From Psococerastis gibbosa (taxonomy: Eukaryota > Arthropoda > Insecta > Psocodea > Psocidae): a DNA stretch of 64,000 nt. Numbering within the stretch: position 1 is the first letter of the stretch; every line of letters begins with the position of its first letter. Shown piece by piece: positions 1 to 64,000 of the stretch. The stretch spans positions 12,890,855-12,954,854 of the forward strand of contig OZ020491.1 in assembly GCA_963971405.1 (NCBI GenBank). The letters run 5' to 3'. Under the pieces are notes generated by a model. It was given only the letters and a program-made list of their open reading frames with translations. It did not search any database and was not told the DNA's origin. Position numbers and translations under genes: made by a program.

Positions 1-655
1 TAATTATAAGGGCGCGCTAACTAGTTTCTCATAAATTCTTTTGTCGTTTTTTGTAAATTTGTAATTGGACAGAAACAGTCAGTCAAGTCTTCTTAGACTG
101 TGTGTAGACAGTCAAATTTTCTTAAATATAATAAATATATATCTTCCCAATCTCAACTTTGAATATTATTGGCCGGATGGTACTACGATATATGCTAATA
201 ATTGACTACGTGAGAGTAAATGTTACGGAGCATCCTAGGGTGGCATAACTCCTTTTCGTGACGCGTCGTAGCGTCTCGCGGGTCCCTTGTCTCAGACTCT
301 AACAACGTGTTTGTTTATATACACGCCGCCAGCTGTGAGTCAAGCACAGACAATAGAAATTATTACGATTATTCTTAATCAATTAAGAGTGTTTTGTGTG
401 GGTATATTACAGCTTTTATACATAAACGTCCTAGAAGTTTTTCTAACCCTTAATGATTTTGGTCACATCAGAGTTGGAGTGGCACTCACTGGTCCCTTTT
501 ATCAGGGAACTGTTACCTATTTTGAACCTGACATCCTTTGATAAAATATTCTCCATAGGCTACAGTTTACAATACTCGAGAATGCCAAATACATATTTTT
601 AAATAGTACAATGTAATTGCAATTTTCTAATGGATGTATTGTATATTTTTCACAG
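1..655. other. Non-coding stretch upstream of the first zinc-finger exon
   Basis: AT-rich sequence with no exon I can support. It is probably the last intron of the zinc-finger gene that follows, because a pyrimidine tract and AG at 654-655 immediately precede the coding exon. The open frame at 287-541 has no recognisable domain. Confidence 0.5.
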
Positions 656-1661
656 CAACATCCGACCCCATGTTTGTAAAATCTGTGAGAAGACATTCAA
701 ATACAAACAGTGCCTTGTGGATCATGGAAAAACACATCGAGAGGAACGCCCGTACAACTGCACAATGTGTGATATGACTTTCAAATGGAGACACATTCTT
801 TTAGATCATGAAAAAATTCATACTGGAGAACGCGGGTTCTTATGTACTGAGTGCGGAAAATCGTTTCTCAAGAACTATCATCTTACAGTTCACAGCAGAG
901 TCCACACCGGAGTGGAGCCTTTTGAGTGTAAATGCGGCAAACGATTTCGATGGAAGCGTCGTCTGGTTTTACACGAAATGGAACACAGAGGCGAATTACC
1001 CTTCGCATGTGATGAGTGCCCAAGAAAGTTTTACGAAAACTGTGAGCTAGTTATGCATAAACGTAAGCATTCCGGTGAATGTCCCTTTAAGTGCACATCA
1101 TGTCCCAAAAGATTCCCGAGCATGAGCAAATTGAACATGCACATAAAATCGCATAATGATGAGCATCCATTCCAGTGTGAGCAGTGCACTAAAGCTTATA
1201 AAACGAAGGCAGCGTTGGTGGAGCATGTTCGTGTGCACTCGGGGGTCCGACCATATGTCTGCAGCGAATGTAATAAGTCGTTTTCCGTAAAAGGCTCGTA
1301 TAATTATCATATGCGTTCGCACTCGGGTATAAAATCGTTTAGTTGCCAAACCTGTGGAAAAGGATTTGCTAGGAAAAGGAACCTTATGGATCACGAAAGG
1401 CTCCACACTGGAGATAAACCTTTTGTGTGTCCGGATTGCGGAAAGGGTTTCGCCATACAGGCTTCATTGAAGGCTCATGCTCGTGGACATAGTGGGGTGA
1501 GACCTCACGCTTGTGGGATATGCTCGAAAGCGTTTACGCATAGGTATCATCTATTGGCTCATGAGAGGCTGCATGCCAAGAAGGGTGTCGTTCTTAGACC
1601 GCCTATTCGGAAGAAAGTTGATAATTGTGAGCCTGAGATTACCTCTAATGTTGGAGATTGA
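656..1661 (+). CDS. C2H2 zinc-finger protein, terminal exon (5' exons not in view)
   Basis: Likely a DNA-binding nuclear transcription factor. About 334 codons encode eleven consecutive C2H2 fingers joined by TGE(K/R)P-like linkers. The first finger begins HVCKICEKTF and the last ends HLLAHERLH. The fourth finger reads FECKCGKRF, with one residue between its cysteines instead of two, so it may not fold normally. The frame can be opened back to an ATG at 630, but 640-655 is a polypyrimidine tract ending in CACAG. I therefore place the exon start at 656, after a phase-2 intron. The stop is at 1659-1661, after a short basic and acidic tail without fingers. No upstream exon was found in bases 1-655, so the N-terminal part is missing. 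The family is far too large to name an orthologue. Confidence 0.85.
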
Positions 1662-2275
1662 ATTCTGACATGTAAATACGACCGCAGATGTTACTTGAGG
1701 GCTAAGCTGGGCTATGGAATGGGAGTGGTTAAATTTCGGCACAATAGCGACCATTCCGCTAATCATTACCCGAAATAGATAGACTAGCAGTATAAATGAA
1801 AATTAATTTACGAAGCCATACCCTAAAAGTAGCTGCGCTCGATATTAAGCCTGAGCCTATATATGTATATATGTGGCTGCTTTCTTTGAAGTTGTCCCTT
1901 AATGATTACTCAAAGGATTTCGTCACAATTTCTCTTATCACAATTCACAAAGCGATGAATTGTTAAAGGGAAACATTGTGGTTAGAAATTTACTAAATAG
2001 CGTTATTATTCCAGCTACCTTAGTAATTCACCTAACGCTAACCTACATGGTACGCTAACTTAGTGTGTTAAATTCATATTTAGGCCACCTCTATAAAGGC
2101 ATGAGTCAGCTTCTAATCTAACAACTTGGTTCTCCGTAGGTAATTCAGAAGCTACCTAAGAGTGGCTATGGTTTCAGCGTTATTATTCTAGTTTGTAACT
2201 TTATTGCCTAATAGTCTAGACTGTTTATTTTTTTTTTCTAATTTGAGTATGATTGTTGTTTGGCAATTTTATTAA

Positions 2276-2281
2276 AATAAA
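2276..2281 (+). terminator. Candidate poly(A) signal of the first zinc-finger gene
   Basis: An AATAAA hexamer lies about 615 bp after the stop codon at 1661, in AT-rich sequence. It is plausible as the end of this transcript but is not proven. Confidence 0.35.
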
Positions 2282-2579
2282 GCCGAGCAAGCTATTACGA
2301 TATAGCCTTTGTATAACATTAGTTTATTACCCAGCAGATTAGCATGAAATATGGTTTAAACATTTAATGGTTGGTATTTAAACTGTAGCCTGGGAAAGCG
2401 TTTCGCTATAAACTAGTCTGACAGTAATTAGGTGGGTTTGTCAACAAAAAGCAGCCTATTGGCTGTAAAATAATAATAATAATAAGTAATTTATATTTTT
2501 TAATTAATAGGCCGGTGGGTTAGAATAACTCAAGCTTTACGCTTGTTTTAATGTAAGCCAATTTTTGCTTGGATGTGGA

Positions 2580-2735
2580 TTTACGTTTTTATGCCATCGG
2601 CATAGCTGGTGAAACACAGTCTTATTGGCATCTGTGACTTGCAGCAACTTGTCAAAGTGTACAATCAGAACCCTGTGCATCTTGCTGCTAATTTTGAGGG
2701 CCTCAATGACCGTGTACATGATAGAGGCTGCCAAA
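2580..2735 (-). repeat. Dispersed repeat, copy 1
   Basis: On the minus strand this contains ACTTTGACAAGTTGCTGCAA followed by degenerate coding-like sequence. Similar segments occur at 3215-3310 and 11250-11290, so it is a repeat and not a gene. Family unknown. Confidence 0.5.
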
Positions 2736-3214
2736 AAACCCGACGGAATGTGTAAACATTAGCAGGGCTGATAGGTGTTGGAAGAAGGTTTGTGAGTGGC
2801 TATGCTATGGAGAGTAATGATACCAGGACCGTAGCGAAGCAAAAACGGGTTATCACAGTTACCTGAACTAAGGGAAGGTGTAAACAGAGGGGCACGGTGT
2901 GAAACCTCACATTACAAAAAGGAAGTGAACCGGTCTCCCACTTCCAATAAGCCACAGTCTGCAGTATGGGTTACTAAAACAGATCAAAGGTGGGCGTCAT
3001 CAGGCACGTATTATGCATGCTGGTATGCCGTAAAACATGCGTTAACAATAGAAGTAATTCAATGTCCGAACACCAATGGGGTCGCTGACCTACGACGTAC
3101 GACCAGACCTGGAAAAAGCGATGTTCAAATAAGCTTATAAATTAATGATGACCAAGATTGGAAATGAATAGGGCTAGTTGAACATTGACACTTTGACATT
3201 GACCGTGGATGCTC

Positions 3215-3310
3215 AGTGTTTTTTTTATCAGCAACTTGCAGACCGATCAATCTGAGCACTGTGCTTGTGGTCACTGGCCTCAAAACCGTGTGCATGATAC
3301 TAGATATTAC
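3215..3310 (-). repeat. Dispersed repeat, copy 2
   Basis: It matches copy 1 around 'agcaacttgcagac' and 'ccgtgtgcatgata', with many differences. Family unknown. Confidence 0.4.
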
Positions 3311-3484
3311 CAATAATCTGTCAGATTTCCAGGCCCCCCCATGTAGCCTAGCAAAGTATTAATTGAACTGCATTCCCGCATTTTATATAGGACCTGACAT
3401 CATCGTTATTAACACCTCGAAATACATGTTCAGGGTCAAGAAATATCAATAACCCATCATAATAAAATTCATTCTGTCCGTGTA

Positions 3485-3735
3485 AGCTATGAAGAACCAG
3501 TGGAATCCGGGCTGATGGGCCGTGGTCGAAATGAAAGCGAACTTCCAAACGTTTCGTTAACATCTGCGGTCGACATCTTCAGTGGAACTGCGTAGACTTC
3601 TAAGATTGTATCTCGGTGGCTTAAAATTCGGTTGCTTCGACTTTCCCTATCCCAAAGAACTGAATTGAACGATGAGACAATTGCATAGTCTAGAACACTG
3701 AAATAATAGTAGGGTATGCAAATTTTGACCATCGC
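3485..3735. repeat. Composite dispersed repeat
   Basis: The part at 3630-3712 matches 41280-41355 closely (shared 'aaagaactgaattga' and 'ttgcatagtcta'). The part at 3490-3520 shares 'gaatcc..gctgatgggcc' with 18645-18665. No coding content was recognised. Confidence 0.45.
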
Positions 3736-3775
3736 TAAGCTTTCCTTATACCAACGTATAAATTATAGGAAAGCA
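3722..3775 (-). repeat. End fragment of the large repeat seen at 45.3 and 60.8 kb
   Basis: Read on the minus strand, it carries the terminal hairpin (TTGCTTTCC ... GGAAAGC) and the following 'gatggtc.aaattt' found at the left ends of the repeats at 45264 and 60821. Only about 54 bp remain here. Confidence 0.5.
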
Positions 3776-5390
3776 ATATTTGTATAACTTTAATTTTATC
3801 AATGCAACTTTTAACGTTGTATTGCTTATTGATTGATTGACGTAATTTTAAACCTCTCCAGCACGCATATGAGTGTATTGTGGAGCGCATTTTTTTTTTT
3901 TTTTTAAATTTAGATAATGCAGAGTATCATAACAAGTTAATGTATTCCCACGTTAGAGATCTCTTTCTGTGACCCATAGTTGATGACAATATTTACCGCG
4001 GATGTACCTACCGTATCGGTAGTTTGTATGCCTACATCACCTGAATTAATGCTACATGGGTTTATATGCACCCATTCAAAATTATTAGAGCGAAAATGAC
4101 GTGTCAAATCTACAGGATGATATCAATGATTCATTTTACTTCCCGGTCTTTACATAGGCCTCTATCTGTCAATTTGTGCATGTACAAGTTGTCAGGTTTG
4201 GCCATGGACCGTGACTTGAGTCACCAGGTTGGCCAATGTAGGTTTTTAATGGTAGCTCATAGTTAAAATACGCATTTGTATGAGGCATCTGGAAACAGTG
4301 GCGGCTTATCGCTCCACAACTAGCGTGAATAATTAATAATAATCCTTTGGTACGGTACCTAATTTAGCCTGACAGATTGAAATTATTTATCTGTGTTGGA
4401 TGGGAAAGGCCCGCATCATATTATTATACATGATATGATTATTTATGCGCAAAAAATAGATCTACGGTTTCCATTGTAGTGTTGTACTAAGGTTATATGT
4501 GGGGTACGGTACACATAGCCCAATCACCATCGGAAAAAACAGATAACATTTGATGGTAGGTAAGATGTAGGGGAAGTACCTGCCTACATATAGAACTCCA
4601 TAATACCTATAGGCCCTATATAGTGCAGTAAAAACGGTGTTATGATGGAGCCATCCGTATTTTCTTTCATTCCGTAAAAAGTTAATTCGTATGTTAAGGG
4701 CAAATGGAGCCATTTTTAGAGCAGTCAATATCTCATGAAATGTCAATCGTGATGAGGTGTCATAAACTAGAAAAATATTTCTCTTCGCTTTGATGTACAG
4801 CATATTATTATTATGTTACAGTCGCCCACAGTTATGGAACTTGATTATTATTTTTTAAATAGTCACCGAGGATGTCAGGTCAAAGGAGTTCCAAAACTGT
4901 GACCAATTACTGTTAGTCACAGTCATACACTATGCATAAAAATGAAGAGTTCCTTTTCTTCTACACTTTATGACACATCATTTATGACTCTACAATTGAA
5001 ATTTTATGAGAAATTTGACTTAGTGCAAAAAACAAAAATGCTGGGGCTCTTTAAAGCGAAAGTGACTTAATATAGCTAGTGCACTGCAACGTGCGACCAG
5101 GAATAGAAAGAAATGTTTTTTTTTTTCAATTTTATGAAAACACTGCCTAAATCGGCTTCGGTGGAAAAGGGGCAGCGTAGCGTGCTTGTACTTGCGATCT
5201 GAGACGTGTCGTAACTCGACACAAGTACCTATTAGATTTCTTAGTGAGGCGACTGAAGAGGTCAATCGGAGAGGTTCATTAAATTGTTGCTTGTAGGCCT
5301 ACCGGTATGCGATTAACCTTTCCATAAAAAATAAAAAAATGCATCTCTAGATGAAACACGATTCTTTTTGCGTGAATGTACATACATAGT
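3776..5390. other. Intergenic DNA without recognised genes
   Basis: AT-rich sequence with short open frames only. The segment near 5235-5275 (GCGACTGAAGAGGTCAATCGG) also occurs in variant form at 16430-16455, which points to another dispersed repeat. Nothing else was recognised. Confidence 0.4.
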
Positions 5391-5586
5391 CAGGACATGT
5401 AGAGTAGTGGAGCGGACTCCAACTTTCACCCGAAAGGTTGTTGGTTCGAGTCCCACACTTGCTACATTTTCTGGCCGTGCTTCGGAGGGCATGTAAAGCA
5501 GGCGGTCCCGGGCTTTCCTAGTTGAGTGTAAGAGAGGGCTTACATAGCCCTAACTCTGCTAGGTTGGCTTAGTAATAGAACAAAAA
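5391..5586 (+). repeat. tRNA-derived SINE, copy 1
   Basis: The head contains an A-box-like stretch (GTAGAGTAGTGG) and an exact B box (GGTTCGAGTCC), the two internal RNA polymerase III promoter elements. The body ends in 'ggcttagtaatagaacaaaa'. Copies with the same layout lie at 26828-27012 and 59270-59466. The copies differ by substitutions and small gaps, so they are not very young. Confidence 0.8.
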
Positions 5587-5747
5587 ATTCGATATTTATT
5601 TGTAGTCTAGAAGTAATTGGCAGTAACAGTGAAACAGAATGCCTCATGTTGAATCTTGATATGTGGGTAATAGTCATATACAGTATATATACTTAGTCAT
5701 ATTTCGACATGAATGTTTCAATAAATCAGCTGTTATACTTTATACGT

Positions 5748-5880
5748 GGTAATTAAAATGTACAACCTGATTCAACCTCTATATTCATCGGGTCACACTA
5801 TAATTATGCTGTTTGTCTTTATTTAGTTTTACCTGACGATGAATATAGAGATATAAACCAGTTGTAAATTTAAATTATGT
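5748..5880. repeat. Hairpin repeat with CTGACGA motif
   Basis: An imperfect inverted repeat: 'acaacctg.ttcaacctctatattcatc' on the left mirrors 'gatgaatatagagatataaaccagttgt' on the right. The right arm contains CTGACGA followed by AAACCAGTTGT. It resembles degraded members of the hammerhead-like family at 24.0 and 46.2 kb. Confidence 0.4.
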
Positions 5881-6254
5881 GTACAGTACTAGTGGGCCCA
5901 GGCGAACATTTGCAACATTTTACAGCCCATGCGCCCGAAGCATGCCTTTCAAAAGAGCGATTTAGTAAATCCGCAACATTTTAAATAGGTACCGTAGGAC
6001 ATGAGTATGTTTGGGGGTATTTCTGGGGTTCTAAGGAAAGTTTAGATGTACCCCATATGTGTAGTTAAGTATCTTATTACAGTAAAAAAAACCGCCCAGC
6101 GACCTTACGGAATGATATATATGGGATAACAGTGATATCAGCCAAGCATTACGTCAAGAGATTTTTTTTTTTTTTTTTCTTAAGGCGCGGGACTCTCGAG
6201 TATTTGCGCCGGTCGGTGTGTGTGTGCGGAAGTCATGGGTGTTTTAGAATGGTT

Positions 6255-7283
6255 TTGTCTACAGGTGGGGCATGACTCCGGTCTTGCTTAGAAAGCTTAA
6301 CGTTGCCGTGACCGGCCCATGCTTGTCCCCTAATAAGTTTGGCAGGGTGTGTGGTTTCGGTAACGAAAATCTGCCCGCTGCGTATATAGGGCATTCGGTA
6401 ATTATGTGTTCCACTGATTGTGGGACTCCGCACCTGCTGCATGTAGGGGGCTGGTCACAAGACATCAAATGTCGATGGGTAAGGCGGGTGTGCCCTATGC
6501 GCAATCTGGCAAGAGCAGTCTCTTCTGATCGATTTAGGCGATATGAGGTTTGCCAATCCCCAATAACAGGTTTGATGCTTCTTAACTTATTGTTAATGGT
6601 GTCTCGCCATGCAGCCTGCCAGGCATTTTTGGTTTCCCTTTGGATTATATTGAATACATCTGGTAAAATGGTTGTGGCCCAAGGGGCGGCAGTCATGATT
6701 GCCGCCTCTTTAGCTGCCGCATCAGCTGTGCTGTTTCCTTGTATATCCAATGAAAATGCACTTTGGAGTTGGATGGCAAGTCTTTTAACGTTGATAATAT
6801 GGCATTCGCCGGCGGACACATAGTGCTTGTATTTTCGATGGTTTGTAAAGCACTAAGGCTGTCAGAAAAAATGACTGCTTGAGGCAACCTGTCCGCGACG
6901 ATACGGAGAACGGCTTGATATAAAGCGAAGAGTTCTGCTGTGTAAACTGAGCAGTGCTGCAGCATTGGGAACATATGGATTGATCCATTTAGGCAGTAAG
7001 CAGCTCCGACACCCCCGCCCTTACCCATTTTGGCGCCGTCAGTGTAGAGAATAAAATATGCTGTAATCAGTGGTTTCATTGCTGATAGTGTATATCCGAG
7101 TAAGGATTGCCTAGAACCTGCCAGAACAAACACTCGTTCAGATCGCATGGCAATCGGTAAGAAAATGTGGGGAAACAACGGATCGATTTTCGATTTTGGT
7201 TGTTGGCCTTTTTGGATTTCGACTTGTGAATGAGGTTCCCAACCGGTGAGGCGCGGAGAGATGGCAATTGGGTTATTATTCAT
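6255..7283 (-). pseudogene. LINE ORF2 3' fragment: RNase H plus C-terminal Cys/His knuckle
   Basis: The upstream part (7283 to about 6790) encodes an RNase H domain with YTDGAK, TAELFAL, FSDSLSAL and FHWI. These are the acidic-residue motifs of the RNase H found in I-superfamily LINEs. The downstream part (6819 to 6259) lies in another frame and encodes RIGHTRLTHRHL followed by a C-x2-C-x7-H-x4-C knuckle (CSRCGVPQSVEHIITEC). The frame change near 6700-6820 and the missing endonuclease and reverse transcriptase show a dead 5'-truncated copy. The opposite-strand open frame at 6272-6823 is its shadow. Confidence 0.8.
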
Positions 7284-7714
7284 TGATTTATTCTTGATAC
7301 AATAGCCTCTATAAACTAAATAAATATAATGAACTACATCAATTATAAAAAAAAGTATTGGGGTTATTTGTCATTTATGTTAATATAAGGTGGGGCGTGG
7401 CTAAAAAAGGTTGGGAACCGCTGGTGTAGGCTATACAGTGCAGTAGACTACATAGGAGTTTTAAATCTGAAAAAAAAACAAACAGGAACCCAACATATTT
7501 TTAAGATAAGTAGTGGTAATTTTTTAAATATAATTGGAAGACACCAGTCGCCACTGTTGGAATGCTATTAATATTGTTGTTCTACAAGCCGACAACGAGG
7601 AAAACCTCCAATGTTCTATCAGTTGCGGTTAGTCCGTACTTGACCGTTCTCAGCTGGTTAACAACTGCCCATACAAACATTTGTTTCTTAACGTATTTAT
7701 TTTCACCTGTGACT

Positions 7715-10700
7715 ATGTTGAGTTCTTTAATAATTTGGACATTTGTGGGGGTGAGCGGGATAGCATGCCACCCTCCGCGTCTCATTTGGGTGGAACGGTT
7801 TGATGTGTTCGATTTGAATACATGGTCCCATGTCGTCACTGGATGGGGTGGTGGAAATGATGAGTTTCAGTTTTACAGAAATAACCGCAAAAACAGGTAC
7901 TTTGATTACAGTACATAATATATTATATGCTAGTATAAAACTTTGATTATCCTCCTCTAAACAAAAATCCCTTTCGGCTCTGGCCGATCTGGTCTAGGGA
8001 GATTCCGCAGACCCTGATGCTTTTCCTCTACGCTACCTACGCCACAGAATACTATAATATATACCTACGCTATACGTACGTATAGTTTGTAATAAAACAT
8101 ACTTCATTATTTTCCAGACCACAACATCAACACATACAACACTCTTGTGTTCCAAACTTCGAACCACAATGATGACTATGAACTTTACTTATCAAATTAT
8201 TTTCACTTTGACTGGATGCCATCTTAAAATGGTTGATTTGTCGTAAAAAGTGTTGATTACCATTATCGTAGATCATAATACGGGCTTTCAGTCAGATTTT
8301 AATTCATTCCTCTGTGACCATTATTAACTGATGAATTATATAAGGTTTCAATCGACCGCCATCTTGTAACTAAATAGTGGATCTAGCTGGTTAAGATAAC
8401 GAACTCGATCAAGACATTTGTGTGGTCAACCCCCCCCCCCCCCCGAAATAAATTTTTGTATGTAAACCTTTGTATGTTTTGAAGAATTTATCCATTAATT
8501 CATTAATAAATGATGTAAAAAAATGTTTGGACCCCCCACCCCCCGAAATCAAAACCCGGGCACGGCCTTGTATATACAATATATATATAACATTTTGAAC
8601 GGAGGGTGGTTTTAGGCTCAGGGGGCCATGAAATGGAAAGTTGTTAAGAAATTTTCCGGAAGTCGAACATTGGTCGCCATCTCAATAGGTAGATGAAGCT
8701 CCCTAAAACTACAATTCTTCGGGCTTTATTTCACCTCAGAAATCGACCCCCCGTCCGTCCCGAGTACCTACTGACTCGTAATTTAGAAATCAACAAATTG
8801 TTATTTTCAACCGCTGTCGATTTTGGACCATTTCAGCTTTGTCAAAAATGGGTTACTTCACATCAGACCCACATTTAGTGCTGATGAACTCGGAGAGAAG
8901 TTCCTGGGAAATGGAACTTTTACCGCACCTAACTGTACTCGAGAGCCATGCACCGCGTAAGTACTTAGCAACTTAGGGAAGCGTGTTGTATTGAATCTGA
9001 CCTTGTCGAAAATACATACAGGCATTGGCTAGCGCTGGCAAATGTAAAATTATACCCGGCATGCAGAATTGAGGGGCTCTCGAAAATGTAGCGTGAGCTC
9101 CATTTTGTTGATGCTGCCAAACGGGCTACCCAAGGTTCATCACACGGGCTTCACACGGGCTGAGCCCTGCTGCATATTACGATTAGGCTACTGTAACTTA
9201 ACTTTTGGTGGAAATATAAATTTATTGTATCATGTAGGCCAAATTTATTTAGGCGTAACTGAAGGTAAGTTACACCATACGCATGATTTTTCTTTACAGG
9301 CGTGGAAGTGACCGAGAAATCATCCACCCCATCTTCTCAGCCCAAATAACAACGAAAAACAGTTTTGCTTTCAAATATGGAAGGATTGAAGTCAGGGCGA
9401 AAATGCCTCGGGGAGACTGGATTTGGCCAGGTACGTATAATGTGCTGGAAACTGACCTTCGCGAGTTGGGAGTCCGTAGATGGTGGAGGGGTGTACAAAA
9501 CCGAGATGACTGGAGGCGTGTTGTTGAGCAGGCCAAAGCTCATCATGGGAAATCCAGAAGAGCAAGAAGAAGATGTAATGTGGTTGCAGCTTGACTTTTT
9601 AAATAAGCTAATTAGGCTACTTTTGAAATATTTTAGATATAAACGAAGAATCTACTCCTTAAATGCTTGGAGATATGACTCTTCGGTAGAATAGGCTACA
9701 TTTTATTGCAGATGATCACACCATAATACATTTGTAATACCCAGCAAATGTAAGCACATGACGAAACTAGATAGATACAGCGATACGAAACAGCCACGAT
9801 ACAAGACATGCCGGAGACCTCTCAGTCACAGCAGCCAGGCTGACAGCCCGACAGCGCAGTCCACGAGCCACAGGCATCCGCATATATAACGCTCTACCAG
9901 AACCCATAAAACAGGAGCCTACGGCTAATGCTTTCAAGAAAGCACTAATTAACTTTTTGATACAACGAAGATTGTACAATCTGAAGGAACTGTGAAGCTA
10001 TAGGCTACCTATATTTATTTATTTATTTTTTATATATTGTATTAGGACGCGAGATGACTGCTCAATGTTTGATTATTATTGTTATAATAAGATGTAACCA
10101 AGATGGGCAAATACACTTTGATTGATTGATACCTAAGTAGATACAATCCTATATAAGGTACTTAGTGTGAGCCACATCTAAAACGGTAACGCTGGATATA
10201 CAGTAAAATTGTAACTCACTGTATCTTTGTAAAACTTTTAAATTACATTACATTACTCCATGTATATATAAAAAATGCAATACAATGAAAATTACAAAAC
10301 AAAGCAGGAGGGTGTGAGGGTGGCACTGTCTGCTTTCTTAAAGCTACGCTCATGCTGCGCTCTTTGTGTTAAGGGCAGATAGGAGCATTGTTAAAAATCT
10401 GCCAGCAGTTGAATCCGATGGTTACATGGGTACTATAACTATGTCTGCTGCCACGTTTTACCTTATGCCAAAACAGGGGCAGTCCGTCAGAAAGTATGAG
10501 AAAGATTTCCGACACATGGTTCGAGTGACCCCAAGTAATCTGGGAAAACTACAATATGGAGATGTTAACTATTATGGTTATGGTAGTAGTTTTGGTTGGT
10601 TAGAACAGTAGAGTTTAAGATAGCAGCCGTAATAAAGAAGAGCTGTCATATGGGGAAAAATGGGATGAACGTGATGCGACGATGGCGATTGCATGACCGC

Positions 10701-13312
10701 GTCAAGGTCCTTCGCGGGCTGGAGCGCCAAGGAGTAATTAATTACTAATTGGGTTTTTTCTAGCAATTTGGATGTTGCCGAAGAACCCTGATCACTACGG
10801 CGGGTGGCCCAAGTCTGGAGAGATTGACATCATGGAAATCCGTGCCAATAAGAACTACAAAGACGAAAAAGGCGTGTCTCAAGGCATCGATCGCACGGGT
10901 TCCACATTGCACTTTGGCCCGAACATCTTCCGGGATCTATACCACTTGACACACTGGACAAGGTACACTGCGTACCAAATTTCAATCCCTTCAGATTACC
11001 GCATTTAAAGTAAAAGCTCAATATAATGGCCAGGTTTGTAATGGCTAGCACCAGCGTCACATTGACTGCAGTCAAATTTTGAAAAAAAATATTGATAACT
11101 TTGTTTTGTTATAGTTCAAATATAATTTTTCCCCGTAGCAGTAGCGTAGCTACTCAACAACTGCCTCACGCACTATTACTAACTGCCATCGAACCACCAA
11201 CTGTTTGCCAGGAGACCACTCGGCATAGCAGCAGCTTTTAGTTTTCTGATAGATCACTTTGACAAGATGCTGCAAGTCTGAGTTCCAACATGAAGCACTG
11301 TCAAGGCCGTAGCTAGGATTTTTTTTCGGGGGGGGGGGGTTCAGCAATTTCATTGGTTATTATTAGTAATACATAGTGGTTTTTATTTTTCCTCACAAAA
11401 TCCGATTCTATCTAGTATCAAACCATTTCATTTCGCACTAGTCGAGTTCTATTACTTCTCCGAATCTCGCTATGGCAGCAGGTAGGACTACTAGAGCCCA
11501 ACCGTCAGTAGCAACAGTGTATCCTACATGTTCAAGTCTCGGGCGCCAGATCACATGGCACTCAGCGAGAATGTGTCATCCACTTTCGGCCTCCATCGCA
11601 CAATATCGCCACAAATATATATATATATTTTTTTTATAATATTGTCCACTTGCATACCAATCCGGGCGAGGTGATGCCTGAAATTCCCGTGACTAGTGAG
11701 CCGCGATATAACCCGACGCACGCGCGTTCTATGCAATTCCAGCAGACTCTTAGCCCTTTTGGTGTTTGGATGTTTAATGAAGCGCTTCATATGAAGGCAT
11801 GCAGTTTCCTCCAACCATTGGGTATGGAATTTCCTGTTAATATACTCTGAGGTGAGCACTCGAGTAGTTGCAAAGGAAATAGGGAGTATAGGTTCTGGTC
11901 CAATGGGTTGAAGCTCCGATCCTAGACGACAATTTTGAAACAAGAAAGGAAAACTTTTCTTACAATCATTATTATTTACCTTAAGTCGATAACCCCTCTT
12001 TTTGAACAGGCCTGCTAATACAGGAGACTTCGCTGACGGGTTCCATACTTATGGCATGGACTGGACCAACACCTCCATGACGTTCACCGTGGACGGAGAT
12101 ATTGTCGGGAAGGTGGTGCCACCAGCCGGAGGATTTTGGGAACTTGGGAAATTCAAAGAGAATCCGGGCGGTGAAAACGTATGGAAGGATGGGGAGAGAA
12201 TGGCACCGTTCGACCAAGAGGTAAGTTTAATTTAGAACAAGGACAAGGTTGAATAACATCTATTAACAAGTTTGTTAGGTATAGGACAGGCAGATACGAA
12301 AAATTGGACGGGAATGGTATTCGAACCCGAAGCCTGAAGAGGCCATCTTCAAAATATCGTATGTTATCATATATATAACAACAAATAAAGTTATCGAGTA
12401 TCTATTTCACTTTGTAGAAAGGGGAATTGGAAAAAAGAAGATATGGAGAAATGGACGGAAACGGTATTCGAACCCGAGTTTCCCCCTTAGGCGGCAATTC
12501 CACCGGCGATATTAATTCATTTGTGATTTGAGATTTTTTGTTTGTTTTGTTTTAAGGAGAGTATTATGTAGATAAGTTAAGTATTTACTAAATAGTCTCC
12601 TTAAAACAAAATAAACAAAAAATCTCAAATCACAAATGAAGTAAAATCGCCGGTGGAATTGCCGCCTTACCCCTGCACCAAATCAAATAGCAAAAAGTTA
12701 GGTACTGTCACTGACGCTGGCAAATGCGATTATAATGTGAGTACATGCCTATGTCAACTCAGTCATGTCTAAACAATGTTTAAAAACATAATGCATGATT
12801 AATATTAGAAAGGCTGCCTCCAGTGCACATGCAAGTGGGGGCGTTGGCGTTCAATGAGTCATGACGCCTATACATAATTACAGTATATACCTAGGTATTA
12901 TGCCTTTACCTACGTCAGGACTTTGAGGCTTTTAAGCATTGGAGAAGGTTCCCGCAGTAATCACTGAATACTTGTATTTTACATACAATGCAATCGTGTA
13001 ATAAATACAAAATACACCAATGGAAATTACACAAATTTGTCGGGTAATATGGTTCTGTGCTGGATCAGTTTTTAGTTTGTACATGTTAGTAATGTATTTT
13101 TGTACTTGCTACAGTTCTACATAGTTCTGAACGTTGCTGTGGGCGGACACTTCTTCCCTCCTCATTGGAAGAGTAATGACAAGCCGCGGGTATACGATTT
13201 CGGGGGAGGAAATGCGAAGCAGCAGTTCTGGGCGGCCAGAAAAGAATGGGAGCCCACATGGGAGCAACGTGAGATGCTGGTTGACCATATATTAGTGTAC
13301 GGCTGGGACTAA
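7715..13312 (+). CDS. GNBP: GH16 beta-1,3-glucan-binding protein / glucanase (GNBP/LGBP type), six exons
   Basis: Secreted innate-immune recognition protein or digestive glucanase that binds beta-1,3-glucan. Exons: 7715-7896, 8837-8956, 9300-9430, 10764-10962, 12010-12220, 13115-13312. They join to 1041 bp (346 aa plus stop) with GT/AG introns throughout. I chose the ATG at 7715 because it opens a signal peptide (MLSSLIIWTFVGVSGIAC). The GH16 domain follows directly ([40 protein letters not shown]). The active-site block SGEIDIMEIR keeps both glutamates, at about residues 164 and 169. Many insect GNBPs have lost these; crustacean LGBPs and some hemimetabolous insect proteins retain them, so hydrolysis is plausible. 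There is no N-terminal CBM39 domain; the length fits the short LGBP form. Introns hold several repeats, and a LINE remnant begins just after exon 3. Confidence 0.9.
7968..8225 (+). repeat. Dispersed repeat (CCCTTTCGG family), copy 1
   Basis: It starts AAAATCCCTTTCGGCTCTGG and ends near GACTGGATGCCAT. Copies lie at 16861-17118 and 62931-63185, all in introns. It is short and non-coding, perhaps a SINE, but no clear polymerase III boxes are visible. Confidence 0.6.
9434..9595 (+). pseudogene. LINE ORF2 C-terminal remnant inside GNBP intron 3
   Basis: The translation (TDLRELGVRRWW ... NRDDWRRVVEQAKAHHG) matches the usual end of LINE reverse-transcriptase proteins (DL..LG....DR..W). It begins a few bases after the exon 3 splice donor and stays in frame with the exon, so unspliced RNA would add about 55 LINE-derived codons. 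Confidence 0.65.
9770..10135 (+). pseudogene. LINE 3' end with TTGA-repeat tail
   Basis: Degenerate translation includes RIYNALPEPIK and NAFKKALINFL, the typical C-terminus of a CR1/L2-like or related LINE. It is followed by an untranslated tail and TTGATTGATTGATA, a short tandem tail common at LINE 3' ends. It lies in GNBP intron 3. Confidence 0.65.
11250..11290 (+). repeat. Dispersed repeat, copy 3
   Basis: CACTTTGACAAGATGCTGCA matches the minus-strand repeat at 2580-2735 with one difference in the core. It is a short fragment in GNBP intron 4. Confidence 0.45.
11535..11945 (-). pseudogene. LINE fragment, RNase H C-terminal region
   Basis: Translation contains GPEPILPIS, and an I-superfamily LINE copy at 36305-36600 has GPEPILPVP at the equivalent place. 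Further on, a cysteine/histidine knuckle (CAMEAESG then HILAEC) can be read in another frame and is interrupted. Inactive, in GNBP intron 4, opposite to the gene. Confidence 0.65.
12300..12482 (-). repeat. Two tRNA-arm fragments in tandem
   Basis: Two copies of a short unit about 130 bp apart read, on the minus strand, TCGGGTTCGAATACC (T-arm or B box) followed by 'ccatttctccatatctt'. The same order, T-arm then 'ttttttccatatcctc', occurs in the tRNA-bearing repeat at 27224-27503. They are probably worn fragments of a related element. Confidence 0.5.
12490..12666. mobile_element. Palindromic MITE, GGCGG family
   Basis: The two halves are nearly perfect inverted repeats: GGCGGCAATTCCACCGGCGA on the left mirrors the right end, and the fold continues to a short loop near 12580. 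Direct TTA triplets flank it (12487-12489, 12667-12669). A 3-bp TWA target duplication is typical of PIF/Harbinger-type elements. No transposase. It lies in GNBP intron 5. Confidence 0.85.
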
Positions 13313-13577
13313 AGTTATGAAGCCGTATTTAAGGCAGCCTTTAGAAAGGTATTGTGTAACAGTAAGAAGTGAATAATGCATATTTATTCTAAGTCATTTT
13401 TTATAAATAATAAGATTTAATAGTAAATGTATCTCTCTTTCTGATTATGTAATTTAGCAAGGCACCAGTGCGAATAATTGGCAAATCATATCCAGTATGA
13501 TATCAAGGGGAATTATGTAGTATCATAATTATGTACACAGGTCACAGGTACACTAAAGAAGCCCTAAACGCCGATGG

Positions 13578-13583
13578 AATAAA
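13578..13583 (+). terminator. Candidate poly(A) signal of the GH16 gene
   Basis: An AATAAA hexamer lies 265 bp past the stop codon at 13312, the best-placed match downstream. Confidence 0.4.
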
Positions 13584-13734
13584 CAAATTTTTTGGTACGG
13601 TGACGTCTCAATGACAATGAAGTAGTGTAAATGACAGATTCCCTCAGAGCAACAAAGTAGGTTTACGTAGAGTTCTACATAGGAGAGATGGGCCATTCAC
13701 TTCCTGGTAAAAATATATTTTTTATAACGCTTTC

Positions 13735-14245
13735 ATTAGATCAGTCAAGACGTTCTTAACAGAATTAAATCAGCCAATGTAGCTTTCTACCAAACAAGAG
13801 CACTATTCTCGACTCGGATTCTATCATGGACAACAAAGGTCAGGCTTTACAAGACACTAATCTTCCTCACCTGTCCTTATATAAGGTGGTGAAGACAAAG
13901 AAAGAATCAAGAGTGCTGGCTGTTTTCCGGAACAAGATGTTACGGAGAACCAACTCTTCGGCTCGCCAGACGTCACACAAATACTACAAAGCAGAAGGGT
14001 CAAGTGGATGGGACACGTCGTCCGTATGCCAGCAGAAAGAACACCACAAGCAGTATGGGTGACATGTTCCAACAGAAGAACCCTTTGGGCCGTCTGAGAC
14101 GACGCTATGGCGACCAGCTAAAGGAAGATGTGCAGGAAGTTGGCCTTCGGGCCGATGAGTGGCGTGGTCTGGCGAAGGACAGGATCCGTTGTAGTGGTAT
14201 TGTGAATGCGGCCAAAAGTCCCCCAGGGCTGACAGCGCCAACTTA
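13735..14245 (+). pseudogene. LINE reverse-transcriptase C-terminal fragment
   Basis: Degenerate frames show the thumb-region pattern (LYKTLI), a GHV-RMPAERTPQ-like stretch read from about 14000, and PLGRLRRRYGDQLKEDVQEV with AAK...GL at the end. This order is typical of the end of RTE/Jockey-like ORF2. Frames are broken. It lies between the GH16 gene and fused. Confidence 0.65.
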
Positions 14246-14805
14246 AGTCAAGTAAGTCAAGTTCATTAATTTCACCTGTATATTGTTTGTAACCGACTCA
14301 TTTGGGCTCGTCAAAACATAATAAGTAATCATAAAATATTTTTGGCGGGCTCGAATATCGCATCTTTCCTACATAGAACTGTGGATTTACAAATTATGTA
14401 GCCTGCTGTGTTGAACCTTGAAATTAGTGAACACTAACGTATCAAATAAAAAAACATTTAATAAATAATTTAAAAAATAATAATAAAATAACCACCTAAA
14501 ACCTCGGATAGATAGGTTTGATTATTGACTGATTTTATAAATATAAAAATTGTATTATAAAATAATAATTTAAACTAGTGCGCAGCCTGTTGTAAACCTA
14601 GATGCACATTTTTTACCTTCTTTTTCTTGACGTTCAACCAGTCTTTCCGTCGATAAGTATTTTTACTTCCTTGTAAGTTTCCTCGGCAGCCTAAAACATA
14701 CCAAATTATTTTTTAGATTACAAAAGACATGTCTAGAGAATTTCAATTGATATTTTCAGTTGAGGTACATGGAGAAGCAGAAAATCGCATGATTCAGTAT
14801 AATAA

Positions 14806-14947
14806 GGCGGGGTTTCCACATACGTCAATGGTCAATGAGAAATATAAAATTGACGTGGTAGCAGACATTTTTAGTATGTCTTTAATGTCTGCTAAAACGT
14901 CAATTTCATATTTCTCATTGACCATTGACGTATGTGGAAACCCCACC
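14806..14947. mobile_element. Small palindromic MITE, GGCGG family
   Basis: GGCGGGGTTTCCACATACGT and its mirror enclose 142 bp, nearly all of it base-paired. TAA triplets flank it on both sides. The stretch 'gacgtggtagcagacatt' is shared with the larger nested copies at 40.8, 47.2 and 48.5 kb. Confidence 0.8.
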
Positions 14948-14950
14948 TAA

Positions 14951-15619
14951 CAGTCGGTTCCACCAATATGTTACTGGGAAAGCTCTATGAAGACATTGCT
15001 GCGTTCTTAATAAGGTGTTGATGCTTGCCGAACGGATCTAACCAAATACGGGTGCAAATTCGCATGCATGCAGAAAAGAAACAGTGCCACGACAACCCAA
15101 AAAGGTTAGAGGATTCGCTCACTGGCCATGCCTCTATTTGGGATGCGGTCAGAAATATGACCGGCCACCGCGTTTTTCCCCAACCGGTGAAAGTAAGGTA
15201 CCTATTGGGGTTGGGTTCAAGGTCTTCAAAGAGCTGAGCTGAGCCTTATGCTCTGAAGCGAAAGTCCCTATTCTATACCTCCTCTTGGTGATGATGGAAC
15301 CGCGTAGTGGCGACTGAACAGATCTAGATCTAGTTTGAGCAGGGAAAAACGAAAAACACAGTTTTTCCTGTGCAGGGGCCTGGGTCCTGGGGTTAGGAGA
15401 CTGGCCCTGAAGGCGGAGGAACTCATAGAAGAGTCAACGGCATAAGGATGCAGAAGACAACGGGGAACCAATGCATTAAAATTCCCTAGCATAATCATGA
15501 CATCGATTGCCATGAAGACACATTTACCGAAGAAGGACCCAGGTCAGGCAGAATATTTTCCTTTTTGGTCGATTCTCAAACTTCAACCTTTGGCCAAACT
15601 ATCGGTCAGGAAGATGCAT
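14951..15619. other. No recognised coding sequence (expected place of the fused 3' end)
   Basis: I looked on the minus strand for the remaining armadillo-like exons of Fused and found nothing convincing. A fragment near 15270-15320 ('gcgactgaacagatctagatctag') resembles dispersed repeats seen at 5.2 and 16.4 kb. Confidence 0.35.
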
Positions 15620-15730
15620 GCAGATCGTTTTCTCTATCTTTTGAGTGGTTTGTAGCAAAACTTTTTATCTTCTTCTGTCCTGGGCCGTTCTCTTGAGTTC
15701 TTAGTAGGTTCTCATTAACTTCTATTATAA
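15620..15730 (-). repeat. Short LINE-like tail fragment
   Basis: The minus-strand stretch AACTCAAGAGAACGGCCCAG, frame ELKRTAQDR, is shared with 27105-27215 (ELNRTAQDR). Such A-x-DR strings occur at LINE ORF2 ends. It lies just past the last recognised fused exon. Confidence 0.45.
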
Positions 15731-15776
15731 ACTTTTTTGTTACATTATATGTATAATAAAAAGAAAGTGAACTCAC

Positions 15777-18700
15777 CAACCGGACTGAAGGCACGGAATC
15801 AGACAATAAGTTGTGTAAGTCTTGCTCTAGACGAGGACTCCAATTTTTGTGCAACGCTCCAGGGCTATATCCACAAAGATGACGCACCAGCTCACAAGAC
15901 CTCGATCTTACCACTCCACTAGGGTGGGATAGAAGTCTACTCAAATCCACAACACTTTTACATGAAGAGCCAAGAATAATGTGCTCTACAACAGCTGAAT
16001 TTTCGGGCAGGTTTCTTAAAATAAGATTCAGCACAGCCAGGAGATCGGTTACAATGCGCACTTTACGACGTCCGAGCAGAAGAAATTGTTGCAACAGAGA
16101 AACGGCGTTTAACAATGCAACGGCATCGCAAAATTGTAGAAGGAAGTCCTCCCCTGAGTGAACTAAATGGCAAACTAGCAGGTAAATACTTTCAAGCGCT
16201 TGTAATTCGTCAGCAGAGAGTTCTGCCACGGGTCGCAACGTTGACTGGCTTTCCCCCGGAAGAACTGAAGGCATGGATGCTTCGCTGTCGTAACCTCTCC
16301 GCCGGGCTACTATTTTGGAAGCGTATATCAAGTTTGGTATGACTTTTATCTCGAGGTAAACCTGAAAAGATAAGCTTTTAGCTGACTGACGTCTCGCAAC
16401 TCACCACTGTTAATAACCTACAGTGGCGACTGAAAAGGTCAATTGGATCATTCATGTTGTTGTTGTTTCCAACGCCTGCTTTCAGCATTTCTGCTTTAAG
16501 CAACCCTGTCAGCCTGGTGGGGGAGTGAGTCTGTTTGTTAACTTGAGGCACCCTAAGGGCAGACTCTTTCACCTCGGGGGAAAGGGGAGTTGATTGACAG
16601 GGTGGACCTCCTGATTATAGTGGATTCCGAACCACTTGGGGAACATGGTAAAGTCACGCCATTAAATCGGAGGTGACCAGGACTCGACACGTACTTATAC
16701 TTATAAGCGCGTTATCATGTCCCACCATGTTCCCCTGCCAACGCTGTGCACACCACCAAGTTTGCCGCAGTTTGAAACATGCTCTGTTCTAATGGAATCA
16801 ACATGGTAAGGCCGTTGGCATTGGATAATTCATTTGCTTGTATGCAATTAACCTTTACAAAAAAAAATCCCTTTCGGATCTGGCCAATCAGGTGTAGTGT
16901 GATTCCATGCAAGTTTATCCGCTTTTCCTCTCTGGTACCTACGCTGTGTACGTATGAAAAAAACAAAAAACAAAAAAAAAAACAGTTCATTCTTTTCCCG
17001 ACCATAACATCAACACACAAAACACTCTTAGGTTCAAAATTTCGAGCCACAATGACGACTATGAACTTTTACTTAAGTATCCCATTATTTTCACTTCGAC
17101 TGGACGCCATTTTAGCAGAAAATTTTTACCCAAGCTCAATTTTAAAAGTACTTTATGACGATTTTAAAAATAAATACCTGTTTAATTTGTTCCAAATCTC
17201 TTTCGCCAGGCCCGTCCACTACATACGGTAGGGATAGCATGTTTGACACGTACTCTAAGACTTTGCAAGAAGCGTTGCAATTGCGCAGGGGTGCCACAAC
17301 TACAGAAACAAGATTATGATTCCTCAGGCATTCCAGCTGACCACTCATTATCTCCTCCATGCTCTTCTGCAGGAATGCCAACCATTCTTCATTCTCTATA
17401 GGCCTTGCACTAGCTGCCGAGTCCCAACTGTGAAGTGTAAATATTTGGCCACTTCTTTTGAAAGAAGTGGGTTTCGGAGTTGGCTCAGATTTCAATACAT
17501 CGCTAGGAGAACTTGAACCTTTAGCTTCAGGACCATCGTCTAATGTCAAATTTCCAACATCATTAGCTAGACTAGTCGTAGATTTTGTATCATACACTTT
17601 AGGAACACCCACTAAAGACGAATGCAGGGGTTTTTTCTCATTTTTAGCATCTAACGATTGTGTAAGATTCGACTGAGAAGGGCACGACGTTGTTTTACCG
17701 GAAGGCATTTTGAAACTAGTGCCATCTTCTTTTGGCTTCTGATCACGAACCTTCCAATGATCATTTCTAGCCAAAATCTCCATTGTTTGCGCTTCTTTCG
17801 CCAAAAACTGCGAGGCAGTCATCTCTACGGTAAAAGCATTACTAACTCCGCTTTCAACGGTTAAGACGCCATTTCTTAAAAACGGATGATTTAAAATTTG
17901 CCGCCAATTTAGTCGACTTTCAGGTTGTTTTTGAAGAAGTCCCTGTAAAAATGTTCTACACTCTTCTGTTATGAATTCTGGCCAATGTATGGACTCCTTT
18001 TGCATTAGATGAACAAGCTGAAGTATCGACGAGGTATTGAACGGAGGCGAACCCACCAGCAATTCATAAACGATACAACCTAAGGACCACAGGTCAGCTG
18101 TATGGTCATAAGGTCTTCCATCGATTAATTCAGGCGCCATATATAGAGGCGTTCCCTTTATTGATGTCAAAACATGAGTGCTAGTACCCATGCAACGAGC
18201 AAACCCAAAATCACAAAGCTTAGCGACTCCGTTAGAATCTAGGAGGACATTCTGCGGTTTTAAATCTCTATGCAGCACCCGATTCGAATGGAGATAAAAT
18301 AGAGCTGACACCAGATCGCATGTAATTTTCTGAACCTGCTCTTCTTGAAGATAGCCTTCTCTGCCTAGAATTTCGTACAGTTCGCGGTCAACAAATTCAG
18401 TTATCACCACAATCTGAAATGAAGAAAATAAATTTCAAGCATAGGTTGTTTGTTAGGTACGTAGCCTGGGCGTGGATGGTCCAATATTCTTTACATTAGG
18501 ATTTACATACGATAAAGTACGGTAATAACAATCCTAATTGGTAAAAATTCTCAGCATGAAAAGAAATCAAATTATTGTTATTAACCATAACGTTTTTGTA
18601 ACTGCAAAGGCTTTCACGGTCGGAAACCTTTCTGGAGAAGCAGTAGAATCCGATCTGATGGGCCGGGATATCTATTTTTTAATACCAGAAATACCTATAT

Positions 18701-19748
18701 TGTAAAAGTAAAGTAACCTAGGTGGGTAGAAAGAGCGGTAAGCCGAAATAGTAAACATGCTTCTCAATTTTTCTCTGCGGCTTGAAATGGTATTTGATCC
18801 TGAATAGACGTACCTCATTGTCAGTTTCGAAAGAATCTAGCATAGGAATTATATTTGGGTGGCTAAGCTTCCGTAAAATTTCACATTCTTGGTTTAATCC
18901 TCTAATCTCATTTGCTGTTCTCCCTTTCTGAAATTAAAATAAAACAATACACTGAATACAGTAACGTAAATGATTGACGGTAAATAACTACCACGTACTG
19001 CATCATACTGAAAATTAACGCGGAACGTGACAACTTACTCTCTGTAGAAAATAAGGGAAAACCAGAGTCGCCGATATTCCATTTCTGTGCAAACTTTAAT
19101 TTCTCATGAAATATGGAACGCAGAACATTGAAAAAATTCTGAATGGCAAGAAGAATTTTTTCTCCTAATTTTGATATATAGTATGTTGCAATCATCAATA
19201 TCGATAGGCTATAGTTAGTGAACTTGATACGCAAAAAATAACGGTCACTCAGGAGTTCAAGTTGAAGGAGTTCATCAACTGTGGCGAATTAGGGTAAGTT
19301 AAGACCACATACTATGCAGCAAAATTAGGAGAAAAAATTCTTCTTGCCATTCAGTATTTTTTCGTTGTTCTGCGTTCCATATTTCATGGGAAATTGAAGT
19401 TTGAACAGAAAATGGAATATGAGCGACTCCGGTTGGCCCATAACGAGATAAAGTAAACTGGATCTGGAGTTGAGCAGGAAGTGTCTACTGCCTAAACGGT
19501 AGGGCTAGAAGTCCCCAATAAATAAATTGATCAAGAGTTATTAGGGTCTGTATTGTACATACTTATACACAATATGCTTGGTCTGTTGAAATAAATTTTA
19601 AACCTATTATGCAGGCCTGACTCAAATATTGGTTTACCTTTACAATTAACTTCAAGGCAACGTAATCAGAGCAGTTAGAAACTCTTGCTTTGTACACTCT
19701 ACCAAATGATCCTTCACCAATTACACTAATTACTTCATATTTATCCAT
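15777..19748 (-). CDS. fu: Serine/threonine kinase Fused (STK36 family), four exons, 3' end not found
   Basis: Fused is a cytoplasmic kinase of the Hedgehog pathway that works with Costal-2/Kif7 and Ci/Gli. Exons on the minus strand: 19748-19638, 18927-18814, 18413-17178, 16361-15777. All junctions are phase 0, giving 682 codons. The kinase domain is complete: glycine loop [15 protein letters not shown] lysine in exon 1, [11 protein letters not shown] (catalytic Asp about residue 125), CDFGFAR (about 143), and [11 protein letters not shown] linker rich in Ser, Thr and Lys follows, then a helical region in exon 4 ([20 protein letters not shown]) as in the C-terminal half of Fused. The last exon ends at a good donor (TTG/GTGAGT). 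Reading on to a stop at 15606 runs into intron sequence. The terminal part, about 100 residues or more by comparison with fly Fused, was not identified before the neighbouring gene. Confidence 0.88.
16861..17118 (+). repeat. Dispersed repeat (CCCTTTCGG family), copy 2
   Basis: It begins AAAATCCCTTTCGGATCTGG and ends GACTGGACGCCATTTT, collinear with 7968-8225. It lies in fused intron 3, with its end about 60 bp from exon 3. Confidence 0.6.
19055..19440. mobile_element. Foldback MITE in fused intron 1
   Basis: Arms of about 130 bp (19055-19180 and 19315-19440) are imperfect inverted repeats, sharing 'aattaggagaaaaaattctt' and 'gttccatatttcat' in opposite orientation. There is no open frame inside. 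It is clearly a non-autonomous inverted-repeat element; family unknown. Confidence 0.7.
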
Positions 19749-20202
19749 GATTCTAATTTAGAAAAATTAAAATAAATTTATTATTTGTTTTGTTTATGAC
19801 TTTTGACCTTGGAATTGTCTCAAACCAGTAAACCACGGACAATGGCCATAGCCCACGCCCACAGGGACAGAGGAAGTACTGAAATCACGACTTCATAATT
19901 TAATTGATAAAAATCCAGTTATAAATTCATATCATACGCTTATTTATTAAAAACCTTAAGGAGCTACTTTAAAAATATACCTGAATAATTTCTCTTATTG
20001 TTTTTAAATTTCCGTAGTCAGTGACGAACGTGCACTGTGCTGTGCAGTATGGCGGGTCTCCAAAGAAAAATATTGTGAAATATCATGTCATGACTTGAAG
20101 TATTAGCTTATTTTATTCATATCATCTTTAAATTAGTACACATTTCTTTTGGTTAAATATGACTTGCACCCGTAACAGTTGATTGTGAACGTAACACGGA
20201 AA
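19749..20202. promoter_or_regulatory. Shared head-to-head promoter region, fused / rabaptin
   Basis: Only 454 bp separate the fused start codon (minus strand, 19748) from the rabaptin start codon (plus strand, 20203). This must hold both 5' UTRs and both core promoters, so a bidirectional promoter is likely. I see no clear TATA box. Confidence 0.6.
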
Positions 20203-23200
20203 ATGTCATCAATTGAATACGATAAATCTTTGAACTTCAGCGATTCAGAAGTCGTCGATAATGGTACGGTATAAATTTACCTTTCTTGTTTTTTAATCTT
20301 CTTAGTTCTCTACGCCAGCAGGAGCATGCAAACCTCACCTTCTGTCGTTGTTGTGACTTGCCTTAAGGTCTGTCTGTATAAAGCCCCTTCTAAATCTACA
20401 ACAGTGTAATAGGTCTAATATCTTATGACTAAGCTACGCCCTTGGACATTATCTAGAAAAGCAGTCGTGTTTACCCCTACGGCATACCATGGACGGTAAG
20501 ATACCCAGAAGGAAAACCAGGGCCAGCGCAACATTTTCCTTTTTCGCCCTCTTGGTTGTAATACAATTTGTCTACGAACTGTTCCGTATGTTAATTATAT
20601 GTGACTTTCATATCCCCTTTGCCACTGCTTGCATTGCTTGATTGTACGTACAGTAAGCTTGATTGTTGTGAGCAGCATGCCAACTTGCTGTCAATGTGTT
20701 ATAGATGTGCAAGAGCGTTTGGGGGACCTGCAAACGAGGCTCCACGGGCTTGAGACGGAGAAACTTCAGGTGGAAAACGATAAAAAGGAAATGGAAGAGC
20801 AATTCAACGCTCAAAGAGCCAAAATGCAGCGAATGTTTTTGCAGAAAGAAGAAGAGTTGGCGAGAGTGGAGGATGAGAGTACAAGACTGATGAGAGAGCT
20901 GGATGAGTCCAAGAGTGAGTTGACGGTGTTGCAGCTAGTTAAGGATAATGAAATAGAGGAGGAAAAGCAAAAATATTGTGAAGAAATTAAACGGTGCAAT
21001 GGTAAGTTTTTGTTATTCCGACGTGCCAGACATTTGCGCTCTGAGAGACTAACCGACCCCCACATGTTATTTCTATTATGTTCAATATCACATTTTCGTA
21101 ATGCAGATGTAATTTGTCCCAGTACACTTAATTCAGGAATAGCGGTGCAGAAATTTTAAATTGTGATCGCAAGTGTGAATCATAAAATTAATACATAGTA
21201 CAGTACTTAAGAGTGTACAGCCCGTAGGAAATTGGCAACCCGAAATTTTATTCCTTTTTATTTTTTATTTAATTAACTAAGCATGTTATTAAAGATTTGG
21301 CTCATATTTTATAAACAATAACTTATAAAAAAACTACAATTTCGAAAATTAAAAATATCTTATAATATGATGCATGAAGTAGTCTTCTACAAATTTGATG
21401 AGCCAAATCTTTAATAACATGCTTAGTTAATTAAATACAAAATAAAAAGTAATAAATTTCGGGTTGCTAATTTCCTACGGGCTGTACAGTACATTTCAGA
21501 ATTTCGGCTTATTCCCATTTTTAAATTTCCTAACATTAAAATCATGAAAGTATGCACTATTTTTCGACAATACAGTAGTTCAGGCTGTATTTGGAACGTT
21601 CAAAATAAAATTCAAACAGTTTATTATTTTTTACTAATAAAATGGCAAAATGGCTGGTAACGGAGTGGAGACTACCTTCACTGAAATGGGAATGAACACC
21701 GTTTACACAAGAAACATTGAGTTTATTGGTGTAGAATTGCAGCAAATAAACAAGGCCAATAGTTAATATTTTAATCACTGTCTAAACTAAGGTGTGACGC
21801 ATTTATCTTCTGCTTCATCCAGATATTTTGTAAAAACCTAGTTTTGAGAATAGTTTCGGTTCGGGGATTTTCTTCAAAATATCACTGAGAGAGTAGGTGC
21901 GAATGTCCTCAACCTTAGGCCATTTCCATGAATTCCGGAACTGTTGCATACATTTAACTTTAGCTTATTGTCGAATTTATTGTGAATCAGTTCAATAATT
22001 ATACCCGGATAAACCTCATCTAAGTCTTGCACCAGGACATAATCACCAACTTTAAAAGATGGAGATGGTCTTGTATCCTCCTCACCTGACGATTTCTAAA
22101 AAATGAAGCGAAAAAATTCATTTCCAGCAGTCCCATTTGAATTGCATGGGCGGGTTTCAAACAATTTTTTGGGCTGATTTGGAAGGCTTATATTAATTTA
22201 AATTATACCCATGTCTTCGTCTATTCTTCTTCTTTCAGGCCATGCTATATTTGTGGAGATCAAGCAAGGGGTTTGGCTTTGGGGGTGTGAAACGTCAGGG
22301 GGTGCCCATGAAATTCAAACTACTTAAGGGCTTTTCCACATTTCTTTCTCTATCCAGCCATATATTATTATTTAAGTAAGATTTAGTAATTTATGCGTTG
22401 TCACGCTATCGTTCATAAACCGACTTTGCAACCGACTTAAAGACAACCTATTTTTTTGCTTTGTTGCCGTTAGGACTCATTTCTCATGAAAGAAACCAAT
22501 TACTTAATTAATACACGAATACACTTGGCAATATTAAACCCAGATTTGCATTAAATTACGTAGTACACTTCACTACTGTGAGCATACCACATTACCGTTA
22601 ACACAGCAATGAACGGAGTGGAGACTCACGGAAGTGAGAAATTTATACAAAATTACCGGCTACTATTTTACCTTTTTTTTTACTATTTTACTATTTTGTT
22701 GAGAAACAATTTCTCATTCTTATTAACCTTAAAGGTCTACTTTCCATTTAACCTGATAGCATTTTCATAGTTCACAAATTAAGTCATCGAATGCAATAAC
22801 GGAATGGAGAATTGCAGCAGTACAATCTTACATACCTGACTTTGCCAACGCATTTTCGTTTAAAATTCCAAATGAGGATGTATCCGCTGTCACCAACAAG
22901 ACAAACGCAACCGCCACCTTCCATTTTTCTGCTGCCATGTCAAACTAGCTAATAACTTTTTGCGAGATATTCAAAAATTTAAAAGTCACGGAGTTGAGAA
23001 ACTTTTCAGGGACACACAATTTAGAATATTTTCCGGAAAATATAGTGCTGCATAATTATTCTTTTTTATGCTCTCTGATACATTCAAACCTTTTGCATAA
23101 TTGAAACATAGAATCACTTCTTTGAGACAATGAAGCTCACCAGTTCAGGAAAAGCTCCGAATTACATGTAGGATGGGACAGTTAACGGAGGTGAGAAAAT

Positions 23201-26200
23201 ATGTGTTTGGAACCAAAGAGCGGAGAATATAAAAATATTTCGAGGACTTTAAATCTATGGCATCAACCGGAGGTATTCGCAGAACGATTTACTGATAGAG
23301 CAACCTCATAATGGATATGTTTCATTTAAAATAACACTAAGGGACGTGAATAGAGCTGAAATTCTGAAATGACCCTTAACGTACTGCACATATTTTGGTA
23401 AGTGCAAAGAACCAATGAAGCCTAATTACAATAATTGATTAGCATGCACATGAAAGTATCGCTTTCGGGGTTTGTACCCATGTCCATCAGTTATCAGGCT
23501 TATGTATCACATCGTAGACATAGAATATACAATAAATAATGTATAAAAATCATCATTATCATTAATAGAGGGTAAGTTATGTGTCTAATGTGTGCTATTG
23601 ATTGTTGCATGTATTGTAATTACTGTTCTTCCACGGAATTCCCAATTTCATACCTTAGCGAAGTAATATTTAATTGCTGCATGCACGCTTTACGATCCCA
23701 ATAGTATGGATACAATAAACTCGCCATAGGATGCCTCTTACAGACTAGGTAGTAAACCGAGTATTTTGTCTCCGAGTAAATTCTTCTAGTTCCTAGCTAA
23801 AACATGGCAGATAGTTTAGTTTGTTTACTGTTACATTTATAAACTGGGGATGGTCTTGACGTAGACTAGCATATAACATGTTAATTTAAGTTAACTTAAA
23901 GATCAGCCAAGTTTGCACTTGAAGAACGTGCACCTATAAAATGTATTTTCTATTTTCACTTTTTAATACACCATGGTGTCAAGTTTTGTAAAATAATTCC
24001 AGCACTAGACGATAGTCAGGCTAAGATCGTTTGTATTTTCTTAACCTGACGACGACCTAGTGCTGAAGCTGGTTATTGGTATATTCCTAGTAATATTTGA
24101 CACAATGTGGGGTGTTTTTGTTTTATTAACTGCACACGTAACAAAATTGGCTATTATTTGGGCTTGAGCTCTCGACCTTCCAGTTCACAATTCAGTTTTA
24201 TATTAACTGGGCTTACCATAACCCATTGCGTGTGGGTTGACGGCATAAGTAGGGTCAGAACACATTTAATGGTAATCTACTGATAGTCACACTTGCTTGC
24301 TTCCTATCCATAACTCCTGCCAGGTACGTTCCAGTTCTTTTGTCCATAATGTTAAGCTTGTTCCATAATTTCTTCGCAGAAAAAATTCAAGAATCGGAGA
24401 ATGAAGTGAGGAATGTGCGGAAATTTGCTCAAACACTACAACAGCAACTCTCGAAATTGAAATTAGAGCGAGAACGCGATGGGCTCTTGTCCAGCCAAGT
24501 GGTGTCTGCTACCAAGAACTTAGCACAGATGGTAGTTGGTAAACTAGGTCCTGATACGGAAAAATCAGCGGAAAATCTAGAGGAAAGTATGAAAAAGGTC
24601 AGTATTTGATTTTCCTAAAGTACTCAAAATCCTTACTTTACTTTTCCGTGTCCGAGGTAAAGACTCTTTGTTTCTAGGTCCAGTATTCATACACCTTGAT
24701 ACTATTGTCGGCGCACTCCGACTTCAGAGTGCAGGTAGTGGTGCAGAGAGCGCATTGAAGCAGACATTCTCTAAACTTAGGGTAGCTCGTACCTAATGTT
24801 CAGGCCCTCATGAACGATACATGAGAGATGGCTACGGAGAGCTCTGAGCATTCAATAGGATCTTCGTATTGGAAAAAAACACCTGCTTCGGTTTTCATTT
24901 CATTCGGTGGCTTCCTTTTAGCGAAGGGATCGTCTAGCGTCGACCTATCAGGTCCCGAATTTCCAGATTACCACTGGTCAAGTATACCCTTCTTTTACCG
25001 ACGTTACAGGTCCTCTTCTTTACATGGTCTTTACGGAGGTTTTCAGTTATATTCCAGAGTAACCTAGAGTCGAGTTGGAGGTGCCCAGAACCTCACATTC
25101 CAAAGTAATATGTTCTGCTGTTTCATCTTCCATGTCTGCACAATTTAGTTCCATTATAAACACTAATTCTGCGCAGATGGTATCGGAGTACGCCTGTATG
25201 CTATTTATTGTCCTAAACGGCGACCGTCCTAATAGTGTTCTTCTTTAAGCCTTATTCGACCATTGGGTCTGCCTATGCTGACTTCAAAAAGCTCAGTAAC
25301 TTGTCCAACCAGCATGACACCACATTCGGTTTTTACTAATTTTATCTCACCTAATTTTCTCGCACGGTGAGACAGGAATTGACAGCAATGATATTGATGA
25401 GATCGCAGGCAAGCTGAGGGAATAAAGGTCTCAAAACCTTACCTTAAATTGCTTTATTAATTATATCCCCGAAGATCGCTTTTTATACATGTGGGCACAA
25501 AACCGATCGGGCGTACCCTGGGCAACGTTAAGTGGAAACATCTAGCGTCTAATCCTTTCACCCCCGAGAAGAGACCAAAGGCTTCCATGATCTTTGGGTG
25601 TGCACCGACTATGACGTCACGTTGGCAGAATACTAGGTCCTGAAACTGGGAGTCTCTACCTCGGACACGAAAAAGTAAAGTATCCCAAAAATAGCACCCA
25701 TGATTAACTTACAGAGAGAGGCGTACCTTATCATGTGTTATTTTATTTTTATTCATTTCACGACGAAAGAGCTTTGTTGATCATTTTGAATTATAATGAA
25801 GTAGGCTTTGATTGGACTAATAGCCATAATGTGGGTGTAGCTTATCAATTAAAGTTGCTGTAAATTCAAAAATTATTTATGGCGGGAAAGAATGGTCTAT
25901 CCAATCCAACCAATCAACAATCGGAGCGAGGATTCTCCATAAGTTAATCATGGGCGCTATGATTGAGAATTCAAGTTCTGTAGGAAAGTTGTCCATTCAA
26001 CACTTCCTCTGGTACTGGACCCACTCTTCTGAGATCGTCCTCAATTTAAACATAAGTAAGTCATAAGTAATTACTGTATACATGTAAGTCAAGTGCTCCG
26101 TCAAGTTCTTCTACAATAATTTTATGGCAATGCAAAAAAACACTCAAATTTGTAATGCTTTAAAAGCGTTGGGTATTATCATTGACCATTGTCCCTGAAC

Positions 26201-29200
26201 TTATCTTAGTAAACAGTACAAGTAATCAGAGTGGTTATCAGAATGGAAATGTGCACTAGTTTGGACTGTTCAATACCAGCATTTAGTATGAGATTTAAAT
26301 TTTATAAAATTGTATGTAATAAACTTATGTAGAACATAATATGTAATATGCAACGGGAAATTGTTTCTAGGCCAAAGAAGACTCGGACAATATACGTTCA
26401 TTAGTGATACCTTTAGAAAAACAAATCGAAGAATTAAAAGAAAAACTAGCGGAATCCGAAGACAAAGTTAGAAAATTAGAAAGTTCTAGCAGTAATGAAC
26501 CAAAATTAATAAGCTGGTCTGCGAAATCTAGTCTAGATGCTGATGTTGGGGGAGTGTCTGGCTTGAGCCCGTCCAGGAGCATGGGCTGTGATATGTGTGC
26601 CAACTATGAAACGCAGCTGCAGGGACAGCAGGAGAGGGCGCTGTCGCTGCAGCGGCAAAAAGAGGCGATCGAGGCCAACATGAATAAGTTTAAGGATGAC
26701 CTTGCGAAAGAGACTCAGTTCCGCAAAGAAATGGAAGATAAATGGAATGAAAAGAAAGAGGAACAGAAATTACAGGTAAGGTTTGATAAGGGGTGGAAAA
26801 TTGATAATAAAAAAATTAGGTCATTTAAAGTAGTGGTATGGACTCCAACTGTCACCCGATGGATCGTCGTTGGTTCGAGTCCCACACTTGCAACATTTTC
26901 TGGCCATACTTCGGAGGACATGTAAAGCAGGTGCCGGGTCTTCCTTGTTGCGTGTAAGAGATGAGATGGCTTTATATCCCTAACTCCGCTAGGCTGGTTT
27001 TTTAATATAACATAAAGTTTTTATACAGCGATTTATGCTATTTAATATTGGAACTCTTGTTGATGGTAAAGGGACAACTGAAGAGGAAAACCTAGGCTAG
27101 GTGTACTTTTTCTTTAGTCGTACTCTATCGATTGGTTCGCATTCATCTCTGTCCTGGGCCGTTCTATTGAGTTCCAAGTAGCTTCCGCATCTCGTGAGGT
27201 CTTCTACGTGCGCCCAAGGGTAACCTGTTCGGTTAGATAGTTGTGTAGTTGTGCTAACCTGTCTAGCAACACGAATCACGTCAATTTGAGCATAAGTAGA
27301 GGACTTAGCGATTACTGGACTAGTCGGGGCTTGTGGTCCAGCGGTTAAGACGACGCCCCGGTTAGGCGTAGATCGTGGGTTCGAATCCCGCCAAGCCCAA
27401 TTTTTTCCATATCCTCTAATTTCGGTTATAACGAGGAGGTTACCTCTTCAACCAAAGTTAATTTAATGTTAGCGTTATATATACCATATAATACTACAAT
27501 GTAGTGTCCTGAAACTTGAGTTATCTAGCATCATTAATTAAACCCCCAAAATTTGGACACGTGAAATTGGAATACAGAAACGACGGTAAATTGTGATATT
27601 ATTGCGTAATGACGTCATCATGCTTCTTGATCCGTTAGTTGGCCGCTGCTCCATGGCCGCGCTGAATTTTTTACACATTTCCATTTCGGGTGATATACTG
27701 TATGGGTATCTTATAATGACGAAAGAGGGGTTTTTATTGCTGCAAACCTTCGCAGTTTAGGGACGGATCGAAATTTCTACTAGATATCGTGATAAATTTT
27801 TTTTTTTTGTAGGTTATGCAACTAAAAACCGAATTGCTGGACTCACAGAAAGAAGTGGGAGAATTGCGCACGGCGTTTACGAATTACCAAGGTGTGGTTC
27901 GCAGCAAATTTAATGAGTTGTCGTTTAATAGGCGAGAAATTAGTCAAAAAATGGAGGCATTACAGCTGGCAAATGATAATCTCGTCGGTAAACATTCGAA
28001 ACATTCGGAACAACTTCGCAATGAGTCTATTAATTTCCCAGATACCGTAGGAGAACTACAGGTAAGTATTTTTCATCTTTAAGGCGGCTATTCCACTTGT
28101 CAGTTTTTCTTCATTTTTGATAATGTCAATAAAAGACGATTTTTGTTTTAAATTTTTTTCCAATTTTTATAAGTTTGCCGCCGTATTTCTTTAAATGCTA
28201 TATTCTACAAGAAATTTTAGGATTTAAATTATGAAATAATTAGTTTGTTCTCAAAAAATTAATTACAATTATTTATCATCTCCAGACGACGCCATTGCTT
28301 AATTTTAGTTTGTTATTGTTTGCAAAACGTAATTTTACCCTCTGATAATTGAACAATTTTAACATGCGGAAGTTAAAATGGACAATGACATTGAGTAAAA
28401 CCAAAATCTCATCAATTATTGACGCACAAATGACAGAATATTGGCAAGTGGAATGGCCGCCTAACCTTCTTTAGGCTGGGTTCGATAATCAATCAAGCTC
28501 CGATTTTTGAGTAATTCCTCTAGTGAAATCATATATTTTGCTCTGAGCAATTTCGAGTCAATCGGGCACCCACATTGGTCCCATTGTTATTGTAATTTTT
28601 TTTTACAAATAAAGTTCCATAACTGGCCAATCGGCCACATACTAAGTATCAAAATGTTGAGGATCGCTCTTCTTTCTTACTTCTTAGTACAGGGCTTCCA
28701 GCTCAGGTGATGACGACTCCCTGAAGTCTCAGAAATGCCCTTGATGCTACTGTCCACTTGCTCGGCGTGCACAGGATCTTTTGATGTCCACCCTTCTTGT
28801 GTCCAACGAGATCGCGTAGTTTGTCCCGATGTGTGCATGGGGCCGAGCACTGCAGGAGTATGTGCTCCAGTGTCCCATTAGATAGACCACATGCTCGGCA
28901 TACTGGAGATTCGATTAGATGGAAACGGTGCAAGCATTCATTGGTAGTAATGGGGCCTGTTCTTGCTCTAGCAGCAAAGGATGCAACGCTTCTGTTTATC
29001 CCGCGATATTGTACTGCTGAAGCCGGCTTAGGTTGTATTGCGTAGAGGGCTCTACCAGTGGGGGAAACCCTCCATGTCTGTATCCATTCTTGAAGTAGGA
29101 CTGTTATTTTTACAGTGTGTTAATGAAAACTGTGGCTCTTGAATTGGTGCCATTTTTGCCGCATCTTTTGCCGCTATTCTTTCTACTAATTCCTTATTGA

Positions 29201-32200
29201 TAGCTCTACGAAATTTCCTTTGAAATTGTATTTTCTATGCCTGTAAGGTTTTTCCCCTCCAATTGTCCCTTAATTGGATCTGTGTTTTCTTTTTGTCTGA
29301 TTGTTGGGTGTACTAATGCTGTATACCGTTGTTTCACTGTCATTTTTCAAACGTTCGACAACTTATCATTTACTTTACGATAATACTGGGATATACGCAA
29401 TTCTGCGTATGGAAACTTTCAGGCGTACAGTGGGGGGAGGGGGGGGGGATATTATGCTTGGTAAAATTTCCAAATGGAATTCCACTCAGATTTTTGACCG
29501 TGCGAGTTTAATAGCTGTCGTTGATTTTTCTCTGTATTTCCACCCTTCAACCATTGACTCATTCTATGATTTTGGACTAGGAGCTCCTTTTGAAGCTGCA
29601 TGAAGATCTCATAGCTGCCAAGGTGGGCAAAGAAGCCAAAGAAGAGGAAGAGAGGACGCTGAGGGATGAAGTTACTTTGTTGAGAGAGCAGATGCTTCGT
29701 GATCTGGAAGAGAGGAGAATGCTAGAGAGTTCTTTGAATGAGGAAAATACTCATCTCAGGTATGTTTTTAAGAGGATTTGCTACGTAGATAATTGGCACC
29801 CCAAAATTAAATAGTTTTCATTTTTTTATTTAATTAACTCTGCAAGTTATTAAAAATTTGGCTCACTTACTGTAAGTTGTAGGAGACGACTTCGTGCATC
29901 ATGTAATCCGGTATTTTTTACTATTCGGTTTTGTATTTTTTCCAAAAATCCCAGATTACGCGAAATTTTAGTCCCCTCTGGCGTTTATGAAAGAACTAAG
30001 GTAACACAAGTTTAATATTTCTTATTAGTATATGATGCATGAAGTAGTCTTCTACAACAAATATTGGGGTGCTAATTTTATAATTAGCATGTCCTCTTAA
30101 GCGCTATACTTAGGATTAATTTTTATCCAACCCCTTTTGTCTTTTTCTCGTCGAAACCGGTTAGGTTTGGCAACTCTTACTGCTTCAATGCCGTTTGGGT
30201 TATTGTAACTCGGTTCGTCCCCTTTTTGTAACATGAGGTTTCCCATTGTGTGGTGGGCAGTGTAGGAGATGCAGATCGAGGGGAATTAATATCACCGTAC
30301 GTATTTTTCACAGGAAAGAATTAGATCAAATGAGAAGAGAGTTAGGAAGAACGCAGAAAGTAATAAAAGAATTGGATATTGATACCATGAATCACAAAAC
30401 CGAAAGAGCTAATTTTCAAGAACAGCTTAAGGCTTTAACTGCTGAAAATGTAAGTAATATTGAATATAAAAATACGATTTCCACCTTATCTGAATGTTGA
30501 CGATTACTTTGTAAAAAAAAAAAAAAAAAACTGGACAAATTAAGTTCTGCTGTTGATCCAGTAATTGGATACACTGAGCTCAGTCACACAGAGATTCAGT
30601 GGTAGTTTCCTCGTGTAGCTGGTGGTACTCACCATTAGCCTCATACAGTCAAAAGCAAGCTATTTGGATTGCGAGTTACGTGCATCTAAATCTACTGGTC
30701 CTGCTATGCCGTTTAATATTAACATATTCTGGGGTTAAAAATGTAAACAAACCAGTTTTGAATAGTACTTTCCATTCTAAAATTATCTTGTTTACATTTT
30801 AAATCCCACGTTAATACTAAACGGCATAGTAGGCTGCTGTTGAATTGTTCATTTTCTCTCATTTCCACAATTTTTTTTTTTTACGTTGGAACCCTACAAA
30901 GAGGAAACGCTTCCCCCATCGCGAGGTTGCCAAATTTCCCCAAATGTTTCACCGCTGTCGGCAATACTTAGCTTATGGCTTGGCACCGTCTATTCTATTT
31001 CATTATCGTTGATTCCTATACTTCCGTAATAGACCGGGTGCCACCAATCCTTTGGTTCTCTAAAAGGGTGGCAAATTTTCACACTATGTTCGTAATAGTC
31101 CATGGGCTGGATATGCCGAAAAGGGATTTCTGGCTGGCGAGAGCGGTAGCATTTGGACAGGGGATTTTTTTTTCGAAAATGTTTTTTGACGAAAATTCAC
31201 TAAACGAGTGGCACGTTGAGATGCTACCAAAATAACTAGTGGCACTCGAATATAAGTGGAAACTTCATGCCAGAAGATTTTCCCAATGGGAACCCCTTCC
31301 CAGAGGGTGGTTAAATCAGTTGTGGGTACCAAAAATTCGCTGAAGAGGTGGCAAATCAAATTTACCTCTATGTGTAAGCTTGTCGCCTGACAATCATAAA
31401 AAACAGTATGCCAGACGTTTTTAGCAACAGCAACCCCTTGCCAGAAGGGTCGAAAATTTATCCTAGGGTGCTTTTTGTTAAAAGGGTGGCAGTGGAAAAA
31501 CCATTATACCGTATAGTACTCATGAATGTAATGATAGAAATCTTAGTCACAGACATTTTAAGTGCAGTGGGGGTTGATGTCACCAGCCAAAGTGAAAAAT
31601 TAGCTGAAAAGGTGGCAACTTAATTTCTCCGTATACATCTTTAGATACTTCGTATTCATATTAGAAATTTTTGTCCCAGAAGTTTTCTCATACTTTTTCC
31701 CCAACAAGAAGGGGTAGTAATTTATCTGGGGTGGGTTTTCACTGTAAGGGTGGCATGGAAAATCCAACATACAATGGTTCATTTGTGCTAATTTATGGCA
31801 GGAAACAACCCCACAGAATATTTTAGGGTAGTTAGGGGTGATCCAGAGGGGTGGAAAGTCCAATACAGAGGGGTAAAACTGGCTGAAGAGGTGGCAATCT
31901 GAATCGTAGCTTAAATGTCTTAAATTGGTGTCTGTGTTAATATGTTATTGGTCACAGACGTTATATTCGGTGTCTACCCCTCCCCAGAAGGGGTAGAAAT
32001 CTACCTGGGGTGGGATTTCACTATAAAGGTGGCATGAAAAATTCAACGCGAAATAGCTGCTTCTTGCCCATATATGGCGGGTAACCATATGCCAGAATAT
32101 TGTAATGTGATTAGGGGTGATCCAGAGGGGTAGTAAACCATAAACTCAGGGATAAAATTCTTTAAAGAGGTGGCACCTTGAAATTTTGCTGTGTGTTTGT

Positions 32201-35200
32201 ATATTTAAATACATGTACGAAAAAATTGGTCCCAGAAATTTTATGCGGTGCCAACCCCTCCCCAGAGGGGGTAGAAATTTATTTGGGGTGGGTTTTCACT
32301 GAAAGGGTGGCATGAAAAATCCAACATAAAAAGTTCCTTTGTGCTAATTTATGGCAGGAAACAAACCCACAGAATATTTTAGTGTAGTTAGGGGTGATCC
32401 AGAGGGATAGCAAACCAAAAACTGAAAATTACGTGAAGAGGTGGCGCCTTGAAATTTTACTGTATGTTAGTATATTTGAATATATGTATAAAATACTTGG
32501 TCCCAGAAATTTTATGCGGTGCCAACCCCTCCCCAGACGGGGTAAAAGGAGGAGAGACAATTTTATTAGCTAAACAGGTATTTGTGCCAGTCTCTAATAT
32601 TGATCCATTCATATTACCAATACCATTGGCCTACATTTGAAACGCACTTATCCCCAGTGGCGAAATACAAAATATCCCCAGTGCGGGGGGGGGGGGGGGG
32701 GGGCTACCAACCAACCAACTCTACGTTCAATTCGACGAGAAAGAAATTGTTAACCCCGTAGCCTAATTTCGAATCTTTGGAATTAAATTGCTTCATTTTT
32801 TTAATTGGTGCCAATTTTTAACATAGCTTCCATGTCTTGTTTATGCAATTTAGTCGAAACTTGCATTTATATTATTTTCAGACAATGGTGCCAGTGATAC
32901 AAATTGGTAATTTAATTTTTTATGATTCTGCCTATTTTACTGATAGACTTATTCTAAAAACGTATTCTTTACGCTTAACAAGGTCGTTACTTAATATTAC
33001 ATGCAACATGTTATATATTCCATCGATCCTAACCCATAGTGCTAGGACAGGGTGATTTTTGCTTAACCGGTGAAAGTACAATAAGCGCTTCGCCAATATA
33101 TTTGGGCCTCAATTCATGCTCACAGCTTGTACTTTTCTCTCGGCTCGTAGGCTTATGTGTATAGGCGAACTTATATTATTACTTTAGAATATTGGGAAAC
33201 AAAGAAGAGGTCGTTTGGTTGACATATTATGTAAGCAAAACCGAGAATGCAACTGTAAAAGCTAATTTAGAAAGCCGCTGGTACGGTGTCAAAGAGCAAT
33301 TGGGAGGCATAAAGAATATGATTAAGAATACATCAGAACTACATCTGAGAGCGGACAGAAGAAGACATAAAGTGTCTACGGCCGATTAAATTATTGCGCT
33401 TTTAGAGGAGGAACGAAAATGAGTGTCGAGGGACCGCAGTAGTAGTAGTAGTAATAAATTTGGCAAAGTCCCATGCCATGGTGAGGGCTCGCAGGACACT
33501 CCCCATCTTGATCACTCAGACAACTCAATTGCAGCAGCGCAGCTGTTTGCCTGCCTCGAATCCTCCCTTAGCGAAACTAACCGAGGTAAGACGTCCTAGC
33601 CACGTGCCACCCGGTCTCGGCGCCGATCGGCCGGAGTCCTTCAAGGGAATCTGCACACCCATGCGATCATTGGGTACCTATCTCCCGAAGAAACGTTTCA
33701 GGGTGGCCGTTGTGTGGAGCTCTTCGGTCAAGCAACCCGGTAATTCTCAATCGATGCAGCCAGTGACATGCTCTGTATTCCAGATACGCATACAGTGGTG
33801 GCAAGCCCAATAATGCCTCAAGCGCAGATGGAGGAGTTGATGGCATTGCCCCAGATATTGATATACAAGCCAGTCTTTTTATTTTCACCAGCTTCTGCTT
33901 GGATGTCTTCAGCGACGCCCTTTTCCATCACACACGCAGCCACAACAGCCACATGAAGCCACCTCATCACTTTTGTTGAAAGACCCCAGGTACTTGCAAA
34001 ACCAACCTGTAGGCTCCTATGAACCGAGCATGCCGTTACTATTGCTGAATCTCATTGTCTGTTCCATAGAAGCTTCAAATCAAGATGAACTCCCAAGAAC
34101 TTAACACATTTTGTAGATAGAACTTCTTGAACTTCGGTATAGTGCGAGTGAAAATTTTGCAAAAATTCAATAGGCTTATCGGGAGACTTCTTTGTCAAGG
34201 GCACAGGTTTATCGATGGTTCAAGGCATTTTCCGAGGGTCGGGAGATGTTAGAAGGCGGACCCCACAGCCGAAGACCTTCAACTGCAAAGTTGAATTGAA
34301 AACATTGACAAAGTGCGGGCCCTTGTGCGTTACGATCGACGTTTGACAGTCAGAATGATCGCAGATAAATTAAATTTAAACCACACAACTGTTAATCTTC
34401 GAAAAACGGTCATGCGAGGCGACCTAACAACAAGAACAATTGGGTGCTGCATCATGACAATGCGCCTTGTCACACAGTGATGTCAATCAATGAATATCTG
34501 ACCAGTATAAACTCTTCAACCTCCCCATTCACCCGATGTGAGTCCTTGTGACTTCTTCCTGATCCCCAGGATCAAGAATGAGCTCAAAGGACGCCATTTC
34601 GGTACCACTGAAAACATTAAATCCGCAGTAAACTGGAGGCCATCCAATAATCTGAGTTCCAGCACTGCTTTGAAGAGTGGAAAAGCCGCCTCCAGCGCTG
34701 TATCAACGCACAAAGGAACTACTTCGAGGGATATCGAATTGAAATCTAAATATATTTTAATTTGCTATACAACATTAAAACAACCATTCTGGGTCCACGA
34801 ATATCAGTCAGTTTGGCATTTCTTTTAAGTAACTTTTAAAACTACCACCAGTTTTTAGTTTAAAGCCGAACTGTTCTGCCACCACGTTCACATCAATTAT
34901 AGGCTATATTCTCTTTTAAATTATTTTCAGGAATATTTATAGCGTATGACTTACAAAGCAGATCGTTCTGTGAATTGTGTTTTTTCGGCTTGTTGTCAGC
35001 CTGATTAATACGAAACATGCTCTACTTCATGATAATTATATACTGCGGCGGATTCGATTCCATACTCCTCATGTCTCTTTTCGTCGTAGAGGTTTTGAAC
35101 ATCTTCCACCCATGTCGCCAGCTTGCCTTGCAAAGAAGTGATTACATTTCCCTGCCTGTTTAAGAGTCTTAGCCTAACCGATTTCCGTCTTTTCATGTTT

Positions 35201-38200
35201 TTTGTTTCCTTTATCCTCTTGTGGACATTAAACGAGTTGCGTCTGTTCTCCATCTCTAACATGACCCTGCAGTTTCGTTTTCCATTCGTCTCCTTGAAGC
35301 TGACGTTTCTTCACTTTTTGATGTCAACCCAACCTGTTTAACGGAAGAAAGTGTGACGCATGCTTCGGGAATGTTTTCCTCGTTTAAATCGCCAGACAGA
35401 AATAAAATCTTCCCCATACTCCTACAAAAATAAATTCGTGAGGTTACTAAATTCCTTGCGGCGATTTATAAGGGCTGCTTAAGGTTTAGCTCGAGGTTGC
35501 TTCGGGAAATCCTGGGGAATGTCCCCTAAAATGTTGAGGTGGTTCTATGTCACAGTCATACGGCCAACGCTGTTGTACGGCTGTCACGTATGGTGGAAAA
35601 GATCACGACTCATCACCTTTCAAGAGCAACTGAGAAAGTTGCAGAGAACAGTATGCATAGCAATAACGGGAGCCTTACGGTCAACACCGACAGCTGCATT
35701 GGAAGTGCTGTTAGAGTAACCACCACTGCACTTGGTAATCGAAAATGAAGCATGGATAGCTGTTCAAAGAATGTTTACGGTTAACGCCTTACAGCCCAGA
35801 CTCCCGTTTGCTGGACATGCGCTTGAACTCTTGAAACTGAGGAAGCAAGAACTGTCAATGCCATGTGACAGATTGGCGAAAGGCACAATTTTTCACTGTA
35901 TTTTTCAATTTTTCAATGATTTTTCAAGATCGTGACCAGTGGAGTTGTGAGACGGAATCAGATACTGATCTGGTATGGTATACTGACGGGTCTAAGCAAA
36001 ACGGGAGATCGGGTTTAGGCGCGCACTGTGCAGAACTGAAGGCAGAGATAGTACGACCACTGGGAAGGTTTGCCTCAGTCTTCCAGGCTGAAGTGCAAGC
36101 AATCGCTGAGGCAATGGAATGCTGCATGGAAAAGAAAGTGTCCAACAGGAATGTAATAGTGTACTCTGATAGCCAAGCTGCTTTGCGAGCAATTTCCAAC
36201 CCTGTGGTGACATCAGCAGTCGTGCAAGACTGTAAAAATCTGTGCGAAAAGGTACGAGGTTCTAACCGTGTGCATCTCATAGCGGGCACGAAGGGAACGA
36301 AAGGGTGGACGAGCTGGCTCGTGAAGCGTCTAACACCGATCCATATGGACCTGAACCAATTCTTCCCGTACCCTGGACAACCGTAATGACCAGAATCACG
36401 TCGGAGTTGATCGGGAACTTTAATAGGTGCTGGAATGAGACGCTCGGAATGAGACACTCAAAAAGGTGTATTGAGGGTCCATGCACAAAATTACGTCTCA
36501 ATATGCTAAGCCGCGGCCGAAATTCCACAAGAATCGTAACGGCTCTGATGACTGGCCACAGATCCTTCCTTACGGTTGTCCAGGGGTTAACGCTACGGGG
36601 TTAACAATTTCTTTCTCGTCGAATTGAACGTAGAGTTGGTTGGTTGGTAGCCCCCCCCCCCCCCCCCCGCACTGGGGATATTTTGTATTTCGCCACTGGG
36701 GATAAGTGCGTTTCAAATGTAGGCCAATGGTATTGGTAATATGAATGGATCAATATTAGAGACTGGCACAAATACCTGTTTAGCTAATAAAATTGTCTCT
36801 CCTCCTTTTACCCCGTCTGGGGAGGGGTTGGCACCGCATAAAATTTCTGGGACCAAGTATTTTATACATATATTCAAATATACTAACATACAGTAAAATT
36901 TCAAGGCGCCACCTCTTCACGTAATTTTCAGTTTTTGGTTTGCTATCCCTCTGGATCACCCCTAACTACACTAAAATATTCTGTGGGTTTGTTTCCTGCC
37001 ATAAATTAGCACAAAGGAACTTTTTATGTTGGATTTTTCATGCCACCCTTTCAGTGAAAACCCACCCCAAATAAATTTCTACCCCCTCTGGGGAGGGGTT
37101 GGCACCGCATAAAATTTCTGGGACCAATTTTTTCGTACATGTATTTAAATATACAAACACACAGCAAAATTTCAAGGTGCCACCTCTTTAAAGAATTTTA
37201 TCCCTGAGTTTATGGTTTACTACCCCTCTGGATCACCCCTAATCACATTACAATATTCTGGCATATGGTTACCCGCCATATATGGGCAAGAAGCAGCTAT
37301 TTCGCGTTGAATTTTTCATGCCACCTTTATAGTGAAATCCCACCCCAGGTAGATTTCTACCCCTTCTGGGGAGGGGTAGACACCGAATATAACGTCTGTG
37401 ACCAATAACATATTAACACAGACACCAATTTAAGACATTTAAGCTACGATTCAGATTGCCACCTCTTCAGCCAGTTTTACCCCTCTGTATTGGACTTTCC
37501 ACCCCTCTGGATCACCCCTAACTACCCTAAAATATTCTGTGGGGTTGTTTCCTGCCATAAATTAGCACAAATGAACCATTGTATGTTGGATTTTCCATGC
37601 CACCCTTACAGTGAAAACCCACCCCAGATAAATTACTACCCCTTCTTGTTGGGGAAAAAGTATGAGAAAACTTCTGGGACAAAAATTTCTAATATGAATA
37701 CGAAGTATCTAAAGATGTATACGGAGAAATTAAGTTGCCACCTTTTCAGCTAATTTTTCACTTTGGCTGGTGACATCAACCCCCACTGCACTTAAAATGT
37801 CTGTGACTAAGATTTCTATCATTACATTCATGAGTACTATACGGTATAATGGTTTTTCCACTGCCACCCTTTTAACAAAAAGCACCCTAGGATAAATTTT
37901 CGACCCTTCTGGCAAGGGGTTGCTGTTGCTAAAAACGTCTGGCATACTGTTTTTTATGATTGTCAGGCGACAAGCTTACACATAGAGGTAAATTTGATTT
38001 GCCACCTCTTCAGCGAATTTTTGGTACCCACAACTGATTTAACCACCCTCTGGGAAGGGGTTCCCATTGGGAAAATCTTCTGGCATAAAGTTTCCACTTA
38101 TATTCGAGTGCCACTAGTTATTTTGGTTGCATCTCAACGTGCCACTCGTTTAGTGAATTTTCGTCAAAAAACATTTTCGAAAAAAAAATCCCCTGTCCAA

Positions 38201-39487
38201 ATGCTACCGCTCTCGCCAGCCAGAAATCCCTTTTCGGCATATCCAGCCCATGGACTATTACGGACATAGTGTGAAAATTTGCCACCCTTTTAGAGAACCA
38301 AAGGATTGGTGGCACCCGGTCTATAAGCATACATTAATAAAATTGAAGAAACTCTGTGTTTCTGTGTACTCAATTTCTGGTCCAACAGCAGGTATGCCAA
38401 CATGCAAGCATTAGGTAAATATTATACAATGCATTTCTGCCCTTTCTCGTGATAGTAGAAACCAGGTTAGGTTGGGTTCCATGGCGTACCGCTAATAGTG
38501 AGCTTTAACTGTGCAGAAAAAGAATAATGAAACCATTGTGGAGCTGAAGAAGTGTGTGGCGTCTCTGCAACATGAACTTACCAACAGCGAAGACGTGCAG
38601 AAGGATTTTGTGCGACTGTCACAGTCGCTGCAGATCCAGTTAGAACGGATACGTGGTGAGGACCGGCAGGTCCGGTGGCAGCACGATGAGGACGTAGCCG
38701 AGTGTTCCCAATGCAAGAACGAATTCACCTCCCCGAAGCAAAAGGTGAGGTTGAACCCATAGACTAGATGCAGAAAGGCTACTGCAGCGCCGTACTATCG
38801 TGGAGACATGGTACAATCCATTGCAACCAATGGGTTGATGCGGTGCACAAAGTTGAAGCCCATTGTCAGCATGGTACTCAGCGATAGTAGCGTATAGGCG
38901 ACACTGAGCTAACCCCCAAATACAGCGGCAGTAGTGTAACCAGGCATCAGAATAAAGATTAGAGTATGTTGGAACTAAGACACTGACTGCAGGGCGATGC
39001 GTTCGCGACATTAATTCACGAAGTCTGTCTATTAATCTACGAGTAACTGATGACGTGTGAGGTTTGAGCTTTTGCGCCATTTAAAACTTAAAATGTAAGA
39101 AAAAATAAGGTAGGTGGTATATATTCAATTTAAATGCCACACTCTTTTTATTAACTATACCTTGGCATTTCGTTTAGAACATGCCTCAGCCATTTTCTTA
39201 CGATAACACTGGAGAGATCCAACCCATAATAGTGTCCTTTGAACAAACGGAAATGGTGAACTGCGTCAGTTTAAATTCTAAGTGAAGCTGATACTAAATC
39301 TATTTATTTGACTTTTTAGATACACTGCAGGCACTGTGGGCAAATTTTTTGTCGCCACTGCGTGCCTTTTACCATTCCCAGTGGGCCAAACCAGCGACCT
39401 AGTAAGGTTTGCCAGGTCTGCCACACTCTCCTCAACAAAGACTCTGCACCATACTTCAGTCAAGATGCTCCACATTCTCCAGATTAG
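20203..39487 (+). CDS. RABEP1: Rabaptin-5-like Rab effector with C-terminal FYVE finger, nine exons
   Basis: Effector of Rab5/Rab4 in early-endosome fusion and recycling. Exons: 20203-20263, 20705-21001, 24380-24597, 26371-26775, 27813-28061, 29581-29759, 30314-30449, 38517-38744, 39320-39487. They sum to 1941 bp (646 aa plus stop) in one frame. Most of the protein is coiled coil. Rabaptin landmarks: FNAQRAKMQRMFLQKEEEL near the start, GCDMCANYETQLQ (exon 4), LVGKHSKHSEQL with LPDT-like FPDTVGELQ (exon 5), and VQKDFVRLSQSLQIQLERIR (exon 8). The end is a FYVE-type finger: WQHD (the WxxD motif, residues 569-572), CSQC, IHCRHCG (one His short of the usual HHCR), FCRHC and VCQVC, eight zinc-binding cysteines. 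Vertebrate RABEP1 lacks this finger, but FYVE-bearing rabaptins are known in invertebrates. Intron 7 contains the 7.3-kb foldback. Confidence 0.92.
21212..21490. mobile_element. Inverted-repeat MITE (TGTACAGCCCGTAGGAAATT ends)
   Basis: The ends are inverted repeats of about 95 bp: TGTACAGCCCGTAGGAAATT is mirrored at the right, and both arms continue through 'ttaattaactaagcatgtta'. A half copy lies at 52975-53170 and a diverged relative at 29767-30101. It lies in rabaptin intron 2. Confidence 0.8.
21655..23200 (+). repeat. Region with recurring ACGGAGTGGAGA-like motif
   Basis: Variants of (A)ACGGAGTGGAGA or CGGAGTTGAGAAA recur at about 21659, 22613, 22630, 22798, 22988 and 23176. The intervening DNA is AT-rich and not obviously repeated. 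It may be an old degraded tandem array or one unknown element. It lies in rabaptin intron 2. Confidence 0.35.
24003..24130 (+). repeat. Stem-loop repeat with hammerhead-like remnant
   Basis: 'agcactagacgatagtcagg' is mirrored by 'cctgacgacgacctagtgct'. The right arm reads CTGACGA, then CTAGTGCT, then GAAG. The sequence after it (agtaatatttgac) also follows the related copy at 46.2 kb. The GAAA of a hammerhead core is changed here, so this copy is probably inactive. Confidence 0.5.
24633..25682. mobile_element. Non-autonomous TIR element of about 1.05 kb in rabaptin intron 3
   Basis: Its ends are inverted: TTACTTTACTTTTCCGTGTC on the left and the near-exact mirror on the right, with the match running through CCGAGGTA(A/G)AGACTC. 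It encloses an antisense LINE scrap (25060-25320) and no transposase. It starts about 35 bp after the exon 3 donor. Confidence 0.7.
25060..25320 (-). pseudogene. LINE C-terminal knuckle fragment
   Basis: The minus strand reads CADMEDETAEHITLEC, the Cys/His knuckle that follows RNase H in I-superfamily LINEs. Stops interrupt the flanking frame. It is carried inside the TIR element at 24633-25682. Confidence 0.6.
25691..25960. mobile_element. MITE with ATAGC(A/G)CCCATGATTAACTTA ends
   Basis: Inverted ends of about 20-26 bp: ATAGCACCCATGATTAACTT on the left and its mirror on the right. A truncated relative in the opposite orientation lies at 57487-57630. It abuts the TIR element to its left. 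Confidence 0.7.
26828..27012 (+). repeat. tRNA-derived SINE, copy 2
   Basis: It has an exact B box GGTTCGAGTCC and the body 'cattttctggccatacttcg', collinear with 5391-5586, with more changes and a small deletion. It begins about 50 bp after the rabaptin exon 4 donor. Confidence 0.75.
27105..27215 (-). repeat. Short LINE-like tail fragment
   Basis: The minus strand reads YLELNRTAQDRDE, matching the fragment at 15620-15730. It abuts the tRNA-bearing repeat to its right. Confidence 0.45.
27224..27503 (+). repeat. Repeat with internal tRNA cloverleaf, copy A
   Basis: A 280-bp unit starting CCTGTTCGGTTAGATAGTTG and ending 'accatataatactacaatg'. It is collinear along its whole length with 58483-58763 and inverted at 58190-58367. 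About 100 bp of conserved non-tRNA sequence lie on each side of the tRNA-like core, unlike a usual SINE where the tRNA is at the 5' end. Confidence 0.8.
27327..27399 (+). tRNA. tRNA-like cloverleaf, probably a pseudogene inside a repeat
   Basis: The acceptor stem GGGCTTG/CAAGCCC is perfect. The D arm (GTC/GAC), anticodon stem (ACGCC/GGCGT) and T arm with TTCGAAT all form. The loop is CCGGTTA, so the anticodon would be GGT (Thr), but position 33 is C instead of the near-universal U. No CCA-ready context or introns. The loop differs among the three copies, which argues against a working tRNA. Confidence 0.45.
28083..28461. mobile_element. MITE, GGCGG family, next to rabaptin exon 5
   Basis: The ends GGCGGCTATTCCACTTG and mirror CAAGTGGAATGGCCGCC are flanked by TAA duplications (28080-28082, 28462-28464). 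The interior is AT-rich and non-coding. It begins about 20 bp after the exon 5 splice donor. Confidence 0.85.
28700..29290 (-). pseudogene. LINE ORF2 3' fragment
   Basis: The minus strand shows HRFHLIESPVCRACG then LEHILLQC, the C-terminal Cys/His knuckle. Further upstream (29200 to 29100) is NKELVERIAAKDAAK, like the end of an RNase H domain (GN..AD..AK). Frames are broken between them. It lies in rabaptin intron 5. Confidence 0.7.
29767..30101. mobile_element. MITE related to the 21.2-kb element
   Basis: Inverted ends: TTAAGAGGA...TTGGCACCCCAA on the left is mirrored by 'attggggtgctaat...tcctcttaa'. The interior carries 'gatgcatgaagtagtcttctacaa', shared with 21212-21490 and 52975-53170. 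It starts 8 bp after the exon 6 donor of rabaptin. Confidence 0.65.
30700..30833. mobile_element. Short foldback MITE
   Basis: CTATGCCGTTTAATATTAAC on the left is mirrored by GTTAATACTAAACGGCATAG on the right with two changes, and the pairing continues through ATGTAAACAA. The element is 134 bp and non-coding. Confidence 0.75.
31029..32762 (+). repeat. Left arm of the foldback, with internal tandem units
   Basis: Units of about 275 bp repeat within the arm. Their landmark GAGGTGGCA/C recurs near 31345, 31610, 31888, 32167 and 32440, and TAGGGGTGATCCAGAGGGG recurs near 31830, 32113 and 32388. Units differ from one another far more than the two arms do. The short open frames have no known domain. 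Confidence 0.85.
33192..33420 (+). pseudogene. Unidentified broken coding fragment in the foldback centre
   Basis: The frame VVWLTYYVSKTENATVKANL, then SRWYGVKEQLGGIKNMI, then RRRHKVSTAD and, after a stop, IIALLEEERK reads like charged protein-coding sequence. I do not recognise the family. An AG precedes it at 33186-33187, but it does not fit the rabaptin frame or alignment. Confidence 0.35.
33650..34140 (-). pseudogene. LINE reverse-transcriptase thumb fragment
   Basis: The minus strand reads VKFLGVHLDLKLLW, WGLSTKVMRWL and KIKRLACISISGAMPSTP followed by ALEALLGLPPL. This order is typical of the end of the RT domain in I-superfamily LINEs. Frames are broken. A related piece of opposite orientation lies at 35480-36590. 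Confidence 0.75.
34170..34760 (+). pseudogene. Dead mariner transposase
   Basis: Two ends of a mariner transposase are present and the middle is deleted. The N-terminal part shows YRWFKAFSEGREMLE-like and VRYDRRLTVRMIADKLNLNH, the helix-turn-helix region. The C-terminal part shows WVLHHDNAPCHT (the second catalytic Asp), SPCDFFLIPRIKNELKGRHF and FEEWKSRLQRCI. Several frameshifts separate them. Terminal repeats were not found. Confidence 0.85.
35480..36590 (+). pseudogene. LINE fragment: RT thumb plus RNase H
   Basis: MSPKMLRWFYVTVIRPTLLY, then RTVCIAITGALRSTPTAALE (thumb), then an RNase H domain (WYTDGSK, FQAEVQAIAEAMECC, YSDSQAALRAI), then GPEPILPVP. Frames are interrupted more than once. 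Its 3' end is cut exactly where the right foldback arm starts (36592), so the foldback boundary lies inside or against this LINE. Confidence 0.8.
36592..38324 (-). repeat. Right arm of the foldback
   Basis: Reverse complement of 31029-32762 with a one-base shorter G-run. Single differences include positions matching 31086, 31222 and 31268. It ends about 190 bp before rabaptin exon 8. Confidence 0.85.
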
Positions 39488-40290
39488 TGGACTACTGTGG
39501 CCCTATTGTGCAACAGTGCAGTGACTCACACCTCCAACTCTTTATCCAAATATAGGAGAATTCGAATTTCCTAGTGGTACACTTACGCCGTCTGCTCACT
39601 GGCATATGTTGCATGCTTAGCAGGTGGTCACTGCGGTATTCACCGATCTCAGGAGAATCCTCAACTGGCAAGAAAAGATTAGTGGTGCTCAGCGGTGTTC
39701 GGAACTGAAATCAATCATCAGCAAAAAGTACAGCCTAGGCCTACTTGGTTGAAAATATATCAAAATAGATTCTTCCTTTGGAAAATATATTTCGACATTA
39801 AAAAATGGTGTAAACTACGAGTACAGTTTCGCGATATTGTGAACCACCTCAGTGAGAATTCCGCCGATAAAAGTCTGCGTTCTATAGCGTGCAGCCGGTA
39901 GTTACTTACTTTAACAGGGGCGGAGCCAGGCTAGCAAAATGGCTATCCACAGCTCAGTCAATCAACGATTCCGCACTCCGCAGTTGTGACCCAGCGAAAG
40001 CAGGATGTTCTTGCCATCAGCCTAATACATTTAAAACCAAGCTTGCCAACCGAGACTCATGCAATCAACAGCAAACATCAGTTGTGACGCAACGGTCAGG
40101 CGCACAGAACGTCTGCGCATCATTTCTGTTGCCATTTTTGCAAGAGGTAAATGAGCAGATGAAAATTTCTTTGACATTTTCATCTACGCTTGCCCGCTAT
40201 CGGCTATACCAAGCATATGGTCTGATGCGATCTATTCTATCCTACTATTGTTGGGCGGAGATCTTGCCTAACCATCGGACGTAAAATATA

Positions 40291-40296
40291 AATAAA
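40291..40296 (+). terminator. Candidate poly(A) signal of rabaptin
   Basis: An AATAAA hexamer lies about 800 bp downstream of the stop at 39487, in AT-rich DNA. Other AT-rich hexamers are possible. Confidence 0.3.
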
Positions 40297-40799
40297 ATTA
40301 ATTAACGCAAGAAGTTTAAAATTGGTATACTGGTTTTAATTTTTATTATTTGTTTGCAATTTAGAATTACCAATTTTATTTTTTTTAATAATTTGGCCGT
40401 TTTAGGTAAAACTGATTTTGACGCTTAACTGTCACGGCTTGAATGCAAATAAAAATAAGCAGCGGCATCAGCTATTAACACTGACTTCACTGGTTTTAAT
40501 TTTATTTCGGTAATGTAATTACAAATATCATTTTGCCTTAATTTTGTGTACAGTACACTAGGCCCATAATAAAGCAGGATTTATGCATGATGCAGATTTC
40601 ATCAGCTAAAATACTTATTCAAGCATTCTAGGTGTATAAAACATTTAAAAATGTGAATGCCCTCTTCATACATTACGATTGAATTATATTTATTGTTCAG
40701 ATATTTTAAATGAAGATTTGTTTTGTAATTAACTATTAGTTGGCTATGTCAGTACCCTACTTCTGAAGTTCGCGTGGAATTATGTCGGCATTTTGCTAA

Positions 40800-41190
40800 G
40801 GCGGGGATTCCACCGACCTGCAAGTGCAAAATACAAATACGGTGACGTGGTAGCAGACATTCAAGACTTAGGCGGGGTTTCCACCGACCTCGCATTGCAG
40901 AATGCAAATGACATTGACGGAAAGGTTTATTTTCCTCGATGCCATAGTTAAAATTGATCAATGATCATACAGTAAAATCACAAACAAACTAAAATTAAAA
41001 AATGGCGTCATGGGATATGTTAAGTACAAACATTTTAATAGATTACTATAAAAAGAAAAATTTAAATTTCTGTCAATGTCATTTGCATTCTGCAATGAGA
41101 GGTCGGTGGAAACCCCGCCTAAGTTTTGAATGTTTGCTACCACGTCACCGTATTTGTATTTTGCACTTGCAGGTCGGTGGAATCCCCGCC
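40800..41190. mobile_element. Nested palindromic MITE, GGCGG family
   Basis: The outer arms (40800-40867 and 41123-41190) begin GGCGGGGATTCCACCGACCT and are mirrored. Direct TAA triplets flank the element. Inside sits a second complete inverted-repeat element (40871-41119) that begins GGCGGGGTTTCCACCGACCT and continues 'cgcattgcagaatgcaaatg'. This hairpin within a hairpin recurs at 47228 and 48465. Confidence 0.85.
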
Positions 41191-41254
41191 TAAAGGGGAA
41201 GTACAACCACGAAAGTACGAATGGTACCGAGATAGATAATATGAGTAGTTCCAT

Positions 41255-41360
41255 GATAAATAACTGTCCTAGGGTTAAATTTCGGTTGCCTCGACTTTCC
41301 CTATCATAAAGAACTGAATTGATCGATGAGACGATTGCATAGTCTACAACAGGCAGACAA
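41255..41360. repeat. Dispersed repeat shared with 3.6 kb
   Basis: The 'ttcggttgcctcgactttcc' and following 'aagaactgaattgatcgatg' match 3630-3712 with few changes and in the same orientation. Confidence 0.55.
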
Positions 41361-41399
41361 ATGTTATACAATGGCAGGGTATGCAATCCATTATCCATA

Positions 41400-44300
41400 G
41401 TTTCTTCAAAAAATATTTTTATTCAAGACCAAAACTTGTAATGATTTAAAAAACAGCGCGGAGTGAGTGGCGGGAATACATTGAAACTCGAAACGGAAAT
41501 GAGTCGAAAGGGGAATAATTCAAGCATTAACCACGATTAAACACAATTGGGGGCGAGTCAAAATAATATATTGGGTTTTTTGGGGGGTGAGGTTAACCAC
41601 ATGAAGTCAACTTGGGAGTTAAAAGGTGCCTAAAAGTGGCTAATATGACCGGATAAGGACGAAGTGAGCTGGCAAGTCTCAAACTTGCTCATTTTCTGAC
41701 TTTCTTGGTGATGAGTTGCTTCGAGGTTGATTTTTTGTGGTAAGCCCCGTTTTTATTAATTTATGAAATTACGTACCGCCGTAGAACCGGTAGAAACCCC
41801 TGAAAAAGAAAAAATGAGCATAAATATTATACACGAAACAAGTAGGAGCCTAGATAAATGCGTCCATGCGCGATGACGCATGCTTGCCGGCTCAAACCAC
41901 GTCTGATCAGGAGGAAGTGGAATTTAAGATAATTTAAGGTAATTACGGTGTGGAGACGAGAAAAAAAAAAATAAAAGTAAATATAAAATTTACTGCTTAA
42001 TCTTCACGTCGGATGTCGGAAAGACCGTCAAGGTCACAGGAAGGTCAGATTGGAGCTGCTCGGCCATATGCAGAAGAAAGGAAGACAAGCTACCACTAAA
42101 TAATCATTAATTGTTTCCTCCGTAGCACCTGAAAACAGCCACCATGATGGGGTAGGAAAAGCTTGTTTGGGCCTAAAGCCGGTCGCTGGGGAGCCACAGC
42201 TCGGAGCCTGACCAACTAGGCTCCGGTAGCCGCCTGGAGTTCGGATAGGCGAGATGGAGTGAGCCATGCATATTTGACCTACCTACGGCCTGCCTAGGGC
42301 CTACTACACCCTGCGGAGTATGCACTCTCTGCGCCCTGCACCTACGAGTGGAATCCGAGTACCCTGCCGTGAGCTCTGGTCCGTAAGCTTCTTTTCTTTT
42401 ATATAATTTTTCCAGTGCGTCAATTTTCCTAAAAACTGGGCGCAATTTTGCTACCCCTAATTTTTCTAAGTCATTTAGTCCGTACGTAATTTTGCTGAGC
42501 TGACTGCCTTGTCATAATCAGCTGATGACACTCCTGGAGCTGTCAAACTTCGGGAGCCTGTTCATTCTTGTTCTAATTTACAATATGGTGGTCTAAGAAG
42601 GGACGCTGGGGTTTGCAGCCACTTTTGGAACCGTAAAATTGAGGCATGTGACCCGATCTTTGCCTACGGGAAAGGGGCACGTCTACCGGTCCTTGTTTGG
42701 CAGTAATCATTCCAAAATTGTAGGTTGGCGCCCCGGGTTCGTGTTTTGATTACGTTTTATTAAAGAGGTCTCTGTTTTGGCGCAAAACGCAGCGTCTCTG
42801 TGCTTAGATCACCAGTTTGTCAATGTATTGTTTTCACTGTACTTACCGTAGTAATTTCGTTGTCACTCTCACATTATTTTGTTTTGTTGTTTTTGGTAAA
42901 AGCCGAAAAGTTTTCCCGGCTGGGTTTTTTCGGTTAATTTTAAAATAAATAAGAGCTCTTCCAGCTTTTGGAGTTGGACCTTGTTGATTATTTCGGCCAT
43001 ATTGGTTTCTATTGCCCCGTCTAAGACGTGGTTTTAACTTAATTCACCCGCTATTGTTTGGCGCTGTTTTCAATTTAAAATTATTATTGCACTTTATATT
43101 TGTTGCATTAGAAGAGGGAGATTGTTGTCGCAGAATTTGTCCAGGTTTCTTTCTGACCTTAACGCTCCCTGAGTTGAGTCTCCGCATGAGGGAGGATGCG
43201 GCTCAAGAGTCTAGCGCCCCGCGATCTGGGTTTCTGTCGGATTCATCGGGAGCTTGACCTCGGGAGCTGCATGGTTCTCTAGTTGTGTTGAGTAGTTTGA
43301 AGCGGGTGTAGGATTAGCTTGGGTGTCGTCTGAGCTAGCCCGTTTTATTTTTCGTAACACCAATCCCAGGCTAATCAGGCTCCGGGCTTCAGTGTCTTAT
43401 CAGGACATGTCCTCCGTTAGAAAATAGCTACCTTCTAGAGTAGCCCTAAGTAGTTTATTTCATTTCCCTAAGTTTCCGAATCTAACTTTCCTAAGTTAAG
43501 CAAGCATAAGCATCACAAGCATTTTTATTTAATAAGAAAATATCAGATCTTGTAACAATAATTAAGAAGAGATTTATAGCTCCCAAAGTATAATAAATTA
43601 AAATAGATTAGTAAAGCAAGTTTAAATAGCGAGAAGCTAGCATGATAGAAGTGCACAAGCAGTGTACGAGTATAGTAACAGAAATGAACAATAAAGTCTA
43701 ATTTCACACATGACGCATAAAGAAAGAATCTTACAAACTTAGCATGGGAAAGCGTTTTTTTTATTAATTTACTTAGCAATTTATTAAAGATTTTGTCTAT
43801 TCATGTTTTAAAAAATTTTCATACATTATAAGATCGTATCATAAGGTATGTTTTGGAGTTACTGAGGAGTAAAATTTCACGCAATGTAAAATTCACGGGG
43901 AAAATTGAAAATACCCTAGATAATATCCTACTCTTTAAACGTCGTATGGTCACTATGTGATAGAAGATTTCGAGCACCAGTATTAGAGTCTTTAATAATG
44001 CAATGGTGTTCTGCGTATAATCATCCACCCACTGATCTATTCGTAAAGGTTAAAAAAGTCATTAACTTCAAACGCATTACAAAGTTTATTACAAAGCACT
44101 ATGAAAACAATTAGAGCACTAGGAGTACGTAATGGCATTTGTAATAGTTTCAATAAAAAATCAAATACAGCAAGGCACGGCTGATCAGGTGTAGGTTTAT
44201 TTCAAAGATGATGACCGTAGACTTCGGCCGCCCTTAAACCTGTATTATATTTTAAATTGCCACACAAGTTATTGAAAATACAGTCTATTAAAGTGGTTGA

Positions 44301-45263
44301 GTTCTATTTTAAAGATGAATAATTTTATATTTAATTTTCCATGATTATTAAAATATGTTTCAAGCCAAAAAATTCTTTCCGTTTCAAGATGACGCTGTTT
44401 TATTTATGCTTATTATTGGAAAGAATAAACCTGCTAACCTATAAACTTAGAATTATAATTCTTATTGAGGTGGGATAATTTAAACTATTCAGCAGATTTA
44501 CTTACGCACAATTTAAGGCTAATTCTCCTCAACAATAGTTCTTGTATTACAACTTAAAAACGTAATTAAAAATGAAAACGAAGATAGACTGCCTGAGTAG
44601 CCAACTCTTTTAAGACTTGGCGTGGAATTCTAAGTAAATGTTTTTAACTTCGACAATTTGGTACTGGTTATTACAACGTTCGTATATTGAGAACCTGGAC
44701 CCTCCTCCCTTCATCAAATATCGCTATTTTTAACAGGGGGCCCAAACAACTAGCCCGTAGGAGTGACTTGGAGATCTAAAGTTACTAGTAGGCACAAGTT
44801 GCCATCGCTGACCTCAGCGATAGCCCAATCTAATTCTAAAGAGAATTAACCGGAAAACCCAGTTAATTCAGGTGCATCTAGGCTACGGTAAGCATAGGTT
44901 CTTGAGAAATTAGTAGCAGTAGATGATTGCATCAACATACAGAATAATAAATAAAAACAATATACTGTATATTAAGTACCTAATGACTGCTAAATGACTA
45001 CGCAAACTTTATTGGCGCGATAGTGACTTCATTTGGTACTCGAACTTTAAGAGTGGACTGTGGCTTTTGGGAGCTAAGCAATCCCTTATAGTAAAGCTAA
45101 GGGTGTCCTAAAACATTTCATTGGAGCTTATTGGAGAACATAATTTCGTACAGTAGCAATCCAATGTAATACGTAAGACTCAGGTCGGCCTTCTACTGTA
45201 CTAGAACCAAAAATTCTATCTATTGCCTAAGTTATAATAAAGATGACAGCAGTAAGCATTATT
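41400..45263. other. Gene-poor interval
   Basis: There is no gene I can support. The segment 42000-43450 is richer in GC and has the look of an unidentified repeat (for example 'gagatggagtgagccatgca' and 'ggcagcctcc'-like patches), but I found no conserved protein, no paired long repeats and no second copy. From 43500 to 45260 the DNA is AT-rich and featureless. Confidence 0.4.
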
Positions 45264-45938
45264 GCTTTCCAATTTATACGTAAGGAAAGCTTTGTTACGG
45301 TCGAAATTTTCGATTCCGAGATTTCAATGGATTTACACGTTTTGAGGTCCCAGGAACCCAAAAAGTGGTTTTTACGAAATGTCTCTCTGTGCGTCGATTT
45401 CCGGGCAAACTACTCGGTCGATTTTGATTAAATTCGGCATGTAGGTTCACAAAAATAAAAATCATACTTCGGGACCATTTCTTTTTATTTGGGGCCTATT
45501 CAATTTGGGGGGGTTTTATTCTCAAAAAACGTCTAAAAAAATTATTTCCCAAAAACAGCTCCAACGATTTCTTTTAAATTCAGATATATTGTAGTTGTTA
45601 TTCATGTTGATAAAATGCGGGGGGTCGCTTGCCCCTTGTTAGTTTGCTTCTGGGGGTAAAAAAATAAAAATAACTAAATTTTCATGAAAAATTACTAAAA
45701 AAATAATTTTTCTGCGAAACCTTTCTATCGATGATTTCTACTTTCAGGTATGTTTTAGGTGTTAAATTTAGTAACGAAACCGGACAGGTTGCTTTCCCAG
45801 AAAAGTATTTCGTTTTGTACAAAAAAATTATAGAAAGTTCACGCTCAAATGCATTGCGTGCCCTGCCAGTATTGCTGTGTGGTAATGTGTTGGTCTGACC
45901 TATCTAGAATTTACCTCACCTCCAGTGACGTCAGGTGG
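45264..45938 (+). repeat. Large non-coding repeat, copy 1
   Basis: It starts with a short terminal hairpin (GCTTTCCAATTTATACGTAA, then GGAAAGC). It contains 'gatttacacgttttgaggtc' and ends 'cctccagtgacgtcaggtgg'. Copy 2 at 60821-61425 matches it throughout and lacks a block near 45770-45840. No open frame. Confidence 0.8.
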
Positions 45939-46127
45939 ACACTCCCCCCCCCCCCCCGAGATATCGGAAATTTAACCATAGGAAAATTATTTACCATGAA
46001 ATTACTCATTTTCTCTATCTACTAATTTTGATAAATTGGAAAGCATGTTCGAGTAAACTCGGACCGGTTCTTTTCATTTAGACACGAGATAACCTTTTGC
46101 CTGGTTCTAGTGTAGTAAATTTAAAAA

Positions 46128-46260
46128 ATGCACAAAACACTCAACTTCGTCAAATATTACTAACATTTATTATCACAGCGACCGGTTTCGGCACTAGACC
46201 ATCGTCAGGCTACAGAAAACCTGAGTAGTCTGACGATGAAATTGTGTGTTTCACATTTTT
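46128..46260 (-). repeat. Repeat with hammerhead-ribozyme-like core
   Basis: The minus strand between 46208 and 46180 reads CTGACGA, a short possible stem (GGT...GCC), then GAAACCGGTC. CUGANGA and GAAA are the two conserved hammerhead core strands, and ACCGGU followed by C resembles a very short stem III with the UC cleavage step. One extra U before stem II departs from the standard core. Flanking sequence is shared with 24003-24130. Confidence 0.45.
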
Positions 46261-47227
46261 AATTTACTATGTCGAAATATTACAGTACAAAGTGAACGTG
46301 ATATTATTAAAATAATGGTTCTAGTATAGTAGAAAGCTGTCTACGTCTTTTCCATTGTAGTCATAGGGCTGGCAGGAGATTTCTTGTCAATTTCGGAAGC
46401 CGACCGCACGGGACATCAGATCATAGAAATCTTCTGAAGTAGACTCCGCAGGTTTACATCAACCATTCACCAAGCCCTACTCCTACAATGGAAACGACGT
46501 CGGCAAATCGCGACTGCGATGATCGTCCCGTGTACCGGGCCGATGGTCCACCCAAAAATCATAAACCTCCTCTTAAAACAAGATGGCGCGAATGAATTTA
46601 GCGGTACTGATCTTGACGGAAAAAAAGCAAATGGAGTCACTAGCACTGGACAAATATATGATATTGTACTGTAATATTTAATTATATAATGTTCAAATGT
46701 TGGCCCGTTGCCCTACGATAATTAAGAATTCTGGTTCACCAGCCTACTAGGGATTAACAACTAAGTAAGATAACATGCCAGGATGAATAATTTTCAGTCT
46801 AAAATATAATTCGCTATAATCCGATAAAAAATTGCAAGTGTGTTATGCCGTAATAATATCGGATGGTAGTGAATTACAGGCTGATAATTATTACTGCTCT
46901 TTAGAAATTGGAAACATGATGCGTTAAATAATAATAATAAAATTTACGGTACCCAATCCATATTAAGACGGTGAGCTGAAAATTTTCATATCTTTGCGCA
47001 TTCAAACCTTCAGCTCTATAGCTTGGCTGGGAATAATAATAATAGTTTAAAATAAGTCGGTATCGAATAATAACAATATGTTAGGACCCGTTTGTAGCAA
47101 GCGGTTGCCGGAGCGGGATTGGCGTAAAATAAACCTAGGATAGGCTTGTCATTCCGTGTTTACATAGGGCAGTGTTTCCTTATTATAACCCTTGCGAAAC
47201 TCATCTTAAAATGGGACTATGTACTAT

Positions 47228-47607
47228 GGCGCCCATTCCATTGACCGGCTAGGGCTATTTCCAAAAACAGTGACGTGGTAGCAGACATTCAAGACTTAGG
47301 TTGCATTTCCACCGATCTCGCATTGCAGAATGCAAATGACATTGACGGAAATTAGAATTTTTCTTTTTATAGAAATCTATTAAAATGTTTGTACTTAACA
47401 TATCCCATGACGCCATTTTTTAATTTTAGTTTGTTTGTGATTTTACTGTATGATCATTGATCAATTTTAACTATGGCATCGAGGAAAATAAACCTTTCCG
47501 TCAATTCTGCAATGCGAGATCGGTGGAACCGCAACCTAAGTCTTGAATGTCTGCTACCACGTCACTGTTTTTGGAAATAGCCCTAGCCGGTCAATGGAAT
47601 GGGCGCC
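47228..47607. mobile_element. Nested palindromic MITE, GGCGG family (diverged ends)
   Basis: The outer ends are GGCGCCCATTCCATTGACCG and mirror. The shared 'gtgacgtggtagcagacatt' and inner 'ctcgcattgcagaatgcaaa' match the 40.8-kb copy. TAT triplets flank it. Confidence 0.8.
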
Positions 47608-48464
47608 TATGTAAAAGAACAACTTGCATATAGAAATAAAACAAAAGCAGTTGGCCCTCCAATGATGAGCGGGTCAATTCCTAATTGTAACTTATGAGGG
47701 ACATATCGCTCACAAATATTGTAAACAAAAGCCAAATATTATTTTTTTTCGCGTTGTTGCTTCAAAATAAGGACACAAAGATTCAAAATTGAGTAAATTG
47801 TTTTTTATGTGAATAATTATCACCATTACTCATAATGTAAGATGACAAAGCCTACAGTACATTACAATATTTTTCAACAGTATTTTGCACTTTTTTTAAG
47901 ATCTAGGCCTAAATATTGAAAGTGGTTCTTTGATCTTCTATTTATGCCTGCTTCTTTACATTCCCACAATATCTTCATATTTAAAAATGAACCACTGTTC
48001 AGGTCCTAATTATCCTCTTGAACAAATAGATGCGATGTGCACCTCTTCATAAGTTAAACGTTTATTTTACGCCAGACCCGCTGCTGTAACCGACGTTTTT
48101 AAATGGGCCCTAAGGAGTAAGCCAATATCAAATAATAACATTATATCAGTAGGCTGAATTTTCTTATTACTGACAATTATTATGATTCACAATAATACTG
48201 TATATAAGAATAAATATAAATAAATGTAGTCTTATTATTATTAATGGTAAAGTATCGTATTTTTTGTTTTTACATAATTTATTACATTAAAAATATAATT
48301 AAAATTACTTAAAATCGTAGCAGGCTAGGTACGGTAGTTAACTGATGAGCCTCCAATCAGCCACATCAAGCAGTCGCAACGTTTCAATCAAGAGGCGATA
48401 AGTATTTTTATTTTCATTTTTTGGGCCCGGTACAGACGAACACGAACGAGTTTTTTTTTTATTT

Positions 48465-48854
48465 GGCGGGGATTCCACCGAACGGCTAGGGCTAAATACA
48501 AAAACGGTGACGTGGTAGCAGACATTCAAGACTGCGGGGTTTCCACCGACCTCACATTGCAGAATGCAAATGACATTGACGGAAATTTGAATTTTACTTT
48601 TTATAGAAATCTATTAAAATGTTTGTACTTAACATATCCCATGACGCCATTTTTTAATTTTAGTTTGTGTTTCTGATTTTACTGTATGATCATTGATCAA
48701 TTTTAACTATGGCATAGAGTAAAACAAACATTTCCGTCAATGTCATTTGCATTCTGCAATGCGAGATCGGTGGAAACCCCGCCTACGTCTTGAATGTCTG
48801 CTACCACGTCACCGTTTTTGTATTTAGCCCTAGCTGGTCGGTGGAATCCCCGCC
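48465..48854. mobile_element. Nested palindromic MITE, GGCGG family
   Basis: GGCGGGGATTCCACCGAACG and mirror, with the same inner hairpin as the copies at 40.8 and 47.2 kb. T triplets on both sides could be the target duplication. Confidence 0.8.
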
Positions 48855-49228
48855 TTTTGGAAAAGGCGCGGATAAAGTAAAGTAAAGTACTGTATCAAGT
48901 ATCAATACGATGTAGCATGCAATTTAATATATACGTAGCAGAAGATTTCTTGTCGATTTCGGAAGCCAACCGCAAGAAATTACAGTTTTCCCCTCAACAC
49001 GCCAGCCCATAAAAATTGCATCAAAGAAAAGTCGGAAACTCGCGCGTGTCGAATCGTTCGTGCCCATAGGCGGCGCGGCGCGAAGACGGTCTCGGCGCCT
49101 TTGGGCACCAGGCTATAGTTGACAATTAAAAATAAAAAATTTATCGAGCAATACTAAAAATGTATTAAAAAGTCCATCTTGCTAAAATGGGACACTTACT
49201 AATAAATTTCAATACAAATTTAACTAGC

Positions 49229-52200
49229 TTATATGTGAACGGGTACGTGAAATAATAAGTCAGCTTTGCTATTAAACCTAGCACTACAGACATTACAAAC
49301 ATGGTCAATATCAATCACTTCCTCCTTGATAAAAGGCTTCGCAACAGTTTCCTGCTTGATGTCCTTCTTAATAACAGACATATCTGGGAATGTAGCCGAG
49401 GGCAAGCCATGATTAAGGGCGCGCAACGTCTCATAATTCACATTCTTAGTCCTTGGCCTTCCATATCTGATCTTCTCCGCCACTGGTGCCTCCTCTTCGA
49501 CAGGTACTTCTTCTACCTTTGTCCTCTCCTCTTGAAATTCATCCAAACTACTTCGCCTTCCGGACAATCTCCCCGAAAGCGTCCTCACTCTGGGTTTAAT
49601 CACCGTCACAACAGCTCTACTCGACTCTGGACCCCGTTTCCCGCGCTTCTTTACTCCCCGTTTCGCCGTCACCTTACTTCCGGTTTGCATCTTCGAGTTG
49701 ATCATTTTCGCCTTTCTAACTGGCTGATGATCCACTAAAGACGCTATATTCTTCATTGCAGCATCAATAGTTTTCGAAAACTTTGTATAAGTGTTGGTGC
49801 GTCTGGCACCACTGTTTTTCTTTCTCGGTGTATCCCTTTTATCCTCAGACTCAACTGATTCCGTATCGCTATTGTGGTTATCGAAGAAATCTGCTTCGTC
49901 GAACTCCGACATTCCTCCGTAGGAATTTGTAGGAGGAGGTTCTGGCTTCCGCCGCCGGCGAAATGGCCGCGTTGAGGTTGATGGCGCTCTATTTCTGAAA
50001 TTACAACAACTTGTAACATTTTGTTTCGCCAATTTATATAATATGGATTAGAGTTCATGTAAATGAAAGCTATTATCTCGAAGGCCGATATAAAATCTTG
50101 TTTTCTAAAGCCCTAAATTAGAATAAAGCATAGTCAGTATACACTTGAGAGCACTCATCATGGTGGCTTTAAATATAATCCTTATATTTCTAACTACTTC
50201 CTACGACCTATTGGACGACCAAGGATGTCCCTTGAAACGAAAGTGAGGGAAGACCTCAGGACCCTCGGTCTCTCGCCGGATGATACCCAAGACCGGAACA
50301 CCTGGAAGATGAAGATCCGTGCCGCCGACCCCGTGGGAAAGATAAGGCGCCGTTAAAGGTCCTCTCAATGCAAGAGGATATGATATCCACTGTATTTCAT
50401 TGTTTCTAGTTAGATTTTCACCATTATATTATATTTATTCTGTGATATATGGATAACAACCGCTTGTGCACAATGGCAGTTGCACCGCGACAGTACAGCG
50501 AGGAGATTTGTCATTGAAGCAAATGGGTTTGCGCAAAACAACAGTCTACAACAGCAGATTTTCCACTGCTGAGCTACTGTTGGTGCAATGTCTGCACCTA
50601 GACACGCCAGCTTATTGCGGCAACCTGTAGAAATGTCGAGTCACAGTATCCTACTATTTAGAAGGCGGTGTAAAAGAAAAAAAAAGACACAAGTGTGCAA
50701 GTCGCAGTAGAACTGGTTTTGTACACCGGGCCTATTATGCTGTAAAAATGCGTAACTAACCTGACAGTGTTGTCGTCGCTATGTTTGACGATGTGCAGGG
50801 CCAGCTCATCGGAGCCGGAGGTGATTATATCGCAGACGGGGCATGCGTAGACGGGCGTGGAGAAGTCTACTCTGCTGACGGAACCTGAGTGGTGGCTTCG
50901 AATGTGCTCGCGGAGTACGACTCTTTGGTTGAATGCGCGCGGGCACACGGCGCACACATAAGGTTTCTCCCCTGTGTGAATCCGCTCATGTTTTCGTAAT
51001 GTGCCGCCGTCGGCGAACGCCTTCCAGCAGTACCTACCAAACAAGTATTGAACCCTAATGCCCGGTTCATAAAGACCATTTAAACGCCGTAGTCGCACTG
51101 AGAACTCTGTCATTGGAGCAAATAGGTTGGTGCAATAACAAAGTCTAGTTCAGAATGCTGAGCCCGCGCTGATGCACGGTTTTGGGAACCAAATGACGGA
51201 TTTCTCAGCGCAACTGCGGTGTTCAAGTCGTCTTTGTGCACCGGGCATGAGAAGAAACTGTTTTATACTAGTCTAGAGGTCTTTCTCGTAAGAATATATG
51301 GGTACCTGCAGCCGTAGGGACGTTCCCCCGTGTGTATTCGGTTGTGTATCTGCTGACTGCTCCTCGAGCTGAACGACTTTCCACACTCGCTGCAGTCAAA
51401 CCGACGCTGATTGCCGCCAGATTGGGCAACATGTGTCCCCTTTTGGTGGAAAGAGAGGGTACGCTTGTCGGGAAAATCAAAGTCGCACTCGCCGCAACCA
51501 AATCTTTTGGATGATGGGGTTGCCTTTCTGTAATTAATTTTAAAAGTTATAATCTTCGCTGGCTGTGGATCATAAGAGCCAAAACGCTGGCACACATGTG
51601 TGACCTTGAAATTGCGTCACATTTCATACTGCTTGGTAGGGAATTAGTAATGGTGGCTACTCCGCCGGGTGACAAATGACGCCAAATTCTCAAGTCACCT
51701 GATAATTATTTTATTGGGCATAAAATAACTCTACTAATGCATTAAATTAAGTTCTCAAAAATGGTCAAGCCGAACGTTCGGTCCTATATGCGTAAAAAAA
51801 TAAATAAATAAGCAACAGTTTTTATGTTCAGTTATCTAAGCAAATTCTGTTTGAAATGGACTAGCTTTCTAGGAATGGCTCAAAAGAAATTTTCGTGCGT
51901 ACGTAATGCCTATGTTGATGTCTTAGATAGCATTCTTTTCGTATAAATACATGTATATAGTAAAGTAAGTCCTTTTTGCATGAAAAAATATAAAATTTTA
52001 GTATTAGTGGTTCAGAGGGGAACCGTTAGGATTTTCCCGTGATGGGCCCCTCAACCTAAGAATTATTAGCCTATAGCCCTCTCTTCCACCTAACTGTACT
52101 TATTAACGATAATTTAATTGAAATCTATCCATAAAACTGTTTACAAACTTTCCAAAATCACAAACCTCTTGGGATTGTGCGTCATAGTGTGTTTCTTAAG

Positions 52201-54731
52201 ATGTTTGACATCGCGGCACTGTTTTCCACACATTCTGCACGTAAAAAGAGGCCGGTCGGTATGCAAATCTGCAATATGAGTCTTCAACTTTCCTTGGTTT
52301 GAGAATTGTTCAGCACACAGTAAACAAACATTATTTTGACACTTATCACTTATGTCTAGATGCTCCAGAAGCTTGTCATTGGTGAGGAACAATGACTGGC
52401 AAGTGTGACAAGTGTAAAGTCCCGTGTATTCTTCCTTCATGTGAATTCTGAAACAATCAATATTCGATATTTACAGAATGAAACTATGGACTATTGTCAT
52501 ATAATATGTGCTCAGGCTGTTTAATTATTGAATGCATGCTTCTTCTGCTTTATCGGACGATTCGGTGGGCAATTCGCTAAGAAATTTTTCATGGAAGCAA
52601 ACGGGTTGATGTAAAAAAGAACTATATTTCTGGACGCACTTCAGTCTTCAGAAGATGTCGAGGCCACTGGTGTGCCGAGGGGAAAACCGTGCACCTGCGA
52701 CAGAAAAACTGTTGACGCAGGTGTTTTGCCGATTTGCAACAACCCACTTGCTTCCATAACATATTTCTAAGCGAATCACTGGCGTATGTATCAGGATTAT
52801 TTAACCAACCAAAGAAAGATTTGTACATTTCATTAGTTTTCAAATTGATAATGTAATCGGCTGGTATGGCAAACTGAAATTTACAAAGCACTTATAATTT
52901 CCGGCAGCCTAGCCGAACTCACGAAATTTTGAAATTGTAGGTTTTAAATAAAATCGATTATGTACATGAAAAGTTATTGTTTATAAACTATTTGCATGTT
53001 TCTGAAAAAACTACAATTTCGAAAATTAAAAATATCTCATAATATGATGCATGAAGTAGTCTTCTACAACTTTGATGAACCAAATCTTTAAAAACATGCT
53101 TAGTTAATTAAATAAAATATAAAAAGAATTAAATTTCGGGCTGCCAATTTCCTATGGGCTGTACACTCTTAATTCAAAAGCATAACTATCCCCTACCCAT
53201 CGCAATGGATGAACCAGATGAGCTGGATAGACGGGATTGGATTTGCGAAAAGGATAATCCAGATTTCAGCATACCCTTCCATTTCTGCACTCAGCAGCAT
53301 TGACAATCTAGCAAGCTTTATTTAGCTTAACAACAGCAGTAGCAAAGTCGCATCAAACCGCAACACAAACACCAATTCAATACAAGCAAAGCCAAACTGT
53401 TCTGGACGGTCTTTGTGTATCCAGTTGCCCAAAGTGCTCCCGATAGCATTTTGACGAACCACAGACCCAACTACCCATCCATTACAACATCTACATATCA
53501 AAAACCGCGTACTTTAATTCAAAAATAAAACTACTCACTTCTTATGCTGCCTCAAATCCTCACTCTTATGAAAATTCTTGTCGCAGATATTGCAATGAAA
53601 CGTTCCAAATCGCTCGTCACCCGTGTACCATCCCCTATCACCACCTCTCTCTTGGTCGCTGCCGTCTGAACTGCCTTCCTTGTACAAAATCCCATGTTTC
53701 CTGCTGTAGTGGTCCTTAAGTAGTTCAAGTGTGAAAAACCGACTACCACACTTTGTGCAGTAATGCGATGAGTCTTCAGCATGTACCTGCGAGTGGGAAA
53801 TCATTGCGCTTTCCCGAGCAAAACAACGGTTGCATTTGGTGCAAACATAGGGTTTCTTTTCCGTCCCCAATATTCTCTTACTTCCTGACACATTCCGCTC
53901 TAGTTGCTTGACATTACTAGAAGACCCACCTCCATCACTCTCTGATTTACGAGATTCGTGCAACTTAGAGGTCATCTCTAACAGGAGTTTAACATCTTCA
54001 TCAACGTAATTGGTCGGGTTAATGTTGTACTCATCAGGGTCGTCTAATGGCGACAGGTCCCGTGCCAATCGTTTCTTTCCTGAGTAAGAACTTTTTCGTC
54101 TGCGAGTATCTCGCCTCTGCGTAGCAGCAATGTAAGCTGGATCTGTATCTAGATCTTTCCGATTATCCCTGTTCGGAATATAAGCATGGATCTTCTGGTG
54201 GTTTACCAAATCACACCTTCGCATAAATCTCGACGAGCATATTGTACAACAGTGAGGGCGTTGGGTCTGATGTGCAACCATGTGGTTGATTAAGTTTGCT
54301 TTCTTTTTGAAGCGTCTTGCGCAAAAGTCACAAGGAAATGGGTGAAATGTGGCATAACTCTCGTCATTAAGGGGAATATCCGAGAAATCTTCCCTAGCCA
54401 GGGGCTTTTGAGAGTGAGAATCGTAGTATTCTTCATTCATAGGGGCTACCTCCTCTTCCTTTTCGACATGGTGCATTTCCCAGGCAAAGTCTACCTCCTC
54501 CTCGACCACTTCTTCTGCCCCAACCACTGACGGATCGTTAGGATAGATAACAATGGGCGCATCAGTATGTGCAGTTTCTTGATTGCTTTCAACAATTATC
54601 ATGGGTATGTCCGCAAATTCTTCCACTTGCTCGTTTTGCCCGGTGTCTGCGTAGGCTTGGTCAAATGAAAGATGGGCCTTTTCATGTTGACTGCTCTCGG
54701 CCCAAATTATGTTATGTTCCACTTCTGTCAT
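49229..54731 (-). CDS. Large C2H2 zinc-finger protein, five exons
   Basis: Likely nuclear DNA-binding regulator, 911 aa. Exons on the minus strand: 54731-53539, 52447-52166, 51527-51306, 51033-50761, 49994-49229. They join to 2736 bp in one frame, and all four introns are phase 2. The N-terminus is acidic (VVEEEVDFAWEMHHVEKEEE). About 14 C2H2-type fingers follow: five in exon 1 (first FPCDFCARRF), three in exon 2, three around exons 3-4 and the rest in exon 4. Intron 3 splits the finger YGCR/YCWKAF between its two cysteines, which supports the model. After a long low-complexity basic and acidic linker in exon 5 (RPFRRRRKPEPPP), a lone last finger (HVCNVCSARF) ends the protein. It is head to head with NURF301. 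I cannot name an orthologue. Confidence 0.88.
50180..50356 (+). pseudogene. LINE ORF2 tail
   Basis: The plus strand reads RPIGRPRMSLETKVREDLRT, then LGLS, DRNTWK and IRAADP, ending in a stop. This is the usual C-terminus of a LINE reverse transcriptase. It lies inside intron 4 of the zinc-finger gene, antisense to it. Confidence 0.65.
50455..50735. mobile_element. Diverged MITE, CCCGGTGCACAAAG family
   Basis: The right end 'tgtacaccgggc' and the inner 'gtcattgaagcaaatgggtt' match the better preserved element at 51058-51248. The left end is worn. It lies in intron 4 of the zinc-finger gene. Confidence 0.5.
51058..51248. mobile_element. MITE with ATGCCCGG ends beside a splice acceptor
   Basis: Inverted ends of about 58 bp: the right one, read inward, is ATGCCCGGTGCACAAAGACG, and the left is the same with a few changes. 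Both continue through 'gagaa.tc.gtcatt'. The left end lies about 22 bp upstream (in gene orientation) of the exon 4 acceptor, inside the normal branch-point zone. Confidence 0.8.
52560..52720. repeat. Worn relative of the ATGCCCGG MITE
   Basis: 'catggaagcaaacgggttga' corresponds to 'cattgaagcaaatgggtttg' at 50.5 kb, and further similarity is loose. It lies in intron 1 of the zinc-finger gene. Confidence 0.35.
52975..53170. mobile_element. Half copy of the TGTACAGCCC MITE
   Basis: It matches the right part of 21212-21490 from 'aaaaaactacaatttcgaaa' to 'cctatgggctgtacactctt'. The left arm is absent. It lies in intron 1 of the zinc-finger gene. Confidence 0.75.
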
Positions 54732-56301
54732 TTTGGATCACTGTTAATAAACCAAAAAAATAGAGGTAATAATGCTGATTCCCTAACAGTTTTAATGGAC
54801 CATTCAAAAACTAATATATTTCATATACCATTAGGAACTTATTTCACTACAGCTACAGTTAATGGCAGTGGAATACCTGTCGTGTATTTAATAATTAATT
54901 TTATGTAATAAAAAGTAGGATACTTTATATATAAAATAAAACTATCATGAATTATTCCAACCGTTATGTTCATCAAGTGGTGGGTCTATGATTTTTTGTG
55001 GAAACGCTCTAATTTAGCCGATACACAGTGTTGTAGTCTATGATACAGTAGGCAGCCTATAAGCTGTATATGTGAGTGGCTTAGAAGCAAAACAGAGAAA
55101 GTCCACAAATTTCAGAAATTGAGTTATTGACCCCAAGATTCGTCTGATTGAAATCTATCCGTTGAATTAATTATCAGAAGCTAATTCAAGCATAGCCCAG
55201 CGTTAAACTAGTTCAAATATTATATTATATGGGTTTAGATGTAATCACAGGGCAGTTAACTATAGTTTTTTGCCTCCTGAAATATTAACTTAAATGGACT
55301 TTGCCCGTTTTGCTTCTATGCCACTCATGTACAGTATTTGTATAACAAACAAAGCAAATCTTTTTTGCTCAATACTCGCTTTCTAAGACTTGTGGTTTCT
55401 CTCTGTAAGTATAACTAATAAAAAAATATTTGCATCGTTACAACCACATAATATTGCTTGTTGAGGATAAATAAGGTGCATTACTAGTAGCTAACCTTGC
55501 TTCACCTAAAATTCATAATTTCGTAAGATTGCATGGTTATATAAAATTAGAATGGGCGCCAAAAATATTTTAAACATAATTATTAGATAATAAAGAAACA
55601 AATTCAGCAGTTACTTACCAATTTGTATGATAAAATAGCAATAAAAACATTGATTCTAACCAAATTTTAATAAAAGCATAGACGATAGAGCAAAATGGAG
55701 GATTTTTTGTCCCAACCCTAGCGGAATTGGTGGGAACTAACGGTCGAGCGTCTTTTGATATTTTGTTACGAACCCTGTGATTGGCCAATATTCCAGGCAC
55801 AACTTATTATTTTGTTGCTATTCCAGTGAAATAATTAATTTTTAAATTTCAAAGTGTATTTAAAATAATTTAATGTACTAGTTGGTAGCTTAAGAATGCA
55901 TAGTTATTAGAAATTCCTTGTTACTAAAATATCGCCATAATAATTTGGACCAATACGGATTGCCGTTACAACAAGTGGCCATTTTTTTTTAGAAAATTTC
56001 GGTTTCGCGTCGTTATATTTTTAATTCATTATCTAACCCGTTTAATCGTTTTACTTTCCTTTTCTGTTGTGAAAATGATGTTGGAAGTGCTGTTTTACAA
56101 GGGTCATCGAAGGAAATTATGCGTTTATTAATATAAAATAGTGTGGGGTCACGTGACTAAAGTGAAAAGAGAATGGCGCAAAGCGTAAACACAATCAGCC
56201 TGTTTTTTCAGTAGTTGTCAAGATTATTTGTATACAAAATAGTATGATAATGGCCCACGTGGAGTGCAGCGTTATGCAAAATCAAGGACACTTCTAAAAT
56301 C
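54732..56301. promoter_or_regulatory. Head-to-head interval, zinc-finger gene / NURF301
   Basis: 1570 bp separate the two divergent start codons. It is AT-rich with no exon or repeat I recognise, and should contain both promoters. No specific sites were identified. Confidence 0.45.
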
Positions 56302-59300
56302 ATGTCAGCAAGGCCATTCCGTAAGCGGGGCAGACCCCCAAAGTCTGCGAGCCTGGAAAGACCACGTAAATTTCAATATCAACTGTTGAAGAAGCCTAAA
56401 TACTTGCAGAATCTAGAGGCTCTCAGGGGAGGAGATATTTCTCAGACAGGTACCTCAGATTTCTCGAGAGTTGCTTCTCCTGATGGTAGTGAGGTAAGTG
56501 GTCGGTCCAATCGCCCCAACCGTCAAAAACGAAGTTACACGTTTAAAAATGGTTCTTCTCGTCGTGGCGGGAAATCAGCAAATCCTACCCGACAAAGTTA
56601 TTACAATGTTAATGTGCAGAAGCCGTCTGATTACCATTATGGATCCGATTTTGAAGACTTCAGTGACAAAAGTGATGCCGAGGTGGCCAAGAGTGTCAGC
56701 GACCCAGAAGAAGAAATCGGTGGCCTCTCCGAGCAGTCAGAGTCAGATCCAGAGAGTTATAGAAGCTCTGATTTGACAAAGAGCAAAGTTTCCTACGTCA
56801 GACCACCTAGTCCTGACCCGCTATGGCTACAAGATATAGAATTACCGCGTCTAGAATTGCCCCGATCATCTGAAGATCTATTGGTGCCCATGGAATATGT
56901 CATGCAAACTCTGAGTATCTATGAAGTTCTGCGGCACTTCAGAAATCTAGCCAGATTATCGCCATTTCGTATTGAAGATTTCTGCGCGATGCTTATGATG
57001 GAAGAACAAAATGTATTGTTAATAGAAATTCATATTATGCTATTGAAAGCAATTTTTCGAGAAGAAGACTCGCAGCAAACCCATTTTGGCCCACTTGATC
57101 AGAAAGACAGTGTAAATGCTTGTTTATATTTTAACGACCCCATGACTTGGCCAGAAGTGCTGAAGTCCTACGTTGAATGCGATAAGTCCTTTGACCAAGA
57201 AGTCGCCGGCATTCTAGCCACGGGAGAATATCCTTATGTCTCCGTTGATAAGCGCCTCAAAGTCTTGCAATTTCTTACCGACCAATTTCTAACGACAAAC
57301 CCAGTGCGTGAAGATCTAATATCAGAAGGTAAGGTGTTTTTCTTTAACGCTGACTTTGATTAACAGCTTAACTATTAATAAATCCATAGGACAATTGTGT
57401 GCTGCCACGTTTCACATACCAAAAGCATTTGCAGGTTCAACTTGCATATAGAATTACCTGCGGTGATTGGGTTGTCAATCCCTAATATAGTGCCCATGAC
57501 TAATTTATGACTAATCGCCGCTCTGATTGTTGACTGATTGGCTTGGGAGGAGCATTCTTTCCCGCCAAACATAATTTTTGTATTTATATCAACTACACCC
57601 AAATTATTGGCCTATAGTCCAATAACAGTTCAATTCATTTTATAGATGACTTCATTATAATTCAAATTATCAGTATCAAAGTCAACTGCTATTTCGTAGT
57701 TTAAAAAAAAAAAAGTGAATCTAAATTCCTCTCTCCATAAGATAATTGTGTGAGCTATTTTGGGGAATATTGACAACTCAATCAATGTTTTATTTTATTT
57801 ATATATGCAAGTTGTCAATTGATTGATTGTCTACTGCAATGGTGTCCATAACGGACTTTGGCGAGTATCGGAGATGAGATTTCCGTACCATCACAATAAT
57901 AAAAATACATGACCCGCCCGAACTAAATTCTTTGGTCTATTGACGAGTGAGTAGAAACTATTTGTCCACAGTGTGCGAGGCTATCAAACCTAAAAACATT
58001 TGATTTGAATTCGGTATTTAAATTGAAACCACTAACCGACATTAGTGCCAAAAACTAACCAATAAAATGTGTCAGGCGTCAGACCCTCAGGGTGGCTTTT
58101 ATCAATTATCAATGTTTTTCTATGGCAAACGGAATTCGGATAGTCGCAATGCAGGCAATGCATAATATTATGAAACAACTATTGGCTTAACCGAAATTAG
58201 AGGATATGAAAAAACTGGGCTTGGCGGGATTCGAACCCACGATCTACGCCTTATCGGGGCGTCGTCTGAACCGCTGGACCACAAGCCCCGACAAGTCCGG
58301 TAATCGCCAAATCCTCTACTTATGCTCAAATTGATTGACAAGATTCGTGTTGATAGACAGGTTAGCGCTAGGAGGTTACCTCTTCAACCAAAGTTAATTT
58401 AATGTCAGTGTTATATATACCATATAATACTACAATGTATTGAATAAAGAATTGTCCTTATGCAATTAAGTATGCTCACAGACCTGTTCGGTTAGATAGT
58501 TGTGCAGTTGTGCTAACCTGTCTAGCAACACGAATCATGTCAATTTGAGCATAAGTAGAGGATTTGGCCATTACTGGACTTGTCGGGGCTTGTGGTCCAG
58601 CGGTTAAGACGACGCCCCGGCTAGGCGTAGATCGTGGGTTCGAATCCCGCCAAGTCCAGTTTTTTCCATATCCTCTAATTTCGGTTATAACGAGGAGGTT
58701 ATCTCTTCAACCAAAGTTAATTTAATGCCAGTGTTATATATACCATATAATACTACAATGTATTAACTATTGGCTTTGTGCACAATCAGTTTTAAGCTGA
58801 TTTAAGTTCTGTTCTCAATCAAATTTGAAATGACATTTCTTAAACGACATTCGATACCGTGATTCGTCGTACACGAAAAAATTAGATCATCTGGCAAAAT
58901 TACTGGAGCTAGAGTTAAGCTGAAAAGCATTCGAATACTGTATGTTGTTTTCACAGTCTAGACTACAGGTATACTTGTGACTAAGATACCGGGACGAGTT
59001 TGAACATTCCACCCGTATTGGGAGCTGTTCTAGACCTACTTCTAGATCATTTGAAGGATTTAGAACTAAAATTGGTTTCATGCATGTACGTGCCATGAAA
59101 TCAAGTTTTTTGTGCTTCAACTATCAACCATAAAACTGGTGTCATCGGAAAAAGTAGTCTTTATTTTCCAGTGGACGGAACAGCTTGCAATTAACCCATC
59201 TTGACTACTATAGGAATCGGGACCCTATAAACCAGCCCTAGGAGCTATCTCCTGTCTTGAGACAAGTGTCAGGACATGTAGCGTAGTGGTACGGACTCTG

Positions 59301-62300
59301 ACTTTCACCCGAAAGGTTGTTGGTTCGAGTCCCACACTGGCTGCATTTTCTGGCCATGCTTCGGAGGGCATGTAAAGCAGGCGGTCCCGGGCTTTCCTTG
59401 TTGAGTGTAAGAGAGGGCTTTTAGCCCTAACTCCGCTAGGTTGGCTAAGTAATAGAAACAATAAAAAGTCCTTACTTATTTATACAAATTTTTAAGCTTA
59501 AGATGCGACGTATTGACATAGATTTCCACCGAAAGTAATTATTATATTATTAAGTATTACATTACACATTATTCGTCTCCACATTACAGGAGGTTTATTT
59601 TTGCTAACGTGCAGACTGTAATTTGTCGATTGCAGCATGATTATCCGAACAATAGTGCTGATATTATATAATTCTAGGCTCTGTTCTACTTTCACTAGAG
59701 GAGCCTTTGAGTGTGTTTTAACCGTTATCCATTATAGCATGTTTGCAAAATTCTATTCTGTTATCAATTTTTAATTGTAGTATTATTTGGTATATAATAC
59801 AGTCATTAAATTGACTTGGGTTGCCTCCTCGCTATCGCCGAAATTAGGGATTCTTTTTTAATTTTTTTATTTCAATTCTATTCGGTACTACTAAAAATAT
59901 ACTGTATTATTGTCTTCATACGGATGATTTATTTTTCCATGCATTTGTATGCTGAAATACACAATTTCTATTTCCTTACTGGCAAATATAAACTTTTAGA
60001 AATGAAAATTATAATAGTAGTTTTACTTTTTACTCTTCTTACTTTAAAAAAAAATATGCTCAGATAAGTTCTCAATTTTAAATGATAAGATCGCATTATT
60101 ATTGCCTAGGTTGACATTTATATAAAATTTACTGGGAGTATTTGCCGATCTGATTGATCAGCCGCCGAAAGTCATGACTCTCTCTGCTCACAAGATTAAG
60201 CTGTTGTTTTTGAAAAGTTGATTAATTTGCAATTTTCATAGTATGCATGATTGGGATCTGTGTGATCCAATATAATTGTTTCCCCTAACGGTTTTTTTTT
60301 TAACTTTTTGTTTTAAGGAGACTATTATGTAGATAAGTTAAGTATATCCATAATAGTAACAGAAATCTCAACATTTTTTAATCACAAATGACGGAATATT
60401 GGCCAGTGGAATGCTCGCCTAACGATTTTGTATTTATTAATTAATTTTTTCATGTTTATGTGTTTCTAACTCTGAATTATACTGTTATGCCGTAGCTTAC
60501 TATCTATTCGACAAAGGCGTGGTATGCTAATTTAATTGTTTTTCACGGTACTCCATGTTTAGTCGTGCCAAAGCCGCACTCCCGGAGTTTAGCCGTTTAC
60601 ATAAACATGTAATTTTCCCACGTCATTCGTCTTTCAATTTTCAGACCAAGGCATTTAAGCTCTTCGACTGCTTCAATTTTGTCTTCACATTTACAATTTT
60701 CTGTATTTATCCTAAGCTAGCAATCGTGGTTTTGAAAAATATATTTGTTTTTAATTTTTATTTTTATATTTCGTGTGTGTATTATTTTGGTTTTTAGGCT
60801 ATAACAATAATTATATTTTTGCTTTCCAAGTTATACGTAGTATAAGGAAAGTTTTGTGATGGTCGAAATTTTCGATTCCAAGATTTCAACGGATTTACAC
60901 GTTTTGAGGTCCCATTAACCAAAAAAGTGTTTTTTACGAAATGTCTGTCTGTCTGTTCATCGATTTCCGGGCAAACTACTCGACTTTGTTGAAATTTAGC
61001 GTGCAGGATGACAAAAATCATACCTCGGGACTATTTTTTTTAGTTTGGGCCAACTCAATTTGGGGGGGTTTTATTCTCAAAAAACTCCAAAAAAACGTCT
61101 AAAAAAATTATATCTCAAAAACGGCTCCAACGATTTCTTTTAAATTCATATATGTTGTTGTCGTTATTAATGTTGACAAAATTCGGGGGGTCGCTTGCCC
61201 CTTGATAGTTTGCTTCTGGGGGTAAGAAAAAGTAACTAAATTTTAATGAAAAATGATTAAAAAATAATTTTTCTGCGAAACCTTTCTATCGATGATTTCT
61301 ACATTCAGGCATGTTTAGGTGTTATTTTTTTTCAAATGCATTGCGTGTCCTGCCACTATTGCTATGTGGTAATGTGTTGGTCTGACCTATCTAGAATTTA
61401 CCTCACCTCCAGTGACGTCAGGTGGGCCTGAATTGAGTTTTAGCGCGGGCCTCACCATGCCTTGTCCAGGAGAGATGGACATAGTGAATTAATATATGTT
61501 CGTACTCTTCCATTGTTAACATACTGTAGTATGCCATTTTCGTTTGTAACAGGACCCATTCATTATGATGACCACTGCAGAATTTGCCATCGCCTGGGAG
61601 ATCTGCTGTGCTGCGAATCTTGTCCCGCTGTGTACCATCTGGCCTGTGTGGACCCGCCTCTGGCCGATGTACCAGAGGAGGACTGGCAATGCAATGTCTG
61701 CCGCTCTCAATGGACCTCTGGCGTCAACGATTGTGTGATGGAGGCTGAGAAAATGGGCGCTCTCAGCCGACAAGAGTCGTTGGGCTTCGATCGACATGGC
61801 CGCAAGTATTGGTTTCTTTGCCGAAGGATTTTTGTGTAAGTGTTAACTTTTAATTGACTTAGTTTGGAAAGGCATTAGATCGTGCATTCGAGCCTCGCTT
61901 TGTCCATTTTTTTTTCTTGATTGTCTAGTTTCAAATATATTTTGTGTACGTTTTACTTAATATCTGTAGAGCCCAACTAATTGTAGAGGGGTTATTTTTT
62001 AAAAATAATATTGTGTTAATTAATGTCAGATAGGACCGTTACCGGTGGCATCTCCCTTGACTGAGTTTCTTTAGCTCAATGTGAGCGTAAATTTGATTAA
62101 ATCTTTGATGTGAAGCAAGTTTCATCAATGCTCGTGGATGGCTTCAAACATGTTTGTTTATAAGCTGGGATCTGACGGCACTTCAATAAGTAATTACTAC
62201 TTACTTTACTTTTCTTTATCCAACACCCACTCTTGGCGTTACCGCCATCTGGTGCCGCGCCTGCCAGTATATTGATGTAATGTCATTGTTAGGGATCTGA

Positions 62301-63636
62301 ATCGATTGACACGTTAGAAGGTGTGCAGCATCCATGCGTCCGCATTTCTGAGGCAGAGTGGGCATTGCAAGCAGCCAGGCCTAGGTGAAACAGGTGAGCC
62401 TGCAAGTAGTCGTGGCCAGTTGTGGCGAAAACGGGTGACAAAAAAAAACTGAAAGTGTATCAAATTAGATAAATCAACATGATTCTCTCTTTCTTCTGTT
62501 AATGCAAAACGATTGTTGATTTGTTCGTAACTTGATTGTTTTCAGTTGCTCTCCCCTAAGAGATTTAAGGGCCCTTTAATAATACGCAGGCAACGATAAT
62601 AATCAGAAAATGTTGTTTCAGTCAATAAATAAAATTATATTAATTATTTTTGCAGGGAGTATGAAAATGAAGTGTGGTATTACACGACGAAAACTCAGTT
62701 TGACGAACTTGTTAGCGCACTCGACGTTAAATTCATGGAACGAGACCTGGTTCGGTCAATAGATTGCATCAAAGAAACTATCATCGAGCACATGGGCATT
62801 ACTGAGGCCCTCACTAACGACAGTAAAGGCACAAGGAAGTCCTACCTTGAAGTGGAGAATGGTGAGTCAGAAGGCAATACTCTATTATGATGTTGCATGA
62901 TTTGGGATTTCTTTAGATTCTGAATTAAAAATAAAAAATCCCATTCGGCTCTGGCCGATCAGGTAAAGGCAGATTTCATGAAAGCACCGAACCCGCTTCG
63001 TGGGGTGGCGGTTTCTCCTTCCCTTATCAATGATAACGTATAACTCCATTAAAGTACACTAGAACACATTTCGCACAAACGCTGACCTCGCTTTCCCCAG
63101 TTTAACACGCTATATAGACAACTCTAAACTTTTGCGCGACTTTCACATTATTTTTACTTTGACTGACAGCCTTTTCGAAATCATGCATTTGTCGTGTTAA
63201 TTGTCATTATTGTGGACGAGGTGGCAAAAAGGTGGTATGAAGAGCTCAACGCTAGGGAAGGAGAAGCAAAGTTTTTTAAAATTGCGGAAAGCAGAGCCAG
63301 GTTGCAGCAAGACCTTGGAGTGGTCATATGATAACTGATTGCTGACATATTATTTCAGCTGCCTTGGTAAAACTTCATGAAGAGCGTCGCATCCGTGAGA
63401 AGGAAGAAGAAGAACGGCGGCACCTCGAACGAGATCGAGACTATGTGGAGCTCGAGCAGCGGCTGATTCGGGAACGGGAGGCTGCTGAAGAGCTGTCTCG
63501 GATGTTAGTGGGTGGCGACACGGGCACTGCGGCTGATATAGAGACGGAGGAGGTACCCCTCAACTTGGACGAAGAACAAATACCCATGCCTCTGGATGAT
63601 ACTGAAGTCACTTGTGAAATTACGTCTACGCCTATG
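56302..63636 (+). CDS. E(bx): NURF301/BPTF chromatin-remodelling subunit, first four coding exons (continues beyond the window)
   Basis: Largest subunit of the NURF ISWI remodelling complex, which reads histone marks and directs nucleosome sliding. Exons: 56302-57328, 61553-61835, 62656-62861, 63359-63636, with phases 1, 2, 1 and 0 that join in frame (598 codons here). An AT-hook (RKRGRPPK) lies at residues 7-14. Acidic and serine-rich sequence follows. The DDT domain runs from about residue 193 to 253 (VPMEYVMQTLSIYEVLRHF, then FCAMLM). Exon 2 encodes a PHD finger (DDHCRICHRLGDLLCCESCP ... YHLACVDPP ... WQCNVC) and the conserved DRHGRKYWF block. Exon 4 is a charged coiled coil. The later PHD fingers and bromodomain lie outside. 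The start ATG has A at -3. The junction EG/PIHYDDHC fits the fly protein, so no exon seems missing in the 4.2-kb intron 1. Confidence 0.93.
57487..57630. mobile_element. Truncated relative of the 25.7-kb MITE
   Basis: 'atagtgcccatgactaattt', 'gattgttgactgattggctt' and 'ctacacccaaattattggcc' match the reverse complement of 25691-25960 in order. It lies in NURF301 intron 1. Confidence 0.6.
58190..58442 (-). repeat. Repeat with internal tRNA cloverleaf, copy B (rearranged)
   Basis: The part at 58190-58367 is an inverted copy of the unit at 27224-27503. It is followed directly by a plus-strand fragment of the same unit's right end (58368-58442). This is a tail-to-tail rearrangement. Confidence 0.7.
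58216..58288 (-). tRNA. tRNA-like cloverleaf in copy B, probably a pseudogene
   Basis: Perfect acceptor (GGGCTTG/CAAGCCC) and anticodon stem; the loop is CCGATAA, which would give anticodon GAT, again with C at position 33. It is embedded in a repeat. Confidence 0.4.
58483..58763 (+). repeat. Repeat with internal tRNA cloverleaf, copy C
   Basis: Collinear with 27224-27503 from CCTGTTCGGTTAGATAGTTG to 'ataatactacaatgta', with few differences. NURF301 intron 1. Confidence 0.8.
58586..58658 (+). tRNA. tRNA-like cloverleaf in copy C, probably a pseudogene
   Basis: The acceptor stem has one wobble (CAAGTCC). The anticodon loop is CCGGCTA, which would give anticodon GGC, with C at position 33. 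All arms still fold. Confidence 0.4.
59270..59466 (+). repeat. tRNA-derived SINE, copy 3
   Basis: Best-preserved copy: 'caggacatgtagcgtagtgg', B box GGTTCGAGTCC, and tail 'ctaagtaatagaaacaataa'. NURF301 intron 1. Confidence 0.8.
60289..60419. mobile_element. Worn GGCGG-family MITE
   Basis: The middle ('gttttaaggagactattatg', 'agataagttaagta') matches the 12.5-kb copy, and the right end reads 'ccagtggaatgctcgcc'. TAA triplets flank both sides (60286-60288, 60420-60422). NURF301 intron 1. Confidence 0.65.
60821..61425 (+). repeat. Large non-coding repeat, copy 2
   Basis: It starts GCTTTCCAAGTTATACGTAG with a terminal hairpin and ends 'cctccagtgacgtcaggtgg', collinear with 45264-45938. It ends about 130 bp before NURF301 exon 2. 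Confidence 0.8.
62931..63185 (+). repeat. Dispersed repeat (CCCTTTCGG family), copy 3
   Basis: It begins AAAATCCCATTCGGCTCTGG and ends near 'tttttactttgactgacagcc', as in copies 1 and 2 but more diverged in the middle. NURF301 intron 3. Confidence 0.5.
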
Positions 63637-64000
63637 GTAATAATATACCGGTATAATGCTCTTTACTTACAGCTAGAACTAGGGCCCGATGCACAGTGTC
63701 TACTTCATCAATTTTTTTACTATGTATTTGTACTCGTTTGAAACCTTAATTCATACTGCTTCTAATGAGACATTAAAAATTAATTTCGGTAGAAAATTGC
63801 AGGCTGTGGAATTTTTTTTACTCAATACATGTAATTGGAAGAGTACCCTTTGAACCTGTTTTCCCCCGAAACACGGATGGCTTATACACTCACCTGAAAC
63901 TAAAGGAAAAGACGGATAGTAAAACTGAATACATGTCTAGAAAGAGTAAAAAAAGATGGAAAAGAACTAAAGTAGTTTGAAGTTTTCAAATTGATATTAA
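63637..64000. other. NURF301 intron 4 (start)
   Basis: It follows the donor ATG/GTAATA after exon 4. No further exon was recognised before the window ends. Confidence 0.5.

Follow-up and report, generated by a model that had tools for sequence, protein, structure and literature searches.

The window, the whole 64,000-nucleotide stretch of Psococerastis gibbosa DNA analysed here, carries a rabaptin gene, one intron of which (30450-38516) holds a large palindrome. The sequence-only reading had named the host gene as rabaptin, and Pfam matches to Rabaptin, Rab5-bind and FYVE around the inverted arms bear this out; an exon farther upstream, starting at 26371, matches both Rabaptin (E=2e-08, over the cut-off) and Rab5-bind (E=4.5e-08, slightly below the cut-off). 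The features are as follows.

30314-30449, + strand: rabaptin exon 5' of the insertion; frame and splice sites judged by eye
31027-31029, no strand: target site duplication TAA, left; such 3-bp duplications match in 16/16 paired copies
31030-32762, + strand: left arm (terminal inverted repeat), 1,733 bp, terminus TAGACCGGGTGCCACC
31067-32312, + strand: GGTGGCA array, nine direct, mostly at ~140 bp spacing; presumed transposase-binding array
31707-32544, + strand: three tandem units of ~279 bp (271-279 bp), 74-81% matches
32763-34130, + strand: continuation of the left arm, without counterpart in the right arm here
34129-34755, + strand: mariner-like fragment, broken; 91-93% matches at other genomic sites
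35491-36569, + strand: RNase H part of what we read as a non-LTR retrotransposon; present at other genomic sites too
36570-36591, + strand: apparent internal-deletion junction, right arm shortened; filler repeats GGGGTTAAC of the arm edge
36592-38323, - strand: right arm (terminal inverted repeat), 1,732 bp
38324-38326, no strand: target site duplication TAA, right
38517-38744, + strand: rabaptin exon 3' of the insertion; Rab5-bind E=4.7e-14 (Pfam), edges by eye
39320-39487, + strand: last rabaptin exon, FYVE zinc finger; FYVE E=2.7e-08 (Pfam)

The inverted arms first noticed in the letters are real: 31029-32762 aligns with 38324-36592 over 1,734 positions at 99.77% identity, and where a G-run length change and about three substitutions had been spotted there are exactly three substitutions, at 31090, 31225 and 31266 of the left arm (arm positions 61, 196 and 237), and one G fewer in the G-run. 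Near-identity over 1.7 kb cannot be chance. Since the outermost A/T pair (31029, 38324), earlier counted as arm, is part of the two TAA target duplications, the element itself spans 31030-38323 and not 31029-38324; it measures 7,294 bp, with termini TAGACCGGGTGCCACC and TAA on both flanks, and the window sequence is free of N. Chimeric long reads can generate perfect palindromes, and on this general ground the whole inverted repeat might be an assembly fold-back artefact; we give this a negligible chance, as the two flanks differ, the TAA is duplicated, the arms have genuine differences, the 3.8-kb interior is asymmetric, and 15 further paired copies in the genome have duplications of their own.

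The repeat units within the arms are diverged, as had been claimed: the tandem units, found in the right arm at 36809-37646 (271-279 bp, 74-81% matches), are just 74-81% alike. GGTGGCA starts at 31067, 31347, 31485, 31611, 31749, 31890, 32028, 32169 and 32306, with one inverted at 31039, so that the left arm has 10 in both orientations versus a shuffle mean of 0.13 and a maximum of 3 (2,000 single-base shuffles); the interior of the window copy has three, and the terminus also contains the motif, as TGCCACC. By analogy with sites in the arms of the Drosophila transposon Galileo, we presume these repeats to be a putative transposase-binding array. The right arm of the window copy has probably lost its inner part, since co-linear arms reach 2.2-3.8 kb in 9/14 other copies compared and the 33000-34130 portion occurs inverted, in both arms, in several other copies; the junction looks like end joining with templated filler. 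Within the interior, the fragment at 34129-34755 gives HTH_23 at E=0.0049, under the curated cut-off (Pfam), and is named mariner-like for its motifs; an intervening stretch separates it from the RNase H fragment (RNase_H E=2e-08 within 35841-36383, Pfam), whose non-LTR label is our reading.

The surroundings hold other repeats. An Rfam scan of 26000-40000 at gathering scores returned one tRNA (27327-27399, 57.6 bits), which lies within a 281-bp repeat (27223-27503) that has a 95% second copy at 58482-58762 of the same window; this suggests a mobile repeat that bears a tRNA or derives from one. Further along lie three small palindromic repeats of ~390 bp (40798-41194, 47228-47613 and 48462-48856; 87-92% alike, arms about 104-138 bp, the first including GGCGGGGTTTCCACCGACCT), probably a miniature inverted-repeat transposon family.

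The palindrome is not a feature of rabaptin but a dispersed DNA transposon with target duplications, which the sequence-only reading missed. The proposed search for other copies, carried out in the window's own assembly (409 Mb, 68 contigs), found a family, 15 further loci of which yielded paired copies for reading. With the arm's outer 372 bp as query, 40 of 105 candidates were scored matches at 98-100%, many of them +/- pairs, and the 20-bp terminus has 39 exact matches genome-wide; at ≤3 mismatches the terminus matches 73 times forward and 70 times in reverse, versus 1 and 2 for the reversed control pattern, many of the 3-mismatch matches being a different sequence, TGGACCGGATGCCACCAATG. 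A 16-mer was also found in two viral contigs, which is taken as chance. Identical 3 bases flank TAGACC...GGTCTA in all 16 paired copies read (TAA, TTA, TAA, TAC, TTT, TAG, CTA, GAA, TTA, ATG, TTA, ATT, ATA, CAG, TTA, AGA), the duplication being TTA or TAA in 6 of them. The ends, the target duplication and the dispersal are thus direct observations; the sample, 16 paired copies (the C3 copy having its two ends in two loci) and three unpaired within their stretch, is part of the family. Arms are equal to or longer than those of the window copy in 10 of the 14 other copies compared, long arm matches of the fetched copies are ~97-98% identical to the window arm, and larger relatives of 13-22 kb have the same ends. 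One copy with matching AGA (stretch L044, 4530-7323) has a left arm of only ~30 bp and a right arm of ~1.58 kb. A 24.7-kb pair of termini on C2 matched neither the window copy nor stretch L046 across the 10 kb read (L047), and so probably consists of two separate ends. In three paired copies a 200-N scaffold gap lies close to the centre, and a fourth copy, of which just one end was read, has such a gap ~3.6 kb inside (200-N gaps in family copies: L025 3826-4025, L026 3853-4052, L029 3-202, L043 4020-4219); the palindromes of the family coincide with assembly breaks and trouble the assembler.

Inverted repeats with conserved ends at many sites, together with a target duplication of fixed length (3 bp in 16/16, in the C14 copy between the outermost termini), are what is expected of a cut-and-paste element with terminal inverted repeats, and very long, internally repetitive arms around a variable middle are those of a foldback element. 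The 3-bp duplication agrees with PIF/Harbinger and disagrees with the 7-8 bp of Galileo and the P superfamily and with the 8-10 bp of Tetris, a Mutator superfamily foldback. The explanation that we favour, and consider likely as a whole together with the rewriting of arms and the outward repair set out below, makes the feature a foldback-type DNA transposon, non-autonomous and lodged in a rabaptin intron, whose terminal inverted repeats are very long. It would move by cut and paste, through a transposase encoded elsewhere that binds the GGTGGCA array as well as the conserved ends; no transposase turned up in the copies read, so that transposition in trans is something we only infer, a point against our explanation. 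A 3-bp duplication points to a Harbinger-, CACTA-, Zator- or Academ-like enzyme. DDE_Tnp_4 (PF13359) has many genome matches, none of those listed (150/220 candidates scored) being inside the listed terminus-bounded copies, themselves those among the matches listed from 143 places, when compared by eye. PF02992 (Transposase_21) and PF07592 (ISAzo13-type), which stand for CACTA/EnSpm and Zator, gave no match in the genome and none in 14 control genomes either, and PF20231, our guess for Academ, gave no genome match, the controls being likewise silent. Stop-to-stop frames of at least 170 residues in 20 fetched stretches included no transposase candidate, and shorter frames in parts of three of the 13-22 kb relatives (L045, L046, L048/L049) gave only passengers and no transposase candidate. 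What the frame search did yield was passenger fragments, a nested pogo-like transposon and pieces that we interpret as LTR retrotransposon.

The pogo-like gene in C15 was considered as the family transposase and rejected, being a nested insertion with its own TA duplication. It lies in a 22.6-kb relative, from L049 4167-5399 into L048 1-1347 (G000:C15 about 7895807-7899167), with a long open frame, a TA duplication and ends AGGTAACGGACC; the L049 part of the frame matches DDE_1, HTH_Tnp_Tc5 and HTH_psq. The same large relative has a 387-bp inverted pair, 100% identical (L048 3849-4235 and 7649-8035), near LTR-retrotransposon-like coding pieces.

Under descent from a master element, with the arms never exchanging sequence, each left arm should resemble other left arms most closely. 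In a midpoint-rooted tree, the two arms of one copy are instead sisters in 14 of the 14 copies with two usable arms (support 0.854-1.0, none being given for C1_40810, and 1.0 for the window arms; the C14_4033 arms are sisters partly owing to the inverted duplicate described below). Private changes agree with the tree: over arm positions 1-1500 there are 54 private substitutions on both arms versus 33 on one (the C14_4031 piece not being treated as another copy of C14_4033), and over the outer 1.2 kb the numbers are 36 and 33 private changes, respectively. These counts omitted alignment columns with fewer than 20 letters, and C15_560, whose 323-bp arm has zero differences, was excluded from the count over positions 1-1500 as well as from the gradient and divergence figures given below. 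The window copy alone has nine private substitutions common to both arms (positions 424-1402), next to its three one-arm changes at positions 61, 196 and 237. Sister arms and shared private changes together indicate that one-arm mutations are copied to the partner or removed, and the suggestion that the arms are recent copies or are kept alike by conversion holds up on this evidence; what the sequences support is that the arms are kept alike within the copy itself or within recent or unsampled ancestors. Three points weigh on the other side: the shared private changes may come from unsampled source copies, which would shift conversion to an ancestor; the right arm of C19_18168 has a raw identity of 99.61% with an arm of another copy and of 99.56% with its own partner; and among the shared private changes there is no signal of GC-biased conversion (20 AT-to-GC versus 22 GC-to-AT).

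The identity of the arms is graded from the inside out. Arm-to-arm divergence is 0.382% in the outermost 300 bp, 0.297% at 300-600, 0.071% at 600-900, 0.026% at 900-1200 and 0.069% at 1200-1733, whereas left arms of different copies diverge, in the same bins from outside in, by 0.77, 0.96, 1.30, 1.04 and 2.75% (after omission of the G-run region at 1640-1690 and of any column in which under 8 letters were present). A higher mutation rate at the ends fails as a cause because the between-copy divergence runs the opposite way. The outer 600 bp holds 29 of 44 arm-to-arm differences where 13.3 are expected, a number reached in 0 of 200,000 simulations; the 44 differences cover 32.6 kb of arm and come from 47 substitutions, after 2459-2461 of C1_1394 and 3616/3619 of C14_4033 were merged to one each. 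As a pattern, the alignments show the two arms of each copy evolving in concert, one rewritten from the other, with the inner parts equalised most fully and the outer ends least. Two copies stand apart from it, and count against our explanation: C14_4033, with two differences after merging and none in the outer 600 bp, and C1_36030, with zero arm differences.

Arms could also have been equalised only at transposition, rebuilt from one arm in excision or gap repair, and have diverged independently since. Such a single event would leave differences private to one arm, and of the 34 arm-to-arm differences in the outer 1.2 kb, 33 are private and 1 is common to another copy; it also predicts uniform divergence, yet divergence is ~5 times lower inside, and the C14 copy has retained its outer duplication, its left arm having been, on our reading, rewritten in place. 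We regard this alternative as unlikely. The 200-N gaps in four copies, central in the three that are paired, raise a further possibility, namely that the gradient is a consensus artefact in which flank-anchored reads keep the outer differences while inner ones are averaged in assembly or polishing, and the three paired copies gapped in this way do detract from our explanation. The gradient, however, persists when the three gap-bearing copies are removed (24 of 37 differences in the outer 600 bp, 11.9 expected, p=4.5e-5) and when the two most diverged copies are removed with them (15 of 23, 7.0 expected, p=3.7e-4). Averaging between copies would not create private changes common to both arms, and scaffold-scale contiguity suggests that the reads were longer than most copies; an artefact of this kind is, in our judgement, rather improbable.

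A copy at C14:4031421-4043659 bears on the direction of the rewriting. Its outermost ends carry ATA/ATA, and an inner left terminus has TAT. After 1,023 bp the left arm switches to host sequence from the right-hand side, inverted and, over its 1,430 bp, 100% identical to the true right flank; next come a complete terminus and an arm of 3.6 kb. Across 3,631 positions, this inverted duplicate of the right arm differs from it by 3 substitutions and one 4-base gap. The locus looks like a frozen repair intermediate: on the simplest account, a broken left arm would have been restored from the right arm, with copying from the inside outwards, and synthesis would have overrun the terminus into host DNA before end joining attached the product to what was left of the left arm. 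L052 has BLAST matches every ~96 bp up to about 2180, both within the inverted host flank and past its end, which suggests a tandem array.

Because of the gradient and the C14 locus taken together, we infer that repair runs outward from inside the element. In the likeliest mechanism, after a break inside the element, the inner broken end would invade the opposite arm as template; outward synthesis would extend it to differing lengths, and the strand so made would rejoin its own arm or be end-joined. A process of this kind, starting inside and ending at random distances, would also produce the gradient. The same repair could make arms longer, capture passenger fragments and give rise to internal deletions like that of the window copy. 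That the outward direction stands on one gradient and one locus tells against our explanation. A more far-reaching reading, which we put forward tentatively and at somewhat less than an even chance, is that of a foldback family with a 3-bp duplication, of unassigned superfamily, whose palindromes are built and kept identical by outward, arm-templated repair, leaving the gradient and an occasional overrun into host DNA as traces.

The first reading of this DNA had the arms pairing in the rabaptin pre-mRNA, and the structure allows for this: both arms lie in one intron of the sense strand, and a 1.73-kb duplex could form, with the arms 99.8% complementary. From there it is a further step to a functional hairpin-RNA locus, in which Dicer-2 siRNAs or ADAR editing would silence the family or regulate the host gene. 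The ~97-98% identity of the fetched long arm matches to the window arm means that siRNAs could reach the family; against this, the element alone explains the structure (10 of the 14 other copies have arms equal or longer), there is no sign of selection for the rabaptin intron, and the sequence holds nothing specific to such a role. We judge a functional locus of this kind improbable, and a duplex formed by the arms in the rabaptin pre-mRNA is probably a by-product; the window feature is a mobile element first, and only perhaps an RNA-hairpin source second.

The known system nearest in build is Galileo, a P superfamily transposon of Drosophila. The arms of one Galileo copy are 98-100% identical, and arm extension via repair from the other arm has been proposed (PMC3573991); its duplications are 7-8 bp, with gap repair and template switching invoked (PMC4168063), and its THAP domain has multiple binding sites in the long arms (PMC3688188). 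Galileo likewise has near-identical arms, multiple arm sites, passenger insertions and many copies without coding sequence, but it differs in its duplications (7-8 bp versus 3 bp here) and in having transposase-bearing copies, of which none was found here; the inside-out gradient and the overrun into host flank are seen here and were not found in the parts of the Galileo literature consulted. Tetris, a Drosophila foldback, has arm tandem repeats of ~220 bp and a non-coding variable middle, 8-10-bp duplications and no autonomous copy found, and its authors suggest that it is Mutator-like (PMC4079207); foldback build, arm tandem repeats, variable middle and lack of an autonomous copy are common to both families, and the duplications, 8-10 bp versus 3 bp, are not. 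Mammalian X-chromosome palindromes show arm-to-arm gene conversion that is GC-biased, with arms >99% identical (PMC8981503); their arms are also kept alike by conversion, but they are not transposons, and no GC bias like that reported there is seen here. A foldback family with a 3-bp duplication was not met in a literature search of titles and abstract openings, which leaves its absence unproven.

In the part of the literature consulted, arm growth in Galileo was argued from structure; the present genome adds a quantitative trace, a gradient opposite to the between-copy divergence. For the host, the palindromes of this family place long potential duplexes in introns, and the overrun, if true, turns adjoining host DNA into palindrome.
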